Source: Desulfosediminicola ganghwensis
GTDB lineage: Bacteria; Desulfobacterota; Desulfobulbia; Desulfobulbales; Desulfocapsaceae
NCBI RefSeq assembly: GCF_005116675.2
Contig: NZ_CP050699.1
Coordinates: forward strand, 5,403,001 to 5,467,000
Length of the DNA stretch: 64,000 nt
Direction of reading: 5' to 3'
Of this stretch, positions 1-64,000 are shown one piece after another. Each line of letters begins with the position of its first letter. Position 1 is the stretch's first letter. The notes beneath the pieces are model-generated. The model saw only the letters and a list, made by a program, of their open reading frames with translations, was not told the origin of the DNA and searched no databases. A program made the translations under genes and the position numbers.

Positions 1-1020
1 GTATTTGCTCTCATTGTCTGGTGCATCGCGTTTACCATGCTGGCTGGCCTTATGCTTGCAACCTTCGTCCTCCTGCTCCAGGGACTCAGTGTCTGGAGAA
101 AGCATTTCAGAGATCCGATGATGGCGCAATTTTACGGGGCACCTCCCATGGCCATTCTCACCATTGCAGGTGGCACCATCCTGCTGGGTGATACCATCCT
201 CGGCCAGGAATTTGCTCTTAGAGTCAGCTGGGCTCTCTGGTTTCTCGGCACCATCAGCGGCCTTGGCTCTGCTGTGATTATTCCCTATCGCTTGTTTACT
301 AAATTCAGGGTGCGACAGGACTCTGCCTTTGGAGGTTGGCTGATGCCAGTTGTCCCTCCAATGGTATCCTCGGCAATTGGGGCGATGCTTGTTCCCCACA
401 CCCCTGCGGGCACTATCAGAGAGACGATGTTTTACCTCTGTTTTTCCATGTTCGGGTTGAGCATGGTGACTGCCGCGATCATCATATCAATGATCTGGAG
501 CCGACTGGCGCACCATGGTACATCCGGCACCTCCCGGGTACCAACTCTATGGATTGTTTTAGGCCCATTGGGCCAGTCCATGACCGCGGCAGGTATACTC
601 GGTACTGTCGCCGATGGCGCGATCCCGACCCATATTGCTCAGGGGTTTGAGTTGTTCGCTGTGCTCTATAGTGTACCAATTTTCGGATTTGTGATCCTCT
701 GGACATGCATGGCAACGCTGCTGACCTTTCGTGCCCGTCGCCGGCAGATGAGATTTGCCCTTACCTACTGGGCATTCACCTTTCCTGTGGGTACGTGTGT
801 CACCGGTATTGCGCAATTAGCCCACCACACCGATCTTCCCCTGTTTGAATGGGTGAGTATTTTCTTCTATCTCTGCTTATTAACCGCCTGGGCTGTGGCC
901 GCCTTTGGCACCACAAGAGGCATGATAACAGGACATCTGTTTCGACCACCAGCCTCAACATCCCCCATCATATCCACCAAAGACCCCGACTTCACCGGTG
1001 ACATTCTCGATGAGCCATAG
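1..1020 (+). CDS. TehA/SLAC1-family membrane protein, 5' partial
   Basis: Integral membrane protein of the voltage-dependent anion channel / tellurite-resistance (TehA, SLAC1, C4-dicarboxylate transporter) superfamily. The frame is open from the first base of the window with no start needed, so the N-terminus lies to the left; the first internal ATG is at 37. About 339 codons are visible, with roughly nine hydrophobic segments and the family-like stretch WLMPVVPPMVSSAIG in the middle. The family moves monovalent anions or dicarboxylates across the inner membrane, but the substrate cannot be read from the sequence. The tail after the last membrane segment is polar (about 25 residues). It stands alone: the next gene is convergent. 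Family assignment is fairly sure, substrate is not. Confidence 0.75.
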   Translation, partial: VFALIVWCIAFTMLAGLMLATFVLLLQGLSVWRKHFRDPMMAQFYGAPPMAILTIAGGTILLGDTILGQEFALRVSWALWFLGTISGLGSAVIIPYRLFTKFRVRQDSAFGGWLMPVVPPMVSSAIGAMLVPHTPAGTIRETMFYLCFSMFGLSMVTAAIIISMIWSRLAHHGTSGTSRVPTLWIVLGPLGQSMTAAGILGTVADGAIPTHIAQGFELFAVLYSVPIFGFVILWTCMATLLTFRARRRQMRFALTYWAFTFPVGTCVTGIAQLAHHTDLPLFEWVSIFFYLCLLTAWAVAAFGTTRGMITGHLFRPPASTSPIISTKDPDFTGDILDEP

Positions 1021-1150
1021 TCGCTGTCAGCACAAGGCATATAAAATCAATGAGTAAAACTTCGATCAGTCATAACGTGATAGGGCCCCGACACGTAATT
1101 TTCGGATATAGTCGCCCTGCATTCCTTCCCTTCCGTTGACTACAAACAAA

Positions 1151-1184
1151 AAAAGCCCCATGGACCGAAGTCCATGGGGCTTTT
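1151..1184 (-). terminator. Intrinsic terminator of the cold-shock gene
   Basis: A perfect 15-bp stem (arms 1151-1165 and 1170-1184) closes a tetraloop that reads TTCG on the minus strand. It is followed on that strand by a T-rich run ending near 1144. It lies 27 bases beyond the stop codon of the cold-shock gene. The plus strand also has four T's after the stem, so it could weakly act on transcripts from the left-hand gene too. Confidence 0.85.
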
Positions 1185-1210
1185 ACAATCTACTCTAAAC
1201 GTAATCAGAA

Positions 1211-1411
1211 TTAGATCTGGGTAACGTTTGCAGCAGCAGGTCCTTTCTGACCCTGTACAACGTCGAAGGTTACGCGAGCGCCTTCTTCGAGGGTTTTGAA
1301 ACCGGTAGCATTGATTGCGGTGTGGTGTACGAACAGATCGTCGCCGCCATCCTGAGCAATAAAACCAAAACCTTTTGAATCGTTAAACCATTTTACTGTT
1401 CCTTCAGCCAT
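1211..1411 (-). CDS. CspA-family cold-shock protein
   Basis: Small single-domain nucleic-acid chaperone of 66 residues, the usual size of the family. It has the RNP1-type motif KGFGFI and the RNP2-type motif DLFVHH, both on the OB-fold surface that binds single-stranded RNA or DNA. The start was placed at the ATG preceding AEGTVKWF because a GGAGAAG ribosome site sits about six bases upstream; an upstream in-frame ATG at 1444 has no such site and would add a non-conserved leader. Monocistronic, with its own strong terminator. Whether it is cold-induced or constitutive cannot be told from the sequence. Confidence 0.93.
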
Positions 1412-1688
1412 GATACTTCTCCATAATGAAGTTCTTTGTTCCAAACCAAGGCAGAATCCATCATACTGAAAAAACAGTATAGTAATAAATTTCGCATCCT
1501 AAGTACTGAAACAGAGTAAGAGATAACTTTCTTACCTCTATTTAATATGAATAAGACGAAATGCCCTATCCATCTCTACTGTGCCGTCTCCCGATCCAAT
1601 ATGAACCAATCGATCATGCACCCTACCGACACTCTGTCGGAAATTTTTCGAGGGTTTACAGCTAAAAACCATCCTCCCTCTTTATATC

Positions 1689-1765
<77 letters not shown>

Positions 1766-1859
1766 TCATAGATTGTAGATGTGTAGTGCCAACAAAGACA
1801 ACACAGTCACGAGCGACATAATAACCAAACCAAAACAAAAAGCAACAGGTTCTTTTAAA

Positions 1860-4190
1860 TTAATCGAGTCCCCTGATTTTTTTCCATACAGGGCCACTGT
1901 CAGTATCGATCACAGTTATCCCCTTAGCTGCCAGCTCTTCTCTTGCATCATCAGCAAGTTGCCAATCTTTTTTTAACCTGGCCTGCTCCCGGCGCTGGAT
2001 CAAAGCATTCACTTCCGGCGCCAGTGGACAACCCTGCAAACGAAAAATTCGCAGCACATCATCAATTTTTTTCAGGCATTCAAGAATATACTCTTTTTGG
2101 TCACGATCCAGATTATTGAGCAGGAGAATGGGATTGGTCCGATTGATAAAGATGTAAATCGCAGCCATCGCTTTAGAAACGTTCAGATCGTCATCCATTG
2201 CCTCGAAAAACTGTTCTTCCATGGCCGACACATAACTTGCAACTTCCGGATGCGGCTTGCCCGGCGGCAAACAGTGCAGCTTGCAGATAAATTCATCAAT
2301 ACGCCTCAAAGCCGTACGTACACTCTCTAACCGTTTATAAGAGAAGTTGATTGGCTTGCGATAGTGCACACTCAGAAGCATCAAGCGCACTTCCCTTGCG
2401 GTGAAACCCTTCGCCACCACATCGGCAAGAGTCACCACATTACCATTCTCAGCAGCCATCTTTTTCCCATCAACCAGGAGCATCTCAGAGTGCAGCCAGT
2501 ATTTCGCCAGTGGTTTGTCCGTCAACGCCTCCGATATTGCGATCTCATTCTCATGATGGGGAAACATCAGGTTACGGCTGGAGGTATGGATATCCATCGT
2601 CTCACCGAGATTGCGAATTGCCATGGCAGCACACTCTACATGCCAGCTTGGGCGTACATTTCCCCAGTCTGTCTCGAAGAAGATACCTTTTTTCAACTCA
2701 GACAGAGTCGAACGCTTTAAAAGAGTAAAATCACGCGGGTTGTCTTTTTCATAGTCATCCAGATCAACTGTTTTGCCCAACTGAATCTTGCTAAGATCAA
2801 CCCCGGAGAGCCGGCCGTATCTGGGAAATTTAGAGATATCGAAATAGATTGAGCCATTTTTTTCGTAGGCATACCCTTTATGCAGCAACTCATGGGCAAT
2901 CTCGATCATGTCCTTTATATGCTCGCTGGCCCGGGGGTAACCTGTTGCCTTCCTGGCACCCAATGCCTCAATATCTGATATAAACCCATCGATATAGCCC
3001 TGGGTAAAATCAGCCAGTGGCTTACCTGCCGCCTCTGCACCGGCGATGGTGTTATCATCGATATCGGTAAAATTCATATACGCTGATACCTCAAAGCCTT
3101 TAACTTCGAGATAACGAGTCACAAGATCCGAAAATACAAAGCGCCTGCAGAGCAGCAGGTTTGCCTCTTCATATGCGGTGGGTCCGCAACTGTACAGGGT
3201 GACACTCCCCTCTTTTTGTGGCTCGAACAGTTCTTTTTTCTTGGAAAGAGTGTTGAAGAGATGAAGTTGAGATTCTTTTTCCTCTCTCTTTTTCGGGGGT
3301 GTAAAAAGCGGAGTACTGAGATACCGCTCACCACTATCCGGCAGCAGCACTACAAACATCCCACCCTCGACGTTTTTGGCATAATCCACCGCCGCAGACA
3401 TGGCCGCACCGCTGCTCATGCCAACCAGCACTCCCTCTGTGCGCGCTAACCTGCGCACCATGTTGAAGGCATCATCATCTTCAATAGGCAGAATCTGGTC
3501 CGGCTGATTTTTATCATATATACCAGGACGATACGACTCCTTCATGTTTTTCAGACCCTGGATTTTATGTCCCCGGCCTGGCTCGACAGCCAGCACTTTG
3601 ACCTGGGGGTGATTATCCCTGAACCATTTACTCAACCCCATGACGGTGCCTGATGTCCCCAGGGTTGCGACCACATGGGTCACCTTTCCTTCCGTCTGCC
3701 GCCAGATCTCCGGGGCGGTACCGACATAGTGCGCCCGCCAGTTGGCCTCGTTGTTGTACTGGTCGGTCATAAAGTAGCGATCGGGAAATTCCCTGGCCAT
3801 TGCATAACACTTCTCTATCGCCCCATCTGTGGCGCGCCTGGCAGGAGTCAGTAGAATCTCCGCACCATAGGCTTGCATTATCTTACGACGCTCAATGGAG
3901 GCAGACTCCGGCATCACCAACACACAACGGTAGCCCTTGGCTGCACAAACCATAGCCAGGCCGATACCGGTATTGCCGCTGGTAGCCTCCAGCACGATCT
4001 TTTCCTTGGTCAACGCGCCGCTGGCCTCGCCAGCTTCGATCATGGAAAGAGAGATGCGCTCCTTGACGGAGCCGCCGGGATTGGTGGCTTCCACCTTGCC
4101 GTAAATTTCTACACCAGGCTGGTCCAACAGCCTGTTCATGCGGACCAGCGGGGTGTTCCCAATTGCATCAAGAATTGAATCAAATAACAT
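1860..4190 (-). CDS. Fused cysteine synthase / CysRS-like protein lacking HIGH and KMSKS
   Basis: Two enzymes in one chain of about 776 residues. Residues 1-305 are a CysK/CysM-type O-acetylserine sulfhydrylase: PLP lysine K43 in NPGGSVKERIS, the TSGNTG substrate loop, and GTSGTVMG for phosphate binding. From about residue 307 a full-length cysteinyl-tRNA synthetase fold follows: SCGPT, TDIDD, WHVEC, FPHHENE and the family C-terminal ending. The zinc ligands expected from E. coli CysRS (Cys of SCGPT, Cys of WHVEC, His and Glu of HHENE) are present. However the HIGH position reads NLLL (about residue 343) and the KMSKS position reads MAAEN (about residue 575). The ATP-handling signatures are therefore gone and ordinary aminoacylation is doubtful. 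The start at 4190 matches the CysK family start; a GTG/ATG-type extension to 4226 is possible. Neither start has a good ribosome site. Confidence 0.88.
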   Translation of the reverse strand: MLFDSILDAIGNTPLVRMNRLLDQPGVEIYGKVEATNPGGSVKERISLSMIEAGEASGALTKEKIVLEATSGNTGIGLAMVCAAKGYRCVLVMPESASIERRKIMQAYGAEILLTPARRATDGAIEKCYAMAREFPDRYFMTDQYNNEANWRAHYVGTAPEIWRQTEGKVTHVVATLGTSGTVMGLSKWFRDNHPQVKVLAVEPGRGHKIQGLKNMKESYRPGIYDKNQPDQILPIEDDDAFNMVRRLARTEGVLVGMSSGAAMSAAVDYAKNVEGGMFVVLLPDSGERYLSTPLFTPPKKREEKESQLHLFNTLSKKKELFEPQKEGSVTLYSCGPTAYEEANLLLCRRFVFSDLVTRYLEVKGFEVSAYMNFTDIDDNTIAGAEAAGKPLADFTQGYIDGFISDIEALGARKATGYPRASEHIKDMIEIAHELLHKGYAYEKNGSIYFDISKFPRYGRLSGVDLSKIQLGKTVDLDDYEKDNPRDFTLLKRSTLSELKKGIFFETDWGNVRPSWHVECAAMAIRNLGETMDIHTSSRNLMFPHHENEIAISEALTDKPLAKYWLHSEMLLVDGKKMAAENGNVVTLADVVAKGFTAREVRLMLLSVHYRKPINFSYKRLESVRTALRRIDEFICKLHCLPPGKPHPEVASYVSAMEEQFFEAMDDDLNVSKAMAAIYIFINRTNPILLLNNLDRDQKEYILECLKKIDDVLRIFRLQGCPLAPEVNALIQRREQARLKKDWQLADDAREELAAKGITVIDTDSGPVWKKIRGLD

Positions 4191-4369
4191 TGGCCAACCG
4201 ATGATTTTGAACACACCACGATACATCTGTGATGGAGTTGTTGATAGATGAGCTTTCAGAGAGAAAACTTAAGAACCACATCCGGAAATAACTAATACTT
4301 CGTGGAAGATACAGCCTATCACAGTTGGGTCAAGTCATTTTTTGGGGGACAGGACCTGGCAAACCCTTT

Positions 4370-4924
4370 CTACTCGCGCCTGCAGGCTTTGGAAAGGTAC
4401 CAGAGCCGGACCAGGGCCTCCCGTGATGCCTCATCCTCAATAAAGGACGACTGTTCCTCGAATTTTTCCACCTCATCCCGTGGTGGGGCAACGAATTTCA
4501 GCTTCGGCTCCTCAACCTTCGCCTTTCGGCTCTCATGGGGCAGAACAAAGCGAATATCCTTAATTTTGGAGTTTTTCAGATGACCATTAATAGTCTTTAA
4601 AAGCATTATTTTCTGGTATTGAAACTGCTGCATCCAGGCAGAGTTCTCCACCTCTATCCATAAAGTTTCTTTGACAATTTTTAACGGTTGGGCGTAGGTG
4701 GCAGTGGTCTCATCCACAACCTTTTCCCAGTCTGGAAAGATGGAGTGCATCTCGAGCCTGGCTTCCCAGCCGTTGTCCTTCATCACTCGAGGCAGAATTG
4801 CCGCCAGCAATTTTTTTGCGTTTTTTCTTTGTTCATCTCTCATAGGTAACACCAGACCAGAATATTTCATGAAAGCGCTGTTTTTTCTGGCTATATCATG
4901 AAACACGATGTGATTACGCCTCAT
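4370..4924 (-). CDS. DUF721 / DciA-like protein
   Basis: Protein of 184 residues. Its middle (about residues 35-125) matches the DUF721 (DciA) pattern: a first helix with LLAAILPRVM, a central W-x-x-VV (DWEKVVD), then the strand WIEVENSAWMQQFQ and LKTINGHL. In bacteria lacking DnaC/DnaI-type loaders, DciA family members assist loading of the replicative helicase DnaB. That role is established for the family, not shown here. The C-terminal third is charged and probably disordered. The first ATG is used; ATGs at codons 19 and 28 are alternatives since no ribosome site is convincing. It lies upstream of and in line with the cysteine synthase fusion, with a 179-base gap. Confidence 0.7.
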   Translation of the reverse strand: MRRNHIVFHDIARKNSAFMKYSGLVLPMRDEQRKNAKKLLAAILPRVMKDNGWEARLEMHSIFPDWEKVVDETTATYAQPLKIVKETLWIEVENSAWMQQFQYQKIMLLKTINGHLKNSKIKDIRFVLPHESRKAKVEEPKLKFVAPPRDEVEKFEEQSSFIEDEASREALVRLWYLSKACRRE

Positions 4925-5229
4925 TTCGCCACTCTTTTAAGGGTAATACATATACCCGGCGGTTGCAGATCAGATTTCCTTCATTCGGCAACGTCTACCG
5001 ATTTCGTACTCTTTATTATTAAAATTAACCCGTGCTTACTACAGTCCGACCCTTCACACCAGGATTCTGGAATCAATAAACACACGAAATACTCGGATCA
5101 GCAGATTTTCTTCTATCTACTTCCTTGCCAATCATTATTCAATGTTACACATGAAAAAACCCGCATCCCTCAGATGAGGGATGCGGGTCGCAAAACAACA
5201 GTGGCAAAATACTGCTGTGAAAAGATGTG
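4925..5229. other. Intergenic region between glnA and the DUF721 gene
   Basis: About 300 bases with no convincing reading frame. It holds the glnA terminator (listed separately) and must hold the promoter for the DUF721 gene. No clear -35/-10 pair was recognised. Confidence 0.5.
5154..5188 (-). terminator. Intrinsic terminator of glnA
   Basis: A 12-13 bp GC-rich stem (ACCCGCATCCCT and its complement, 5159-5188) is followed on the minus strand by six T's (5154-5159). It lies about 40 bases after the glnA stop codon. Confidence 0.85.
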
Positions 5230-6558
5230 CTAGTAAATGGTGAGGTAGTTCTCAAGTTCCCACTCAGTTACGGCGGTACGGAAACTATCCCACTCTGTCT
5301 CTTTAGCTTCGATATACTTCTCGAAGATATGCGGTCCAAGTGCTTCTTTAGCGATTGGGCTCACTTTAAGCTCTTCGATAGCCTCTTTGAGATTAGCAGG
5401 CAAAACGGTGATACCTTCTTCTTCCATATCTGCAGTGGTCATCTCGAAGATGTCCTTCTTTACCTCAGCTGGCGGAGCCAGCTCGCCCTTAACACCCTCA
5501 AGACCACAGCTCAGCATCATAGCCAGTGCCAGATATGGGTTACAGGCTGGATCCGGGCAACGGAGCTCGGTACGGGTAGAAATTCCGCGGGAAGCAGGAA
5601 TACGAATCAGCGCAGAACGGTTGGAAGCAGACCATGCAGCATAAACAGGTGCCTCGTAACCAGGAACCAGACGCTTGTAGGAGTTAACCAGCGGATTGGT
5701 AACAGCTGCGAAACTACGAGCATTCTTCAAAAGACCGGCAATATAAGAGTATGCTTCCTTGGAAAGTTGCAGCTCATCGCTCTCGTCAAAGAAGGCGTTG
5801 GTGCCATCAAGCTTGAACAGGGACTGATTGGTATGCATACCGGAGCCGTTGATGCCAAAAATCGGCTTTGGCATGAAGGTCGCATGCAGACCGTATTTGG
5901 AAGCAACAGACTTAACAACCCATTTGAAAGTTACGGTATTGTCAGCTGCGGCCAGAGCATCGGCGTACTTGAAGTTAATCTCGTGCTGTCCTTCAGCAAC
6001 CTCGTGATGAGATGCCTCAATCTCAAAACCCATGGACTCGAGGGTCTCGATAATCTCACGACGACAGTCATTGGCCATATCCTCAGGATCGAGGGAGAAG
6101 TAGCCAGCAGTATCGTTGGTGATAGTGGTCGGCAGACCATCTTCGTCACGCTCAAACAGGAAGAACTCAGCCTCGGTACCTACATTCATGGTGTAGCCAA
6201 GCTCTTTTGCTTCGGCAAGTACACGCTTGAGGTTCACACGTGGGCAGCCTTCGAACGGAGTGCCATCAGCTTTATAGACATCACAGATGATACGTGCTGC
6301 AGCAACACCGTCTTTATTTCTCCAAGGCAATACCGTGAAGGTATCATAATCCGGCTTGAGGTACATATCAGACTCGTTGATACGTACAAAACCGTCAATG
6401 GAAGAACCGTCAAACATCATATTTCCATCAAGAGCTTTACCAATCTGGCTCTTCGGAATAGCTACGTTCTTCATAAAGCCTAGAATATCAACGAACTGCA
6501 GACGGAAATACTGGATATTCTGGTCCTCAATAATCTGCAAAATTTCTTCCCTGGTCAT
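5230..6558 (-). CDS. glnA: Glutamine synthetase type I (alpha-like)
   Basis: ATP-dependent condensation of glutamate and ammonia to glutamine, the main ammonium assimilation step. The 442-residue length fits the shorter GSI-alpha group rather than the 468-residue, adenylylated beta group. Visible motifs are FDGSSIDGF near the N-terminus, GTEAEFF (metal and glutamate binding), NGSGMH (ATP), and [13 protein letters not shown]. The start was set at 6558 because AAGGAGATACCTGAA precedes that ATG at correct spacing; the longer frame to 6618 adds a lysine-rich leader unlike the family. It is the last gene of the amt-glnB-glnD-glnA run, 198 bases after glnD, and ends in a strong terminator. PII-dependent control is suggested by the neighbours. 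Confidence 0.96.
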
Positions 6559-6756
6559 TTCAGGTATCTCCTTTTTGTACTTATTTTTTTTTCTGCACTG
6601 CTCAACAACTACGCTCATTAATTGATTGGTGCTAAAATAACATTTCTGACAACCTTTGCAATAGCAATTTTAATTTTTGTTACACTTTTGTCATTTTTGA
6701 TGCGCAAAAAAAATGCGCACACAATGACTTAGTGTACGCATCAGACAACGTGGGAT

Positions 6757-9345
6757 CTATTTTTCAGAGCGTCCGAGAGAGTAGAGCACCCCCTGGGTTA
6801 TCTCCTGCTTAAAATCCTCATCCTCGACTTTTCTGCCCCGGGAGTCGAGAACATAAAAAACATCAATCAACTGCTCGACTTCCGTGGCAATAATCGCCTT
6901 ATGTATATTCATGCCGAAATCAGCAAGCGTCTGGGTGATATGATAGAGAAGACCAGGCAGATCTGCCGAATACACCTCGATAACCGAGTAGGTATCAGAA
7001 CTTTCATTATCAATCACCACCCGCGGCTCAACCTTGCTCACAAGCTCATGACGCCTGCCGATAGTAGGCGCGAGCTTCTGATACAACCTGTGCCCGAGAC
7101 CAAGGCGATGAACAATCGCCCTATCAAGATCATCATTAATGGCCAGCCAGTCTTTTTCGACAAAACTCAAGCCGTCTGTCGGTCGCACATCAAGAATATC
7201 CACAGCGGTATTATCATCCCAGGTGAAAATCTGAGCACGAACCACATTAAGATTATGCAGAGCGAGCACGCCGCATATTTTCGCCAGCAACCCCGGCCTG
7301 TCCATTGACATAACCAGAAGCGACCAGCAGTCATCACGATCACTGGCGACAACGAGAGACTTCTGGCGCACCAGCCCATAATGATCCCGGTGCAACCGGA
7401 CATGATCACAAACGGTATCTGGAGAGAATGTCATCACATAATCAATCGGCAACATCTCCAGATCGACTCTCAGACCATTGCTCCCCTTAAGCCGCTCGGC
7501 TATCTGGGTTCGCAGCCACTCGGCATTCTGCTCCACATCCCCTTCAGACAAACCGGCCTCAACTTCAACCACTTCCATTGTCTCAATGGAGGAACGCACT
7601 TTAAAATACATCTCCTGCATAAGGGCGGCTTTCCAGTCACTCCAGGCGGAAGGCCCGGTGGCACGAGAATCCGCAACACTCAGCAGATAGAGCATAGACA
7701 ATCGCCCAACATCACCGATGGTTTCGGCGCAGCGCTGGATAAATGACACATCGTTCAGATCACGCCTGAGTGAATTTTCCGGGACAAAGAGATGATAACG
7801 GACGAGAAAGGAAAGACATTCAATCTCTTCATCCGTAAAGGACATGCGCCGCCCTATCCTGGCCACGACATCGGCACCCTCATCCGAATGATCACGCCCG
7901 GAACCTTTACCTACATCATGCAACAGCGCTGCCATAAACAGCATAGCCGGCATCTCAACCAACTCAAAAATACCCGGTTCAGCGTCAATCACCTTGCGAA
8001 GCTCAGCCACAGCCTGCAGCGAATGACGATCTACTGTATATATATGGTAGATATCATGTTGAGCCAGGGTCTCGATTTTCTTAAACTCCGGAATGTATGC
8101 CGAGAGCAACCCGGTCTCCAGCATAACCTCCAGGATTGCGAATACATCGTCCGCCTCCTCGAGAATATGCACCAGAGCCTTTGACATGCGGGGCGAATGC
8201 CGCATCTTGTCATTTACCCGATCGAGGGATGACGCGATCAGCTTGCGGGTTCTATGATGCAGAAGCACACCAGTGCGTGCAGAAGCGAGAAAAGCCCTCA
8301 TCAACAATTGCGGCTTGGCCGCGATCTGCCTCGGCATCGCAGTGATATGCACACGCCCCCGACGGATCTCCACTCCCTTCTCAATCTCACGATCTGGGAT
8401 CTGTTGAGCGCTTTTCGTAGCGAACCCGAGAACCTCGTCGACATGATCAAAGAAGAGATCGGAGGCGATGGCAATATTTTCCATATGCCCGTAGGTATCG
8501 CGCATGAACTGCTCGACCCCCAAAACACCATCAACAACCTGATACCCGAGCGCCTGGGCGACTTCTTCCTGCAACTCAAAATAAAGCTGGTCGTTCTTAC
8601 GGCGCGAGCAGTAGTGGAGGCGATTCCGCAACTGGACCAGCGCATCCCAGGACTTGAGAAACTGATCCCGCTCATCCTCCAGCATCAGCCCGGCATCACA
8701 GAAGTCCTCAACACCCTGGAGCCCGAACACAACCTGCGCCACCCAGGACATGGACTGGATATCACGCATCCCGCCCTTTCCCTCTTTTATATGGGGCTCA
8801 AGCAGAAAACTATGGCTGCCGTAACGATTACGGCGCCGCTCACGGTGCTCTTTCATCTGCTCGACAAAACTGCCGCGATTACCTGTCACAAACTTCTTAC
8901 GATACGCTGTCAGCAACTCGTCAAAGAGGCTCTGCGACCCGTGAATAAGCCTGGCGTCAAGCATGGCTACCTGGAAAAAATAATCTTCCCCGGCCTGCTG
9001 CATCGATCGCTCCACGGTCCGAACACCGTGCCCGACCTCCAAACCGGTATCCCAGAGCGGATACAGTATCCCGTCGACCACAGCACCAATTCCGTCCTCC
9101 AGATCCTGATGATACAAGATCATCAAATCGATATCCGAAAACGGAAAGAGCTCACGGCGGCCATAGCCGCCAAGGGCCAACAGGGCAACCTGGCCCCCGC
9201 CCACATCCGGCTTCACCTTTTCAAAACACTCGACAATAAACTCGTCGACCAGACGGCTATGCTGCAGGAGAAGCTCTTTGCCGGTCAAGCCCTGCTCCCA
9301 TAACCGCTCGAGAGCCTCTCTGTCTGCACGAAGCTGTACACTCAT
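6757..9345 (-). CDS. glnD: PII uridylyltransferase / uridylyl-removing enzyme
   Basis: Bifunctional nitrogen sensor of 862 residues. It adds UMP to PII when glutamine is low and removes it when glutamine is high. N-terminal nucleotidyltransferase domain with GGYGRRELFPFSDIDL (about residues 58-73), then the GlnD helical region, a central HD hydrolase domain with HDVGKG and DHSDEGADV (about residues 475-495), and two C-terminal ACT domains that bind glutamine. Domain order and length match GlnD. The ATG lies three bases after the stop codon of the PII gene, so the two are almost certainly translationally coupled. Substrate and enzyme genes being adjacent supports the call. Confidence 0.96.
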   Translation of the reverse strand: MSVQLRADREALERLWEQGLTGKELLLQHSRLVDEFIVECFEKVKPDVGGGQVALLALGGYGRRELFPFSDIDLMILYHQDLEDGIGAVVDGILYPLWDTGLEVGHGVRTVERSMQQAGEDYFFQVAMLDARLIHGSQSLFDELLTAYRKKFVTGNRGSFVEQMKEHRERRRNRYGSHSFLLEPHIKEGKGGMRDIQSMSWVAQVVFGLQGVEDFCDAGLMLEDERDQFLKSWDALVQLRNRLHYCSRRKNDQLYFELQEEVAQALGYQVVDGVLGVEQFMRDTYGHMENIAIASDLFFDHVDEVLGFATKSAQQIPDREIEKGVEIRRGRVHITAMPRQIAAKPQLLMRAFLASARTGVLLHHRTRKLIASSLDRVNDKMRHSPRMSKALVHILEEADDVFAILEVMLETGLLSAYIPEFKKIETLAQHDIYHIYTVDRHSLQAVAELRKVIDAEPGIFELVEMPAMLFMAALLHDVGKGSGRDHSDEGADVVARIGRRMSFTDEEIECLSFLVRYHLFVPENSLRRDLNDVSFIQRCAETIGDVGRLSMLYLLSVADSRATGPSAWSDWKAALMQEMYFKVRSSIETMEVVEVEAGLSEGDVEQNAEWLRTQIAERLKGSNGLRVDLEMLPIDYVMTFSPDTVCDHVRLHRDHYGLVRQKSLVVASDRDDCWSLLVMSMDRPGLLAKICGVLALHNLNVVRAQIFTWDDNTAVDILDVRPTDGLSFVEKDWLAINDDLDRAIVHRLGLGHRLYQKLAPTIGRRHELVSKVEPRVVIDNESSDTYSVIEVYSADLPGLLYHITQTLADFGMNIHKAIIATEVEQLIDVFYVLDSRGRKVEDEDFKQEITQGVLYSLGRSEK

Positions 9346-9348
9346 GAA

Positions 9349-9696
<348 letters not shown>

Positions 9697-9708
9697 CTAT
9701 ATTTGGCC

Positions 9709-9749
9709 CTGACCGGAACCACAGACTATCGCCTGCGGCTTCCGGTCAG
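9709..9749 (-). other. Hairpin between amt and glnB
   Basis: A perfect 10-bp inverted repeat, CTGACCGGAA and TTCCGGTCAG, with a 21-base loop that can pair further (GCC/GGC). There is no T-run after it on the minus strand, so it is not a classical terminator. Possible roles are RNA stabilisation, processing or partial attenuation that sets the amt to glnB ratio. Only the structure is seen; function is inferred. Confidence 0.5.
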
Positions 9750-9884
9750 AACATAATCATTTCATCATACAGCCAACCCATCTGCCTGATTCTCAATGCG
9801 ACATAGTAGCCGACATCACTTCCAATAACAACACGTTGCAGCACAGTCAGGCAAATGATCGAAAATCGACCCGCTGAACGAAAA

Positions 9885-11105
9885 CTAATTATTATAGGCC
9901 GTCTCCGAATGCTCGGAAGAATCCATACCAACGACCTCGGCCTCCTCTTCAAGCCTGAGACCAATAGTCGCGTTGATCACCTTAAAAAGCACCCAGCTCA
10001 CAACAAAGGTATAGCCCCCTACAATCAGGATGCCCTTCACCTGAGCGACCAACTGAGCAACATTACCATAGAGCAGGCCATCAACTCCACCCGGATTTAC
10101 CGCAGTTGAAGCAAAGATACCAAGACAGAGGCTACCCAGCAAGCCACCGATACCATGAATCCCCACAACATCCAGAGAATCATCCAGTTTAAACTTCGAT
10201 TTTGAGTTCACCGCGATAAAACAGACCACGCCCCCCATAAGGCCAATCAATATCGCTGCATTCGGCCCTACAAAGCCTGCGGTCGGAGTAATGGTCGCCA
10301 ACCCCGAAATCGCACCGGATGCCGCGCCAAGCGTAGTCGCCTTACCCTGGGTAATCCACTCCATCACAACCCACATGAACATCCCTGCCATACCTGCAAG
10401 ATGCGTGGCCACAAAAGCGGTGGCAGCGACTTCATCTGCAGCAAGAGCCGAACCGCCATTAAAACCAAACCAGCCGAACCAGAGTAGTCCCGTGCCGAGC
10501 ATAGTCATCGGCAGATTATGCGGCATGAAACTGGTCCTGCCATAACCGCGACGATTGCCTATCACCAGCACACCGGCCAAAGCTGCCGCACCACAGGTAA
10601 GGTGAACAACGAGACCACCCGCAAAATCCATAACCCCCATATTACCGAGCCAACCGCCCTTACCCCAGATCCAGTGACAAACCGGGTTATACACCAGAAT
10701 CGCCCAAAGAACTGAGAAGACCAGAAATGGCACAAAACGAACGCGCTCAGCAAAAGCGCCGGTAATCAGCGCAGGAGTAATAACTGCAAACATACACTGG
10801 TATATCATAAACACGGTCTGCGGAATCGTGCTTGCATAATCAGGGCTCGGCGCAGTTGTCACACCATTCAGGGCAAACCAGGACAAATCACCTACAAGCC
10901 CTCCCACATCCGGGCCAAAAGCCATCGAATACCCAACATAAACCCACTCCAGAGAAATGAGTGCAATCAGAAAAAGACTCTGCATAATGGTTCCGAGTAC
11001 ATTTTTCCCACGAACCATACCACCGTAAAATAAAGCCAGACCCGGTGTCATGAGCATAACGAGCCCGGCAGCTGCCAAAATAAACGCTGTATCAGCACTA
11101 TTCAT
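9885..11105 (-). CDS. amt: Ammonium transporter, Amt family
   Basis: Inner-membrane ammonium channel of 406 residues with about eleven membrane segments. Family motifs seen include GLALFYGGMVRGKN near the N-terminus, a central DFAGGLVVH containing one of the twin pore histidines, and GIHGIGGLLGSLC for the second. The start at 11105 follows AAGGAGAGGGTTGG; the longer frame to 11162 adds a basic stretch not found in the family. A C-terminal cytosolic tail, the usual PII contact site, is present. First gene of the nitrogen cluster. No sigma-54 -24/-12 site was recognised upstream. Confidence 0.95.
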   Translation of the reverse strand: MNSADTAFILAAAGLVMLMTPGLALFYGGMVRGKNVLGTIMQSLFLIALISLEWVYVGYSMAFGPDVGGLVGDLSWFALNGVTTAPSPDYASTIPQTVFMIYQCMFAVITPALITGAFAERVRFVPFLVFSVLWAILVYNPVCHWIWGKGGWLGNMGVMDFAGGLVVHLTCGAAALAGVLVIGNRRGYGRTSFMPHNLPMTMLGTGLLWFGWFGFNGGSALAADEVAATAFVATHLAGMAGMFMWVVMEWITQGKATTLGAASGAISGLATITPTAGFVGPNAAILIGLMGGVVCFIAVNSKSKFKLDDSLDVVGIHGIGGLLGSLCLGIFASTAVNPGGVDGLLYGNVAQLVAQVKGILIVGGYTFVVSWVLFKVINATIGLRLEEEAEVVGMDSSEHSETAYNN

Positions 11106-11580
11106 CCAACCCTCTCCTTGTTGAAATTTTTTCAGCCGGAAACGCTCTCCAGGCACTTCCAAACCGCATCACAATTACATTTCTGTAATTTTTATTGTAT
11201 TTTCAGCACGGAGGGTAACATAATTGAATCTTAAATCAATAATGAATTTTCGGCACACCAGGCAATGGACCACCTCAATTATCCCGACTTAACCATTATT
11301 TACTCCATTTTAACGATGAGATATCCAGTTTTTCACACGAACTATTAATTACTTTTTTGTTATATTTTAGTTTTAGATCTTACCAGATCCCCTTCTGGGG
11401 CGTTTTACTCCTTCCCTCCCCTTGAGTCCTTTCCACCTGCCGGTGCCATGTTAAATGCTGGTTAAAGAGCAGATCTCTGTTTCGAACGCGTTTACATTTG
11501 CCAACCATCGCAGTATTCTGGCCAGACCTGTCAAGCCACACCCCTCAACCAGATACATACATGACTTTTTAGGCAAGATT
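11106..11580. other. Divergent promoter region between amt and mtnA
   Basis: About 475 AT-rich bases containing the outward promoters of amt (minus) and mtnA (plus). A frame open from 11455 runs into mtnA but its first 42 codons do not resemble the enzyme. No operator, riboswitch or sigma-54 site could be identified by eye. Confidence 0.4.
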
Positions 11581-12690
11581 ATGAACATACATGGAAAGCA
11601 CTACAGAACCATCTGGCCGGAAATCGGGAAAAATGGTGTTATCAACATCATAGACCAGCGCCAGCTACCCCACTCCTTTATCGTAGAACAACTTTGCACC
11701 GTCGATGACGTGTTCAAAGCCATACGCGAAATGCACGTCCGCGGCGCCGGCCTCATTGGAGCGACAGCCGGCTTCGGCATGTATATAGCCGCCTGCAAAG
11801 CTTCTGACGATAGCTTCATGGAAGAGATGATCAAAGCAGGCGAGCATCTCAACTCCAGCAGGCCAACAGCAAGAAATCTTAAATGGGCAGTAGACAGAGT
11901 TCTTGCCGCACTGAACCAGGTTGAATCGGCAGCGGCAAAACGCAAAGTTGCTTTTGACACCGCCTGTGCAATCGCCGATGAAGACGCTGATTTCTGCAAA
12001 CGACTTGGAGAGCATGGTAAAGAGTTGATTGCCGAAATAAGCAAAAAGAAAGGCGGCAAGCCGGTCAACATCCTCACCCACTGCAATGCCGGCTGGCTTG
12101 CCTTTGTTGACTACGGAAGTGCCACAGCCCCGATTTATGCAGCACGGGATGCCGGCATCCCGGTCCACGTCTGGGTCGATGAAACCCGACCCTGGAATCA
12201 GGGCGCCAAACTTACCGCCTGGGAATTACAGCAGGAAGGTATCGACAATACGCTGATCACCGACAATGCCGGTGGCCATCTGATGCAACATGGCATGGTA
12301 GACATGGTAATCGTTGGCACGGACAGAACCACCAGAGCAGGAGATGTTGCCAACAAGATCGGCACCTATCTGAAAGCCCTGGCCGCCAGAGACAACAGCA
12401 TCCCTTTTTACGTCGCACTACCATCTTCAACCTTTGACTGGACCATCGATAACGGGTACGATATTCCGATAGAAATGCGGTCAGGCGATGAGATTACAAA
12501 AATTTCCGGGCTTGATCCTTCCGGCGCTGCCAATACGGTAGCCATCGCTGCGCCGGGCACCAAAGCAGCAAACTACAGTTTTGACATAACACCCGCCAGG
12601 CTCGTCACAGAACTCATTACCGAGCGTGGCAGATGCAAGGCCGACAAGATGGCAATTGCCGAGCTGTTTCCGGAATACGCTCATCTTTAA
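11581..12690 (+). CDS. mtnA: S-methyl-5-thioribose-1-phosphate isomerase (MtnA-like)
   Basis: Aldose-ketose isomerase of the methionine salvage family (eIF2B-related fold), 369 residues. It contains MHVRGAGLIGATAGFG in the N-terminal part, the catalytic-cysteine motif THCNAGWLA, the segment VWVDETRPWNQG, and the catalytic aspartate in GTDRTTRAGDVANKIG. Conversion of methylthioribose-1-phosphate to methylthioribulose-1-phosphate is the established reaction. Relatives act on ribose-1,5-bisphosphate or 5-deoxyribose-1-phosphate, and no other salvage gene is nearby, so the substrate is not certain. The start at 11581 gives a family-like N-terminus; the ribosome site (AGGCAAG) is weak and 11455 is the longest alternative. 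Confidence 0.88.
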   Translation: MNIHGKHYRTIWPEIGKNGVINIIDQRQLPHSFIVEQLCTVDDVFKAIREMHVRGAGLIGATAGFGMYIAACKASDDSFMEEMIKAGEHLNSSRPTARNLKWAVDRVLAALNQVESAAAKRKVAFDTACAIADEDADFCKRLGEHGKELIAEISKKKGGKPVNILTHCNAGWLAFVDYGSATAPIYAARDAGIPVHVWVDETRPWNQGAKLTAWELQQEGIDNTLITDNAGGHLMQHGMVDMVIVGTDRTTRAGDVANKIGTYLKALAARDNSIPFYVALPSSTFDWTIDNGYDIPIEMRSGDEITKISGLDPSGAANTVAIAAPGTKAANYSFDITPARLVTELITERGRCKADKMAIAELFPEYAHL

Positions 12691-12730
12691 AACCGCTTTC
12701 CTTTCCAAGTTACATTTTGCAATCATCACG

Positions 12731-12776
12731 AGCTGCAGGGACGGACTCCAGGCATATTTCAACCTGCAGCTTTTTT
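12731..12776 (+). terminator. Probable intrinsic terminator after mtnA
   Basis: Inverted repeat AGCTGCAGG (12731-12739) and CCTGCAGCT (12763-12771) with a 23-base loop, followed by a run of six T's. It lies 40 bases after the mtnA stop. The large loop lowers confidence. Confidence 0.6.
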
Positions 12777-13021
12777 ATGACGACACACCTCATGCACACT
12801 CATGTATGCTTGGCGATGCTACCATATCAGTACGCATGCCAAGGCTTCAGGCTGCCAGAAAAAACTCTGTCAGCTAACGGCACAAAACCACCAGCCACTG
12901 CCTGACACATCACAGCGCCATCATTGATTTCTTGCCAGGGGCCCAGGAACATTTGATCTGGGATTTCTCATAATAATCCCGGCCTAACTCATTCTGCTGA
13001 TAACTCTAACAAGGCAACCCT

Positions 13022-13444
13022 ATGAGCGAAAAACGGAAATTCATTCGACACAACGCCATTCACCTGCTGGACTATCTGGTTCTGGAAGATGACGGCACCA
13101 AGACGACCTATTCCATGGGCCGCACCATCGATGTAAGTGCAGGTGGAATTAAGCTGGAGACAGCGCATGAACTTGAGCCAGGAACCCGCCTTGAAATAAC
13201 GGTTGGCCTGGAAGAAGATCTGGTTGACCTGATTGGGACGATAGTGTACTGCCGAGAGAAAATGGGGAGATATATTTCTGGAATTGCCTTTGAAGAACTT
13301 CACGGTGAACACAAGAGGGTCTACCAGAAATATGTAGACGCCTTTTTAGAGGTAAAAAAAGGGCAGAATCTAAATAGAGAGCCAATTAACTATTTGCATT
13401 CTCCGCGATCAGACGGATCCGAACGCGAAGAATTGCAGTTTTAG
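13022..13444 (+). CDS. PilZ-domain c-di-GMP-binding protein
   Basis: Stand-alone PilZ protein of 140 residues. The two c-di-GMP-contacting motifs are present: R-x3-R as RKFIR at residues 5-9 and D-x-S-x2-G as DVSAGG about 35 residues later. The remaining PilZ beta-barrel covers residues 10-110 and the C-terminal 25 residues are polar. The ribosome site is a modest AAGG. It is monocistronic, about 330 bases beyond mtnA, and faces the manC-type gene. Target is unknown; the nearby sugar-nucleotide genes make extracellular polysaccharide a plausible output. Confidence 0.85.
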   Translation: MSEKRKFIRHNAIHLLDYLVLEDDGTKTTYSMGRTIDVSAGGIKLETAHELEPGTRLEITVGLEEDLVDLIGTIVYCREKMGRYISGIAFEELHGEHKRVYQKYVDAFLEVKKGQNLNREPINYLHSPRSDGSEREELQF

Positions 13445-13474
13445 ACGACCAGCTGACCTGCCAGAAACACCCGG

Positions 13475-14911
13475 CTAATTTTCATCTCGCCCATATTCAT
13501 CTTCGAAACGGACGATATCGTCTTCGCCAAGATACGGCCCTATCTGCACCTCAATGAGCTCCAGAGCAATAACACCTGGATTCTCAAGACGGTGAACTGA
13601 GCCCGCAGGAATATAGACCGACTCGTTCTCATAGACCAGCAGCACCTCGTCCCCGTTCGTCACCCGTGCTGTCCCCTTGACCACAACCCAATGCTCATAG
13701 CGATGATGATGCATCTGCAGTGAAAGTTTCGCTTTCGGGTTAACAGTAATCCGCTTCATCTGATAGCGTTCCTGCTCTTCCAAAACCGTGTAATTCCCCC
13801 AAGGTCTATGGACTGTCCGGTGGAATTTAAATTCCTTACGATTTTTCTTTTTCAGCTTGTTTACTATTTTCTTTACATCCTGAGCCCGCGAAAGGGGTGC
13901 CACCAATACGGCATCGGCTGTCTCAACTATCAGGGTATCCTCCATGCCGACAGCAGCAACCAGTGTATCGCCGGATCTAACGAGGCAGTTTCTGGTGTCT
14001 TCAAGCAAAACATCACCCTGACAAACATTACCATCAGCATCCTTATCCAGCACCTGCCACAGAGCCTGCCATGATCCTATATCACTCCACCCGAGATCCG
14101 CGGCAACAACTGATGCTTTATCGGTTTTTTCCATCAGGGCATAGTCGATCGAATCGCTTGGGCATTGTTCGATCACGTCGGGATTAAATCGAAAAAAAGC
14201 TCCGTCTCTGGTTCCAGTCGCAACCGCTTTTTTCATGCAGTTATAAATTTCAGCCGCATGTTGTGCCATCTCGTCTTTAAAAGCTGTCAGCGAAAAGGCA
14301 AACATACCACTGTTCCAGAAATAATTGCCACTGAGGCAATACTCCTGAGCCACGGCCAGGTCCGGCTTTTCCTTAAATGATCGAACCCTACTCTTCTCTC
14401 CGCGCTCTATATAACCATAGCCCGTTTCAGGGTGTGTCGGCTCGATTCCAAAAGTGACAATAGCCCCTTTTTGAGCGAGTTCGGCTGCATGGCCTACGGC
14501 CTCACAAAAAGCATCTACCTTCAACACCACATGATCTGCCGGCAATACCAGCATCACAGCATCATCGGCGATATTTGCCGAGCAATATTCAACCGCCCCG
14601 CAAATAGCCGGAGCCGTGTTACGGCCAGTGGACTCAAGAAGGATAGTAAATTCCGGAAATACACCAAGCTCCTCGATCTGCATCGTGGTGGTAAACCGAT
14701 GCTCCTCTCCCACCACAATCACCGGTGGCAGGACATTATCAAGCGCATGTATTCTCAAAAGAGTGGTCTGCAGCAGGGAATGTTCGTTGGTAAGCTGCAA
14801 CAACTGCTTCGGATACAATTCACGCGAAAGCGGCCAAAGCCTGGAACCGCTTCCGCCAGCTAAGATGACAGGTTGTATTTTTGGCACAGATGCACCTCGT
14901 ATTTTTGGCAT
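13475..14911 (-). CDS. Mannose-1-phosphate guanylyltransferase / mannose-6-phosphate isomerase (ManC type)
   Basis: Bifunctional type II phosphomannose isomerase/GDP-mannose pyrophosphorylase, 478 residues, the usual family size. The N-terminal nucleotidyltransferase domain starts with LAGGSGSRLWPLSRE near residue 18. The C-terminal cupin domain contains RPWGNYTVLEE and QMHHHRYEHW, which carry the isomerase metal ligands. It makes GDP-mannose from mannose-6-phosphate together with the phosphomannomutase encoded 41 bases upstream in the same direction. GDP-mannose is a precursor for exopolysaccharide or for GDP-fucose-type sugars. AGAGGGA lies about 11 bases before the ATG. Confidence 0.94.
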   Translation of the reverse strand: MPKIRGASVPKIQPVILAGGSGSRLWPLSRELYPKQLLQLTNEHSLLQTTLLRIHALDNVLPPVIVVGEEHRFTTTMQIEELGVFPEFTILLESTGRNTAPAICGAVEYCSANIADDAVMLVLPADHVVLKVDAFCEAVGHAAELAQKGAIVTFGIEPTHPETGYGYIERGEKSRVRSFKEKPDLAVAQEYCLSGNYFWNSGMFAFSLTAFKDEMAQHAAEIYNCMKKAVATGTRDGAFFRFNPDVIEQCPSDSIDYALMEKTDKASVVAADLGWSDIGSWQALWQVLDKDADGNVCQGDVLLEDTRNCLVRSGDTLVAAVGMEDTLIVETADAVLVAPLSRAQDVKKIVNKLKKKNRKEFKFHRTVHRPWGNYTVLEEQERYQMKRITVNPKAKLSLQMHHHRYEHWVVVKGTARVTNGDEVLLVYENESVYIPAGSVHRLENPGVIALELIEVQIGPYLGEDDIVRFEDEYGRDEN

Positions 14912-14952
14912 TTTGTTTATATCCCTCTACGACCAGAAGTTGGAGATGCCGG

Positions 14953-16317
14953 CTAAGCACCCTCGATAAGAGCCAATAACTCTCCTGTCTTCTGCCGGAG
15001 TAGCTCTACATCACCTCTGGTTTCCACATTGAGCCGCAACAGGGGTTCGGTATTCGATTTTCGCACATTAAACCGGAAGTCTGAGAATTCTACCGACAAA
15101 CCATCAATATAGGTTTTCTTTCCGTCAGAATATCTCTCTTCAATAGCCTGAATTACCGTATCTGCATCAGCTACTCTACGATTAATCTCTCCGGAAACCG
15201 GGTAGGCGCTCATTCGCTCGGTCACCAGCTCTGATAGTTTACGCTTATCAATACTCAGCTGAGCGCAAACCAAAAGCCAGGGAATCATGCCCGAATCGCA
15301 GTAGCCAAATTTCCTGAAGTAATGGTGCGCAGACATCTCACCGCCATAAATGGCATCTTCTTCTCGCATGCGCTCTTTAATGAAGGCATGACCTGTTCTG
15401 GTAATAACCGGTATCCCCCCCGCCTGCCTGATAACCTCTTCACTGTTCCAGGTGAGCCTTGGATCGTACAGAATTTTGCTGCCGGGCTCCTGGACCAACA
15501 TCTCCTGGGCCAGTAAACCGACAATGTAATACCCTTCTATAAATTCCCCTCGCTCATCCCAGAAAAAGCATCGGTCAAAATCCCCATCCCAGGCAAGTCC
15601 GAGATCCGCCCCGGTCTTCCTAACCATCGCCGCGGTTTCCTCTCGATTTTCCGGCAATAGGGGGTTTGGCACACCTTTTGGGAAGGTGCCGTCCGGTTCA
15701 TGATTCAAACGTATAAATTCGAATGGCAGATGTTGTTCCAGCAGATCAACTATTGCACCAGCGCAACCATTGCCACTGTTCACCACAATCTTCAGCGGCT
15801 TGAGCTGAGCTGCGTCTACATAACTGAGGAGATGATCTATATACGGAGTTTTATCCTCCAGCGACGACTCTCGTCCATGCCCGTCTTTCTTACCGGACAA
15901 ACCACCCTCGTTTATAAGCCGGGCCATTTCCAACAGACCGGATTCACCGGTGACCGGCCGTGCACCCTGAACCACAAACTTCATGCCATTGTAATCAGCA
16001 GGATTATGACTTGCGGTAACAATTATTCCACCGTCAACACCTGAGCCCTGCATTGAAAACGCTGCATGGTAGATCTCTTCGGTACCGCAAAGCCCTATAT
16101 TTACCACGTCCACTCCGCTTTCGAGAAGACCGGCAATTAGTGCACCAGCCAACTCCTTGCTGCTCAACCGGATGTCATAACCAACCGCAACACGCTGAAC
16201 TCCAAAAATTTTGCTATAAGCTCGCCCAATCTGCCTGGCCAGATCAGGGTTCAACTCTTCCGGAACTTTGCCGCGTATGTCATAGGCCTTGAAACAGGCC
16301 GGAATTTTATCTACCAT
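14953..16317 (-). CDS. Phosphomannomutase / phosphoglucomutase (ManB/AlgC type)
   Basis: Alpha-D-phosphohexomutase of 454 residues that interconverts hexose-6- and hexose-1-phosphates. The phosphoserine loop TASHNP, the metal-binding DGDFDRC and the sugar-binding GGEMSAHHYF are all present in family order, and the C-terminal phosphate-binding SNTEPLLR is intact. It forms a two-gene unit with the manC-type gene downstream, giving a complete route from mannose-6-phosphate to GDP-mannose. AlgC-type enzymes also make glucose-1-phosphate, the substrate of the divergent rmlA gene. Confidence 0.93.
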   Translation of the reverse strand: MVDKIPACFKAYDIRGKVPEELNPDLARQIGRAYSKIFGVQRVAVGYDIRLSSKELAGALIAGLLESGVDVVNIGLCGTEEIYHAAFSMQGSGVDGGIIVTASHNPADYNGMKFVVQGARPVTGESGLLEMARLINEGGLSGKKDGHGRESSLEDKTPYIDHLLSYVDAAQLKPLKIVVNSGNGCAGAIVDLLEQHLPFEFIRLNHEPDGTFPKGVPNPLLPENREETAAMVRKTGADLGLAWDGDFDRCFFWDERGEFIEGYYIVGLLAQEMLVQEPGSKILYDPRLTWNSEEVIRQAGGIPVITRTGHAFIKERMREEDAIYGGEMSAHHYFRKFGYCDSGMIPWLLVCAQLSIDKRKLSELVTERMSAYPVSGEINRRVADADTVIQAIEERYSDGKKTYIDGLSVEFSDFRFNVRKSNTEPLLRLNVETRGDVELLRQKTGELLALIEGA

Positions 16318-16346
16318 AATACCATTTCATATTTTATTTTGGGCGG

Positions 16347-16388
16347 TTATACTATCAAATTGATTATGTGATATACTCGATAGTATAA
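16347..16388. promoter_or_regulatory. 10-bp inverted repeat in the manB-rmlA divergent promoter
   Basis: TTATACTATC (16347-16356) and its exact complement GATAGTATAA (16379-16388) are separated by 22 bases, giving about 32 bases centre to centre. Each arm contains TATACT in an outward-readable orientation, so the arms may be paired -10 boxes, a dyad operator, or both. The region between the two start codons is only 125 bases. Confidence 0.4.
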
Positions 16389-16442
16389 GAAATTCAAGCC
16401 AACATCAACGACCAAACCTAAACTCCTGAAAAAACACTTCTT

Positions 16443-17321
16443 ATGAAAGGAATAATCCTTGCCGGAGGCTCGGGAACCCGCCTCTACCCTCTCACCCGTG
16501 TCGTCAGCAAACAGCTTATCCCGGTATATGATAAGCCAATGATATATTACCCACTTTCCGTGCTGATGCTGGCGGGCATACGTGATATTCTGATCATTTC
16601 CACACCGCATGACCTGCCGGGTTTTGAAGACCTCTTTGGCGACGGCAGCCATCTGGGGCTGAGAATCAGCTACGAAGTACAGCCAAAGCCAGAGGGACTT
16701 GCCCAGGCCTTCATCATAGGCCGGGAATTCATCGGAGATGATTCGGTTTGCCTTATACTTGGTGACAACATCTTTTTCGGCCCCGGTTTTTCACGTATTG
16801 TCAAAAGCGCAGCACAACTCACTGAAGGCGGCCTGATTTTTGGTTACCTGGTAAAAGATCCAGAGCGATACGGCGTGGTTGAATTCGATGAAAAAAATCA
16901 GGTATTCGGCATTGAAGAAAAACCGTTCAAGCCAAAATCAAAATATGCAGTTCCCGGCCTCTATTTCTACGATAATAATGTTCTTGAAATCGCAGAAGGG
17001 ATCACACCATCTGCACGGGGTGAGCTGGAAATCACCGATATAAACAACGAGTACCTGAGGCGCGGTAAACTCTCTGTAGAACCCCTTGGCCGCGGCTTTT
17101 GCTGGCTCGATACCGGTACCCATGAGTCGCTTATGCAGGCTTCCAACTATGTGCAGGCGGTTCAGGAACGCCAGGGGCTAAAAATTGCCTGCATAGAAGA
17201 AATCGCCTTCCAACTCGGCTATATCACCTTGGACCAACTCAACAGCCTGGCCGAAGACATGCTTAAAAACCAGTATGGTCAGTATATCAGGGAAATATCC
17301 TCAGAATTTCAGATGCGTTAA
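16443..17321 (+). CDS. rmlA: Glucose-1-phosphate thymidylyltransferase
   Basis: Makes dTDP-glucose from dTTP and glucose-1-phosphate, the first step of dTDP-L-rhamnose synthesis. It has 292 residues, the standard length. The N-terminal signature [13 protein letters not shown] is followed by [16 protein letters not shown] and [10 protein letters not shown], and the sugar-binding EEKP is intact. There is no clear ribosome site before the ATG, but the N-terminus aligns with the family at this codon. rmlD follows after five bases; rmlB and rmlC are not in the window. Confidence 0.95.
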
Positions 17322-17326
17322 GATCT

Positions 17327-18229
17327 ATGAAAATTGTTATTACCGGAAGTACCGGACAGCTCGGCCGCGATTGCTGTGCGCTGCTCGCTGAAAATCACCA
17401 GGTGATTGGCTGCAACGCCCCACGTATGGATATCAGTGACGCTGCAACCATCAACAGCCATATTGCCCGGCACCAGCCCGAGGTATTGATAAACTGCGCC
17501 GCCTACACTGCAGTTGACGCCTGTGAGACCGAAAGGGAACACGCCTGGAAAGTAAACGCGCTCGGGCCTGAATTACTGGCTAAGGCCAGTCACGAGCATA
17601 ACTTCAGGCTGATACATATCTCGACAGACTACGTGTTCGACGGCTCCCTGCCTGCTCCTGAGGCGTACACAGAAAATGATTCAACCAACCCGCTTTCCGA
17701 GTATGGAAGATCCAAACTTGCCGGCGAAGAAGCTATAGCGCGCTATGCAGAAGATTACGTTATTTTACGAACGGCCTGGCTCTATTCAGCCCATGGCAAA
17801 AATTTCCTGAAAACAATGCTGCGTCTGGCACTTGCCGACAAGGCCGGCAAACTGGCCAACGGAGTACGGGTAGTCCATGACCAGTACGGTTCACTCACCT
17901 GGTCGTACACCCTGGCGCAACAGATAGAGCGCTTGCTGACTTCAGACATCAAGGGAATCGTCCATGCAACAGCCGATGGCTACTCCACCTGGTTTGAAGC
18001 CGCGCTATACTTTCTCATGAAAATGGGCATAGAGCATAATTTCTCCCCCTGCGCTACCAGCGATTATCCAACACCTGCCCACCGCCCTGCCAATTCTATT
18101 CTCGCCAACAGCCGGCTTGATGGCGCTGGCATCTCCACTTTTCGACACTGGCAGAAAGATATCGATCGTTTTGTGAATCATCACAGGGAAGAACTTCTGA
18201 AAGAAGCTGAAACTTCATTGGGAATATAG
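17327..18229 (+). CDS. rmlD: dTDP-4-dehydrorhamnose reductase
   Basis: Short-chain dehydrogenase-like NADPH enzyme catalysing the last step to dTDP-L-rhamnose, 300 residues. The Rossmann motif GSTGQLG is at the N-terminus, STDYVFDG is in the middle, and the catalytic Y-x3-K is YGRSK. The final 20 residues are acidic and helical. It is co-transcribed with rmlA (five-base gap). Confidence 0.93.
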   Translation: MKIVITGSTGQLGRDCCALLAENHQVIGCNAPRMDISDAATINSHIARHQPEVLINCAAYTAVDACETEREHAWKVNALGPELLAKASHEHNFRLIHISTDYVFDGSLPAPEAYTENDSTNPLSEYGRSKLAGEEAIARYAEDYVILRTAWLYSAHGKNFLKTMLRLALADKAGKLANGVRVVHDQYGSLTWSYTLAQQIERLLTSDIKGIVHATADGYSTWFEAALYFLMKMGIEHNFSPCATSDYPTPAHRPANSILANSRLDGAGISTFRHWQKDIDRFVNHHREELLKEAETSLGI

Positions 18230-18307
18230 AGCTACTCAGGAGAGTGGGAGTAATCGGAACAGATGGTCTCCCCCTCTCACCTCACTCCGCTCTCCAACCT
18301 CTATCGC

Positions 18308-18706
18308 TCAGGACTGAAAGCTGAATTTTTTCAGGAGTTGATCGATATACTTGCTCACCTCTGTGGTAATTTTGTGTATTTCGAAGCCTGCTATATAAAA
18401 GTGCGGATTTTCGTCCTGTTTGCACCAACGACTGGTTGCGCTGAAAATGAGCTCATCCTTGTCAGCAATTTCAGTCGGTAACCGCATACGCAGTCTGTAT
18501 TTCTGATCGACCGAAACCGGTTCATCACAGATCAGCATCATCCCCTGGTGGGAGATGTTGACAATATGGCCGACAACCCTGTTGCTCATGCCATCAAAAA
18601 CCCGTAAATAGAATACGAGGTGCATCCTCTCCAGGGCACGATTTTCCCCAAGTGGTTGCTTTCCTCCCGAATCTGCTCCATGCTCAACCATTATCAGATC
18701 CCTCAC
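18308..18706 (-). CDS. PilZ-domain protein
   Basis: Protein of 132 residues with a PilZ core. RALER provides R-x3-R and NISHQG provides N-x-S-x2-G; the spacing of about 28 residues fits c-di-GMP binding. It begins with GTG, whose last bases overlap the TGA of the upstream UPF0280 gene (GTGA), so translation is probably coupled; an ATG five codons later is an alternative. Last gene of a CvpA-UPF0280-PilZ operon. The partner is unknown. Confidence 0.75.
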   Translation of the reverse strand: MRDLIMVEHGADSGGKQPLGENRALERMHLVFYLRVFDGMSNRVVGHIVNISHQGMMLICDEPVSVDQKYRLRMRLPTEIADKDELIFSATSRWCKQDENPHFYIAGFEIHKITTEVSKYIDQLLKKFSFQS

Positions 18707-19488
18707 GACAAGCTGACGAGTTCAACCTCTCCTGCTGCGCCTATTACCTCACCACAGATAACCACCACTCCACGAATGTCAGGAATGGACTTTGCGACAG
18801 CAAGCGCCCTGTTCACTCCTTCCTTGCCTCCTTTACCCTTGCCGACCTCGTTGCCCAACCTCGTGGCGGCCGCATCTGCAAGCGCTGTACTTTCTGCCAG
18901 CACTGTGACAGAATCGGCATCACCGAAGCTCAAGGAATGCCCCACCGTACCTGAAGAAGTGCACACTCCGCAGGGCATCCGCCCTGCAGCTATTTTTATC
19001 CCCACATTATAGCTCAAAGGTGACTGACCGGCAAAGATGGCTATCCTGCTGTCCTTTTTCCGGCTTAAAAAAATATCACCGCCGTTTTCTACAATGACTT
19101 CCGTTGCCCCCTCCCTCAACAAACCATTACCCACATACTCTGCCAAGGTACCGGCCACCGCTGCCATCGGCCCCACCTCCGTGGCCCGGGCGGCGACCAG
19201 CATCTGCCGTATAAGGGCTGGCGCCGACTCATCGACAGGTCGTGGTATCAGCGAAGTCGCAAATTCAGGAAAGCGATCGATATAAGACTGCAACTGCAAC
19301 CGTGCCTGTAGCACCAAATCCCTGGCTGCATCCTCATCCATGCGATCGCATGAGATATGAAGATCTGTCTCTTCAATACAGACCCTCGCAGAGCTCAGCT
19401 CGCTGACATCCGCCACCAGGCGATAATCGCGCTGGACATATGACTCTGGAGCTCTCACCTGCTTGCGCTTTTGCGGAGTATCACCCAT
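18703..19488 (-). CDS. UPF0280 family protein (ApbE-like fold)
   Basis: Protein of 261 residues matching the UPF0280 family, which is related to the FMN transferase ApbE. Recognisable stretches are GPMAAVAGTLAEYVG, VIVENGGDIFL and CGVCTSSGTVGHS. No lipoprotein signal is seen, so it is probably cytoplasmic. Function is not established for the family. It lies between a CvpA-like membrane protein and a PilZ protein on the same strand. Confidence 0.8.
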   Translation of the reverse strand: MGDTPQKRKQVRAPESYVQRDYRLVADVSELSSARVCIEETDLHISCDRMDEDAARDLVLQARLQLQSYIDRFPEFATSLIPRPVDESAPALIRQMLVAARATEVGPMAAVAGTLAEYVGNGLLREGATEVIVENGGDIFLSRKKDSRIAIFAGQSPLSYNVGIKIAAGRMPCGVCTSSGTVGHSLSFGDADSVTVLAESTALADAAATRLGNEVGKGKGGKEGVNRALAVAKSIPDIRGVVVICGEVIGAAGEVELVSLS

Positions 19489-19508
19489 GCAGTCCCTGCC
19501 CCCTCATA

Positions 19509-20153
19509 TTATTTCTCAGTATTTGCAGCAGCTTTTTCTCCAGCTTCCGCCTTACCCTTTGCAGTCTCCCCGCCTGAATTAAAAAGAGTCGAAGATATCG
19601 GCTTCAGGTAACCCTTTACTGCATCGAGGGTAATGGCCGGCTCCCGCCGTTTTAAAGCTTCACGCACCTCTTTGCTGGAAATCAGGTCCCGGGTGACCTC
19701 TGACGCTGCGTTCAAGGTGTCACAACTTTGGCAATCGCGGGTCATTTTGCTTTCCGGTGAAAGAACAGCTCCCAGGACCATATGCATCAGCACGACAATG
19801 ATCAGTGCCTTGCCAAAACCGAGAACCGCACCGAGAATACGATCAAACCAGCCGACAATAGAGACTTGAATGGTGTGCGCCAGCAACTTTCCAAACAAAA
19901 GTATTATGATATAGGTAACTATGAAAAGTATGACATAGCTGGCCAGAAAGACAATTTCGGGGTTATCGGATAAATCTCGCAAAAAGGGAAAGAATTTGTC
20001 ATGATACCGACTAGCCACAATGTAGCCAAGATAGAGCGCAAGCAAGCCAGTTATCTGCTTGATAAAACCAAGCCAGATGCCGCGTCCGATCAAAATGGCA
20101 AAAAGTGAAAGAACGACAATATCATAGGCTGTCACACCAGCGCCACCATCCAT
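19509..20153 (-). CDS. CvpA family membrane protein
   Basis: Protein of 214 residues with four hydrophobic segments in the first 130 residues and a cytoplasmic or periplasmic polar tail rich in Ala, Lys and Glu. The pattern (DIVVLSLFAILIGRGIWLG at the start, GWFDRILGAVLGFGKALI before the last segment) matches CvpA/colicin V production proteins. The family influences envelope and purF-linked functions in enterobacteria, but the molecular role is unclear. First gene of a three-gene operon. Confidence 0.85.
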   Translation of the reverse strand: MDGGAGVTAYDIVVLSLFAILIGRGIWLGFIKQITGLLALYLGYIVASRYHDKFFPFLRDLSDNPEIVFLASYVILFIVTYIIILLFGKLLAHTIQVSIVGWFDRILGAVLGFGKALIIVVLMHMVLGAVLSPESKMTRDCQSCDTLNAASEVTRDLISSKEVREALKRREPAITLDAVKGYLKPISSTLFNSGGETAKGKAEAGEKAAANTEK

Positions 20154-20262
20154 AATATACCTCTGATAAAGTTACAGAAAAGACCGGGATAACCGGAATA
20201 AACAGTGTCTATTAGTTAGCAGCCTGCATACAAATTGCAAGTTTTTTTTCCAACACCTGCCA

Positions 20263-21051
20263 ATGTGCAACACTCCGATGTTTGTTAATATTTTCCCTAA
20301 AAATCTTCTTGGCCTGATTCGACTCCTTAACCCCCGCCATCGGTTTCAGGCTGTTATGCTGCCCATTATGGCTCTTGGTGAATATCAGCAGATATGCAGC
20401 AACATACCAGCAAAGCTGCACAGCCTCAACAAACAAGAGCTCTCTGAGGCCACCTCATTTAAACTTGAAAAACGCCAAAAAGAGTGGCTCACCGGTCGAG
20501 TTTGTGCCAAAACGGCATTTATCCAATATCATAATAAGTTTGCCCAAAATGACCGCCTGTTCACCCCCCGGGAGATACTGATAGGGAACGCCGCCAGTGG
20601 CCGTCCCCTGCTACAGGTACAAAACGCCCAAACACCTCTAGAAGTTGATCTGTCCATATCACATGGTGCAGACTTTGGAGTTGCCTTGGTTGCGGAGACT
20701 CAATGCGGCATAGACATCCAACGCTCCCAGGATACCCTGCTCAGGGTACGTGAAAAATTCTGCTGGCCTGAGGAAGAAGAGGTACTCTGTAAAAATTTTG
20801 GAGATCTTTCGGAACTCATGCATCTTACCCTTCTATGGACGGCAAAGGAAGCTGCCAAGAAGGCACTCAGCAGTGAGCGGATGCCAGGTTTTCTCGAACT
20901 TATACTCACCCAGGCCGAAGCGCACACCAATGGTTGGCAATTAAGTTTTCTCATAAGCTCAAGGTATTTTGACAACTACCCATTAACCATAGATGTCGGT
21001 ATCGAGCTCTATGACGGCTACGCCATCGCTTTCTGCATTCTGCCCAAATAA
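20263..21051 (+). CDS. 4'-phosphopantetheinyl transferase superfamily protein
   Basis: Sfp-type enzyme that transfers the phosphopantetheine arm of CoA to a carrier protein serine. It has 262 residues. The motifs are in order: RPLL (about residue 105), SISHG, GIDIQ with the Mg2+ aspartate, and WTAKEAAKKAL with the catalytic glutamate and lysine. No carrier protein, polyketide or peptide synthetase is in the window, so the target is unknown; it might serve a fatty-acid acyl carrier or a distant natural-product pathway. The first 45 residues are not conserved, so an internal start is possible. mutM follows eight bases later. Confidence 0.85.
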   Translation: MCNTPMFVNIFPKNLLGLIRLLNPRHRFQAVMLPIMALGEYQQICSNIPAKLHSLNKQELSEATSFKLEKRQKEWLTGRVCAKTAFIQYHNKFAQNDRLFTPREILIGNAASGRPLLQVQNAQTPLEVDLSISHGADFGVALVAETQCGIDIQRSQDTLLRVREKFCWPEEEEVLCKNFGDLSELMHLTLLWTAKEAAKKALSSERMPGFLELILTQAEAHTNGWQLSFLISSRYFDNYPLTIDVGIELYDGYAIAFCILPK

Positions 21052-21059
21052 AGAATCCT

Positions 21060-21890
21060 ATGCCAGAGTTGCCAGAAGTAGAAACCATATGCCGTGGTAT
21101 CAGACCGCATATTAATAACAGGGAAATCATAGCCATTTCCCATAGCGGCAAAGATCTGCGTCAGCCTCTGCCCATAACAGAGATGCGCCTTCATATGATT
21201 GGGGCGAGAGTATCCTCAGTCACTAGACGTGCGAAGTTTCTCATGGTTGAGATGGATAATGGCACCATATTGATCATCCACCTTGGCATGACTGGCAATC
21301 TCGGCATCTTTTCACCGGAAACACCACCCGCAAAGCATTGCCATGTGCAATTTCTGCTCGATAACGGTATGGAACTGCGCTACACAGACGTCAGGAGGTT
21401 TGGTTCAATGAACCTGGTTACAGCCCGGGAAGTGCCAATGCTCGAAGAGACCTTCTTCCGCACATCCGGACCGGAGCCGTTCAGCGATGCATTTAATGCC
21501 AAATATCTCTACGATCTGTCCCGCTCGCGTTCTATCCCGGTCAAGACCTTTCTCATGACCAATCAGGTGGTCGTCGGGGTTGGTAATATCTACGCCAACG
21601 AAAGCCTCTTTGAGGCTGGTATTCGTCCCAACCGCATAACTTCTACTATCCCCCGAAAAAAGTGGACGGTTATCGTTGAAAAAATTCAAACGGTTCTGCA
21701 ACACGCCATTGAGTGCGGCGGGTCCACAATCAGTGACTATGTCAATGCCGACCAGTCCAGTGGCTATTTTCAGATTAATTTCCAGGTCTATGGCAGGGCA
21801 AACCAACCTTGCAGGAGATGTGAAGGAACCATAACAAAGTCTGTTATCGGTGGCAGAGCCAGCTACTATTGTCCCGATTGCCAACACTAG
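21060..21890 (+). CDS. mutM: Formamidopyrimidine-DNA glycosylase
   Basis: Base-excision repair enzyme removing 8-oxoguanine and formamidopyrimidines, 276 residues. The mature N-terminus PELPEVETI supplies the catalytic proline and glutamate. The helix-two-turn-helix region contains GVGNIYANESLF. The C-terminal zinc finger has CRRC and CPDC pairs. Length and all active-site features are intact. Likely co-transcribed with the phosphopantetheinyl transferase. Confidence 0.96.
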   Translation: MPELPEVETICRGIRPHINNREIIAISHSGKDLRQPLPITEMRLHMIGARVSSVTRRAKFLMVEMDNGTILIIHLGMTGNLGIFSPETPPAKHCHVQFLLDNGMELRYTDVRRFGSMNLVTAREVPMLEETFFRTSGPEPFSDAFNAKYLYDLSRSRSIPVKTFLMTNQVVVGVGNIYANESLFEAGIRPNRITSTIPRKKWTVIVEKIQTVLQHAIECGGSTISDYVNADQSSGYFQINFQVYGRANQPCRRCEGTITKSVIGGRASYYCPDCQH

Positions 21891-21942
21891 TGCAACATGC
21901 GGTTAGGCACACTCTTGCCACCACAACATATAGTTCACAGCC

Positions 21943-21985
21943 CAAAGGGCCAAGGCAGATCACACTGCACGGCCCCTTTGGGGCA
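21943..21985 (-). other. Imperfect hairpin after the first PEP-CTERM gene
   Basis: GCCCAAAGGGCC and GGCCCCTTTGGGGC form a bulged inverted repeat about 18 bases after the stop of the minus-strand PEP-CTERM gene. No T-run follows on either strand, so it is at best a weak terminator or an RNA 3' stabiliser. Confidence 0.35.
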
Positions 21986-22002
21986 AGCGTAATTCAAAAG
22001 AA

Positions 22003-22662
22003 TTACTTCTTCATCTTACGGCGAAGCCCTGCAAGACACACAAGGCCGGTGCCTAAAAGAAACATAGTTGCCGGATCGGATACTGGAACAGGGGCAACAT
22101 CAGCCATGTTGACAAGGTGCTTGATTTTATCGAAACAACCAGAGTTGTACCATAACGAGACGTTAACCGTGTCAACACCAAAATCCGGGTTCATCATCAT
22201 GAGGCATTTATTCTCATTGAAGTTGAACTGTGAAGCAGAGTAGATTCCGGAATCGTACTTGTAGCCATCAACCTTATAGTAAAATCCGAAGTCAGTAACG
22301 AAGTCATCATAATTATCCACTCTTATATTACCACCAACTGGATTTTTCACTGTTACTTGAAGGTCGTAGTTTGAGCCGTCGAAGGTAAACGACGCAATAG
22401 CAGTATTTCCATAAATATCTATACCATGGAAGACCGATGCCTCGGTGTCGAGCATATTGCCGTTTGCGGTAAAAATACCGAAAGAAATCTCATCCCAGTA
22501 GTCACGATCAAAAGCAATGCCGAAGTTGACGGTACCATCGGGGCCTGCAGTTAAATCCGACAGTGACCAGCAGGAAATGAGACTGTTAGCGTAAGTTAAC
22601 GTTGAGGCTAAGGTTAAGCACCCTGCTAACAACAACGATTTAACAAACATCCTGGATTTCAT
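22003..22662 (-). CDS. PEP-CTERM-type secreted protein with variant motif
   Basis: Secreted protein of 219 residues. The N-terminal signal peptide (about residues 1-25) ends near ANSLISC. The body is beta-rich and resembles the neighbouring PEP-CTERM protein: WSLSDLTAGPDG versus WTLTDLTTGTDG, and ISFGIF versus ITFGIF. The C-terminus has the tripartite sorting layout: motif, hydrophobic segment, basic tail LRRKMKK. The usual VPEPATM is replaced by VSDPATM, so recognition by an exosortase is uncertain. Two cysteines flank the body. Function beyond surface or matrix export is unknown. A paralogue starts about 1.7 kb away on the same strand. Confidence 0.78.
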   Translation of the reverse strand: MKSRMFVKSLLLAGCLTLASTLTYANSLISCWSLSDLTAGPDGTVNFGIAFDRDYWDEISFGIFTANGNMLDTEASVFHGIDIYGNTAIASFTFDGSNYDLQVTVKNPVGGNIRVDNYDDFVTDFGFYYKVDGYKYDSGIYSASQFNFNENKCLMMMNPDFGVDTVNVSLWYNSGCFDKIKHLVNMADVAPVPVSDPATMFLLGTGLVCLAGLRRKMKK

Positions 22663-22802
22663 AATTTCATCCCATAGTCATTGTTAATGAAAATTGGATG
22701 CTGCACTCCACATTCAGTTTTTGCAGGAATTTTGGATATGAGCAATAAAGGACCCAAAACGGCAAAATGCAAGAAACGGCAAAGTGACAGAAACGATTTG
22801 AT

Positions 22803-22844
22803 ATCAGGTGCCCCAAGCCACGCGGGGCACCTGATTTTGTTTTC
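22803..22844 (+). terminator. Orphan intrinsic terminator on the plus strand
   Basis: A perfect 12-bp stem, ATCAGGTGCCCC (22803-22814) and its complement (22824-22835), has a nine-base loop and is followed by TTTTGTTTT. No plus-strand gene ends just upstream. It therefore terminates either a short untranslated RNA or transcription from a lost gene. Confidence 0.7.
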
Positions 22845-23086
22845 TAAGAGTAGCTTAGGGCAGCTTTAAAAAAAATCCAAGGGAGAAAATACCTGACGAA
22901 TTGCATGCGTAGTTTTAACAGGATGTTGGAAAATTTTTTTTCTAACTACCAGCAATCCAATGTTAGCGCTCTGGAATGAGGCCAATGTCGTGAGGCATGA
23001 TACATATGGAAGTTCAACAAACGGCGAAGATTGACAGGCTGGTTAAATCAAAAGCAGAATTCACCCAGATATTGAGGTAAACGGCT

Positions 23087-23420
23087 ATGGATTATCCAGT
23101 GACATATATCGGTAATGGAATTTTTCACATTACCAATTATGGTGCTCAACCGATCAAATACTCGAAATTCTGGATCAAACTGCCCCCCCCCTGCCAAAAC
23201 CTATAAGCAGTGGAGGACCTTTCTTATTCGTGAGGATAGCAGCGATAAATGGTGTTTTTCCTTTAGCACCCCGTCTTCGCTTTCCACCAGAGCAATTGCC
23301 GCCCCAATAGACTTCATCATCCTACACAAAATTTTTAAGCGGCAGGGAATCGTCATAAATTTTCATAACCATCTGCAGATTATACTTGGTCCGCATGGCA
23401 GCAGTAGCGGAGATACCTAG
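23087..23420 (+). pseudogene. Small frame split at a C9 tract, unknown family
   Basis: An ATG with GAGG nine bases upstream opens a frame (MDYPVTYIGNG...) that reaches a run of nine C's at 23183-23191 and stops soon after. Removing one C would join it to a second open frame running to 23420, for about 110 codons. The product resembles nothing I recognise. It may be a decayed gene, a contingency (phase-variable) frame, a sequencing error, or chance. Confidence 0.25.
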
Positions 23421-23464
23421 AATACGTCGTAGTTTCAGAGAGGAAATGACTTCCTTTGATCGAC

Positions 23465-23498
23465 TTGTCTGGGTGGCACACAGTGTGCACCCAGACAA
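23465..23498. repeat. Long perfect hairpin
   Basis: Arms of 11 bp (TTGTCTGGGTG and complement) enclose CACAC/GTGTG pairing, giving nearly 15 bp of stem. There is no T-run. It is not next to any gene end. Confidence 0.4.
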
Positions 23499-23694
23499 AC
23501 AAAACGTTAGGCTGAGCTTTAGTGGTAATCAGATTGTTTTTGAAGAGTTGCTCTCAATTCAGGATAGGTGATAAATACCTTGCAAATTAGTGAGTTCAAC
23601 TAATTCAGAATGACGGATATAAAACAGTGTTTCTTAAAAAGTTACATTGAAAAGAATAGATCTCCCCTCTTTCATAGACCAACTCCTATAACGC

Positions 23695-23725
23695 AAAAAG
23701 GCCTGCAGCGAATCGCTGCAGGCCT
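23695..23725 (-). terminator. Intrinsic terminator of the second PEP-CTERM gene
   Basis: GC-rich 11-13 bp stem with AGGCCTGCAGCG arms, tight loop, followed on the minus strand by five T's. It sits 30 bases beyond the stop codon. Confidence 0.85.
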
Positions 23726-23754
23726 GATCTAAAACCAAACTAAGGGATTATTGA

Positions 23755-24399
23755 TTACTTCTTTCTTCTTCTCCAGCCTGCGATACCAGCAAGGCCAGAA
23801 CCAAGCAACAACATAGTGGCTGGCTCGGGTACAGGAGCTACGTCGGCAGCCTGAACGACATATTTCAGTTCTTCACCGTAATACAATTGAAGAAAAACAA
23901 GTTCGTTATCCAGATCTGCCACCATGTCCATGGAGTTGTCACCCTCATTATTATTGAAGGCTGGATCAGAGAATATCCAACGACCGCCATCTGCTTCCCG
24001 GTAAAAATAGAAGCCGAAGTCCGCGCCAAAACCATCATAGGAATCAGATGGTTGCACCAGGTTTCCTGTGTTGTCTCTCAGGCTCACAACAACATCATAC
24101 TCCGTACCATCCCATGTAAATTCTACCGCTGCTGTGTATCCAACTGCAGTATCGGGCTCAAAAATTGGGATAAGCGTGTCAATCGCGGTGTTACTTGGAT
24201 CGGTTGTATTGAAAATTCCAAAGGTAATGTTACTGTTTGAAGCATTGTCAAAAGTAACACTAAAGTTTGCAGTACCATCCGTACCCGTTGTAAGATCTGT
24301 CAAGGTCCAATATGGATACCCATCTGCCATTGCTCCGCCTGCGGTAAGCAGTATGCTTGCACAGAGCAAAAACACCCACCTGACAACCTTTCTTTTCAT
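23755..24399 (-). CDS. PEP-CTERM sorting-signal protein
   Basis: Secreted protein of 214 residues. Basic N-terminus and hydrophobic signal peptide ending at about GGAMADG. The beta-rich acidic body carries WTLTDLTTGTDG and FNNNEGDNSMDMV. The C-terminal sorting signal is canonical: VPEPATM, a glycine-rich hydrophobic segment (LLLGSGLAGIAGW) and a basic tail RRRKK. The start was set at 24399 because GGGAGGAAGTT precedes that ATG; the longer frame to 24492 would bury the signal peptide. Exosortase substrates of this kind are cleaved and delivered to the surface or matrix. The exosortase at 33.8 kb is the likely partner. Confidence 0.9.
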   Translation of the reverse strand: MKRKVVRWVFLLCASILLTAGGAMADGYPYWTLTDLTTGTDGTANFSVTFDNASNSNITFGIFNTTDPSNTAIDTLIPIFEPDTAVGYTAAVEFTWDGTEYDVVVSLRDNTGNLVQPSDSYDGFGADFGFYFYREADGGRWIFSDPAFNNNEGDNSMDMVADLDNELVFLQLYYGEELKYVVQAADVAPVPEPATMLLLGSGLAGIAGWRRRKK

Positions 24400-24955
24400 A
24401 ACTTCCTCCCTGGCTACCTGACCTTTTTGAATGTTATAGAAATTACAGGATGTAAAAGATACACCCCCCCTTTCTAACAGTTTAGAAATCATTACATATG
24501 CCGTCCTCCCCCATTTGAATCATTAACGAATCATCCAATGGCCCTTTATTACGATAACCAAGCCATCTAACACAATGATCCGACATAACACCTGGGAACT
24601 CGACACTTCCAAGATTGGAAAAGACAATCCACTCTCTCAAGAAAAATGTGTTTGTTTGAACCTTAGAGAGTTATAAATGTTTACCATTCCAGTACTTATA
24701 ACAATTGCGAGAAACCCGCGACTATTACTCCTTTTAAAAGTTAGGTATATGCTCTACCCAGCATACACCAACACCCACCTTGCAACAACACTTATTAGTT
24801 AGGCAAATGTTTTTTTTACATTTACCTGCCAGTGGGAGTTGGATTTTTTTACTATTGGAAGATGATACGGGAGGGTAAATTATTTTGGATCTCTGCTAGG
24901 AAAAACGCGACGTCGAAAAGATCTGATACCCCTTATAAAGGGTGAAAAAATAATA
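24400..24955. other. Upstream region of the second PEP-CTERM gene
   Basis: About 550 AT-rich bases without a recognised gene. It should hold the promoter of the minus-strand PEP-CTERM gene. I looked for the -24/-12 site reported for some PEP-CTERM genes and did not see one. Confidence 0.4.
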
Positions 24956-25245
24956 TCAGCGCCCTCCTCTACCAAAGTGCACTGTTTTCACTGTGTGAAA
25001 AATAACCAGCAGGTCCAAGGCAAATGAAATATTCTTGAGGTAGTACAAATCATTTTCCAGTTTACGCAGGCATCTTCATTTGATGCTGCGTAAGGGTAAC
25101 ACACTTGAGCCCATCCAGTGACACCTGGCTTAACCACATGCCTGACAGAGTAATAAGGTATCTCTTTCGCAAGCTCCTCTAAGAAACGGTACCGCATAAT
25201 AAACACCAGCAAGAATAATACACCCAACTCCGAATCCTACAAATA
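24956..25245 (-). pseudogene. Scrambled remnant of a second sugar transferase
   Basis: Homologous to the intact sugar transferase at 25.9-27.3 kb but broken. The C-terminal part (EIPYYSVRHVVKPG, then a tail ending HFGRGGR and stop) is present with a one-base deletion near 25067 that shifts the frame at NEDA. It is joined out of frame to a short segment from near the N-terminus (GVGCIILAGVYYA), so about 250 codons are missing between. Divergence from the intact copy is considerable, so it is either an old duplication or the remains of a different paralogue. Confidence 0.75.
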
Positions 25246-25569
25246 TCTTCGTTACCTTTTTTGGAAGTTGCCATTTGCAGTGACAGTTGAGGATTACAAG
25301 AAGTTGCTGCCGTCCATGATAACTCTGCAGATGCTGCAGGAAGTCACTCAAGTCAGTTCTGTGTAAGGTGGTTGAGTCCGCTATAGGAACCACTTATCCT
25401 AGTACAGTTGGTGAAACGCTTACGTTGCTGTATGGAAAATACAGATGCCAGAAATCTCCCAAAAGAAGTTCAGCAGCACAACAACAGGGATCAAGCTATT
25501 CGTTTGTCATTTCTAGAATTGACAGTGGAGGGAAATTTGGCGGACAACGCTACGGAGTAAAAGGGGCCG
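25246..25569. other. Unassigned sequence left of the IS481-type remnant
   Basis: About 320 bases with many stops in all frames and no recognised gene. It lies between a broken sugar transferase and a transposase fragment and is probably rearrangement debris. Confidence 0.35.
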
Positions 25570-25860
25570 CCCAATGTTCCAGCTGTATAAGGTCAGCCTT
25601 GAACTTCATGATATCGAACATTGTAGCTCCAGAGCCTGCACTCCAAGAACTGCTCGCTTGACCGCTTCAACCGCACCGTAGTTGACAACTCCTTCCGTGC
25701 TGCTTTCAGGAAAAAGCTGCATGAATCTGTTGAAGCGTTGCAGAATGATTCTGCAGGAACGTCTCACTATTTCAATCATTAGCGGCCTCAGCGAAGGCAT
25801 CGCCATCAACCTAGATCGTAGGCTTACTGAAACGTTTGACAAAACAGAGAACCACCTAGA
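25570..25860 (+). mobile_element. IS481-type transposase remnant (fragment 1)
   Basis: Frameshifted pieces of an integrase-core transposase on the plus strand: LYKVSLELHDIEHC, CTPRTAR, DRFNRTVVDNSF, AAFRKKLHESVEALQND and RRLTETF in the right order. These correspond to the last third of IS481-type transposases (…DIEH…RTPRT…RFNRT…SVEALQ…). Several frameshifts and a stop make it non-functional. No terminal repeats could be recognised. Confidence 0.65.
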
Positions 25861-25899
25861 TGGCAAACTACGTAGCTCCATTGATATGAAAAGGAACTA

Positions 25900-27282
25900 T
25901 CAACGCCCTCCTCTACCGAAGAGCACTGTTTTCACAGTATGAAAAATTACCAGAAAGTCTAGAGCAATGGAGATATTTTTAATGTAGTATAAATCGTACT
26001 CCAACTTACGCAGCGCATCTTCCTTGGATGCTCCGTATGGATAGCAAACTTGAGCCCATCCGGTGATACCAGGTTTGACAACATGCCGAACAGAGTAATA
26101 TGGTATCTCTTCTGCGAGGTCATCGATAAAAACCTTCCTTTCCGGCCTTGGCCCCACCAGGCTCATTTCCCCTTTTAGTACATTGATGAGTTGGGGCAAT
26201 TCATCAATTCTTGCTTTTCTTATGAACCTTCCAAACGTCGTAACCCGATCATCATTCTCCTTGGCCCACACCGCCCCATCTTTTTCAGCATCCTGGCACA
26301 TGGACCTGAACTTTATTACTTGAAAAAGCTTCCCATTCTGACCGACTCTTTCCTGCAAATAAAAGACAGGCCCCTCGGACTCCCACTTTATGATTATGGA
26401 GGAAATCAGCATTACCGGAAAAAAAATGACGAGTAAACCTGCTGCCATTAAGATATCTATCAGCCTTTTAGTGAAATACTTCCAAACGCTCAAGACAAAA
26501 CCATCTGCAAAAATGATCCAACTGGGATCTATCCGCTCAGCAAGGACCTTTCCAGTGATCCTTTCATAAAACGTGACACCCTGCTCAACAGCTACTCCTC
26601 TGAGCTTCCAGGCAAGCAAGGTCCGAACAGGCATGGTCCCCCTGCGCTCATCCGGTGCGACCACTATACGCCTGATGGTTAACCCTGGATAAGCCTTCTG
26701 CAAATCTTCGAGACTTGCTATTAGTGGGACTTTATATGGATTAAATTGGGGTTCATCTTGTCCAATAAACGCCAACACCTTGTATTCTGAGTCATGTTTA
26801 TGCTCAATCTCCCGGGAAATGTCATCGGCCAGTTTGCCAGTACCAACGATAACCACTCCGTTATGAAATAACCTTTTTCGAAGAACGTAATAATACAGTG
26901 CTCTGTAGCTCAACAGCACTGCACCCGTCGCCACAAACCCAGACCAGAATATCAGGGTAGTGATCGTAAGAAACGGTATAGCATAGTATACCCCTGCCAG
27001 GATAATACATCCTACCCCAAAGGCTTGTGCCAGGCGGGTAGCTGTATCAGGCATACTCTGGTGCTTGCTCAACTCATATAGGTCAAAAAAATACAAACAT
27101 AGCAAAAAGACAACTGTCACCAACAGCGCCTGGCCTGTGTAAAGTTGCCAATCGGTAACGAAAAGATCATACCCCTTGAACCCCAGGCACATGAGCATCA
27201 TAGAAAAGAGAATGAGCAATCCCTCACCCAGTAAAAACATAACATTTCTAACTGAATAATACCTGTTTAGGATGTATGGCAT
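25900..27282 (-). CDS. PEP-CTERM-system sugar transferase (polyprenyl glycosylphosphotransferase)
   Basis: Inner-membrane enzyme of 460 residues that starts lipid-linked glycan synthesis by moving a sugar-1-phosphate to undecaprenyl phosphate. The N-terminal half has about four to five membrane segments and a CoA-binding/Rossmann-like region (VVIVGTGKLADDISRE). The C-terminal catalytic part has the usual KRLIDIL start, VGQNGKLFQVIKFRSM, RKARIDELPQLINVLKGEM and SLVGPRPE. The overall layout resembles the EpsB-type transferase found with exosortase systems. The start at 27282 (ATG, weak GTGAGA site) is preferred over a GTG at 27297. Flanked by IS481-type scars on both sides. Confidence 0.9.
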   Translation of the reverse strand: MPYILNRYYSVRNVMFLLGEGLLILFSMMLMCLGFKGYDLFVTDWQLYTGQALLVTVVFLLCLYFFDLYELSKHQSMPDTATRLAQAFGVGCIILAGVYYAIPFLTITTLIFWSGFVATGAVLLSYRALYYYVLRKRLFHNGVVIVGTGKLADDISREIEHKHDSEYKVLAFIGQDEPQFNPYKVPLIASLEDLQKAYPGLTIRRIVVAPDERRGTMPVRTLLAWKLRGVAVEQGVTFYERITGKVLAERIDPSWIIFADGFVLSVWKYFTKRLIDILMAAGLLVIFFPVMLISSIIIKWESEGPVFYLQERVGQNGKLFQVIKFRSMCQDAEKDGAVWAKENDDRVTTFGRFIRKARIDELPQLINVLKGEMSLVGPRPERKVFIDDLAEEIPYYSVRHVVKPGITGWAQVCYPYGASKEDALRKLEYDLYYIKNISIALDFLVIFHTVKTVLFGRGGR

Positions 27283-27529
27283 ATTTATCAATCTCACATA
27301 AAGTATATATACGCAACTACAATATGTTATAAGATATAGTCTACACAGCCCCTAACGCTTCCCCCCCAATCAGCCGTTCTGATACAGTCTCTCCTATTTC
27401 TTCATTTGAAACAGTTAAGATCTTCCCAAACAGTTAGAGCCAAGATAAACGCCCCCTGCCATTGAAAGGGCTGAGGGGGAGCATATAAAGGGCGCCCGGC
27501 TTTGTCGAGTCCCCCTACCGTACGGTGCT

Positions 27530-27735
27530 CGACAAATTCTTCCTCACTGCTTGCAGCCAAAACTCTATGATTCGGTTGGACCATTGCAAATCGATCTGGC
27601 TGAATGGCTTCACCATTACAATTACGACCAGCCGCACCGAGGTTATCGCAACCAGTGGGGCGCAGGCTTATTGAGACGTTTGAAGATGGCAAAATATTAT
27701 GGCAGGAACACAATTGAACTGAATTTGATCTGACA
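27530..27735 (+). mobile_element. IS481-type transposase remnant (fragment 2)
   Basis: C-terminal end of an integrase-core transposase with two frameshifts: VLDKFFLTA, then LYDSV and DLAEWLHHYNYDQPHRGYRN, then RRLIETFEDGKILWQEHN followed by a stop. This is the hallmark end of IS481-type transposases (HYN-x-x-RPH-x-GY, GRRPIETF). It partly overlaps in content with fragment 1, so the two are separate copies. The remaining intergenic bases (27283-27529 and 27736-27857) show nothing else. Confidence 0.7.
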
Positions 27736-27857
27736 GGCACCTCGGAACAACTTGTAACTGTCAGATCAAATCTGAACTACTATAGGCGATCAAGATGAGT
27801 ATACTTGCACCCCTCACCTTTGCTCAGCATATTGCCTCCGTCCCATTCTTTGATCAA

Positions 27858-29291
27858 TCACCATCTGAAAAAATCATTTTCATATATCAGAGACACAAAA
27901 AATTTGTAACTGTCATACTCATCTTCCGGCAGGTCTGAATTGTACACATTATATACGTATTTGAAATCAAACACATAATGAGCACTGAGACGATAATCAA
28001 AGCCACATCCAAATGCATACCGATCTGTTGTAACTGAGCGCAACACCAAACCACTTACTGGGCCCTCACCTCCAGAGTCTGTATCAATTACAGGAACGTC
28101 ATCTTCATCTTCCTGTCGATAGGTAAAAAACGCTCGCAGATTCAGATATTCGATAGGCATGTAGCTCACATCCGCCTGCAACTGCTGGAAATCTACTGTT
28201 CCTCTTTGCTCAGTACTATTAAAGTTTTGAAATTCGCTGCCGGTCGCCGCCGTCAGGTTCAATGAGCCTCTCTCAATTCTCCTGGATAATCCCACATTGG
28301 CATTTAATGACCAGTCACCACTTTTCCCATCTATTTTGGTGTAGGTTGGGCCAGCCCCAATGTTGAACTCAGTCTTCGGTGAAAACTCCTTGATCCAGCC
28401 AAAAGTTATATCCTGAATTTCATTATCCGGTTGCAATGGAGCGTCATAATCGGCCCGACTGTATTTGTATGCTGCACTGTATGATTCGACAGCAGATACC
28501 CTGTACTCCCCACGCACCCCAGCAAAATACTCATCCAAATCATCTGAAAGCTCCAAGGATGTTCCGGGTAATTCTTCCTCTTCAAAATCACCAATCACAT
28601 AACCGAGGCTGGCGGATGTGAACCAGTTACCAGTAAGGAGATGAGCGATCTCTGCAATAAAGCTATATTTATCGTAATCCTGATAACCGTTAGATGCCTC
28701 ATCATCCTCGTCATTATCCAACGTAGTCCAGTTATAATCGAAAGCGAAATAACTCCCTTCCTGATAGGCGTATTTCGTCCCAAAACTCAAAGCGTTGCGC
28801 GTATACCTTCTTACCCCCTGATCATCACTTATACTCTCTCCTGAGGCAAGGTCTTCACCTGGGGTCCCCGATATGATCGAATCTGTATCCGGGTCGAGTA
28901 CCGGTGCATAGGAGTTGGCATCCTCAGCCTGCAAGAAATCGTTAGCTGCTGTAAACTCCCACCGCTCCGTCAGCTGTCGTTCATAGTCCAGAATGAGCCG
29001 GTTATCTACGTCGTTGTCATCGCTATCGTCCAGATCGAAGCGAAACGTTGGACTATAACTAAAGGAAAGAGTATCCCGGGCGCTTTCAGTAGCTATCAAA
29101 ATGAAGGGTGAGAGAATAATCCTCGAATAGTCATCGCTACTCGAGGAGGGGCGTTCGATATCATAATCTCTTTCATAATCAGTATAACCGAGAGAAACTC
29201 CTCCGGAGAGGGTGGTAACCCTTGCTTGTGCCTCACCGACTATCATCAAACAACAAAACACAGCCATCCCAGACAGTATCCGTGCATTCAT
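27858..29291 (-). CDS. Outer-membrane beta-barrel protein, exosortase/EPS-locus type
   Basis: Secreted protein of 477 residues with a signal peptide ending near GEAQA. The body is a series of alternating amphipathic strands rich in Tyr, Asp and Ser (for example YTDYERDYDI, FAFDYNWTTLDNDEDD), ending FVSLIYENDFFRW; a terminal aromatic residue is typical of outer-membrane barrels inserted by BamA. Size and location next to the export protein match the uncharacterised PEP-CTERM-system-associated barrel family. A role as polymer conduit or surface anchor is inferred. The gene lies 34 bases downstream of the export protein gene and is likely co-transcribed with it. Confidence 0.8.
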   Translation of the reverse strand: MNARILSGMAVFCCLMIVGEAQARVTTLSGGVSLGYTDYERDYDIERPSSSSDDYSRIILSPFILIATESARDTLSFSYSPTFRFDLDDSDDNDVDNRLILDYERQLTERWEFTAANDFLQAEDANSYAPVLDPDTDSIISGTPGEDLASGESISDDQGVRRYTRNALSFGTKYAYQEGSYFAFDYNWTTLDNDEDDEASNGYQDYDKYSFIAEIAHLLTGNWFTSASLGYVIGDFEEEELPGTSLELSDDLDEYFAGVRGEYRVSAVESYSAAYKYSRADYDAPLQPDNEIQDITFGWIKEFSPKTEFNIGAGPTYTKIDGKSGDWSLNANVGLSRRIERGSLNLTAATGSEFQNFNSTEQRGTVDFQQLQADVSYMPIEYLNLRAFFTYRQEDEDDVPVIDTDSGGEGPVSGLVLRSVTTDRYAFGCGFDYRLSAHYVFDFKYVYNVYNSDLPEDEYDSYKFFVSLIYENDFFRW

Positions 29292-29325
29292 GTTCAGTGC
29301 TCTTTAGTATTGTCGAAGCAGTTCG

Positions 29326-30069
29326 TTAGTGAACTATGATAATATCATCCGGCTCAACCTGAATGTTTCTCTTCAGGTCTTTCCCTTTGAGGAATTCATC
29401 ATAGTCAAATTTCAAGGTATTACCTTCAAACAACCGGGTTTGCTTTTCGGTGTTCTCCCGAACCACCGTCATCTTAGAGTTGGCCCACTCGGTAAAACCG
29501 CCGGAGCGCGCGATAGTCTGCACCAAATTAATCGGGTAATCTATATAATAGACACCAGGGCTGAGCACCTTACCCATAACCGTATATCTCTTGCTGTTGC
29601 TCTTATTCAGCACCACAGTCACAATGGGGTCTTCATAAACTGTTTTGTATAGTATTTTTAGATAATCCGCCATTTGGGTGAGGGTCATCCCGACGACCTC
29701 AACCTCACCGATGTGTTTGAGAGATACCCGGCCATCAATACGAACCTGCACCCCGGCGCCACCTGCCCGCACCATGTCCGGAGACGGCTCGATTCCCAGC
29801 GTTCCTGCAGACGGGGTTGGTGCGGATACCGCCATACTCCCTTCTCCATAGAGCTCCACCTCCAGGAAGTCACCAGCACCAATAATGTATCCCGATGTAT
29901 CTGAAGATTTCCCCGCATCTTTCCCCAGCACTGTCTTTCGAGCCTTTTCCTTTAATTCATTGGATGCCATAATATCTGTGGTCGACTGTGCAGCATGGGC
30001 CACGAATGATACTCCAACTACAAACACGACACATATCAGCATTACAAGTATTGTGCGAAGGCTGTTCAT
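29326..30069 (-). CDS. Polysaccharide export protein (Wza/EpsA-like)
   Basis: Periplasmic/outer-membrane polysaccharide export protein of 247 residues. Signal peptide about residues 1-27 ending FVAHAAQ; there is no lipobox cysteine, unlike classical Wza. The Poly_export domain runs from YIIGAGDFLEVELYGE through RIDGRVSLKHIGEVEV and LTQMADYLKILY, followed by one SLBB-like domain from RYTVMGKVLSPGVYYI and the ending VEPDDIIIVH. A central Ala/Gly/Pro-rich insert (residues 80-105) interrupts the export domain. The start at 30069 is fixed by GAGGGGGAAAC; a longer frame to 30150 lacks a ribosome site. It should form the outer-membrane or periplasmic channel for the polymer. Confidence 0.88.
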   Translation of the reverse strand: MNSLRTILVMLICVVFVVGVSFVAHAAQSTTDIMASNELKEKARKTVLGKDAGKSSDTSGYIIGAGDFLEVELYGEGSMAVSAPTPSAGTLGIEPSPDMVRAGGAGVQVRIDGRVSLKHIGEVEVVGMTLTQMADYLKILYKTVYEDPIVTVVLNKSNSKRYTVMGKVLSPGVYYIDYPINLVQTIARSGGFTEWANSKMTVVRENTEKQTRLFEGNTLKFDYDEFLKGKDLKRNIQVEPDDIIIVH

Positions 30070-30931
30070 GTTTCCCCCTCTGGTGGTAGTATGGAACCAG
30101 TATGGTAGCAGCTTGAAATTAAGATCAAAGGAATTGTTAGATTTGACCATATTTAGAATGCAATGTCAAAACTTTACACGATATCGATACTGTACGACTA
30201 CATATTTACCAGAGTCATCCTAACTATCTGTACACACAAGTGATCAATAAAAAGAAGACCGTAATCGACTTGAAATCACATCCCTTTCTATGGAAAATCT
30301 TCATTAAATTTTTTTTGCGTGTGGTGGAGGGGGCACAGAATTTTGCCGGACGATTGATTCTCAAACAGGTTCGGGACTTCATACGGGTACCCCTTTCACC
30401 GCTACGCAGCGGCCCGGGTAGCGATTCACACCTTTCAGTATATAAATCAGCTCAAATACGGTATCATAAGGGATTCCACCGACTCCACCCTCTATCAGAA
30501 TCATGACCTTATGGTGACTTTTGAAGAGAGAGAAAAATTGTACTTCGGGACAAATGGGCATATTCCAGAGCCTAATACAAGGTATCGTTTAACCGAATTC
30601 CTGTCATCAGCTCGTTTATAAAGAACCAAAAGGACGGCTTTTCTGATAAGCAGAAGGAATGGCTTGACTCGGGTAGATACAAGGGAAAACACAAGACCTA
30701 ACTGCAGTACTTAGAACTGAGTGAAACTGTTACGAAACAAGGTTTGAATTGGAGTGAAGCGATGAGGAGTGTTGCGGAGGGTGCATTTAATCATTCATGA
30801 CTTCGGTGGGTTAACGTGTGGGCGAGGAAAGGTTACACATGGCGCGAAGGTGGCGTTGCCCCCCCACGAGTCGTGCTTATTTTTTTCACAGATAATATTA
30901 TAACTCCCATTTCTTACCTGGAGGTAGTGTT
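30070..30931. other. Divergent region between the export gene and the MshEN gene
   Basis: About 860 bases. The left part must contain the export-gene promoter. The right part holds a degenerate coding-like stretch (30472-30800, listed separately). I checked for a c-di-GMP riboswitch before the MshEN gene and saw none. Confidence 0.4.
30472..30800 (+). pseudogene. Degenerate coding remnant, family unknown
   Basis: Two adjacent frames look like protein. The first contains LMVTFEEREKLYFGTNGHIP and ends at a stop near 30620. The second contains DGFSDKQKEWLDSGRYKG, a stop, and then WSEAMRSVAEGAFNHS to 30800. Joined with one shift and one stop read-through they would form about 110 charged residues. 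I do not recognise the family. It may be transposon debris, given the other IS scars nearby. Confidence 0.3.
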
Positions 30932-31744
30932 ATGGCAGAGAAACAGCGACTTGGCGAACTCCTTATTCAACAGAAGATGGTGTCTAAAGACGTTGTCGAT
31001 GAAGCTCTGCGCCTGCAGGCCGGAGGGAACCGCAGGCTTGGGCATATCCTTGTTCGGATGAAAGCCATATCAGACGACCAGCTGGCGGAGACGCTCGCAG
31101 GTCAGCTGGGCACCACAATTTGTGATATCGACCAGAGTTACTCGCCCGAAGTAAAAAAAGTTTTACCCCGTTACCTGTGTCGCCAGTTCGGAGTGTTGCC
31201 ACTTTCCTTCCAGGATAACAACATCCTGAAGGTAGCCATGACCGATCCATCCGATCAGGAAACCATAAGCAACCTCGAGCATTACACCAATATGGCGGTG
31301 AAACCCGAGCTGGCACGTCACTCCGAAATCGACAGGGAAATCTCCAAACGCATACCTTTCGGCATCAAAGACCTGTTCTCACCGCAAGCCAGCAGCATAA
31401 TGACCCGGTCGATTGCGGCCGTGGCCCTTGTCTTTGCCCTTGGACTGGGATTTTATACCTACGATTACATAAAAAAAGTCAGAGAGGGAACCGTTTCCAT
31501 CACCAACGATATGGTGCTCTATCATCACCACGATCTGACCTTGGCACTGGATAAAGAGGGTACGTATTCCCTGCAGGGACACGGCACCTATGCCGGAGGA
31601 CTGTATAAGGCCAGTTTTAACAACCTGCAAGACCTGTCCGCCTTTATCGAGCGCCGTGCGCACGAACTGTCCGGCAAGCAAAAAGAGTGGTTGCAGTGGG
31701 CGGTCCCTCAGATAGAGGCCACACGGGCAGAAAGACAAAAGTAA
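30932..31744 (+). CDS. MshEN-type c-di-GMP-binding membrane protein
   Basis: Protein of 270 residues. Residues 6-58 hold two tandem 24-residue MshEN motifs. Motif one has R6-L7-G8, L11, L26 and Q29; motif two has R35-L36-G37, L40, L51, L55 and Q58. They are separated by exactly five residues, as described for the c-di-GMP-binding N-domain of MshE/GspE-type ATPases. The rest of the GspE N-terminal fold follows to about residue 130. There is no ATPase domain; instead one membrane segment (about residues 153-172, IAAVALVFALGLGFYTY) leads to a roughly 95-residue C-terminal domain, presumably periplasmic. GGAGG precedes the ATG. It sits between export and deacetylase genes, so it may relay c-di-GMP to polymer export. 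Confidence 0.82.
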   Translation: MAEKQRLGELLIQQKMVSKDVVDEALRLQAGGNRRLGHILVRMKAISDDQLAETLAGQLGTTICDIDQSYSPEVKKVLPRYLCRQFGVLPLSFQDNNILKVAMTDPSDQETISNLEHYTNMAVKPELARHSEIDREISKRIPFGIKDLFSPQASSIMTRSIAAVALVFALGLGFYTYDYIKKVREGTVSITNDMVLYHHHDLTLALDKEGTYSLQGHGTYAGGLYKASFNNLQDLSAFIERRAHELSGKQKEWLQWAVPQIEATRAERQK

Positions 31745-31784
31745 TGGCCCAGAATTAACACCATTCATTATCTTGGATAGACTT

Positions 31785-32663
31785 ATGGGACCAGTCTCTT
31801 TTACGGGGAAAAATATACTTCTTACCTTCGACGTTGAAGACTGGTTTCAAGTGGAGAATTTTAAATCGTATATCGATTATTCCTCCTGGCCCAGTCAAGA
31901 GCTTCGAGTGGGGAGAAACACCCATGAGTTGCTGAATCTGCTGGACGACTTCCAGACACCGGTACAGGCCACCTTTTTCATCTTGGGCTGGGTTGCCGAA
32001 CGCCGCCCCGACCTGGTACGGGAAATCCATAGCCGAGGGCATGAAGTGGCTTCCCATGGCTATGCCCACCAACTCTGTTATGAGCTGACAGAAGACGAAT
32101 TACGACAGGACCTGATTACCAGCAAAAAACTACTTGAAGACATTGTTGGCCATGCAGTCTCAGGATATCGTGCCCCGAGTTTCTCTATTTCGGACGAGGC
32201 CCTCAGTCTGGTTCGTGATGCCGGCTATCTTTATGACTCCAGCTATAATTCATATGAGGGCCATGGTCGTTATGGTTCCTGCACTTTGCCCAAAACCAGG
32301 AGCCCCGATCCTCCGCTCTACTCCATTTCTTCTTCATTTCACGAAATCCCGGTGAGCAATCTGCGCATCGGCCGAAAGCTGATTCCCTGGGGTGGTGGTG
32401 GATATTTCAGATTGCTGCCGGGACTTGTACACCAGGTCGGGGTAAAGCACATCCTGCGCAAGAGCGGCTGTTACACTTTTTACATGCATCCCTGGGAGAT
32501 CGATCCCGAACAGCCACGAGTAAAAGAAGCGAAAGCATCCTATCAGTTCCGACATTATGTCAACCTGAAAGGTGCAAAAGCGAAGTTGAAAAACTTTGTG
32601 AGATGTAATCGTAAGCATAGGTTTCTTACTTGCCGTGATTTTGTGCTATCGCAAAAAGGATAG
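31785..32663 (+). CDS. Polysaccharide deacetylase (exosortase/EPS-associated)
   Basis: NodB/CE4-type deacetylase of 292 residues with the C-terminal extension seen in exosortase-system members. The metal site motifs are present: TFDVEDWF near residue 17 and SHGYAHQ near residue 87 (H-x3-H), followed by GYRAPSFS. The substrate-pocket motif YMHPWEID is near residue 235. There is no signal peptide, as for others of this subgroup. ATG at 31785 is preferred over TTG at 31773; the ribosome site is weak. The stop codon TAG is also the first three bases of an IS256-type terminus, so the natural C-terminus may have been trimmed by the insertion. Confidence 0.9.
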   Translation: MGPVSFTGKNILLTFDVEDWFQVENFKSYIDYSSWPSQELRVGRNTHELLNLLDDFQTPVQATFFILGWVAERRPDLVREIHSRGHEVASHGYAHQLCYELTEDELRQDLITSKKLLEDIVGHAVSGYRAPSFSISDEALSLVRDAGYLYDSSYNSYEGHGRYGSCTLPKTRSPDPPLYSISSSFHEIPVSNLRIGRKLIPWGGGGYFRLLPGLVHQVGVKHILRKSGCYTFYMHPWEIDPEQPRVKEAKASYQFRHYVNLKGAKAKLKNFVRCNRKHRFLTCRDFVLSQKG

Positions 32664-33715
32664 TGTCCAGAATTCTGTTTCATCTTCCACAATGGTACGG
32701 TATCTATCCTGCCCGTGAGCGGAGCAGAAAGCCTACTTCGAAAATGGGTCTTTCACTAGCGCTCGTCGGAGCTGCTTGCTTTCGGCGAAAGGAGTAGCTA
32801 ACTCTACCCCCACACCTAACTTGCCCACACCTTCAAGACCCTAACCCGGATATTTCACGAGTTTGGCGGCTTCATGTGCTAGGCATCAAGGGTGAAGCTG
32901 TAGCAATTTACCGCAAGCCTTTTATAACGCCGCATATGAGTCTGTCAGATACGCCCGAAGGGTGAAACGCCAGACTCTGATCACGGGTACAAACTGCACC
33001 CTGAGAAATAGAGTTATTGTTAAATCCAAGCGACCGACTCAATGGAATTACATGTGATCTGCTCAAACATTTCATGAAATAATCGGGTTAATTCATTATT
33101 AAGCTGGCCCTCGAAGAAAATAGCCAATTGAGAAAGGGCCAGGGTCCAGTTTCTTATGGCCATAGCCCACTTCTTCTGAGCAATTTGGGCTCCAAGATAC
33201 AATAACTGCAGCAGACTATCCTTACTCGGAAACGCACCCTTGGTTTTGGTAGCTTGCGAAACTGGCGATGCACTGCCTTAATGGTATTCGCAGTGTAGAT
33301 GATTCGACGTACCTTTTCAGGATACTTGAAATATTCATTCAGCCCCTTCCAGTTCTTGCGCCACGATGTGGTGACCAAGGGTATTTACCGCCCCACGTTG
33401 CTTCCAGGTTATCGCTAATGGAGGTTTGCCGCTTCTTTACCGGCTACTGAGAAAAACTACCACTGAACTACTTTATGGTCCTTTGGTATTTATTATTTTT
33501 CCGGTTATCTGTGACTTTCTGAGTGAAATGTGAATCCAGCTCAGTCTCAAGTGCGGTCCCTACAAGCTACTTGATTAATGGGGTTAAAATGCTCCCTTTG
33601 CCCTTCTGTAATTCTTCGGGGAGACGGTTGAAATCGAATTCGGATTTTTCACCTGTCATGTCAGTCTCCCTGAGTCGCTGACGATATCAACGTTTCATAT
33701 ACGGACACAATACAC
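32661..33715 (-). mobile_element. Degenerate IS256-type element
   Basis: On the minus strand a transposase remnant starts at an ATG at 33659 (MTGEKSEFDFNRLPEELQKG, then KQ/VT-rich N-terminal region and KKRQTSISDNLEA). It then jumps over a large internal deletion to the C-terminal part (SWRKNWKGLNEYFKYPEKV, IIYTANTIKAVHRQFRKL, YLGAQIAQKKWAMAIRNW, LSQLAIFFEGQLNNEL). These are IS256/Mutator-type signatures. The element end at 32661 reads TAGTGTCCAGAATTCTG from outside; the other end near 33700 contains GTGTCC. Frameshifts and deletions make it inactive. Confidence 0.8.
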
Positions 33716-33740
33716 TGAATATCCTAGCAAAAAATAGTTG

Positions 33741-33746
33741 TATAAT
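33741..33746 (+). promoter_or_regulatory. TATAAT -10-like box at the IS edge before the exosortase
   Basis: A perfect TATAAT lies ten bases before the first plausible ATG of the exosortase, right beyond the IS256-type remnant. No good -35 is seen 17 bases upstream. If real, the message would be almost leaderless. Confidence 0.3.
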
Positions 33747-33755
33747 GTGACACTA

Positions 33756-34667
33756 ATGTATAACATGGAACTTACGTCGTTTATGGAACTTATCGAAGTT
33801 ATGAAACTTATAGAACTTATGGAACTTAAGACAACTCGATTCAAGAGATCTCCATTCGGCCACATCCTGGGTCTGACCATAGTCTGCCTGCTCATCATCT
33901 TCCTGTACAAGATAACGCTGCTGTGGATGTATGACCGTTACACGGCAGCGGACAGCTATTACTCCCACGGCTTTCTCGTGCCACTCATTTCGCTCTATTT
34001 TATCTATCAGAAACGGCAGCAGCTTCAACTGTACACACAACAATTCAGCATGCTTGGATTGCTGTTGATACTGTTCGCCCTGCTCCTGCATATCCTTGGT
34101 ACTGTCCTCTACATTTTTTCGATCTCCGGCTTTTCAATTTTTTTCCTGACTATTGGTCTATCCCTTTTTCTCTTCGGCAACCAACGAACGAAAGTTATCT
34201 GGTTCCCCCTGCTTTTTCTGATCTTCATGTTCCCGCTCCCAATGACTGTTATCAGCTTTATAGCATTCCCGCTGAAAATGATGGCCGCAAAGGCAGGCGT
34301 GTGGGTGACGAGTCTGCTTGGGGTACCTGTCTATCATGAAGGATTCAATATTTACATTCCGGCCGGCCATCTCCTGGTAGACAATCCATGCTCCGGCTTA
34401 CGTTCGCTTATCTCCTTCATGGCTCTCGGTTCAATCTTTGCCTACGTCGCCCCCATCCCAACAGGCCGCAAATGGCTGCTCTTTTTGCTTACTATTCCCA
34501 TTGCACTCTTCTCAAATTTCACCCGGGTGCCTCTGCTTGTTCAGGCCTCGCACTACTTGGGGTTAGAGGCTGCAGCACCCGACACCATTATCCACACCGG
34601 AACGGGAATACTGGTATTCGTGATAGGCTTTGTTCTTCTTCTGACCTCTGCCAAGGTGCTCGAATGA
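33756..34667 (+). CDS. Exosortase (EpsH/Xrt family)
   Basis: Multi-pass inner-membrane transpeptidase-like protein of about 303 residues, predicted to cleave PEP-CTERM signals. The catalytic triad pattern of the family is visible: cysteine in NPCSGLRS, arginine in NFTRVPLL and histidine in IIHTGTG, each at the edge of a membrane segment. About eight membrane segments. The first 27 residues are four six-residue repeats starting with Met (MELTSF, MELIEV, MKLIEL, MELKTT) encoded by 18-bp tandem DNA repeats, so the true start could be at 33756, 33765 or any later repeat; no ribosome site stands out. The stop overlaps the EpsI start (ATGA). Confidence 0.9.
   Translation: MYNMELTSFMELIEVMKLIELMELKTTRFKRSPFGHILGLTIVCLLIIFLYKITLLWMYDRYTAADSYYSHGFLVPLISLYFIYQKRQQLQLYTQQFSMLGLLLILFALLLHILGTVLYIFSISGFSIFFLTIGLSLFLFGNQRTKVIWFPLLFLIFMFPLPMTVISFIAFPLKMMAAKAGVWVTSLLGVPVYHEGFNIYIPAGHLLVDNPCSGLRSLISFMALGSIFAYVAPIPTGRKWLLFLLTIPIALFSNFTRVPLLVQASHYLGLEAAAPDTIIHTGTGILVFVIGFVLLLTSAKVLE
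33765..33836 (+). repeat. Four 18-bp tandem repeats at the exosortase start
   Basis: Four units each begin ATGGAACTTA or ATGAAACTTA and are 18 bases long (33765, 33783, 33801, 33819). They keep the reading frame and each supplies an ATG. The units differ at several positions, so they are not freshly duplicated. Confidence 0.8.
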
Positions 34668-35308
34668 CAAGTATTACATTCCGATACATTGCAGCTATTC
34701 TCCTGTTGATATCGACCTCCGCCGTGGTCAATGCCCTCCAGTACACCGCCAAGCATGATGATGAAACAGGATTCGCCATCCTGAGGCAAATCCCTTCACA
34801 AATCGGCGAATGGCAGGGGAGAGACTATCCTTTAGAGGAAAAGGTTTATGATATTCTCGAAACCAGGTCCATTATCCACCGTTCATTCAATAGCGACAGC
34901 GGGCAAAATGCCTTCCTCTCCATTGTCCATTACCACGACACAAAGGTAGATTTCCATAGACCCGAGTCCTGCCTGGGTGGAAGAGGCGTGGAACTTGAAA
35001 AGACCACCAAGGCTGTGACACTGCAATCAAACAGCGAGCCCATCACCTTTGATATTGCCAGAATAATTTCTACCAGCAGTAATGGGAAAACACTGGTCTA
35101 TTATTTTTTTAAAGCGAACCGATTCATCGGTAGCAGCTATCTCATGATGCGTCTTAATATTGCCGCCAACAAAATGACTGGGAACGACACCAGAGGGTCA
35201 CTGATCAGGATTTCGACCAACTATACACCAGGCAGGGAAACCGAGGCCGAAACAGTGTTGCTCGGTTTTTTGCAGGATCTATTCCCCCATATCGAAAACC
35301 TGTTATAG
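34664..35308 (+). CDS. epsI: EpsI family protein, exosortase-associated
   Basis: Protein of 214 residues matching the EpsI (DUF3485) family, which occurs next to or fused to exosortases. N-terminal membrane/signal segment (YIAAILLLISTSAVV), then the soluble domain with IPSQIGEWQGRDYPL, YHDTKVDFHRPESCLGG (the family's HxPExC-like motif) and YYFFKANRF. The ATG at 34664 overlaps the exosortase stop in an ATGA, so translation is coupled. The precise role (polymer or protein maturation in the periplasm) is not established. A longer frame to 34388 merely overlaps the exosortase. Confidence 0.9.
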   Translation: MTSITFRYIAAILLLISTSAVVNALQYTAKHDDETGFAILRQIPSQIGEWQGRDYPLEEKVYDILETRSIIHRSFNSDSGQNAFLSIVHYHDTKVDFHRPESCLGGRGVELEKTTKAVTLQSNSEPITFDIARIISTSSNGKTLVYYFFKANRFIGSSYLMMRLNIAANKMTGNDTRGSLIRISTNYTPGRETEAETVLLGFLQDLFPHIENLL

Positions 35309-35359
35309 ATTGTTTGGCAGTGCTCGCTTTTCGACGATATTGAATTGTAACGATCGGAG

Positions 35360-35683
35360 TAAGTCCGATTGTGATCCCCCCCAAAATTTCATCATAAACT
35401 TAAAGCACGGCAGCATCAGATAAACACACAGGCCACACCACGCTGTGTAATCACTGAATTTTGGGATGATTCAAGAAATGTTGTCACTTCGATATCTTAT
35501 TTGAAGCACTTGAAGAATAGTTCGATTTTCCACCGTTCTTTGTAAACCGCCACGCCCTCGGATGCTTTCAGTTTCCGGGTCAACAGGGATGATTCGGCGA
35601 AAAGTACACTTTACGTTTATCGAGACGATCGTGCCAATTGTACTTGGTGAAACCACGATCAGAGACAATGCAGGAGGTAGTGT
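35360..35683 (-). mobile_element. IS4-type transposase remnant, C-terminal part
   Basis: Minus-strand fragments: CIVSDRGFTKYNWHDRLDKRKVY, then WRFTKN, then a frame with KIELFFKCFK and TTFLESSQNSVITQ. They correspond to the DRG-x2-Y-x2-Y and ERW-x-IELFFKW-K-x2-L-x2-KTFLG blocks of IS4-type transposases that carry the DUF4372 N-domain. Several frameshifts and stops. Its N-terminal part lies at 36226-36720 beyond an inserted IS256-type fragment. Confidence 0.65.
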
Positions 35684-36225
35684 TCATAATTCTGTTTCAT
35701 CTTCCACAATGTTCATGTTTCTAGCCCGTCAGTGAGTTCCGCCGAAAGCCAACGTCGAGAATGGGCCTCACTAGCACTCGCCGGGGATGCTGGTTTTCAG
35801 CGAAACGGGTCGCTGTTAGGACGAAACCTGATTACCTGACATTAAAAGGATTTTCGAATAGCTATTGAGGTGAAGTTACATTATGTAATCTCCAGGCTAT
35901 GTCAGGTAATCACCGTACCCCTGACTAACTCCATACTCCTACCTAAATTGCCCACATAGTCAAATCCCTAAATCATTATCAAGTCCCCCCTCAAAGAAAA
36001 TAGCCAATTGAGAAAGGACCTGTGCCCAATCTCCTGCCCGGATATTTCAGGAGTCTGACAGACACGCCCGAAGGGTGAAACGTCAGACTCTGACCAGGGG
36101 GGCAAACTGTACCCTGAGAAATAGAGTTATTGTTTGACCTAAGTAACCGATACAATTGAGTCAAATGTCATTCACTCAAACATTTCGTGAAATATCCAGG
36201 CTGGGCATTCACGATTGCAAGGTGA
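35684..36225 (-). mobile_element. Second partial IS256-type remnant
   Basis: Diverged copy of the left part of the element at 32661-33120. It starts with TAGTGTTCATAATTCTG (versus TAGTGTCCAGAATTCTG) and shares blocks such as TTTCATCTTCCACAATG, GCCCGAAGGGTGAAACG and CCCTGAGAAATAGAGTTATTG in the same order. Only the non-coding end and a few codons of the transposase tail remain. It separates the two halves of an IS4-type remnant. Confidence 0.65.
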
Positions 36226-36720
36226 AGTAACTTCAGCTAACTCCCCAGATTCGGAAACGAGCCCTTTGTTTTGTGATACTTCGCCCAGGTAAACGCTGAT
36301 GGGCAAAAGTTTATTGTCGTTGCATAGAGTAGGTACCTCTGGCCTTTCAACTTGAAGCTGAGCTTACGTGCAATCACCTGGAATTTCCTGAGATGATTAT
36401 AAAGCCTCTCCTGTTACCTTTGGTATGGTTGCTCGCATCTACACGTGTCAGTGCCGCCCTGCTAATCAATTTCATCCCCAGATGGCACATGCGCTTTTCC
36501 TGGATGTGAGTTGAGCTATTGCCATCACAAAAAAACGTCCTTCCCCATTGAAGGAGCTGAAGCTCCGGTCACGATGAAATTTTTTGAGCACGTTTTTCAA
36601 AATCATGTCTCTGGACTAATAAAACGATCTGATCGAGAACCGTAGCGTAATGTGCCATAACTCGGATCTCCTTGATGTTGTTTTGTTCTATCGCACAGTC
36701 AAAATAGCACAAAAAGCACT
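36226..36720 (-). mobile_element. IS4-type transposase remnant, N-terminal part
   Basis: A minus-strand ATG at 36658 with AAGGAG upstream begins MAHYATVLDQIVLL and DFEKRAQK, then frameshifts, then LLYATTINFCPSAFTWAKYHKTKGSFP. The last block matches the conserved DSTTIDLCLS-x-FPWA-x-x-R-x-TKGA of DUF4372-bearing IS4-type transposases. The frame is lost several times. Confidence 0.65.
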
Positions 36721-36939
36721 CCGAGTCTTTTTTTGTGGTACCTGCCTAACCGGCTATGAGACCAATGCGATATGTGCTAAAATCAGATGAAGCCCCTGGT
36801 AATGAAGCATTATTTACATTCACAGACACTAGTTAGGTACGGTTTTTATTAGGATTACAACGTAGTCGCCGCTCTCATTTGTGCATAATCCCATTGCCGC
36901 GCATAAGTAGTGCCCATCCAGGAGTTAAAGGAGATGCAG
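36721..36939. other. Leader of the giant gene
   Basis: About 220 bases with no gene. It includes the ribosome site AAAGGAG at 36927-36933. No clear promoter pair was recognised. Confidence 0.35.
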
Positions 36940-39900
36940 ATGAATATCATACACCTATTTTCCAAGTGCTGTATCCTGCGGGGTGACACCTTGGTACAGG
37001 TGAGCAAAGCAAGCATGATCCATGATAGAGACAGGCTCAGGCATTGTCTTGGAATCACCCTCCTGATAGCTTGTCTTTTGGTTTCACTTCTCGGCTTTAC
37101 TGCAATAAAGATGGCGAATGCCCGCATTCTGACTGTTGCGGTCCTGATTGATTCCGGCAATATCGCCGGCTATAACGAAATTCCTTCAACCCCTGGTGAA
37201 TTTCAAAGATATCCGGAAAGGTACCTGGAGCATCTACAGGTTCCGTATGAAATCTTCGACGTATCGGCACAGGAGCCTCCTGCTGATCTGGCAGAGCGCC
37301 AGTTGATCCTCGTCGGTCATAAGGATGTCCTGTTGTCCTCTGCGTGGAGAGAAGGTATTGTCTCGGCGGTATTCGCCGGTTCGGGTCTGGTGAATCTCGA
37401 CTGGAACGAGAACATCGGCTTGGCATCCCATATTCAGCAAATTTTCGGGAGCTATGATTCTTTTCCCGACAATCCCGCTTCTACCATTACAGTCCCTTTT
37501 TCTATCACACCGGATGGCTCGGAACCACACTTCATAGCCGGATTACAGCGTAAATTTCTCGGCGATCCGTCGGGGGATTTCATTTACAATTTTCATGAGG
37601 ACGAAAGTGGACTGATTCAGGAATCTTCCGCGACAGTCCTGGCTGGGTCAACAGGCACCGTAATCGCCTATCTCGGCGCAGCTCCACTGATTACAGCAAC
37701 GAGCTACGGTCAGGGACGTGCGGTTCAATTTGGGACCCTTGAGTACCTGAAGGCGGATCGTTTCGGCTTTCTGATGGGCATCGACGATCTGTTCTGGCGA
37801 AGCTTGGTATGGGCCGCCAGGAAACCATTTATTCTACGTGGTTACCCCCGGATGTGGGCCATTCAGATGGATGATCAGAAAGCCGACTGGGGCTATCGCG
37901 TTAAGGACATGTATAACACCACGCTCACAGGCCCAGTCGACTCTACCGGCATCGGTGGTCCCTGGAAGCCAACCGGCTACATCATGTCATACATGCTCCG
38001 TGGAGATGAACGCAATTCGGTAATCGCTGACATAGAAGCTGGTTTACTGGAAATCTCTCCCCACTCCTTAAACCACGTTGAATACGGGGACTTTTTCTGG
38101 AATGGAAGCAACGGAGAACTCACCGATTCTCAGTGGGTTGCCAACCTTTCGGATTTTATTACCTGGGAAGAAGGGGACAGCTCAGTCCAACCGATCCCCT
38201 CGTTATCCCGATCAATGGTGGGCCACTTCTGGGATATAAGCGATAATATCGGCTATGACGCCTGGCATACTCTGGGGTTCAGGTACATTACTGCCATTCT
38301 CAGACCAGGCTTTCAGAATCCATGGTACGACCCGGATCTGTACGGCGGTTCCGAACGCTTGAGCCCACGTCCATTCTGGATTTATGAAAGGCCACCCAAA
38401 ACCACAGCGGATGAGGATTTTTCATTTTTCTTCGCTGACGATCTGATCATCAACAGCCGAGCAGGTTTCCCGGCACAGACCTTTTATCTGTTCACGACCC
38501 AGTTTCATGACTACTCCCTCTACAATCGTCCTGACATATCCTGGCCCGACGCCTATGCTTCTGACAACATGACCGCGGCTGAGAGTGTTGGCATGCATAC
38601 CCGTGCAACGTGGCGCTTCTGGTCATCTCTTGCCCCTTTTCAAGTCTACACCCATGACGGTAGTAACTATCAATATTCTTCAGTTGAGGATCGCCGCCAG
38701 GTTATCCAACAGGTTTCCAGCTGGTTGAGCCAAAATGGTGTCCGACACGTGTTCATGGACGAGATGGGAGATTACATTTATGCCCGGAACAACTCGATGC
38801 TGGAATCAGTCACCTCAGATAACAACATGCTAACCTGTTCCTTTAGCGGCACGACTGCGACGGCTGGTGGGACTCCGGTAGATACCGAGGTTCTGGTTTT
38901 CCCAGACCAGAACTCCCAGGGCACCTCTATCACCATACCCGCATTCAGCGAAGGTCAAACTCTGACAATTCCGATCACCCCTACCAATCCTCCCACAATA
39001 TCGGATGTAACCCCCAATCAAGGCACGATAGATGGCGGCACCCAAATCACCATCAGCGGGACCAACTTCCTCGCAGATGGTGAATTGAATATCACCGGAG
39101 TACTGATTGGTGGCAACTCCGCCACGGCCGTTACCGTCATCGATTCCAACACCATTACCGCGACAACACCGGCCGGGTCGACAGGCCCGGCAGATGTCGC
39201 CGTGCTCAGCACTGCAGGAACCGCCCTGCTCCAAAACGGCTTTTTCTATATCGGCGCACCGGTCATTACCTCATTGAGCCCGAATTCCGGTTCGGAAGAA
39301 GGCGGGACAACAGTAACCATCACCGGACAGGGATTCGAACCGGGCAGCACGGTACAATTTGGCACTACCCCGGCATTATCCGTCACATATGTTGGTGCCA
39401 CTCGGCTGGATGTCATCACTCCTGACGGCACAGCTGGCTTTGTTGATGTCTCTGTAAGTAACTCAGTCGGCAGCACGACCTACTCGGACGGCTTCCAGTA
39501 TATATCCCCAGGCAGTCTGCTCGCCTCTGATGACTTCAACGATGGCAACGCCGACGGCTGGACGATCTCGCCCCTCGGGGGAGCGGATGGCTGGAGCGTC
39601 ATCGATGGTGTTTACCATTATGACGGATCCGGTCACACGCAATCCTACAGCGGGGATGCAAACTGGGGCGACTACGTCCTGGACGTTAAATTCCGGTTAA
39701 GCACCTTGAGCGACTATCCGGGTGGCATCCGCGGCCGAGTCAACCCAGACACCGGCGCCGCCTACGCTGTCTGGCTCTACCCCGGGAGCGGCAAGATTGT
39801 TCTCTGGAAAACCACCGGCTGGAACATTGATAGTGCCGGCGTGAGCCAATTGGGCGTGGCTTCGGGAATTACTTTCGATACCACGCAGTTTCATCTGCTC

Positions 39901-42900
39901 AGTATGAGTTTCGAAGGAGATCAGATTACGGTTTCATATGATGGCGCACCCATCATCACCGCCACGGACGCAAGCTACGCCAACGGCCTGATTGCCCTGG
40001 ATGTGTCAAATCAGGCAATAGATTTCGATGATATCGTCGTCAACACCATCAGCTCGGGCGGGTCACCCACGTTGACAGGGCTTTCAGTCACGCCGGCCTC
40101 AGTTACATTCAGCCAACTCCTCGAAACGGCCCAACTCCAGGTGACCGGACAGTATAGCGATGGGAGCACCACCGACCTGACCAGCGACCCGGACACCAGT
40201 TACAGCTCCGGTAACACCAACGTGGTTACCACCACCAGCACCGGCCTGCTGACCGCTATCGCTGATGGCGATACCTCTGTTACCGTTGCCAACGGCACGG
40301 TATCCACTCTGGTACCGGTGACAGTAGCCACAATCCCTGCTCCACCCGAAATCCTTGGCGTCACTCCCACCTCCGGCCCGGTCGAAGGTGGCACGAACAT
40401 TGTGCTAACTGGCAGCAATTTTCTCTCCGACTCAACGGTTACGATTGGAGGTGCACTTGCCAGTGATATTGTTATCGTCGATTCAAACACCATCAACGCT
40501 GTTACACCGCCAGGTATTGAGGGAAGCGCCGATATAATCGTGACAACATCGGCCGGTTCTGCAACCCTGGCAGGCGGCTTCGCTTATACAGGTACGCCAC
40601 AACTCACCGAGCTGCAAGTGTCTCCCAGCTCGGTGAATCTCTCCACGATAGGTCAAACCCAGCAACTGGAGGTTACCGGCCTCTTCTCCGATGGCTCAAC
40701 CCAGCCCCTGACCAGCGATCCGGATACCAGTTACACCTCCGGCGGCACCAACGTGGTTACCACCACCAGCACTGGCCTGCTGACCGCTATCGCAGATGGC
40801 GATACTTCGGTTACCGTTGCCAACGGCACGGTATCCGTGCTGGTACCGGTTACCGTGAACACCTCCCCAACTCCACCTGAAATCCTTGGCGTCACTCCCA
40901 ACTCCGGCCCGATCGAAGGTGGCACGAACATTGTCATAACCGGTAACGGCTTCTTGTCCGACTCGACGGCTACGATCGGAGGCACCCTAGCCGGCGATAT
41001 CGTTGTTGTCGATTCAAACACCATCAACGCTGTTACACCGCCAGGTATCGAGGGGAGCGCCGATATAGTGGTAACCACATCAGCCGGTTCCGCGACCCTG
41101 ACAGATGGTTTTTCCTACACCACCGGCACAGGCGGTATCCTGTTCAGCGACGATTTTTCAGACGGAGATGATCTCGGCTGGACGATATCCCCACTTGGGA
41201 ACGAAGCAGGTTGGAGCGTCATTGATGGTGTATACCATTATGATGGATCCGGTCACACCCAATCCTACAGCGGTGATCCTACCTGGACCGACTATGTCCT
41301 GGACGTTAAATTCAAGCTAACCATCTTGAAAAACTACCCAGGTGGTATCCGAGGCCGGGTCGATCCGGACACCGGCACCTCTTATGCTGTCTGGCTCTAT
41401 CCGACCAGAAAGCAAATCATCCTTTGGAAAACCACCGGCTGGAACATTGACAGTTCCGGCCTAACCAGATTGGGCGTAGCTTCAGGGGTCAGCTTCGATA
41501 CCACGCAGTTTCATCTGCTGAGTATGGCCTTCGAGGGGGATCAGATCACGGTCTCATATGATGGCGATACCATCATCACCGTCACCGATGCAAGCTACGC
41601 TGGCGGCCTGCTTGCCCTGGATGTATCAAATCAGGCGATTGATTTCGATGATATCGTCGTCAAAGCAATCGGCTCAGGTGGGTCGCCGACGTTGACAGGA
41701 ATTTCAATAACTCCAGACTCAGTTACATTCAGCCAGCTCCTCGAGACAGCCCAACTCCAGGTGACCGGACAGTATAGCGACGGGAGCACCACCGATCTGA
41801 CCAGCGATCCGGAGACCAGCTACTCCTCCGGCAACACGGACGTGATCACAAGCAACAGCACAGGCCTGCTCACAGCTGTCGCGGATGGCGATACCTCGGT
41901 TACCGTTGCCAACGGCACCTTATCCGTGCTGGTGCCGGTTACCGTAGCCACCACCCCTGCTCCACCCGAAATCCTTGACATCAGCCCCTCCTCCGGCCCG
42001 GTCGAAGGTGGCACGGACATAGTGATATCCGGCACCAGTTTTCTCTCCGATTCAACAGTCACGGTCGGAGGCACCCTTGCCGGCAGCATTGTTGTTGTCG
42101 ATTCAAACACCATCAACGGTGTTACACCTCCGGGTACCGAGGGCAGTGCCGATATAGTGGTAACGACTTCGGCCGGCTCGGCCACCCTGGCAGGCGGCTT
42201 CTCGTACACAAGTACGCCTGAGCTCACCGAGTTGCAGGTGTCACCCAACTCGGTGACTCTATCCACGATAGGCCAGACCCAGCAACTGGAAGTTACCGGC
42301 CTCTTTTCCGATGGCTCCACGCAATCCCTGACCAGCGATCCCGAAACAAGCTACAGCTCAGGCAACATTAACGTGGTTACCACGACCAGCACCGGCCTGC
42401 TGACCGCTGTCGCAGATGGCGATACCTCGGTTACCGTTGCCAACGGCACCTTATCCGTGCTGGTGCCGGTGACCGTAGCCACCACCCCTGCTCCACCCGA
42501 AATCCTTGACATCAACCCCTCCTCCGGCCCGGTCGAAGGTGGCACGGACATAGTGATATCCGGCACCAGTTTTCTCTCCGATTCAACAGTCACGATCGGA
42601 GACGTACTTGCCGGCAGCATTGTTGTTGTCGATTCAAACACCATCAACGGTGTTACACCTCCGGGTACCGAGGGCAGTGCCGATATAGTGGTAACGACTT
42701 CGGCCGGCTCGGCCACCCTGGCAGGCGGCTTCTCGTACACAAGTACGCCTGAGCTCACCGAGTTGCAGGTGTCACCCAACTCGGTGACTCTATCCACGAT
42801 AGGCCAGACCCAGCAACTGGAAGTTACCGGCCTCTTTTCCGATGGCTCCACGCAATCCCTGACCAGCGATCCCGAAACAAGCTACAGCTCAGGCAACATT

Positions 42901-45900
42901 AACGTGGTTACCACGACCAGCACCGGCCTGCTGACCGCTGTCGCAGATGGCGATACCTCGGTTACCGTTGCCAACGGCACCTTATCCGTGCTGGTGCCGG
43001 TGACCGTAGCCACCACCCCTGCTCCACCCGAAATCCTTGACATCAACCCCTCCTCCGGCCCGGTCGAAGGTGGCACGGACATAGTGATATCCGGCACCAG
43101 TTTTCTCTCCGATTCAACAGTCACGATCGGAGACGTACTTGCCGGCAGCATTGTTGTTGTCGATTCAAACACCATCAACGGTGTTACACCTCCGGGTACC
43201 GAGGGCAGTGCCGATATAGTGGTAACGACTTCGGCCGGCTCGGCCACCCTGGCAGGCGGCTTCTCGTACACAAGTACGCCTGAGCTCACCGAGTTGCAGG
43301 TGTCACCCAACTCGGTGACTCTATCCACGATAGGCCAGACCCAGCAACTGGAAGTTACCGGCCTCTTTTCCGATGGCTCCACGCAATCCCTGACCAGCGA
43401 TCCCGAAACAAGCTACAGCTCAGGCAACATTAACGTGGTTACCACGACCAGCACCGGCCTGCTGACCGCTGTCGCAGATGGCGATACCTCGGTTACCGTT
43501 GCCAACGGCACCTTATCCGTGCTGGTGCCGGTGACCGTAGCCACCACCCCTGCTCCACCCGAAATCCTTGACATCAACCCCTCCTCCGGCCCGGTCGAAG
43601 GTGGCACGGACATAGTGATATCCGGCACCAGTTTTCTCTCCGATTCAACAGTCACGATCGGAGACGTACTTGCCGGCAGCATTGTTGTTGTCGATTCAAA
43701 CACCATCAACGGTGTTACACCTCCGGGTACCGAGGGCAGTGCCGATATAGTGGTAACGACTTCGGCCGGCTCGGCCACCCTGGCAGGCGGCTTCTCGTAC
43801 ACAAGTACGCCTGAGCTCACCGAGTTGCAGGTGTCACCCAACTCGGTGACTCTATCCACGATAGGCCAGACCCAGCAACTGGAAGTTACCGGCCTCTTTT
43901 CCGATGGCTCCACGCAATCCCTGACCAGCGATCCCGAAACAAGCTACAGCTCAGGCAACATTAACGTGGTTACCACGACCAGCACCGGCCTGCTGACCGC
44001 TGTCGCAGATGGCGATACCTCGGTTACCGTTGCCAACGGCACCTTATCCGTGCTGGTGCCGGTGACCGTAACCACCACCCCTGCTCCACCCGAAATCCTT
44101 GACGTCAACCCCTCCTCCGGCCCGGTCGAAGGTGGCACGGACATAGTGATATCCGGCAGCAGTTTTCTCTCCGATTCAACAGTCACGATCGGAGACGTAC
44201 TTGCCGGCAGCATTGTTGTTGTCGATTCAAACACCATCAACGGTGTTACACCTCCGGGTACCGAGGGCAGCGCCGATCTAGTGGTAACGACCTCGGCCGG
44301 CTCGGCCACCCTGGCAGGCGGCTTCTCGTACACAAGTACGACTGAGCTCACCGAGCTGCAGGTGTCACCCAGCCCGGTCAATCTCTCCACGATAGGCCAG
44401 ACCCAGCAACTGGAAGTTACCGGCCTCTTTTCCGACGGCTCCACGCAATCCCTGACCAGCGATCCGGAGACCGGTTACACCTCCGCCAACACGGACGTGG
44501 TCACCACCACCAGCACCGGCCTGCTGACCGCTGTCGCAGATGGCGATACCTCGGTTACCGTTGCCAACGGCACGGTATCCGTGCTGGTACCGGTGACCGT
44601 AACCACCACCCCTGCTCCACCCGAAATCCTTGACGTCAGCCCCTCCTCCGGCCCGGTCGAAGGAGGCACGGACATAGTGATAACCGGCAGCAGTTTTCTC
44701 TCCGATTCAACAGTCACGGTCGGAGGCACCCTTGCCGGCAGCATTGTTGTTGTCGATTCAGCCACCATCAACGGTGTTACACCTCCGGGTACCGAGGGCA
44801 GCGCCGATCTAGTGGTGACGACCTCGGCCGGCTCGGCCACCCTGGCAGGTGGCTTCTCCTACACAAGTACGCCTGAGCCCACCGAGCTGCAGGTGTCACC
44901 CAGCCCGGTCAATCTCTCCACGATAGGCCAGACCCAGCAACTGGAGGTTACCGGCCTCTTTTCCGACGGTTCCACGCAGTCCCTGACCAGCGATCCGGAG
45001 ACCGGTTACACCTCCGCCAACACGGACGTGGTCACAACCACCAGCGACGGCCTGCTCACCGCTGTCGCGGATGGCGAAACCTCGGTTACCGTTGCCAACG
45101 GCACGGTATCCGTGCTGGTGCCGGTTACCGTGGCCACCACCCCTGCTCCACCCGAAATCCTTGACGTCAGCCCCTCCTCCGGCCCGGTCGAAGGAGGCAC
45201 GGACATAGTGATAACCGGCAGCAGTTTTCTCTCCGACTCAACGGTTACGGTCGGAGGCACCCTTGCCGGCAGCATTGTTGTTGTCGATTCAGCCACCATC
45301 AACGCAGTAACACCGACAGGCACCGAGGGCAGCGCCGATCTAGTGGTAACGACATCGGCCGGTTCCGCAACCCTGGCAGGTGGCTTCTCCTACACAACTG
45401 GCACAGGCAATATCCTGTTCAGTGACAATTTCTCTGATGGAGATGCACTCGGCTGGACTATTTCCCCACTTGGAAATGAAGCAGGCTGGAGCGTCGTTTC
45501 AGGCAGCTACAGTTTTGACGGCAGCGGACATACGCAATCGTATACCGGGGATGCCGCCTGGCAGAATTATACCTTGCAGGTCGATTTTCAGCTTGATTCG
45601 CTGAGCAATTATCCGGGTGGAATCCGCGGGCGTATCGATCCAGCCACCGGTGCAGGATATGCGCTCTGGCTCTATCCGGCCGACGGTCGTATTATCCTCT
45701 GGAGGACAACTCAATGGCACGTGGACAGTCCGGGATTGGAGCAGCTGGCGAACGCATCAGGAATCAATTTCGGTGTCGGCACACAGCACACGATCGCCAT
45801 GAATTTTACTAACAACGTGATCGAGGTGTATTTTGACGGTGAACTCCAATTCACTGTGGTGGATGACACGCTCAGCTCCGGCTTGATCGCGTTGGATGTT

Positions 45901-45951
45901 TCTAACCAGCCAATCAGCTTCGATAATGTTGTCGTAACCTTGTCGCAATGA
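36940..45951 (+). CDS. Giant secreted protein: CE4-like deacetylase, IPT/TIG, Big_2-like and lectin-like domains
   Basis: Single frame of 3003 residues. Start at 36940 fits AAGGAG six bases upstream (ATG at 36934 and GTG at 36910 are alternatives). A hydrophobic signal or anchor lies at about residues 37-58. Residues 60-300 resemble a GATase1-like/ThuA-like fold. Residues 300-650 look like a NodB/CE4-type deacetylase: MDD at 310-312 and HSLNH at 375-379, the H-S/T-x2-H metal motif. Two IPT/TIG domains follow (about 684-860), a lectin/concanavalin-like domain (about 860-1035), two Big_2+IPT pairs, a second lectin-like domain (about 1398-1576), seven further Big_2+IPT pairs and a third lectin-like domain to the C-terminus. 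No PEP-CTERM or LPXTG tail. It probably binds and modifies matrix polysaccharide outside the cell (inference). Confidence 0.85.
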   Translation: MNIIHLFSKCCILRGDTLVQVSKASMIHDRDRLRHCLGITLLIACLLVSLLGFTAIKMANARILTVAVLIDSGNIAGYNEIPSTPGEFQRYPERYLEHLQVPYEIFDVSAQEPPADLAERQLILVGHKDVLLSSAWREGIVSAVFAGSGLVNLDWNENIGLASHIQQIFGSYDSFPDNPASTITVPFSITPDGSEPHFIAGLQRKFLGDPSGDFIYNFHEDESGLIQESSATVLAGSTGTVIAYLGAAPLITATSYGQGRAVQFGTLEYLKADRFGFLMGIDDLFWRSLVWAARKPFILRGYPRMWAIQMDDQKADWGYRVKDMYNTTLTGPVDSTGIGGPWKPTGYIMSYMLRGDERNSVIADIEAGLLEISPHSLNHVEYGDFFWNGSNGELTDSQWVANLSDFITWEEGDSSVQPIPSLSRSMVGHFWDISDNIGYDAWHTLGFRYITAILRPGFQNPWYDPDLYGGSERLSPRPFWIYERPPKTTADEDFSFFFADDLIINSRAGFPAQTFYLFTTQFHDYSLYNRPDISWPDAYASDNMTAAESVGMHTRATWRFWSSLAPFQVYTHDGSNYQYSSVEDRRQVIQQVSSWLSQNGVRHVFMDEMGDYIYARNNSMLESVTSDNNMLTCSFSGTTATAGGTPVDTEVLVFPDQNSQGTSITIPAFSEGQTLTIPITPTNPPTISDVTPNQGTIDGGTQITISGTNFLADGELNITGVLIGGNSATAVTVIDSNTITATTPAGSTGPADVAVLSTAGTALLQNGFFYIGAPVITSLSPNSGSEEGGTTVTITGQGFEPGSTVQFGTTPALSVTYVGATRLDVITPDGTAGFVDVSVSNSVGSTTYSDGFQYISPGSLLASDDFNDGNADGWTISPLGGADGWSVIDGVYHYDGSGHTQSYSGDANWGDYVLDVKFRLSTLSDYPGGIRGRVNPDTGAAYAVWLYPGSGKIVLWKTTGWNIDSAGVSQLGVASGITFDTTQFHLLSMSFEGDQITVSYDGAPIITATDASYANGLIALDVSNQAIDFDDIVVNTISSGGSPTLTGLSVTPASVTFSQLLETAQLQVTGQYSDGSTTDLTSDPDTSYSSGNTNVVTTTSTGLLTAIADGDTSVTVANGTVSTLVPVTVATIPAPPEILGVTPTSGPVEGGTNIVLTGSNFLSDSTVTIGGALASDIVIVDSNTINAVTPPGIEGSADIIVTTSAGSATLAGGFAYTGTPQLTELQVSPSSVNLSTIGQTQQLEVTGLFSDGSTQPLTSDPDTSYTSGGTNVVTTTSTGLLTAIADGDTSVTVANGTVSVLVPVTVNTSPTPPEILGVTPNSGPIEGGTNIVITGNGFLSDSTATIGGTLAGDIVVVDSNTINAVTPPGIEGSADIVVTTSAGSATLTDGFSYTTGTGGILFSDDFSDGDDLGWTISPLGNEAGWSVIDGVYHYDGSGHTQSYSGDPTWTDYVLDVKFKLTILKNYPGGIRGRVDPDTGTSYAVWLYPTRKQIILWKTTGWNIDSSGLTRLGVASGVSFDTTQFHLLSMAFEGDQITVSYDGDTIITVTDASYAGGLLALDVSNQAIDFDDIVVKAIGSGGSPTLTGISITPDSVTFSQLLETAQLQVTGQYSDGSTTDLTSDPETSYSSGNTDVITSNSTGLLTAVADGDTSVTVANGTLSVLVPVTVATTPAPPEILDISPSSGPVEGGTDIVISGTSFLSDSTVTVGGTLAGSIVVVDSNTINGVTPPGTEGSADIVVTTSAGSATLAGGFSYTSTPELTELQVSPNSVTLSTIGQTQQLEVTGLFSDGSTQSLTSDPETSYSSGNINVVTTTSTGLLTAVADGDTSVTVANGTLSVLVPVTVATTPAPPEILDINPSSGPVEGGTDIVISGTSFLSDSTVTIGDVLAGSIVVVDSNTINGVTPPGTEGSADIVVTTSAGSATLAGGFSYTSTPELTELQVSPNSVTLSTIGQTQQLEVTGLFSDGSTQSLTSDPETSYSSGNINVVTTTSTGLLTAVADGDTSVTVANGTLSVLVPVTVATTPAPPEILDINPSSGPVEGGTDIVISGTSFLSDSTVTIGDVLAGSIVVVDSNTINGVTPPGTEGSADIVVTTSAGSATLAGGFSYTSTPELTELQVSPNSVTLSTIGQTQQLEVTGLFSDGSTQSLTSDPETSYSSGNINVVTTTSTGLLTAVADGDTSVTVANGTLSVLVPVTVATTPAPPEILDINPSSGPVEGGTDIVISGTSFLSDSTVTIGDVLAGSIVVVDSNTINGVTPPGTEGSADIVVTTSAGSATLAGGFSYTSTPELTELQVSPNSVTLSTIGQTQQLEVTGLFSDGSTQSLTSDPETSYSSGNINVVTTTSTGLLTAVADGDTSVTVANGTLSVLVPVTVTTTPAPPEILDVNPSSGPVEGGTDIVISGSSFLSDSTVTIGDVLAGSIVVVDSNTINGVTPPGTEGSADLVVTTSAGSATLAGGFSYTSTTELTELQVSPSPVNLSTIGQTQQLEVTGLFSDGSTQSLTSDPETGYTSANTDVVTTTSTGLLTAVADGDTSVTVANGTVSVLVPVTVTTTPAPPEILDVSPSSGPVEGGTDIVITGSSFLSDSTVTVGGTLAGSIVVVDSATINGVTPPGTEGSADLVVTTSAGSATLAGGFSYTSTPEPTELQVSPSPVNLSTIGQTQQLEVTGLFSDGSTQSLTSDPETGYTSANTDVVTTTSDGLLTAVADGETSVTVANGTVSVLVPVTVATTPAPPEILDVSPSSGPVEGGTDIVITGSSFLSDSTVTVGGTLAGSIVVVDSATINAVTPTGTEGSADLVVTTSAGSATLAGGFSYTTGTGNILFSDNFSDGDALGWTISPLGNEAGWSVVSGSYSFDGSGHTQSYTGDAAWQNYTLQVDFQLDSLSNYPGGIRGRIDPATGAGYALWLYPADGRIILWRTTQWHVDSPGLEQLANASGINFGVGTQHTIAMNFTNNVIEVYFDGELQFTVVDDTLSSGLIALDVSNQPISFDNVVVTLSQ
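41690..45400 (+). repeat. Tandem 531-bp Big_2+IPT repeats inside the giant gene
   Basis: Seven consecutive 177-residue units, each a Big_2-like module (TELQVSP…VPVTV) plus an IPT/TIG module (PPEILD…GGFSYT). Units beginning near 42345, 42876 and 43407 look identical base for base over the stretches I compared; the outer ones differ at scattered positions. Two more units of the same type occur at 40060-41125. The length is a multiple of three, so copy number can change without breaking the frame. Confidence 0.9.
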
Positions 45952-46187
45952 CAAGGATAGAGTACTGAGTAAAAGTGTTGCTTTATTTTAAAGGTCAAGA
46001 CAACCGAACATTTAGTTGTCAGGCAGCGATCTCCATGTACGGCAACGCGGTGGAGTGGCACAAACAGCTTTACCACCTTACATATGCGAGGTCATTTCCT
46101 AATTTGACATAATCTTCATTAACAATGCGGTCTAGAAGAAGTCGTTCTACCATATTGAGCTGATACAACAGCATAAGAGGCAAAATA

Positions 46188-47711
46188 ATGTCTATGAGAG
46201 TCTTTTTCCGACAACCGGGAACGATGATCGCTACGCTCATGATGTGTCAGTTAGCGCTGACACTGTATCTATCTTTCACGCTCAACATATGGGTTGACGA
46301 ATACTTTTCATTATTTGCCACCGAAGGCTCAATGAGAAGAGCCATCTGGCAATCTATTCACTTTGACTCTCAACCGCCGCTCTACTATTTTCTGTTGAAC
46401 TTGTGGCGAATGGGTGACAGTTCCGTACTATTTGCCCGGCTATTTTCCGTCATAAGTGTAGCTCTGGCCACATATATCATCTACCTTCTCGCCTGCCGCT
46501 TGTGGGGGCAGTCTAAGGTTCTGCCGTTCTTCCCAATCCTTGTACTAAACCCTTACTTGATCTGGGCAGCGAGCGAGATCCGACTCTACGGTTTCCTTTT
46601 ATTGGAATGCGCGCTGTTGATGTACTTTTTCCATAAAGCTTTTTTACATGATGATCGGCAGCACGCCACAAGGGACCGACTGGCCTTCTTTGCTTTGTCC
46701 CTGGCAATACTCTATACACAATATTATGCAGGATTTCTTCTGTTGGCCGGTGCTTTCGCATTAATGGTGCTGGGGCGTTGGCAGGAGTTAAAGGTGTATA
46801 TTGTTGGTATGCTGGTGGTTGGCATTCTCTTTCTGCCGATGATAGGCGTGCTCTCCGACCAGGTGCGCGAGGTCAGTCATACTGCCTCAGCAGCTGTTTC
46901 AGCACCGGGACTTACGGAAAGCGTGAAGCATGTGTGCTGGCTGCTTCAGGGATTGCTGTTTCCCGACAACGGAATTGCTGGTTGGGCGGCCGTGAAGGAT
47001 TGGATCGTTCTGCTGTTGGTGCTGTATCTGGTTTATCTGCTTGTGCGACACAAATCTTGTGTAATCACGCTTCCAAATATGTATTTGCTCACACTTTTGT
47101 TCGTACTAGCAGGCAGCTTCACCCTTATCTGCTGGAAACTTGGTATGTATTATACCCAGCGGCGTCATCTGGCCATACTGTTCTTTCCGCTTCTTGGTCT
47201 GTGGCTTGGTTATCTCTGCTCGATCAAGCAAAGGTGGCTTGGTTGGCTGCTTCTGGCAATATGCATGGCCACTTATGCGAATGCTCTCATGTATAAGTAT
47301 GTACCTCCGGTAAAGTACGGAGATTGGGAGCGGGTCGCCGGGCATATTTCCAGCTCAAGTCATTATAATGCCCCCATTCTGGTTTTTCGAAATACAGGCG
47401 CCTTGCCGTTCTCCACTTATTTCAAACCGACTGCCAATATCATTCCTGTACCGAATGCATTCGGCTTGGATCATTTTGATGCTCAATCTCCTGTTCTCAA
47501 GAGTGAACAATTACTTATCGAAATGGCAGAGAAGCTTGATAAATCTTCAAATCATTTCTGGCTGTTGACCTATGCAACTGGTTCTTGGCTCGGGGTTGAT
47601 ATCGGCGCGCGGTTTGTTGAACAATTTGTCGAAACACATTGCACAGTTATTGAGCAAAAGAAATTTGTTGGTACCAAGGTTCGTCTTGTCAGGTACAATC
47701 AGGCTCGTTAA
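46188..47711 (+). CDS. GT39/ArnT-like membrane glycosyltransferase
   Basis: Polytopic inner-membrane protein of 507 residues with about eleven membrane segments and a periplasmic C-terminal domain of about 110 residues. The first periplasmic loop has WVDEYFS (acidic catalytic-type residues) and DSQPPLYYFLLNLW, both typical of GT39/PMT_2-type enzymes that use polyprenyl-linked sugars. Donor and acceptor cannot be read. AAGAGG precedes the ATG. It stands alone between the giant gene and a convergent flippase gene, so it may glycosylate exported protein or polymer. Confidence 0.82.
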   Translation: MSMRVFFRQPGTMIATLMMCQLALTLYLSFTLNIWVDEYFSLFATEGSMRRAIWQSIHFDSQPPLYYFLLNLWRMGDSSVLFARLFSVISVALATYIIYLLACRLWGQSKVLPFFPILVLNPYLIWAASEIRLYGFLLLECALLMYFFHKAFLHDDRQHATRDRLAFFALSLAILYTQYYAGFLLLAGAFALMVLGRWQELKVYIVGMLVVGILFLPMIGVLSDQVREVSHTASAAVSAPGLTESVKHVCWLLQGLLFPDNGIAGWAAVKDWIVLLLVLYLVYLLVRHKSCVITLPNMYLLTLLFVLAGSFTLICWKLGMYYTQRRHLAILFFPLLGLWLGYLCSIKQRWLGWLLLAICMATYANALMYKYVPPVKYGDWERVAGHISSSSHYNAPILVFRNTGALPFSTYFKPTANIIPVPNAFGLDHFDAQSPVLKSEQLLIEMAEKLDKSSNHFWLLTYATGSWLGVDIGARFVEQFVETHCTVIEQKKFVGTKVRLVRYNQAR

Positions 47712-47791
47712 CTCTGTCTTTTGTCATAAGTTGGGCGCATACATTAACTCCTCTATTTATCCAACTCACAAAACTTTAAATTTCTCTAACA

Positions 47792-47974
47792 TTATAAAGA
47801 TGAATCCGACCAGGTTTCATCACGTTTTTGATAGTCACAAAAAACGATACCGACTCTTGGATGCCTCTCTATAAAACAGATCAGTTCACTACGGTAACGT
47901 TCAAGACTGGACTTGATTGAAAGAATGGCGTCATCCTGAACCTTTTTGACGATCTCTGTCTTGCGGTCTATCGT
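47792..47974 (-). pseudogene. Open coding-like stretch after the flippase gene
   Basis: A 60-codon minus-strand frame overlapping the flippase stop by a few bases reads like protein (KTEIVKKVQDDAILSIKSSL, IERHPRVGIVFCDYQKRDET) but has no ATG, GTG or TTG start and a stop immediately upstream. It might be the tail of a lost gene. Family not recognised. Confidence 0.25.
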
Positions 47975-49467
47975 CTAACCATACTAAGAAGCAGGTTCCT
48001 TTCCTTCCGGGAAAAAAAGAGAAAGGGAATGATAGATATATAAATTATTCCTGCCACTGTGGTAATTGCCATAATATCGAGATAGCTGGGCACGGTGAGC
48101 CGAGCCTGTGAGAGCCAGTAGGTAATGGCAAGGTAGAAAACGGAAAAACCGATGATGTTACCTAAACTGGTCAAATATTTCCAAAGCGGAAGGTCAATTT
48201 GCCGGCAAGCGTACACCGGAACAAAAAAGATGCGTGCTACCAGCAGTGGAATTGCAGTAGCTACAGCAACCCCTAAAATCCCATATCGATGGATGAGGAT
48301 AAGACTTAACATGAGATTCACGACACCTTCAACACTGTTCAATATGGCCAGAAATCGATGGCGATTGATCGCATATAACAGGTTATCAAGTGGATTTACT
48401 ATAATTTGCACCATTATGGCGAGCATCAAAGTTATGAGTACCGGATAGGCATCTGTGTAATCGGTCCCCATCCACTTGATAATGAATGCCTTGCCTACAA
48501 TGATGATTATCCCTCCTCCGAAAATGGCAAGAATGGTGTTGATGCGAGTGACAAACAACAATTTTTCCCGAATAGCGGCCTTGTCGTTTCGCGCGTGATA
48601 TTTGGTGAACACGGGGGTCATCATATTGGTAGCCTTATAAACCAAGGTCCGAAAGTATTCCACCAAACGGGCACCAATAAAATAGTGGGTCACAGCTGAG
48701 GCTGAAAGGATACCTCCAATAACCAATGAATCAACACGGAACCGCATTTGATTGGCTATCTGGGTCAAGAAGGCCCAAATACTATAGGTAAAGAGTTCTT
48801 TTACTTCGGATTTTCGGAAAAGTCGGATATCGATTTTTAGTTTTTTGAACAAATGCTTTGCCACGAAAAAGAACATGACATTACAGAGCTGGTTGGAAAA
48901 AAGAGAGATTATAGATAAGGTCAGAATGCCATAGCCGTGGCTAAGAAAATACAACACAGCCATTGTTCTTAAACTAAAGGAAATGAAGTGGGAATAGGTA
49001 AGTAGATCATAGCGGAGGTAGGCCTGAATGATTCCAGCAAAGGCCTTGAAGGGAAACTCAAGGGCCATGTTGAGGCCCATGACCACGATAATTATCCTGA
49101 TCAGACGCAATTCCTCGGGCGAGGCAACAAACACAGTGGTAAAGAATGCAATGATAGCCGCTACAACCAGGATCAATACTGCTATAAGGCTATAAATCAC
49201 CAAAGAGGTATTGATAATGATGTTGGCTTGCTCGTATTTCTGTTTTTCAATGGAGGTCGTGACATACCGGGTGACGGCAAAAGCCAGACCGAAATCGAGA
49301 ATATAATAGTAACTGGCGAAACTACCGAGAATAACCCAGATACCGTACCAATGGTCCCCCAACTGGCCCACGATGAACGGCATCATGATAAATGACACGA
49401 CAATATTGAAGATCAAAAAGAGGGTTCTCGCAACCGAGCTGATAAAGAGTGTTCGGGGAATATTCAT
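47968..49467 (-). CDS. Polysaccharide flippase (MOP/Wzx-like)
   Basis: Inner-membrane protein of 499 residues with twelve to fourteen membrane segments, of the oligosaccharidyl-lipid flippase family. The N-terminal pattern SSVARTLFLIFNIVVSFIMM followed by GLAFAVTRYV is characteristic. It should flip undecaprenyl-linked oligosaccharides to the periplasmic face. It is transcribed against the surrounding glycan genes. No strong ribosome site precedes the ATG. Confidence 0.88.
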   Translation of the reverse strand: MNIPRTLFISSVARTLFLIFNIVVSFIMMPFIVGQLGDHWYGIWVILGSFASYYYILDFGLAFAVTRYVTTSIEKQKYEQANIIINTSLVIYSLIAVLILVVAAIIAFFTTVFVASPEELRLIRIIIVVMGLNMALEFPFKAFAGIIQAYLRYDLLTYSHFISFSLRTMAVLYFLSHGYGILTLSIISLFSNQLCNVMFFFVAKHLFKKLKIDIRLFRKSEVKELFTYSIWAFLTQIANQMRFRVDSLVIGGILSASAVTHYFIGARLVEYFRTLVYKATNMMTPVFTKYHARNDKAAIREKLLFVTRINTILAIFGGGIIIIVGKAFIIKWMGTDYTDAYPVLITLMLAIMVQIIVNPLDNLLYAINRHRFLAILNSVEGVVNLMLSLILIHRYGILGVAVATAIPLLVARIFFVPVYACRQIDLPLWKYLTSLGNIIGFSVFYLAITYWLSQARLTVPSYLDIMAITTVAGIIYISIIPFLFFSRKERNLLLSMVRR

Positions 49468-49940
49468 AATTTCATGTTGTTGTGATCGGTGTGGCCTAAT
49501 GCCCTCAATTCATTTCCCGCCCTAACAACCTGCAGCGAAAGCGATATCACTCGACAAGATACTTTCTTCTCAATCGAGACACATGCGGAATTGTACCGCA
49601 GGCATTGGTCGCTACCCAGTGGAGCAATTCAATGGAATATCTGACAGTTAGGAGCAATTGGCCTTTTCTGGAAGGATATAACTTAGTGTTCGTGTTTATT
49701 ATGTCATTTACGCAACTGGAATTCCAATCATAATCAAACCCAAACTAATCCATTATCTGCTTCAATCATGCAGAATTCAAGCACTCATTCGCTGTAGAAC
49801 AACCTTTCCTCTTTCGTTCTTTTTTTTTGTCAGGATTACACTTTTTCCCTAGTATTTCAATTCATTTTTTGCTGTACTCAAGGTGTTAGGGACGCCCTCA
49901 TGCCACTAAAAATCAGCGTAAACTGAGACGGAAGAATCAA
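49468..49940. other. Divergent region between the flippase and wecB-like genes
   Basis: About 470 bases without a gene. A stretch starting near 49555 (…TTTCTTCTCAATCGAG…) recurs in diverged form near 52860, upstream of the epimerase gene. The rest is AT-rich with no recognised promoter pair. Confidence 0.4.
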
Positions 49941-51044
49941 GTGAATGTCGTCACGATCATAGGAGCACGCCCTCAATTCATCAAGGCTTCGGTGGTCAAC
50001 TCTGAAATCAGGAAAAGATCTGAAAATCGCGACCTAGGTCATAATCGAGAGATCATAGTTCACACCGGCCAGCACTACGATTACAACATGAGTCGGGTGT
50101 TTTTTGACGAGCTGGACATACCGGAACCTCACTATCATCTGGAGGTAGGATCCGGCAGTCATGGGAGCATGACTGCCCGGATGATGAGCAAAATCGAGGA
50201 AGTCCTGAACGTTGAGCATCCGGACTGGGTTCTTGTCTACGGCGACACAAACTCAACGCTTGCCGGTGCGATAGTGGCCGCAAAAATGCACATCCCTATT
50301 GCTCATGTCGAGGCTGGCTTACGAAGCTTTAACAAACGAATGCCGGAAGAACTCAATAGGGTCCTAACTGATCATATGTCCGAGGCCCTCTTTACTCCGA
50401 CAGAAATCGCAACAGCCAATCTCGTAAGGGAGGGAATTACCGAGGGAGTTATATTAACCGGCGATGTGATGTTCGATGCCTTCCTGCAATTCAAAGAGAA
50501 GGCGGCCGCTCGCTCCCGGATTCTAGATACACTTGACCTGTCCTCCGGCTCGTATTGCCTTGCCACCGTCCATCGTCAGGAGAATACCGATGATTGCCGG
50601 AGACTCACCAACATTTTCAGCGCACTCAAAGAGCTCTCGTATGGTGGACAGCAGATAGTACTGCCGCTGCACCCTCGCACTCGCAAGGCGTTAGAACAAA
50701 ACAATATCTGCATTGATGACAATACAGGCATACGAGTGATAGAGGCGGTCGGGTATCTGGACATGATTCACCTGGAGGCAAATGCCGGCTTGATATGCAC
50801 CGATTCGGGCGGGGTCCAAAAAGAGGCTTATTTCGCTGGCGTTCCTTGCATAACGCTCCGTGACGAAACCGAATGGGTTGAGACGGTGGAAGCGGGAGCA
50901 AATATTCTGGCCGGGGCGGAAAAGCAGGCCATCCTCAATGCCTGCACACTGGCTCGAAATACCAATGTGACAGTGCAGCCCGGTCTTTACGGCGACGGTG
51001 ATGCAGCAGCCAAAATCGTTGATAGCTTTGATGCAAAACATTGA
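49941..51044 (+). CDS. UDP-GlcNAc 2-epimerase family protein (WecB/WbpI-like)
   Basis: Non-hydrolysing UDP-sugar 2-epimerase of 367 residues. Family blocks seen are IIGARPQFIKA at the N-terminus, HTGQHYDYNMS, VYGDTNSTLAGA, HVEAGLRS, and CTDSGGVQKEAYF with ETEWVETV near the C-terminus. WecB makes UDP-ManNAc from UDP-GlcNAc. Close relatives (WbpI/WlbD) act on UDP-2,3-diacetamido-glucuronic acid. The next gene encodes a WbpB+WbpD-like fusion of that very pathway, so the latter substrate is a real possibility. Start is GTG with GGAAG upstream. Confidence 0.9.
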   Translation: MNVVTIIGARPQFIKASVVNSEIRKRSENRDLGHNREIIVHTGQHYDYNMSRVFFDELDIPEPHYHLEVGSGSHGSMTARMMSKIEEVLNVEHPDWVLVYGDTNSTLAGAIVAAKMHIPIAHVEAGLRSFNKRMPEELNRVLTDHMSEALFTPTEIATANLVREGITEGVILTGDVMFDAFLQFKEKAAARSRILDTLDLSSGSYCLATVHRQENTDDCRRLTNIFSALKELSYGGQQIVLPLHPRTRKALEQNNICIDDNTGIRVIEAVGYLDMIHLEANAGLICTDSGGVQKEAYFAGVPCITLRDETEWVETVEAGANILAGAEKQAILNACTLARNTNVTVQPGLYGDGDAAAKIVDSFDAKH

Positions 51045-51185
51045 ATTTGCACTACAATCCTTTCTCTTTTAAACATAACAGGATTCGGAGGATTTTCAGT
51101 CTGCCTAGGCATTCTTACCCCAAAATAGCCAAGCAGAAGAGAATTACCGAGATACTTGATAGCAATATACGGTCAGGGGGGTAAA

Positions 51186-52847
51186 ATGGATACAATATCA
51201 GATTATAAACTACCTTCGGTGGCAGTTATCGGAACTGGATACTGGGGAAAAAATCTCGTCCGTAATTTTCACCAGCTCGGAGCGTTGAAGCTCATCTACG
51301 ACAAGAGTGTGCCGGTACTCAGTTCACTCAAGGAGCAGTATAGTGGTGTAGACACCTGCCGCTCCTTAAACCAAGTGTTGGAGCGTGAAGATATCCAGGG
51401 CATAGTCATTGCCACTCCGGCTGAAACCCATTTTCAGGTGGCGCACAAAGCACTGCTCGCCGGCAAACATGTTCTTATTGAAAAACCGTTGGTATTACAC
51501 GAAGCGGAAGGCATAAAACTTATAAAAATAGCGCAAGACAAGGGGCTCACCCTCATGGTCGGCCACCTTTTGCAATACCATCCAGCCTTTATCAAACTCA
51601 AAGACATGGTTATGTCCGGCGATTTGGGACGCGTGGATTACATTTATTCCAACCGGCTTAATTTTGGCAAAATTCGTCGTGAAGAGAACATCCTCTGGTC
51701 ATTTGCACCGCACGATATATCTATGATTCTATCGTTGTCAGGAGAGGAACCGGAAAACATCATGACAACAGGCGGATATTACCTGCATCAACGTATTGCC
51801 GATGTCACGACAACTCATTTCGGATTTGCCAGCGGCCTGAATGCTCACATTTTTGTATCCTGGCTCCACCCTTTTAAGGAGCAGAAGCTGGTGGTTGTAG
51901 GCGAAAGGAAGATGGCGGTGTTTGACGACACCAAGCCCTGGCCTGACAAACTTCTCACCTACCCCCATCAGATGCAATGGGTAAATGGATTTCCCACACC
52001 GGAAAAAGCGGAAGCGGAACGGGTGGATATTCCGCAGGATGAACCATTGCGTCGTGAGTGCATCCACTTTCTGGAATGTATTGCCACCGACAAACAGCCG
52101 ATTACTGATGGGTACGAAGGGCTTCGGGTATTACGTATTCTGAACGCAAGTCAACGCTCACTGGATGAGCATGGGCAAAAGGTACGTATAGACGGCACGC
52201 TGGTGGTAAGAGAACGCAGAGCCTCCGACCGGCTACGAAACCTTTCCTCCATGCACACCACAACTGGCGATATCCAGGTCCATGAAACAGCTATCATCGA
52301 TGAGGGGGTCGAGATAAGCAACGGAACAAAAGTATGGCATTTTTCCCATATACTATCTGGATCAGAAGTTGGCGAACAGTGCAATATCGGACAAAATGTG
52401 GTGATCGGCCCTGATGTCAAAATAGGAAAAGAATGCAAAATTCAGAACAACGTATCCGTCTACAAAGGAGTCACTCTCGAAGACGGTGTATTTTGTGGAC
52501 CTTCCATGGTCTTTACCAACATTACCAATCCTCGGGCCGAACTCTCCAAAATGGATCAGGTAAAACCCACATTGATCAAGCAGGGGGCGACCATAGGCGC
52601 CAATGCTACCGTCGTCTGCGGTAACGTCGTTGGTCGCTACAGTTTTGTCGGGGCAGGTGCGGTGGTCACTCGTAAAGTCCCTGATCACGCTCTGGTTGTC
52701 GGCAATCCTGCCAAGGTAATCGGGTGGGTGTGCAAATGCGGCGAAAGACTTGCTGAAGATTTCGCATGCAGTTTCTGTAACAAAAAATACGATCAAACGT
52801 CAGAAGGGTTACAACTCACGGCGCCTGATCATCTTGTCGTTAATTAG
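51186..52847 (+). CDS. Fused Gfo/Idh/MocA dehydrogenase and hexapeptide N-acetyltransferase
   Basis: Protein of 553 residues combining two enzymes. Residues 1-330 are a Gfo/Idh/MocA oxidoreductase: [14 protein letters not shown] for NAD binding, IEKPL, and [11 protein letters not shown] in the substrate site, resembling WbpB/WlbA. Residues 350-530 form a left-handed beta-helix acyltransferase ([42 protein letters not shown]) resembling WbpD/WlbB. The end carries a small zinc-ribbon-like CKCG…CSFC. Together these match oxidation and acetylation steps toward UDP-2,3-diacetamido uronic acid; the aminotransferase step (WbpE) is not in view. ATG at 51186 with AGGGGGG upstream is chosen over a TTG at 51156. 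Confidence 0.88.
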
Positions 52848-53074
52848 TGCCCCAAAAAAAGATATTTTTCTTCTCAATCGAGGCGTGTGAAAAATTTCGC
52901 CAATGGCATTCAGCTGATATTCCAAGGCTAGATTTTCGCACAATGATGAAGTAGGAAGAGATGCCGATTCTGGTTGGGACTCACCTACTCTTTTGATTCG
53001 ATGTGAAATTCGGGGGGGTCTCACGATAACCCACCGCATAGAACAATCAGACCACGGATAAAAAGGTGGAATAT

Positions 53075-54076
53075 ATGAAACGTGTATTGATAACCGGTGT
53101 TGCCGGAATGATCGGTTCACATCTGCTGGATGCTCTTTTAGAGAAAAACACATATAGCGTTATCGGTGTTGACAATTTTTCCTATGGGAAAAAAGCCAAT
53201 ATCAGACACCACCTCCAAAACCCTCGTTTTACGTTTTATCGAGTAGACATAAGCGACTTCGAGACACTCAAGATTCTTACTCGCGACGTTGACACAATTG
53301 TTCATCTGGCTGCGGTGAAAAAAATAGGTGAGGCTGACTCCAGCATGGATACGTTGAGGGTCAATGAACACGGCACGAGAAATATCTTGGAGGTCGCCCG
53401 GATGTGGGGATGCAAGGTGTTTTTTGCATCGACGTCGGATGTATACGGTATGTCCCCGGACCTCCCATTTCGCGAAGACGGTGATTTGCTGCTTGGCCCT
53501 AGCATGATCAAACGCTGGAGTTACGCTGTTTCAAAACTTTACAGTGAGCAAATGGCTTTCGCATATTACAAGGATTACGGGGTACCCATAGTGGTCATTC
53601 GTTATTTTGGCGGATTCAGTCCGCGGTCCAGTTTCTCCTGGTCCGGAGGCCACATCCCGATTTTTGTCGACGCGGTTTTAAAAGATCGGGAAGTTCCCAT
53701 TCATGGTGATGGCTCACAATCGAGGTCTATGGCATATGTCGACGACCTGATCAGTGGTTCGCTGCAGGCAATGGAAAATGAAAAAGCGGTTGGAGAGATA
53801 ATCAACCTGGGAAATGATGAAGAGTTGAGTGTGCTGGAATCTGCCAGGCTCATTCATGAGATAGCGGAGACGGGTCTTGAACTGAAGCTCAAGTTTATTC
53901 CCATGGAGGAGGTTTTCGGTAAAAAATATAAGGATATTTTGCGCCGGCGACCTGATCTCACCAAAGCCAAGCGATTACTGGATTACGAGCCCAGGATAAC
54001 TATGCGGGAAGCAATCAGGAAAACCATCGATGTCAGGCGCAGAGACCTGGAGACAACTGCCGCGTATGTCGCCTGA
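53075..54076 (+). CDS. NAD-dependent nucleotide-sugar epimerase/dehydratase
   Basis: Extended short-chain dehydrogenase of 333 residues. Rossmann motif GVAGMIGSH, VDNFSYGKK, catalytic STSDVYG and Y-x3-K as YAVSK. It resembles UDP-glucose/UDP-glucuronate 4-epimerase or dehydratase families; the exact substrate is not readable. ATG at 53075 with AAGGTGG is chosen over GTG at 53066. Followed by a 156-base gap and an FAD oxidoreductase on the same strand. Confidence 0.88.
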   Translation: MKRVLITGVAGMIGSHLLDALLEKNTYSVIGVDNFSYGKKANIRHHLQNPRFTFYRVDISDFETLKILTRDVDTIVHLAAVKKIGEADSSMDTLRVNEHGTRNILEVARMWGCKVFFASTSDVYGMSPDLPFREDGDLLLGPSMIKRWSYAVSKLYSEQMAFAYYKDYGVPIVVIRYFGGFSPRSSFSWSGGHIPIFVDAVLKDREVPIHGDGSQSRSMAYVDDLISGSLQAMENEKAVGEIINLGNDEELSVLESARLIHEIAETGLELKLKFIPMEEVFGKKYKDILRRRPDLTKAKRLLDYEPRITMREAIRKTIDVRRRDLETTAAYVA

Positions 54077-54232
54077 CGTGAGCCCCTGCACCCGTCACAT
54101 GATGTGGGACAGGCTGCCGCGCTTACCTTTCGAAGTACCGAAGATACTAAAACGAATGGACTGGATCTGCTTTATAGCCGATAACCAATGGCCATCCAGC
54201 AACAATGAATACTTAACGCATTGGAAAAGAGC

Positions 54233-55549
54233 ATGAAGGTTGCGGTAATTGGTGGTGGAATGATGGGATTGGCAAGTGCCTTCTACTTGTCGCAACGGGG
54301 TTATAAGGTAACCCTTTTCGAAAAAGAACAGGAGATTGGCGGGCTCTCGAAAGCCGAGGAGTTGATTCCCGGTTTTAGCTGGGATCGTTTTTATCATGTT
54401 ATCCTGTCAACAGATTCGGAGTTGCTGGGGTTTATCGATGAAATCGGTTTATCCCTCGACGTCCGTTTCACTGAAACGAAAACAGGTTTTTTTACCAACG
54501 GTCGGTTGCATTCGATGAGCACCACCCTTGAGTTCCTCCGATTCAAGCCCCTCTCCCTTTGGGAAAAGCTTCGATTGGGCGCCGGGATTTTCTATGCTTC
54601 GAAGATCCGCAATTCATCCAGGCTGGAGAAGCTGTATGCAAAAAACTGGCTGATCACGGTATTCGGGCGACGTATCTACGAGAAAATATGGGATCCGCTG
54701 CTGAGATCAAAGTTCGGTGCGGCCAAAGACCACGCCTCCGGCAGCTTTATCTGGTCATGTATTACCCGTTACTACGGCACCCGCGAGAAAACCTCAAAAA
54801 AGGAGATGATGGGAGTCGTCCGAGGTGGCTATTGTTCAATTCTTGACAGCATAAAGAGCCGGTTGCTTGACAACGGTGTGGAAGTCTACCAATCCAGGGG
54901 GATTCAGAAAATCGTCGCGACCGCAAGCGACCATATTTCTCTAATCGACAGTACCGGGCATGCTCATCGATTCAACAAAGTCTTGTCGACTATTCCAAAC
55001 CCCGAGCTGATCCGGCTATGGCCTGACATGCCCAATGCGTATAGAGAAAAACTGGGTTCAGTGGACTATTTGCGCCTGATCTGCACCAACCTTGTGCTCA
55101 AGAAATCGTTGAGTCCGTATTACGTGACGAACTTGACGGATCCTGGCTTTCCATTTACCGGTTTTATCGATGCTACGAACATCGTTCCACCCGCAACACT
55201 TAACGGCAATGCATTGATTTACCTGCCGCGATATCTGCCTCCGGACGATCCCTACTATCAGCGCTCCGATAAAGAAGTCCTGGAGGATTTTCTCGCCGGA
55301 GTTCGCCGAATCTTTCCAGCCTTTTCCCGAGACGATATCGTCGCCACTGCCATTCATCGGGAACCGTTTGTTCAACCTATTCAAAAAATCAATTATTCCC
55401 AAATGGTGCCTAGCATGACGACACCGATGAAAAACCTGTTTTTGGTAAATACCACCATGATTGTCAATTCGACCCTCAACAACAACCAGGTTATCAAACT
55501 CGCCAGGCAGGCTGCCGACCTTCTTGCCGGCCAGGCAGGAGATGATTGA
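54233..55549 (+). CDS. FAD-dependent oxidoreductase (amine oxidase/UDP-galactopyranose mutase-like)
   Basis: Flavoprotein of 438 residues. The dinucleotide-binding motif GGGMMGLASAFYLSQRG is at the extreme N-terminus, followed by FEKEQEIGGLS and a C-terminal FAD-contact region near NTTMIVNSTLNNNQ. It belongs to the NAD(P)-binding/amino-oxidase group that includes protoporphyrinogen oxidase-like and UDP-galactopyranose mutase-like enzymes often found in glycan clusters. The specific reaction is unknown. ATG at 54233 is preferred to TTG at 54221. The next gene starts one base after the stop. Confidence 0.82.
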   Translation: MKVAVIGGGMMGLASAFYLSQRGYKVTLFEKEQEIGGLSKAEELIPGFSWDRFYHVILSTDSELLGFIDEIGLSLDVRFTETKTGFFTNGRLHSMSTTLEFLRFKPLSLWEKLRLGAGIFYASKIRNSSRLEKLYAKNWLITVFGRRIYEKIWDPLLRSKFGAAKDHASGSFIWSCITRYYGTREKTSKKEMMGVVRGGYCSILDSIKSRLLDNGVEVYQSRGIQKIVATASDHISLIDSTGHAHRFNKVLSTIPNPELIRLWPDMPNAYREKLGSVDYLRLICTNLVLKKSLSPYYVTNLTDPGFPFTGFIDATNIVPPATLNGNALIYLPRYLPPDDPYYQRSDKEVLEDFLAGVRRIFPAFSRDDIVATAIHREPFVQPIQKINYSQMVPSMTTPMKNLFLVNTTMIVNSTLNNNQVIKLARQAADLLAGQAGDD

Positions 55550-55550
55550 C

Positions 55551-56678
55551 ATGACCACTGCCGAAAGCCTGTCGTACGATCGCAGCAGAAATGTAAACAG
55601 GAAGGACGAGGCAACAAACATACCTCTGCTCAGTGTTATCGTCCCTGGATATAATGAAGCTGAAATAATCGAGAAAAATCTTGAAATCCTTCATCAATAT
55701 CTGTGTATCAATGAGTATCGGTTCCACTGGGAACTCCTCGTCATCAATGATGGGAGTACAGACAACACCGGAGAACTGGCCGAACGTTTCGCCGGCCATC
55801 ATGCCAATGTGCGCGTGCTGCACCACGCAGTCAATTTCAATCTGGGCCAGGCGCTGAGATACGCCTTCAACGAATCACAGGGCGCCTATGTCGTCACCCT
55901 GGATATTGACCTGAGCTATGCTCCTGAGCATATCGGCGCCATGTTCGACGCAATTGTGAGGGAACATGCGAAAATTGTCATCGCCTCGCCGTACATGGAA
56001 GGAGGGAAGGTTGCCAATGTTCCCAGGATCCGCAAATTCTTGAGTATCAACGCAAATAGATTCCTTTCAGCAACCTCGGAGGAGGATCTCGCCACCTTGA
56101 CCGGCATGGTGCGAATCTATGATGGAACGTTTCTCAGGAACCTGAGCCTGAGGTCGATGGACGTTTCTATCCATGCCGAAATACTGTATAAAGCGATTCT
56201 GCTCGGCGCCCGTATCATCGAGATCCCTGCAACACTTGACTGGAATCCAACAAACGATCAGAATTTCAATAGAAGTTCGAGCATGAAAATCCGAAAGAGT
56301 ATCTTTGCCTACCTCTTTTCCGGATTCATGTTCAAACCGTTTATTTTCTTCATCCTGCCCGGACTCCTTTTCCTGCTGCTCTCGTTCTATTCGACCTTCT
56401 GGGTCTTTGCACATACTTTTAGGAACCTGCCGCTGGTACAACACCTTGGCAATTCCTACGCTACCCGTTTGTCGGCAGCGGTAGCAGAGGCTTTTCAGCA
56501 GGCCCCCCATACCTTCATCATAGCAGGCATAGCGCTGATGCTTGCCATCCAGCTGGTAAGCCTTGGGGTACTCTCCATGCAAAACAAGAGATACTTTGAG
56601 GAACTGTTCTATCTAGGGACGGATATTTATAAGGCAAACAAACACGCCAAATCAAACCACGGTTCGAAATACAATTAG
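55551..56678 (+). CDS. Family 2 glycosyltransferase, DPM1-like
   Basis: Glycosyltransferase of 375 residues. The GT2 N-terminal domain contains VIVPGYNEAEIIEKN, INDGSTDNTGE and the DxD-type DIDLSYAPEHIG. Two C-terminal membrane segments (residues 270-295 and 345-365) anchor it. This layout fits polyprenyl-phosphate sugar synthases. GGAG lies at the right distance before 55551; the frame extends back into the FAD gene but without support. It is coupled to the upstream gene (one-base gap) and eight bases from the SMR-like gene. Confidence 0.88.
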   Translation: MTTAESLSYDRSRNVNRKDEATNIPLLSVIVPGYNEAEIIEKNLEILHQYLCINEYRFHWELLVINDGSTDNTGELAERFAGHHANVRVLHHAVNFNLGQALRYAFNESQGAYVVTLDIDLSYAPEHIGAMFDAIVREHAKIVIASPYMEGGKVANVPRIRKFLSINANRFLSATSEEDLATLTGMVRIYDGTFLRNLSLRSMDVSIHAEILYKAILLGARIIEIPATLDWNPTNDQNFNRSSSMKIRKSIFAYLFSGFMFKPFIFFILPGLLFLLLSFYSTFWVFAHTFRNLPLVQHLGNSYATRLSAAVAEAFQQAPHTFIIAGIALMLAIQLVSLGVLSMQNKRYFEELFYLGTDIYKANKHAKSNHGSKYN

Positions 56679-56686
56679 GGTGATAT

Positions 56687-57055
56687 ATGAAAGCATTATC
56701 GATTAGTTGCCTACTTACCAGTATCCTTATGGGAGCTATTGGTCAGGTTTGGATAAAAAAGGGTTTGAACAGTATTACCGATCTCAACTTTGCCAACGGC
56801 GTAATTAGCTCCTATTTCAAGATTTTTCTTTCCTCCTATGTTATGCTAGGCTTAACACTGTACGCATCGGGCGTTTTTTTCTGGCTCTATGGCCTTTCAA
56901 AGGTCCCACTGAGCTTTGCCTTCCCCTTCGTCAGTTTGAGCTATGTACTGGTGTTTTTCTTGAGCTGGTTTTATCTGGGCGAGCACATCTCCATGCTCCG
57001 ATGGACAGGGCTCTGTACCATCTGCCTTGGGGTCTTTATCGTTAGCATGACCTGA
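56687..57055 (+). CDS. Small four-helix DMT/SMR-like membrane protein
   Basis: Protein of 122 residues with four membrane segments, of the drug/metabolite transporter superfamily (EmrE, ArnE/ArnF-like). ILMGAIGQVWIKKGL in helix 1 and LSFAFPFVSLSYVLVFFLSW in helix 3 fit this group; the usual EmrE glutamate of helix 1 is replaced by glutamine or glycine. ArnE/F-type members flip lipid-linked aminoarabinose. Placement just after a DPM1-like transferase suggests flipping of a polyprenyl-phosphate sugar (inference). Confidence 0.8.
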   Translation: MKALSISCLLTSILMGAIGQVWIKKGLNSITDLNFANGVISSYFKIFLSSYVMLGLTLYASGVFFWLYGLSKVPLSFAFPFVSLSYVLVFFLSWFYLGEHISMLRWTGLCTICLGVFIVSMT

Positions 57056-57146
57056 GGAAAAGAGAGGTTTCATCCATGAAGCACTGTTGCACGAAATCAA
57101 AAACAACCCGTTACCATTCACTGAAAGAAAGCGACGGCATAGAGCA

Positions 57147-58301
57147 ATGAACGCACTCTATTATGAAAGTATTTTTTTCTTCAGCATGTTCATGATATTC
57201 TATGTTTACATCGGTTATCCTGCGTGTATCTGGGTGCTCTCCAGACTCCTTGGGCGACACGTGAACAAGACCGCGAGCGAACCACGGGTCAGCATTCTCA
57301 TAGCAGCTTTCAATGAAGAAGAGCATATCGGCCAAACTATAGCCAATAAGCTGGAGTTGAATTACCCAAAGGATAAAATGCAGATAATCGTTGTCTCAGA
57401 CGATTCAACCGACAGGACAGATGAGCTTGTCAACAGCTTTCCTGAAGAAAACGTGACGCTCCTGCGCCAAGAACCTCGGGCCGGCAAGACATCGGCTCTC
57501 AATTTGGCAATTCCCCATGCCAATGGAGATGTCCTCGTTTTCTCGGATGCAAACTCGATCTACGCCGCCGATTCCCTGAGACATATCATGGCAAATTTTC
57601 ATGACCCACAGGTAGGATATGTTACAGGAAAGATGATCTATACCAATCCGGACGGCACTCCAATCGGCGATGGCTGTTCGGCATATATGAAATATGAAAA
57701 TTTCCTGCGTAGTCTGGAAACACAGATAGGCTCCGTGGTCGGCGTCGACGGTGGTATCGATGCCATGCGGAAGGGCCTGTATCGTAACATGACCCCGGAT
57801 CAACTTCCGGATTTCGTACAACCTCTCAAAGTGATTGAACAGGGGTATCGAGTTGTCTATGAACCCGAGGCGATCTTGAAAGAATCAGCACTGTCACAAT
57901 CCAGAGAAGAATATCAGATGAGAGTTCGGGTATCACTCCGCTCATTATGGGCTCTGTACGATATGCGCCCCCTTCTCTTCGGAAAAGCCGGTCTGGTCTT
58001 CGCCTGGCAGCTCTGGTCGCATAAGCTACTTCGATATCTAGTTTTTTTGTTTTTACTGGGAGCGCTTGTTACTAACAGCCTGCTTTTGACTGATGCATTC
58101 ATCTACAAAGTAGTTTTCGTTACGCAAACAGCATGCTATGCAGGGGGCTTTTTCTCACTTCTGTTCGAAAAAACCAGGATGCAGCTTAACCGTTTACATT
58201 TTCTTCATTATTTTATTCTTTTGAATACTGCAGCAGCCCATGCTGCAATAAAATTCATATTAGGAAAAAAACAGGTTATGTGGACGCCTCGAAAAGGTTG
58301 A
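57147..58301 (+). CDS. Membrane-anchored family 2 glycosyltransferase
   Basis: Processive-type GT2 of 384 residues. One N-terminal membrane segment (FFFSMFMIFYVYIGYP), then the catalytic domain with ILIAAFNEEEHIGQT, VSDDSTDRTDE, VFSDANS and the QMRVRV motif in place of Q-x2-RW, then two or three C-terminal membrane segments. It resembles BcsA/NodC-type relatives without a PilZ domain. It may polymerise or extend the glycan. ATG at 57147 (weak AGAG site) is chosen over TTG at 57087. Confidence 0.85.
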   Translation: MNALYYESIFFFSMFMIFYVYIGYPACIWVLSRLLGRHVNKTASEPRVSILIAAFNEEEHIGQTIANKLELNYPKDKMQIIVVSDDSTDRTDELVNSFPEENVTLLRQEPRAGKTSALNLAIPHANGDVLVFSDANSIYAADSLRHIMANFHDPQVGYVTGKMIYTNPDGTPIGDGCSAYMKYENFLRSLETQIGSVVGVDGGIDAMRKGLYRNMTPDQLPDFVQPLKVIEQGYRVVYEPEAILKESALSQSREEYQMRVRVSLRSLWALYDMRPLLFGKAGLVFAWQLWSHKLLRYLVFLFLLGALVTNSLLLTDAFIYKVVFVTQTACYAGGFFSLLFEKTRMQLNRLHFLHYFILLNTAAAHAAIKFILGKKQVMWTPRKG

Positions 58302-58464
58302 AATGAGTTAGGATTATTGACAAGGCTAATCCAGTTTGATAGTTAAATAAAGGATTGTTGCTTAACAAACTTTCTATAAACTCATTAGAATCGCCTGATT
58401 CTACCTGTAACAAGTCATTACGGACGTGATATTTTGCGTTCATATAATAGCAGGGATAATAGAG

Positions 58465-59622
58465 ATGGGAAGAAGAGAGTGGAAAGAAGCACAGATACGA
58501 ATCGCTTTTCTTATTGATTCAATTACCTGTGATACCGCAGGTACACAAAAACAATTGCTCGAGACAATCCGTCGCTTGGATCGCGAGCGCTTCGCCCCGT
58601 ATCTTATCTGTCTTTCGAACTCTGAATGGCTCACACAGAACAGCCCCCCCTGTCCCTGTATAATTTTGGGGTATCAGGGCTTCTTAAAATGGAGCTTCCC
58701 TAGCGTCATAAAAAAGCTTACCCAAGTGATAAGGGAGAGACGGCTTCAAATCATTCAGACATTTTTTGAAGATTCGATTTTCGTTGGTTTTTTAGGTAAA
58801 TTATTTACCGGGAATTCCTTGGTGTTACTATCAAGCCGGCGTGATATCGGGCTTGGAAACGAAAACAGCCCCTGGTATCATTCTCTTTTCACAATAGCAT
58901 TACCATATGTTAATCGATCTTTCGCAGGAATAATCGCCAATAGCGAGCAAGTTCGGCTTTACGTCGCAGAACGAGAAAAAACCGTACCTGATAAGATAAA
59001 AGTCATTCCCAACGGGATCTCTGTTCCTGACAAATCCGATCATTCTCCACCTATCTTCTCGACGAATAGCAATGTCATCTGGATAGGAATGGTCGCCAGT
59101 TTAACACCGGTAAAACGTCATGATGTACTGATAAGGGCTGTCGCTGAACTGCAGTGTTTGGGTACCCAACAGGAATTCAGAGTTCTGTTGATTGGAGAGG
59201 GGCCTGAGCTTGAACACTTGAGTAACTTGGTAAAACATTATGATCTCAAGAATCAAATTTATTTTACCGGGTCGGTTAAAACAGTCCCAGCATATCTCCA
59301 CAATCTTGATATAGGCGTTCTTTGTTCAGATCGTGAAGGGCTGTCAAATGCCATCCTCGAGTATATGGCCTGTGGCTTACCAATCGTCGCCACTACTGTC
59401 GGAGGCAATATCGAACTGGTCAATCATGAAAATGGTATTTGCTGTCCGGCCGGAGATTATCGAGCCATTGGACAGGCACTGCATAGATTGATTGAAAATC
59501 CAGATCTGCGACATAGACTTGGCGCCGAATCTTTAAAGAAAATTGAAAGGTCTTTTTCCTGGATTAAGACTATTGCTGAAACTGAAAAGTATTACCGATC
59601 ATTAGTGAGAATAGAAATATGA
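58465..59622 (+). CDS. Family 4 glycosyltransferase
   Basis: Retaining GT-B glycosyltransferase of 385 residues. The C-terminal half has VIPNGIS, GMVASLTPVKRHDVLIRA, LLIGEGPE and the E-x7-E motif region SDREGLSNAILEYMACG, all typical of GT4. The N-terminal domain starts RIAFLIDSITCDTAGTQKQ. ATG at 58465 is chosen over GTG at 58426. The stop overlaps the next start (ATGA). Confidence 0.88.
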   Translation: MGRREWKEAQIRIAFLIDSITCDTAGTQKQLLETIRRLDRERFAPYLICLSNSEWLTQNSPPCPCIILGYQGFLKWSFPSVIKKLTQVIRERRLQIIQTFFEDSIFVGFLGKLFTGNSLVLLSSRRDIGLGNENSPWYHSLFTIALPYVNRSFAGIIANSEQVRLYVAEREKTVPDKIKVIPNGISVPDKSDHSPPIFSTNSNVIWIGMVASLTPVKRHDVLIRAVAELQCLGTQQEFRVLLIGEGPELEHLSNLVKHYDLKNQIYFTGSVKTVPAYLHNLDIGVLCSDREGLSNAILEYMACGLPIVATTVGGNIELVNHENGICCPAGDYRAIGQALHRLIENPDLRHRLGAESLKKIERSFSWIKTIAETEKYYRSLVRIEI

Positions 59623-60968
59623 TTTTTCCATTGTTGAGACGACATTTCTTCGAACCACTTTACATAATGAAATCGGGGAGTGCTAAACTTTCGTATTGGC
59701 GAAGATTAGAAGAATCTCAATTCTACTCCAGAAACCAGCTTGAGGAGATTCAGTGGAGCCGCTTGCAAAAATTGTGGCGATTTCTATGGCGTGAGAATGG
59801 ATTTTATCAAAAACAATTCCAAAATGCCGGCTTGAAAGAAAATGATCTTAAAGGACCTGAAGATATTAGACGATTACCAATTTTGACCAAGAAAGAGATC
59901 CTTCGTCAAGGACATGCCATGCTCTCAACCGGTTACCAGCCGAATAGACTGCTCAACTTTAAGACTGGAGGGTCCACCGGGAAAGCTCTGGAAATACTTA
60001 TAACAGAAGAGTGCAGTGAATTAAGAAATGCTTGTGCCAGACGTCATGATCGCTGGACAGGATGGGAACCCGGAGAGCAGATAGGTGCAGTGTGGGGTAA
60101 TCCTAAATTGCCCAAGACATTACGTGCCAAACTACTTAATGCCTGCGTCCAGCCTTATATTTACCTGGATACAATGGCAGTGACAGATGAATCGGTTCAA
60201 GAATTTGCGAAAACATGGGATAATAACAAGCCAACTCTGTTGTTTGGTCATGCTCATTCACTCTACATAGTAGCTAAGTATATTGAGAGACTAAAAATCG
60301 ACACTATACGGCCAGTTGGAATCCTTTCAACCTCAATGATGTTGCTTCCCCATGAGCGAACGATGATTGAAAGAGTTTTCAACTGTAGCGTAACTGACAG
60401 ATATGGTTGCGAGGAAGTGAGCCTTATCGCGTGCGAATGTGAAAAACATAATGGTATGCACATGAACATCGAGCACCTGGTCATCGAGTTTATACGAGAG
60501 GATGGATCGCATGCAGGTCCAGGAGAACCAGGTCGAATTGTAGTCACTGATTTGATGAATAGGGCTATGCCTTTTGTCCGCTACGAGGTGGAAGATGTTG
60601 GTGTGTTCTTTGATCAGGACTGTACCTGTGGTCGAGGTCTACCGTTGATGGGGAAAGTAACTGGCCGCGTGGCGGATTTTCTGTTAAAGCGGGACGGTAC
60701 AAGAGTAGCTGGAGTTTCACTCATTGAAAACACTCTGACCAGGATACCCGGCATAGAGCAGATGCAGATAGTTCAGGAAGACCTTGATTCTTTTAATCTG
60801 AATATTGTCCCAGGTAAAAGCTATGGCCACTCGCAAGCCAACGAGCTTGAACGTTATTTCCAGACTTTGTTTGGGGATTCCCTCCGAATTAATATTCGGG
60901 TAACCGATGAAATAAAACCCGAAAAATCGGGTAAATACCGATTCTCCATTTGCAAAATTGATCACTGA
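59619..60968 (+). CDS. CapK / phenylacetate-CoA ligase-like adenylate-forming protein
   Basis: Protein of 449 residues related to PaaK/CapK. Adenylate-forming motifs: TGGSTGKAL (phosphate loop), DRYGCEEVSLIA in the middle, and a C-terminal lysine in EKSGKYRF. A CxC…CxC cluster (ACECEK and CTCGRG) resembles the zinc-binding part of the CapK group. In polysaccharide clusters such proteins are thought to activate an acyl or amino acid substituent, but the function is unproven. Starts in an ATGA overlap with the GT4 gene. Confidence 0.85.
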   Translation: MIFPLLRRHFFEPLYIMKSGSAKLSYWRRLEESQFYSRNQLEEIQWSRLQKLWRFLWRENGFYQKQFQNAGLKENDLKGPEDIRRLPILTKKEILRQGHAMLSTGYQPNRLLNFKTGGSTGKALEILITEECSELRNACARRHDRWTGWEPGEQIGAVWGNPKLPKTLRAKLLNACVQPYIYLDTMAVTDESVQEFAKTWDNNKPTLLFGHAHSLYIVAKYIERLKIDTIRPVGILSTSMMLLPHERTMIERVFNCSVTDRYGCEEVSLIACECEKHNGMHMNIEHLVIEFIREDGSHAGPGEPGRIVVTDLMNRAMPFVRYEVEDVGVFFDQDCTCGRGLPLMGKVTGRVADFLLKRDGTRVAGVSLIENTLTRIPGIEQMQIVQEDLDSFNLNIVPGKSYGHSQANELERYFQTLFGDSLRINIRVTDEIKPEKSGKYRFSICKIDH

Positions 60969-61010
60969 TGACCTATTTCTCATTACTGAGTACATGAGTA
61001 AGGGGTGAGG

Positions 61011-61949
61011 ATGAGTACTGTAATAAGTGTTGTCGTCCCGTTGTATAACGAAGAACTTGTCATATCCGAAATGTATAGGCGCCTAAAAGAGGTTCTGGAT
61101 AAGTGCGCAAGTGATCGATATGAAATTATCTTGATTGACGATGGTAGTCATGATGGTACTCTCAATCTGGCCAAGGACCTCTGTGACCAAGACGCTAATG
61201 TAAAATTATTAAGTTTCTCCCGAAATTTTGGTCACCAGATAGCAATAACTGCAGGCATGGATCGGGCCATTGGTGATGCAATCGTGATCATCGATGCTGA
61301 TCTTCAAGACCCACCGGATGTGATCCCGGAAATGATGGAAAAATGGCGGAACGGATATCAAGTCGTTTATGGTATTCGTTTGAGCCGTAAAGGGGAAAGT
61401 TGGTTTAAGCGATTTACTGCAGCAGCTTTCTATCGCATTCTGAAAAAGGTAACATCTATTGAAATACCAGTGGATACTGGAGACTTCCGATTGATCGACA
61501 AAAAAGTGCTGCGAGAATTTAACCAAATGCGTGAGCAAGCTCGCTTTGTACGTGGAATGGTCAGTTGGGTTGGTTATCGTCAGGGAGAAATCTATTATAG
61601 TCGTAATGAACGATGGGCTGGGGAGACGAAATATCCTTTCAGGAAAATGCTTAAGTTTGCGATTGATGGGATGTTATCTTTTTCACATATTCCCCTTAAA
61701 CTATCCTCTGCCTTCGGATTACTGAGTGCTATATTTAGTTTTTTTATGATCGCTTACGGATTAATTATAAAATATTTCTTCCCAGCACATGCTATTCCTG
61801 GCTGGGCCTCACTGTTTTCAGCAATTCTTTTTATTGGTGGGGTACAGCTATTCTGCCTGGGAGTCATAGGTGAATATATTGGGCGAATGTATGAAGAGTT
61901 AAAAAAGCGACCGCTTTATATCATCAATGAAGAAATAAACTTCAAATGA
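61011..61949 (+). CDS. GtrB-like polyprenyl-phosphate glycosyltransferase
   Basis: GT2 protein of 312 residues with two C-terminal membrane segments. Motifs: VVVPLYNEELVISEM, LIDDGSHDGT, SRNFGHQIAITAGMD and IIDADLQDPPDVIPEM. This is the bactoprenol glucosyltransferase (GtrB)/DPM1 pattern. It should make a polyprenyl-phosphate sugar that the GtrA-like protein encoded next flips. ATG at 61011 with AAGGGGTG. Ends in an ATGA overlap with the GtrA-like gene. Confidence 0.92.
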   Translation: MSTVISVVVPLYNEELVISEMYRRLKEVLDKCASDRYEIILIDDGSHDGTLNLAKDLCDQDANVKLLSFSRNFGHQIAITAGMDRAIGDAIVIIDADLQDPPDVIPEMMEKWRNGYQVVYGIRLSRKGESWFKRFTAAAFYRILKKVTSIEIPVDTGDFRLIDKKVLREFNQMREQARFVRGMVSWVGYRQGEIYYSRNERWAGETKYPFRKMLKFAIDGMLSFSHIPLKLSSAFGLLSAIFSFFMIAYGLIIKYFFPAHAIPGWASLFSAILFIGGVQLFCLGVIGEYIGRMYEELKKRPLYIINEEINFK

Positions 61950-62350
61950 AAACTAGCTTTCAATTAGTGAGATTTGCCTTCATTGGGGCATTGAACACTC
62001 TAATCCACTACCTTATATTCATTTTACTTTTTAGGGCATTAGGATTTGCAATGATTACCGCATCAGTCATCGGGTACTTCTCCGGCATGATAAACAGCTT
62101 TATATTGAACAGAAGATGGACTTTTCAATTATCAGGACCAGGATTTGGTAGTGAATTCATTAAATTTGCGGCAGTTAATATTGTGTCATTGGGGATAAAT
62201 ATTCTATTCCTTCAAATGTTAGTGTCCTTTTTTGATATCTTACCGGAGATCTCCCAAGTAATGGCTATTATTGTCGCCCTATCGGTAAATTTTTCAGGAA
62301 ACAAATATTGGACATTTCAACACAAAAGCCCGAGACGCGGGGATTTATGA
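61946..62350 (+). CDS. GtrA family flippase-like protein
   Basis: Four-helix membrane protein of 134 residues with the GtrA signature: RFAFIGALNTLIHYLIF at the start, SFILNRRWTF in the middle and VNFSGNKYWTF at the end. The family is thought to flip polyprenyl-phosphate sugars. It overlaps the genes on both sides by ATGA, forming a GtrB-GtrA-membrane transferase trio. Confidence 0.93.
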   Translation: MKTSFQLVRFAFIGALNTLIHYLIFILLFRALGFAMITASVIGYFSGMINSFILNRRWTFQLSGPGFGSEFIKFAAVNIVSLGINILFLQMLVSFFDILPEISQVMAIIVALSVNFSGNKYWTFQHKSPRRGDL

Positions 62351-64000
62351 TAAGATCTCTACAAATTTTAGAAAACAAACTGGATCTAACCTCCGACTTG
62401 AGCAGATCCCTGATCCTGTTTTCTTTCTTTCTTTTGTCATTTTTACTAAAATTTTCTCTTATCAAGGTAGGATCGCCATTTGTTACTATTGATGACATAA
62501 CGACCTTTGAAGGAGGCTTTTTAGTGTGGTTCGGTCAATCACCGCCACAACATATGTACCTTGAAAGCTGGATATGTGGTCTTTGTTCCCTTTCAACATA
62601 TGTATTTAAAATGGTTTCATCGGGTAATGTGGATGCCATCAGTTTTAATCTGGTCGCAGACGCTTATCGTGATTTCTATGGTCAACCAGATGAATATGTC
62701 CATAACTACAGGATTCTGGTGATACTTATTGATATGGCAACAGGTTACCTTGTTTACTGTGTGGGAAAACAAGTAATCGAAAATTGTTGGCAAGGGTGGG
62801 CAGCAGTTCTGATTTGTGTAAGCTATCTCCTATCGTATAACACTTTCTGGTGTGATATTGTTGCTCGACCAGATTCATTTGTCGTCTTTTTCAGCACCCT
62901 GGGATTGTATTTTTATTATAAATCAGTATTTGGCAAGCGACTTGGATGGTTTCTCGCCGCAGCAGTTGCATTCGGGTTGGCGGCAGGCATGAAGTTGCAT
63001 GGTGCTTTTTTTACAATCTTTATTGCACTCGATTTATTCCGTTTTCACGGCCTGCGTAAGGGATTTGGCAGTATCGTCATTTTTGTATGCATTTCCATCT
63101 TCTTTTTTTGTTTTGCTGCGGGATCCTTATTTGCGGATCCATTGACCTATATCAAACTTCGAATGGCAAATGTGAAAGATGATTTTTCTCCGTGGATCAA
63201 CTGGGGAGAACAGTTCATCGCTATTTTTAATGGAACAGGATGGCTAATAGTCCCAGGAGTTCTGGGCGCGTTCGTGTTTGCTTTGTTTAATTGGAACAGC
63301 ATTGATGGCCCGAACGAGAAAATGAAGAGTATCATACTGCAATCAATGTGTTGGCTTACTCTATTTGCCAGTATCCGTCAATTGCGAGCTTATTGGATGT
63401 TACCGGCGCTCCCCCTCTTTTATTCAGCTGCGGTTTACGGTTTAAGTCGTTTACCAAGACGGAGTATTACGGCAACATTAGCAATCTTTTCTGTTGTTAT
63501 TCTGACTATCCAGTCCTATGCCCAGGTACGAGAGTTTAAGAGTGTCGATTTTGGGCAACTGCGGAGTTGGATTCAGGATAATGCCTTTGAAAAACCATTT
63601 TACATTATAGGCTTCGAATCGGTGATTCTTCCCAAAAATACTATCTGTATTAGAAATAGAACTACAGGCATTCGTAGATCTATGTCTAAATCGTTAGCAG
63701 CAGGTTTACCATTTACCCTGCGGCACCTTAAATACTGGGAAGAACGCTCACAATTAGTCTTATTTGATATGCTCGATCAGAGATATGACTCTGGGTATGA
63801 GTACTATTCTTTTTATCGAACTCCGCTTGATGCATACTCCGACATTATAGATATCGAGGATATGCACTATATTCTTCTACAAGAACATTTCCCAATAGCT
63901 GGTCAATTGGAATTAGCTGTCTATATTAAAAAGAATTTTACCGAAATTGCAGAACTGACAGGTGCCGGTGGTGGCGGAACCGGATTAAAATATAAAATAT
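62347..64000 (+). CDS. Large polytopic glycosyltransferase-like protein, 3' partial
   Basis: An ATG overlapping the GtrA stop (ATGA) opens a frame that has no stop up to the window edge, 551 codons so far. At least eight membrane segments are visible, with a first periplasmic loop containing VTIDDITTFEGG and QSPPQHMYLESW, and a later ARPDSFVVFF. This resembles GT39/ArnT-like enzymes that take sugars from polyprenyl phosphate. Position right after GtrB and GtrA matches three-gene O-antigen or glycan decoration modules in which the third protein attaches the sugar. The end GAGGGGTGLKYK is still in frame; the C-terminus is outside the window. Confidence 0.82.
   Translation, partial: MIRSLQILENKLDLTSDLSRSLILFSFFLLSFLLKFSLIKVGSPFVTIDDITTFEGGFLVWFGQSPPQHMYLESWICGLCSLSTYVFKMVSSGNVDAISFNLVADAYRDFYGQPDEYVHNYRILVILIDMATGYLVYCVGKQVIENCWQGWAAVLICVSYLLSYNTFWCDIVARPDSFVVFFSTLGLYFYYKSVFGKRLGWFLAAAVAFGLAAGMKLHGAFFTIFIALDLFRFHGLRKGFGSIVIFVCISIFFFCFAAGSLFADPLTYIKLRMANVKDDFSPWINWGEQFIAIFNGTGWLIVPGVLGAFVFALFNWNSIDGPNEKMKSIILQSMCWLTLFASIRQLRAYWMLPALPLFYSAAVYGLSRLPRRSITATLAIFSVVILTIQSYAQVREFKSVDFGQLRSWIQDNAFEKPFYIIGFESVILPKNTICIRNRTTGIRRSMSKSLAAGLPFTLRHLKYWEERSQLVLFDMLDQRYDSGYEYYSFYRTPLDAYSDIIDIEDMHYILLQEHFPIAGQLELAVYIKKNFTEIAELTGAGGGGTGLKYKI

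Follow-up and report, generated by a model that had tools for sequence, protein, structure and literature searches.

The window, a 64,000-nucleotide stretch of Desulfosediminicola ganghwensis DNA, encodes a giant protein of 3003 residues (36940-45951, plus strand) whose head is, fairly probably, a very divergent deacetylase of the Agd3/PelADA kind. Carried on a sugar-binding stalk, it would edit a polymer of hexosamines at the cell surface or in the matrix. A preliminary description of this DNA had called the head a NodB/CE4 polysaccharide deacetylase. The deacetylase part of that assignment is kept on the strength of a DD...H[ST]xxH layout, but no CE4 model matches the head. The best reading is a metal-dependent deacetylase head, lying behind a ThuA-like region and mounted on lectin-like and Ig-like modules. 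That the head is a deacetylase is likely, and likely not one that belongs to CE4.

The open frame runs from a GTG at 36910 to 45951 on the plus strand and translates to 3013 residues. The ATG at 36940 is preceded, across a six-base gap, by AAAGGAG, which gives the 3003-residue reading used here; a second in-frame ATG lies at 36934. In the 3003-residue numbering, the MDD at residues 310-312 and the HSLNH at 375-379 stand exactly where they had been placed beforehand. Among the first 90 windows of the 3013-residue frame, hydropathy above 1.5 is confined to residues 42-71, and no stretch further along the giant protein exceeds 1.8. The single hydrophobic stretch, followed by ANA-R, suggests an N-terminal signal peptide or membrane anchor (36940-37125, plus strand), the cleavage site being a predicted one, and the protein is probably exported.

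Three parts can be proposed for the head, all on the plus strand. Residues 63-298 (37126-37833) would form an alpha/beta ThuA/GATase1-like domain, a candidate CBM like CBM87 or CBM114, assigned by a ThuA score and by the alignment of RYLEHLQVPYEIFD. Residues 299-618 (37834-38793) are a candidate NodB-like carbohydrate esterase domain, as judged by motif layout, histidine alignment and conservation in Desulfopila. Its candidate catalytic residues are D311, D312, H375, H379 and H572, together with R477, which sits in SPRPFWIY and is a candidate for the CM3 arginine by its spacing. MDD (37867-37875) is the candidate CM1/MT1 motif, supplying base and metal ligand, and HSLNH (38062-38076) the candidate metal-binding HxxxH of CM2/MT2. 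H572, in VYTHDGSNY (38653-38655), is the candidate catalytic acid (CM4/MT5), selected by alignment to the CM4 histidine with both hhalign and MAFFT; because the alignments chose H572, an earlier candidate for the acid, H523 in TQFHD, was dropped. Residues 619-682 (38794-38985) would end the head as a small domain, predicted to be beta-rich from hhalign co-linearity with the C-terminal domain of Agd3 homologues. AlphaFold models of the head and of the esterase part, each built from a two-row alignment, both had a pLDDT of 31.

The preliminary description had also proposed a GATase1/ThuA-like region in front of the catalytic part, and this is borne out in one comparison but not in others. The ThuA domain of locus L034 resembles the front of the head with z = 3.6 and 4.0 (5 and 1 of 500 shuffles), whereas two other GATase1-like sequences (L035, L036) show no similarity to it. 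A ThuA set of three sequences gave no significant hhalign match to the head, a comparison that carries no weight because one of the three (L037) was in the wrong frame. L034 itself, from a genome of the same order (G077), is another giant protein: its ThuA-like domain, at positions 283-3567, lies in an open frame of 8605 residues.

The NodB motifs MT1 (DD) and MT2 (H[ST]xxH) are present in the head in the right order. To judge how often such a layout arises by chance, we shuffled the two available heads, that of the window and that of Desulfopila, 20,000 times. We found a DD with an H[ST]xxH 45-150 residues further on in 1.4% of the shuffles for one head and 1.6% for the other. The layout is likewise uncommon in unshuffled sequence: of 111 open frames at least 300 residues long, two carry it, namely the window protein and L019, which by eye is an evident CE4 protein by its TFDD and HTHTH. 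This pool was drawn mechanically from the window and the collected loci other than the head's own loci, the CE4 loci and the Agd3 set, and some of its frames are not genes. An extended pattern, with PR and a late HxxN-like motif added, occurs in 0.03% of shuffles, a figure for a pattern composed after the sequence had been viewed.

Searches with family models did not place the head. A Pfam scan of the head and its sub-domains, at E values up to 10, gave no match to CE4/NodB, Agd3_CE, CBM87 or any other model, and an NCBIfam scan of the 620-residue head at E 0.01 gave none either. A PDB sequence search returned chance matches only (RBM39 at E 0.56, or worse); the Agd3 entry 6NWZ is in the copy searched, yet the head did not match it. 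The same search gave no match to PelADA, with the presence of its entry 9ZAU in that copy unchecked. PF25115, searched on the own genome, did not match the head; across 395 genomes it gave weak matches in 25, none above the cut-off, and the one of these that was inspected was again L019. PF09960 (DUF2194) matched none of 117 genomes at E 1e-4, and its 16-bit match in the own genome lies elsewhere than the head. Nor was the head recovered with the Agd3 homologue set, either in the own genome at E 1 or among 163 genomes, five of which had weak matches. Because the head fails the sequence models of both CE18 and CE4, we assign it to neither.

Two characterized enzymes appear to offer a closer architectural match. 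Agd3 of Aspergillus fumigatus (CE18 + CBM87) consists of a GATase1/ThuA-like CBM, a NodB-like esterase and a beta-rich domain (PMC7229062), and PelADA of Bacillus cereus (CE26 + CBM114) of an alpha/beta/alpha CBM resembling that of Agd3, an esterase and a beta-rich domain (PMC13254593). Both esterases are described as having an Asp-Asp pair, HxxxH, a late arginine and a late histidine (PMC7229062, PMC13254593). In PelADA the metal ligands are the second Asp and two His, joined in one chain by the late His; the base is the first Asp and the acid the late His (PMC13254593), and Agd3 is described in similar terms (PMC7229062). The head would have the same order as Agd3 (PMC7229062), a ThuA/GATase1-like domain, then the esterase, then a beta-rich part, as judged for the head by motif and length. 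From H379 to R477 there are 98 residues, a spacing similar to the 99 from H514 to R613 in Agd3 (PMC7229062). It would likewise share with PelADA the three-domain order, the HxxxH and, with its candidate R477 and H572, the late arginine and histidine (PMC13254593). Because of the ThuA-like front, the small beta-rich rear and the late histidine, the three-domain plan appears to fit CE18/CE26 better than CE4.

The head has no HMM- or BLAST-detectable similarity to Agd3, the gap from DD to HxxxH is 62 residues in the head but over 120 in Agd3, and the giant repeat stalk is absent from Agd3. No pel gene, pelF included, and no GH114 gene was found among the 20 window proteins scanned, which include the flanking neighbors and none before 23.7 kb, whereas 6 of 10 bacterial Agd3 homologues have PelF or an endo-alpha-1,4-polygalactosaminidase annotated beside them. 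PelADA, unlike the window protein, is described as a 610-residue single-pass membrane protein encoded in a pel operon (PMC13254593). The deacetylase domain of PelA (CE21) has, as proposed for the head, a ThuA-like mixed domain beside the CE barrel, but PelA carries an additional hydrolase domain and belongs to the Pel system (PMC12022489). Agd3, PelADA and PelA are all described as compact enzymes (PMC7229062, PMC13254593, PMC12022489). Literature searches returned no paper that, judged by its title or the opening of its abstract, deals with a deacetylase of this kind mounted on TIG and Big_2 modules.

We therefore compared the head with bacterial homologues of Agd3. Motif peptides led to 6NWZ, and Agd3 stretches from this entry led to homologues in Burkholderia stagnalis, one of which led in turn to others on plasmids of Deinococcus, Thermus, Kocuria and Streptomyces, ten in total. 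Five of the ten were scanned with Pfam: Agd3_CE was listed in all five (three above the cut-off) and CBM87 in four (two above the cut-off), the remaining one having no CBM87 match. The homologues on the Thermus, Kocuria and Streptomyces plasmids (L105, L106, L107, L108) adjoin pelF and are annotated merely as hypothetical proteins.

Nine of the ten, the tenth being a near duplicate, were aligned with the head by unguided MAFFT. In three strategies, H375 and H379 fell on the two HxxxH columns and H572 on the CM4 column, so that the HxxxH and the late acid histidine share alignment columns with the Agd3 homologues, and a VPY in the first domain of the head was matched to the same motif in theirs. 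All twelve settings tried matched five of the six catalytic columns, with the three histidines always among them. All three histidines were recovered in 0 of 100 column shuffles and in 2 of 80 control frames, one of which (L044) is a CE4 locus. At least four of the six catalytic matches were found in 7 of the 80 controls, namely four CE4 loci (L050, L051, L046, L044) and three frames that are not (L030, L026, L069); five matches were reached by three controls, all CE4 loci. Controls were single sequences, whereas the head was entered as two rows, both of which had to match. These counts indicate that the MAFFT test responds to true deacetylases, yet gives some false alarms. The CM3 arginine, R477, was unaligned in the MAFFT runs with the Agd3 homologues. 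In greedy mode hhalign placed MDD on the VDD of the homologues, but in MAFFT and in subregion hhalign it is D282/D283, not D311/D312, that occupy the DD column, and only the three histidines are therefore firm.

Against the ten-row Agd3 set, hhalign scored the head at 25.3 (E 0.042), a value exceeded by 2 of 100 shuffles and not significant; H572 lies on the CM4 histidine, and the alignment spans from before H572 to near the ends of both proteins. When subregions were compared, RYLEHLQVPYEIFD aligned with the same place of the ThuA-like domain in the Agd3 homologues and no shuffle out of 150 scored as high. The subregions around CM1, CM2 and CM4 were not significant, since their scores were equalled or exceeded by 85, 113 and 21 of 150 shuffles, respectively. 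Against 15 CE4 sequences the top local hhalign alignment falls on the HxxxH (2 of 60 shuffles higher, not significant). Pairwise scores did not rise above background for an Agd3 fragment or for 21 CE4 proteins, with the exception of one CE4 protein at z 2.9, for the window row only of the two. The probable kinship with Agd3 is drawn from motif layout and not from structural or evident sequence resemblance.

The sole relative in the collections searched, found among genome contigs, belongs to Desulfopila sp. IMCC35006, also of the Desulfocapsaceae. Its head is 71% identical, both motifs are present, and D311, D312, H375, H379, R477 and H572 are all unchanged. The Desulfopila protein has 1853 residues and a shorter stalk; the final 190 residues of the two proteins are 67% identical, whereas identity in the signal region drops to 25%. 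With the own genome counted, the head is present in two of 97 near relatives and in two of the 257 genomes searched from the class; G059, the second genome, matches Desulfopila in the part that was inspected by eye. In the sample of the phylum there were matches in 2 of 395 genomes, of which only that of the own genome is genuine; the other (G263, 1.9e-6) falls over ligA on the opposite strand and was rejected. Viral contigs, plasmids and phages yielded no match to the head. At E 10 the own genome holds the head itself and one match at E 0.27 that contains stops. A lenient search with the esterase part gave matches in 30 of 395 genomes, own included, and three that were inspected as possible relatives are unrelated proteins.

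Beyond the head, Pfam finds 11 TIG, 9 Big_2 and 3 PF06439 (LamG-like) stretches, in agreement with the lectin-like and Ig-like modules described for the remainder of the protein. The LamG-like modules lie at 39529-40068 and 41149-41688, both with approximate ends, and, C-terminally, at 45424-45948, all on the plus strand. Five Big_2+TIG units of 531 bp each occupy 42223-44877 (plus strand). Those starting at 42223, 42754 and 43285 are identical at the DNA level, and the fourth and fifth are 98.7% and 92% identical to these three. Identity to the other units is 76-83% for two more, at 40072 and 40603. Tandem Repeats Finder, whose longest period of 500 is below the 531-bp unit, reported nothing. 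Identical units point to recent duplication or homogenization, and, given this identity, stalk length likely varies between strains. With three identical units in 42223-44877, the assembled number of units may be unreliable. The same segment contains antisense open frames of 166 residues at the spacing of the 531-bp unit.

The head gene also has a shared neighborhood. Downstream lie a gene for a GT-C membrane glycosyltransferase (46188-47711, plus strand), PMT_2-like and just below the Pfam cut-off, and a gene for a MOP-family flippase (47968-49467, minus strand), identified by family models and by its identity to the Desulfopila protein. The GT-C gene adjoins the head gene in Desulfopila too, where its product is 57% identical, and the flippase is 68% identical to that of the Desulfopila locus; the head gene, GT-C gene and flippase are therefore grouped in both genera. 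On the other side, the giant gene starts about 1.6 kb past an exosortase/DUF3485 pair. It had been described as adjacent to an exosortase/EPS locus, which its position bears out, but no PF07589 was found in the Pfam scan and inspection of the C-terminus of the giant protein showed no PEP-CTERM signal, so these results provide no link to the exosortase. The intervening 35320-36900, about 1.5 kb between the DUF3485 and giant genes, contains no ORF of at least 120 residues and may, as an impression only, hold worn mobile-element remnants. The same locus encodes at 31773-32663 a polysaccharide deacetylase of the XrtA system (TIGR03006, above cut-off). It is NodB-type by family, the type proposed for the head, but is a canonical CE4 protein of 296 residues without a stalk, and the two are distinct as had been proposed.

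In the mechanism we propose, the ThuA/GATase1-like domain would bind and guide the polymer. By analogy with PelADA and Agd3, D312, H375 and H379 of the NodB-like domain would hold the metal, D311 would act as base and H572 as acid, and R477 is the candidate for the arginine that would orient the base. Exported and carried on the TIG/Big_2 stalk, with the three LamG-like modules binding sugar, the head would act at a distance from the membrane, de-N-acetylating a polymer of hexosamines on the cell surface or in the matrix. Recombination between 531-bp units may alter the length of the stalk. As for the substrate, the window encodes WecB / UDP-GlcNAc 2-epimerase, which scores above its cut-off, and a UDP-GlcNAc 3-dehydrogenase-like protein, which scores below, so that local production of N-acetylated sugars is probable; other products of the window include an initiating sugar transferase, glycosyltransferases and an export protein. 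A polymer containing N-acetyl hexosamines is thus the probable substrate.

The motif layout could be coincidental, and the head a new domain without kinship to these enzymes, such as a glycosidase or a different hydrolase that follows a GATase1-like domain. Homology to the deacetylase families is undetectable, profile scores are near background, the layout turns up in about 1.5% of shuffles, and one control frame outside the CE4 loci also recovers the three histidines. However, these histidines and the VPY segment are recovered co-linearly and the layout occurs in none of the other 109 frames, and we find coincidence unlikely. A head with an Agd3-like fold could also have lost its activity through decay of the catalytic site and now serve an adhesin by binding sugar. 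The TIG, Big_2 and LamG-like modules that make up the remainder of the protein would suit an adhesin, and neither the CM3 arginine nor the CM1 register is confirmed by alignment. Against decay, the acidic pair and all three histidines are unchanged across two genera at 71% identity, and we consider a non-enzymatic head distinctly unlikely.

Were the head an active deacetylase, it might still be of the CE4/NodB or PelA (CE21) type rather than like CE18/CE26. The hhalign alignment to the CE4 HxxxH is in keeping with this, as is the ThuA-like mixed domain that likewise stands beside the PelA deacetylase (PMC12022489). CE4 models, however, match the 31.8-kb gene and not the head, the ThuA-like part opens the head and leaves no space in front of it for the hydrolase domain of PelA, and the domain order and length are those of Agd3 and PelADA. 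We find this alternative very unlikely. A further question, compatible with our main reading of the head, is whether the protein is anchored in the inner membrane and edits its polymer in the periplasm during export. Its single N-terminal hydrophobic helix and a C-terminus without PEP-CTERM agree with this, and PelADA is membrane-anchored (PMC13254593). Such an enzyme would nevertheless trail a stalk about 2300 residues long that carries lectin-like modules, and we regard a periplasmic location as doubtful. Long lectin-bearing stalks of this size are typical of surface or secreted proteins.

If the head is indeed an Agd3/PelADA-kind deacetylase, the ThuA-like/NodB-like kind of deacetylase would extend to matrix-bound editing, in the Desulfocapsaceae and near an exosortase/EPS locus, and the deacetylase family would be wider than its sequence models. 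More tentatively, the protein might found a new family of carbohydrate esterases, as an Agd3/PelADA-type enzyme at the tip of a lectin stalk tuned by recombination for editing the matrix at a distance.

Two other genes of the window deserve mention. A single frame at 51156-52847 fuses UDP-GlcNAc 3-dehydrogenase-like and acetyltransferase-like parts. Directly before the XrtA-system deacetylase, 30932-31744 encodes a 270-residue protein with an MshEN-type c-di-GMP-binding domain, a neighbor through which c-di-GMP could control the EPS locus.
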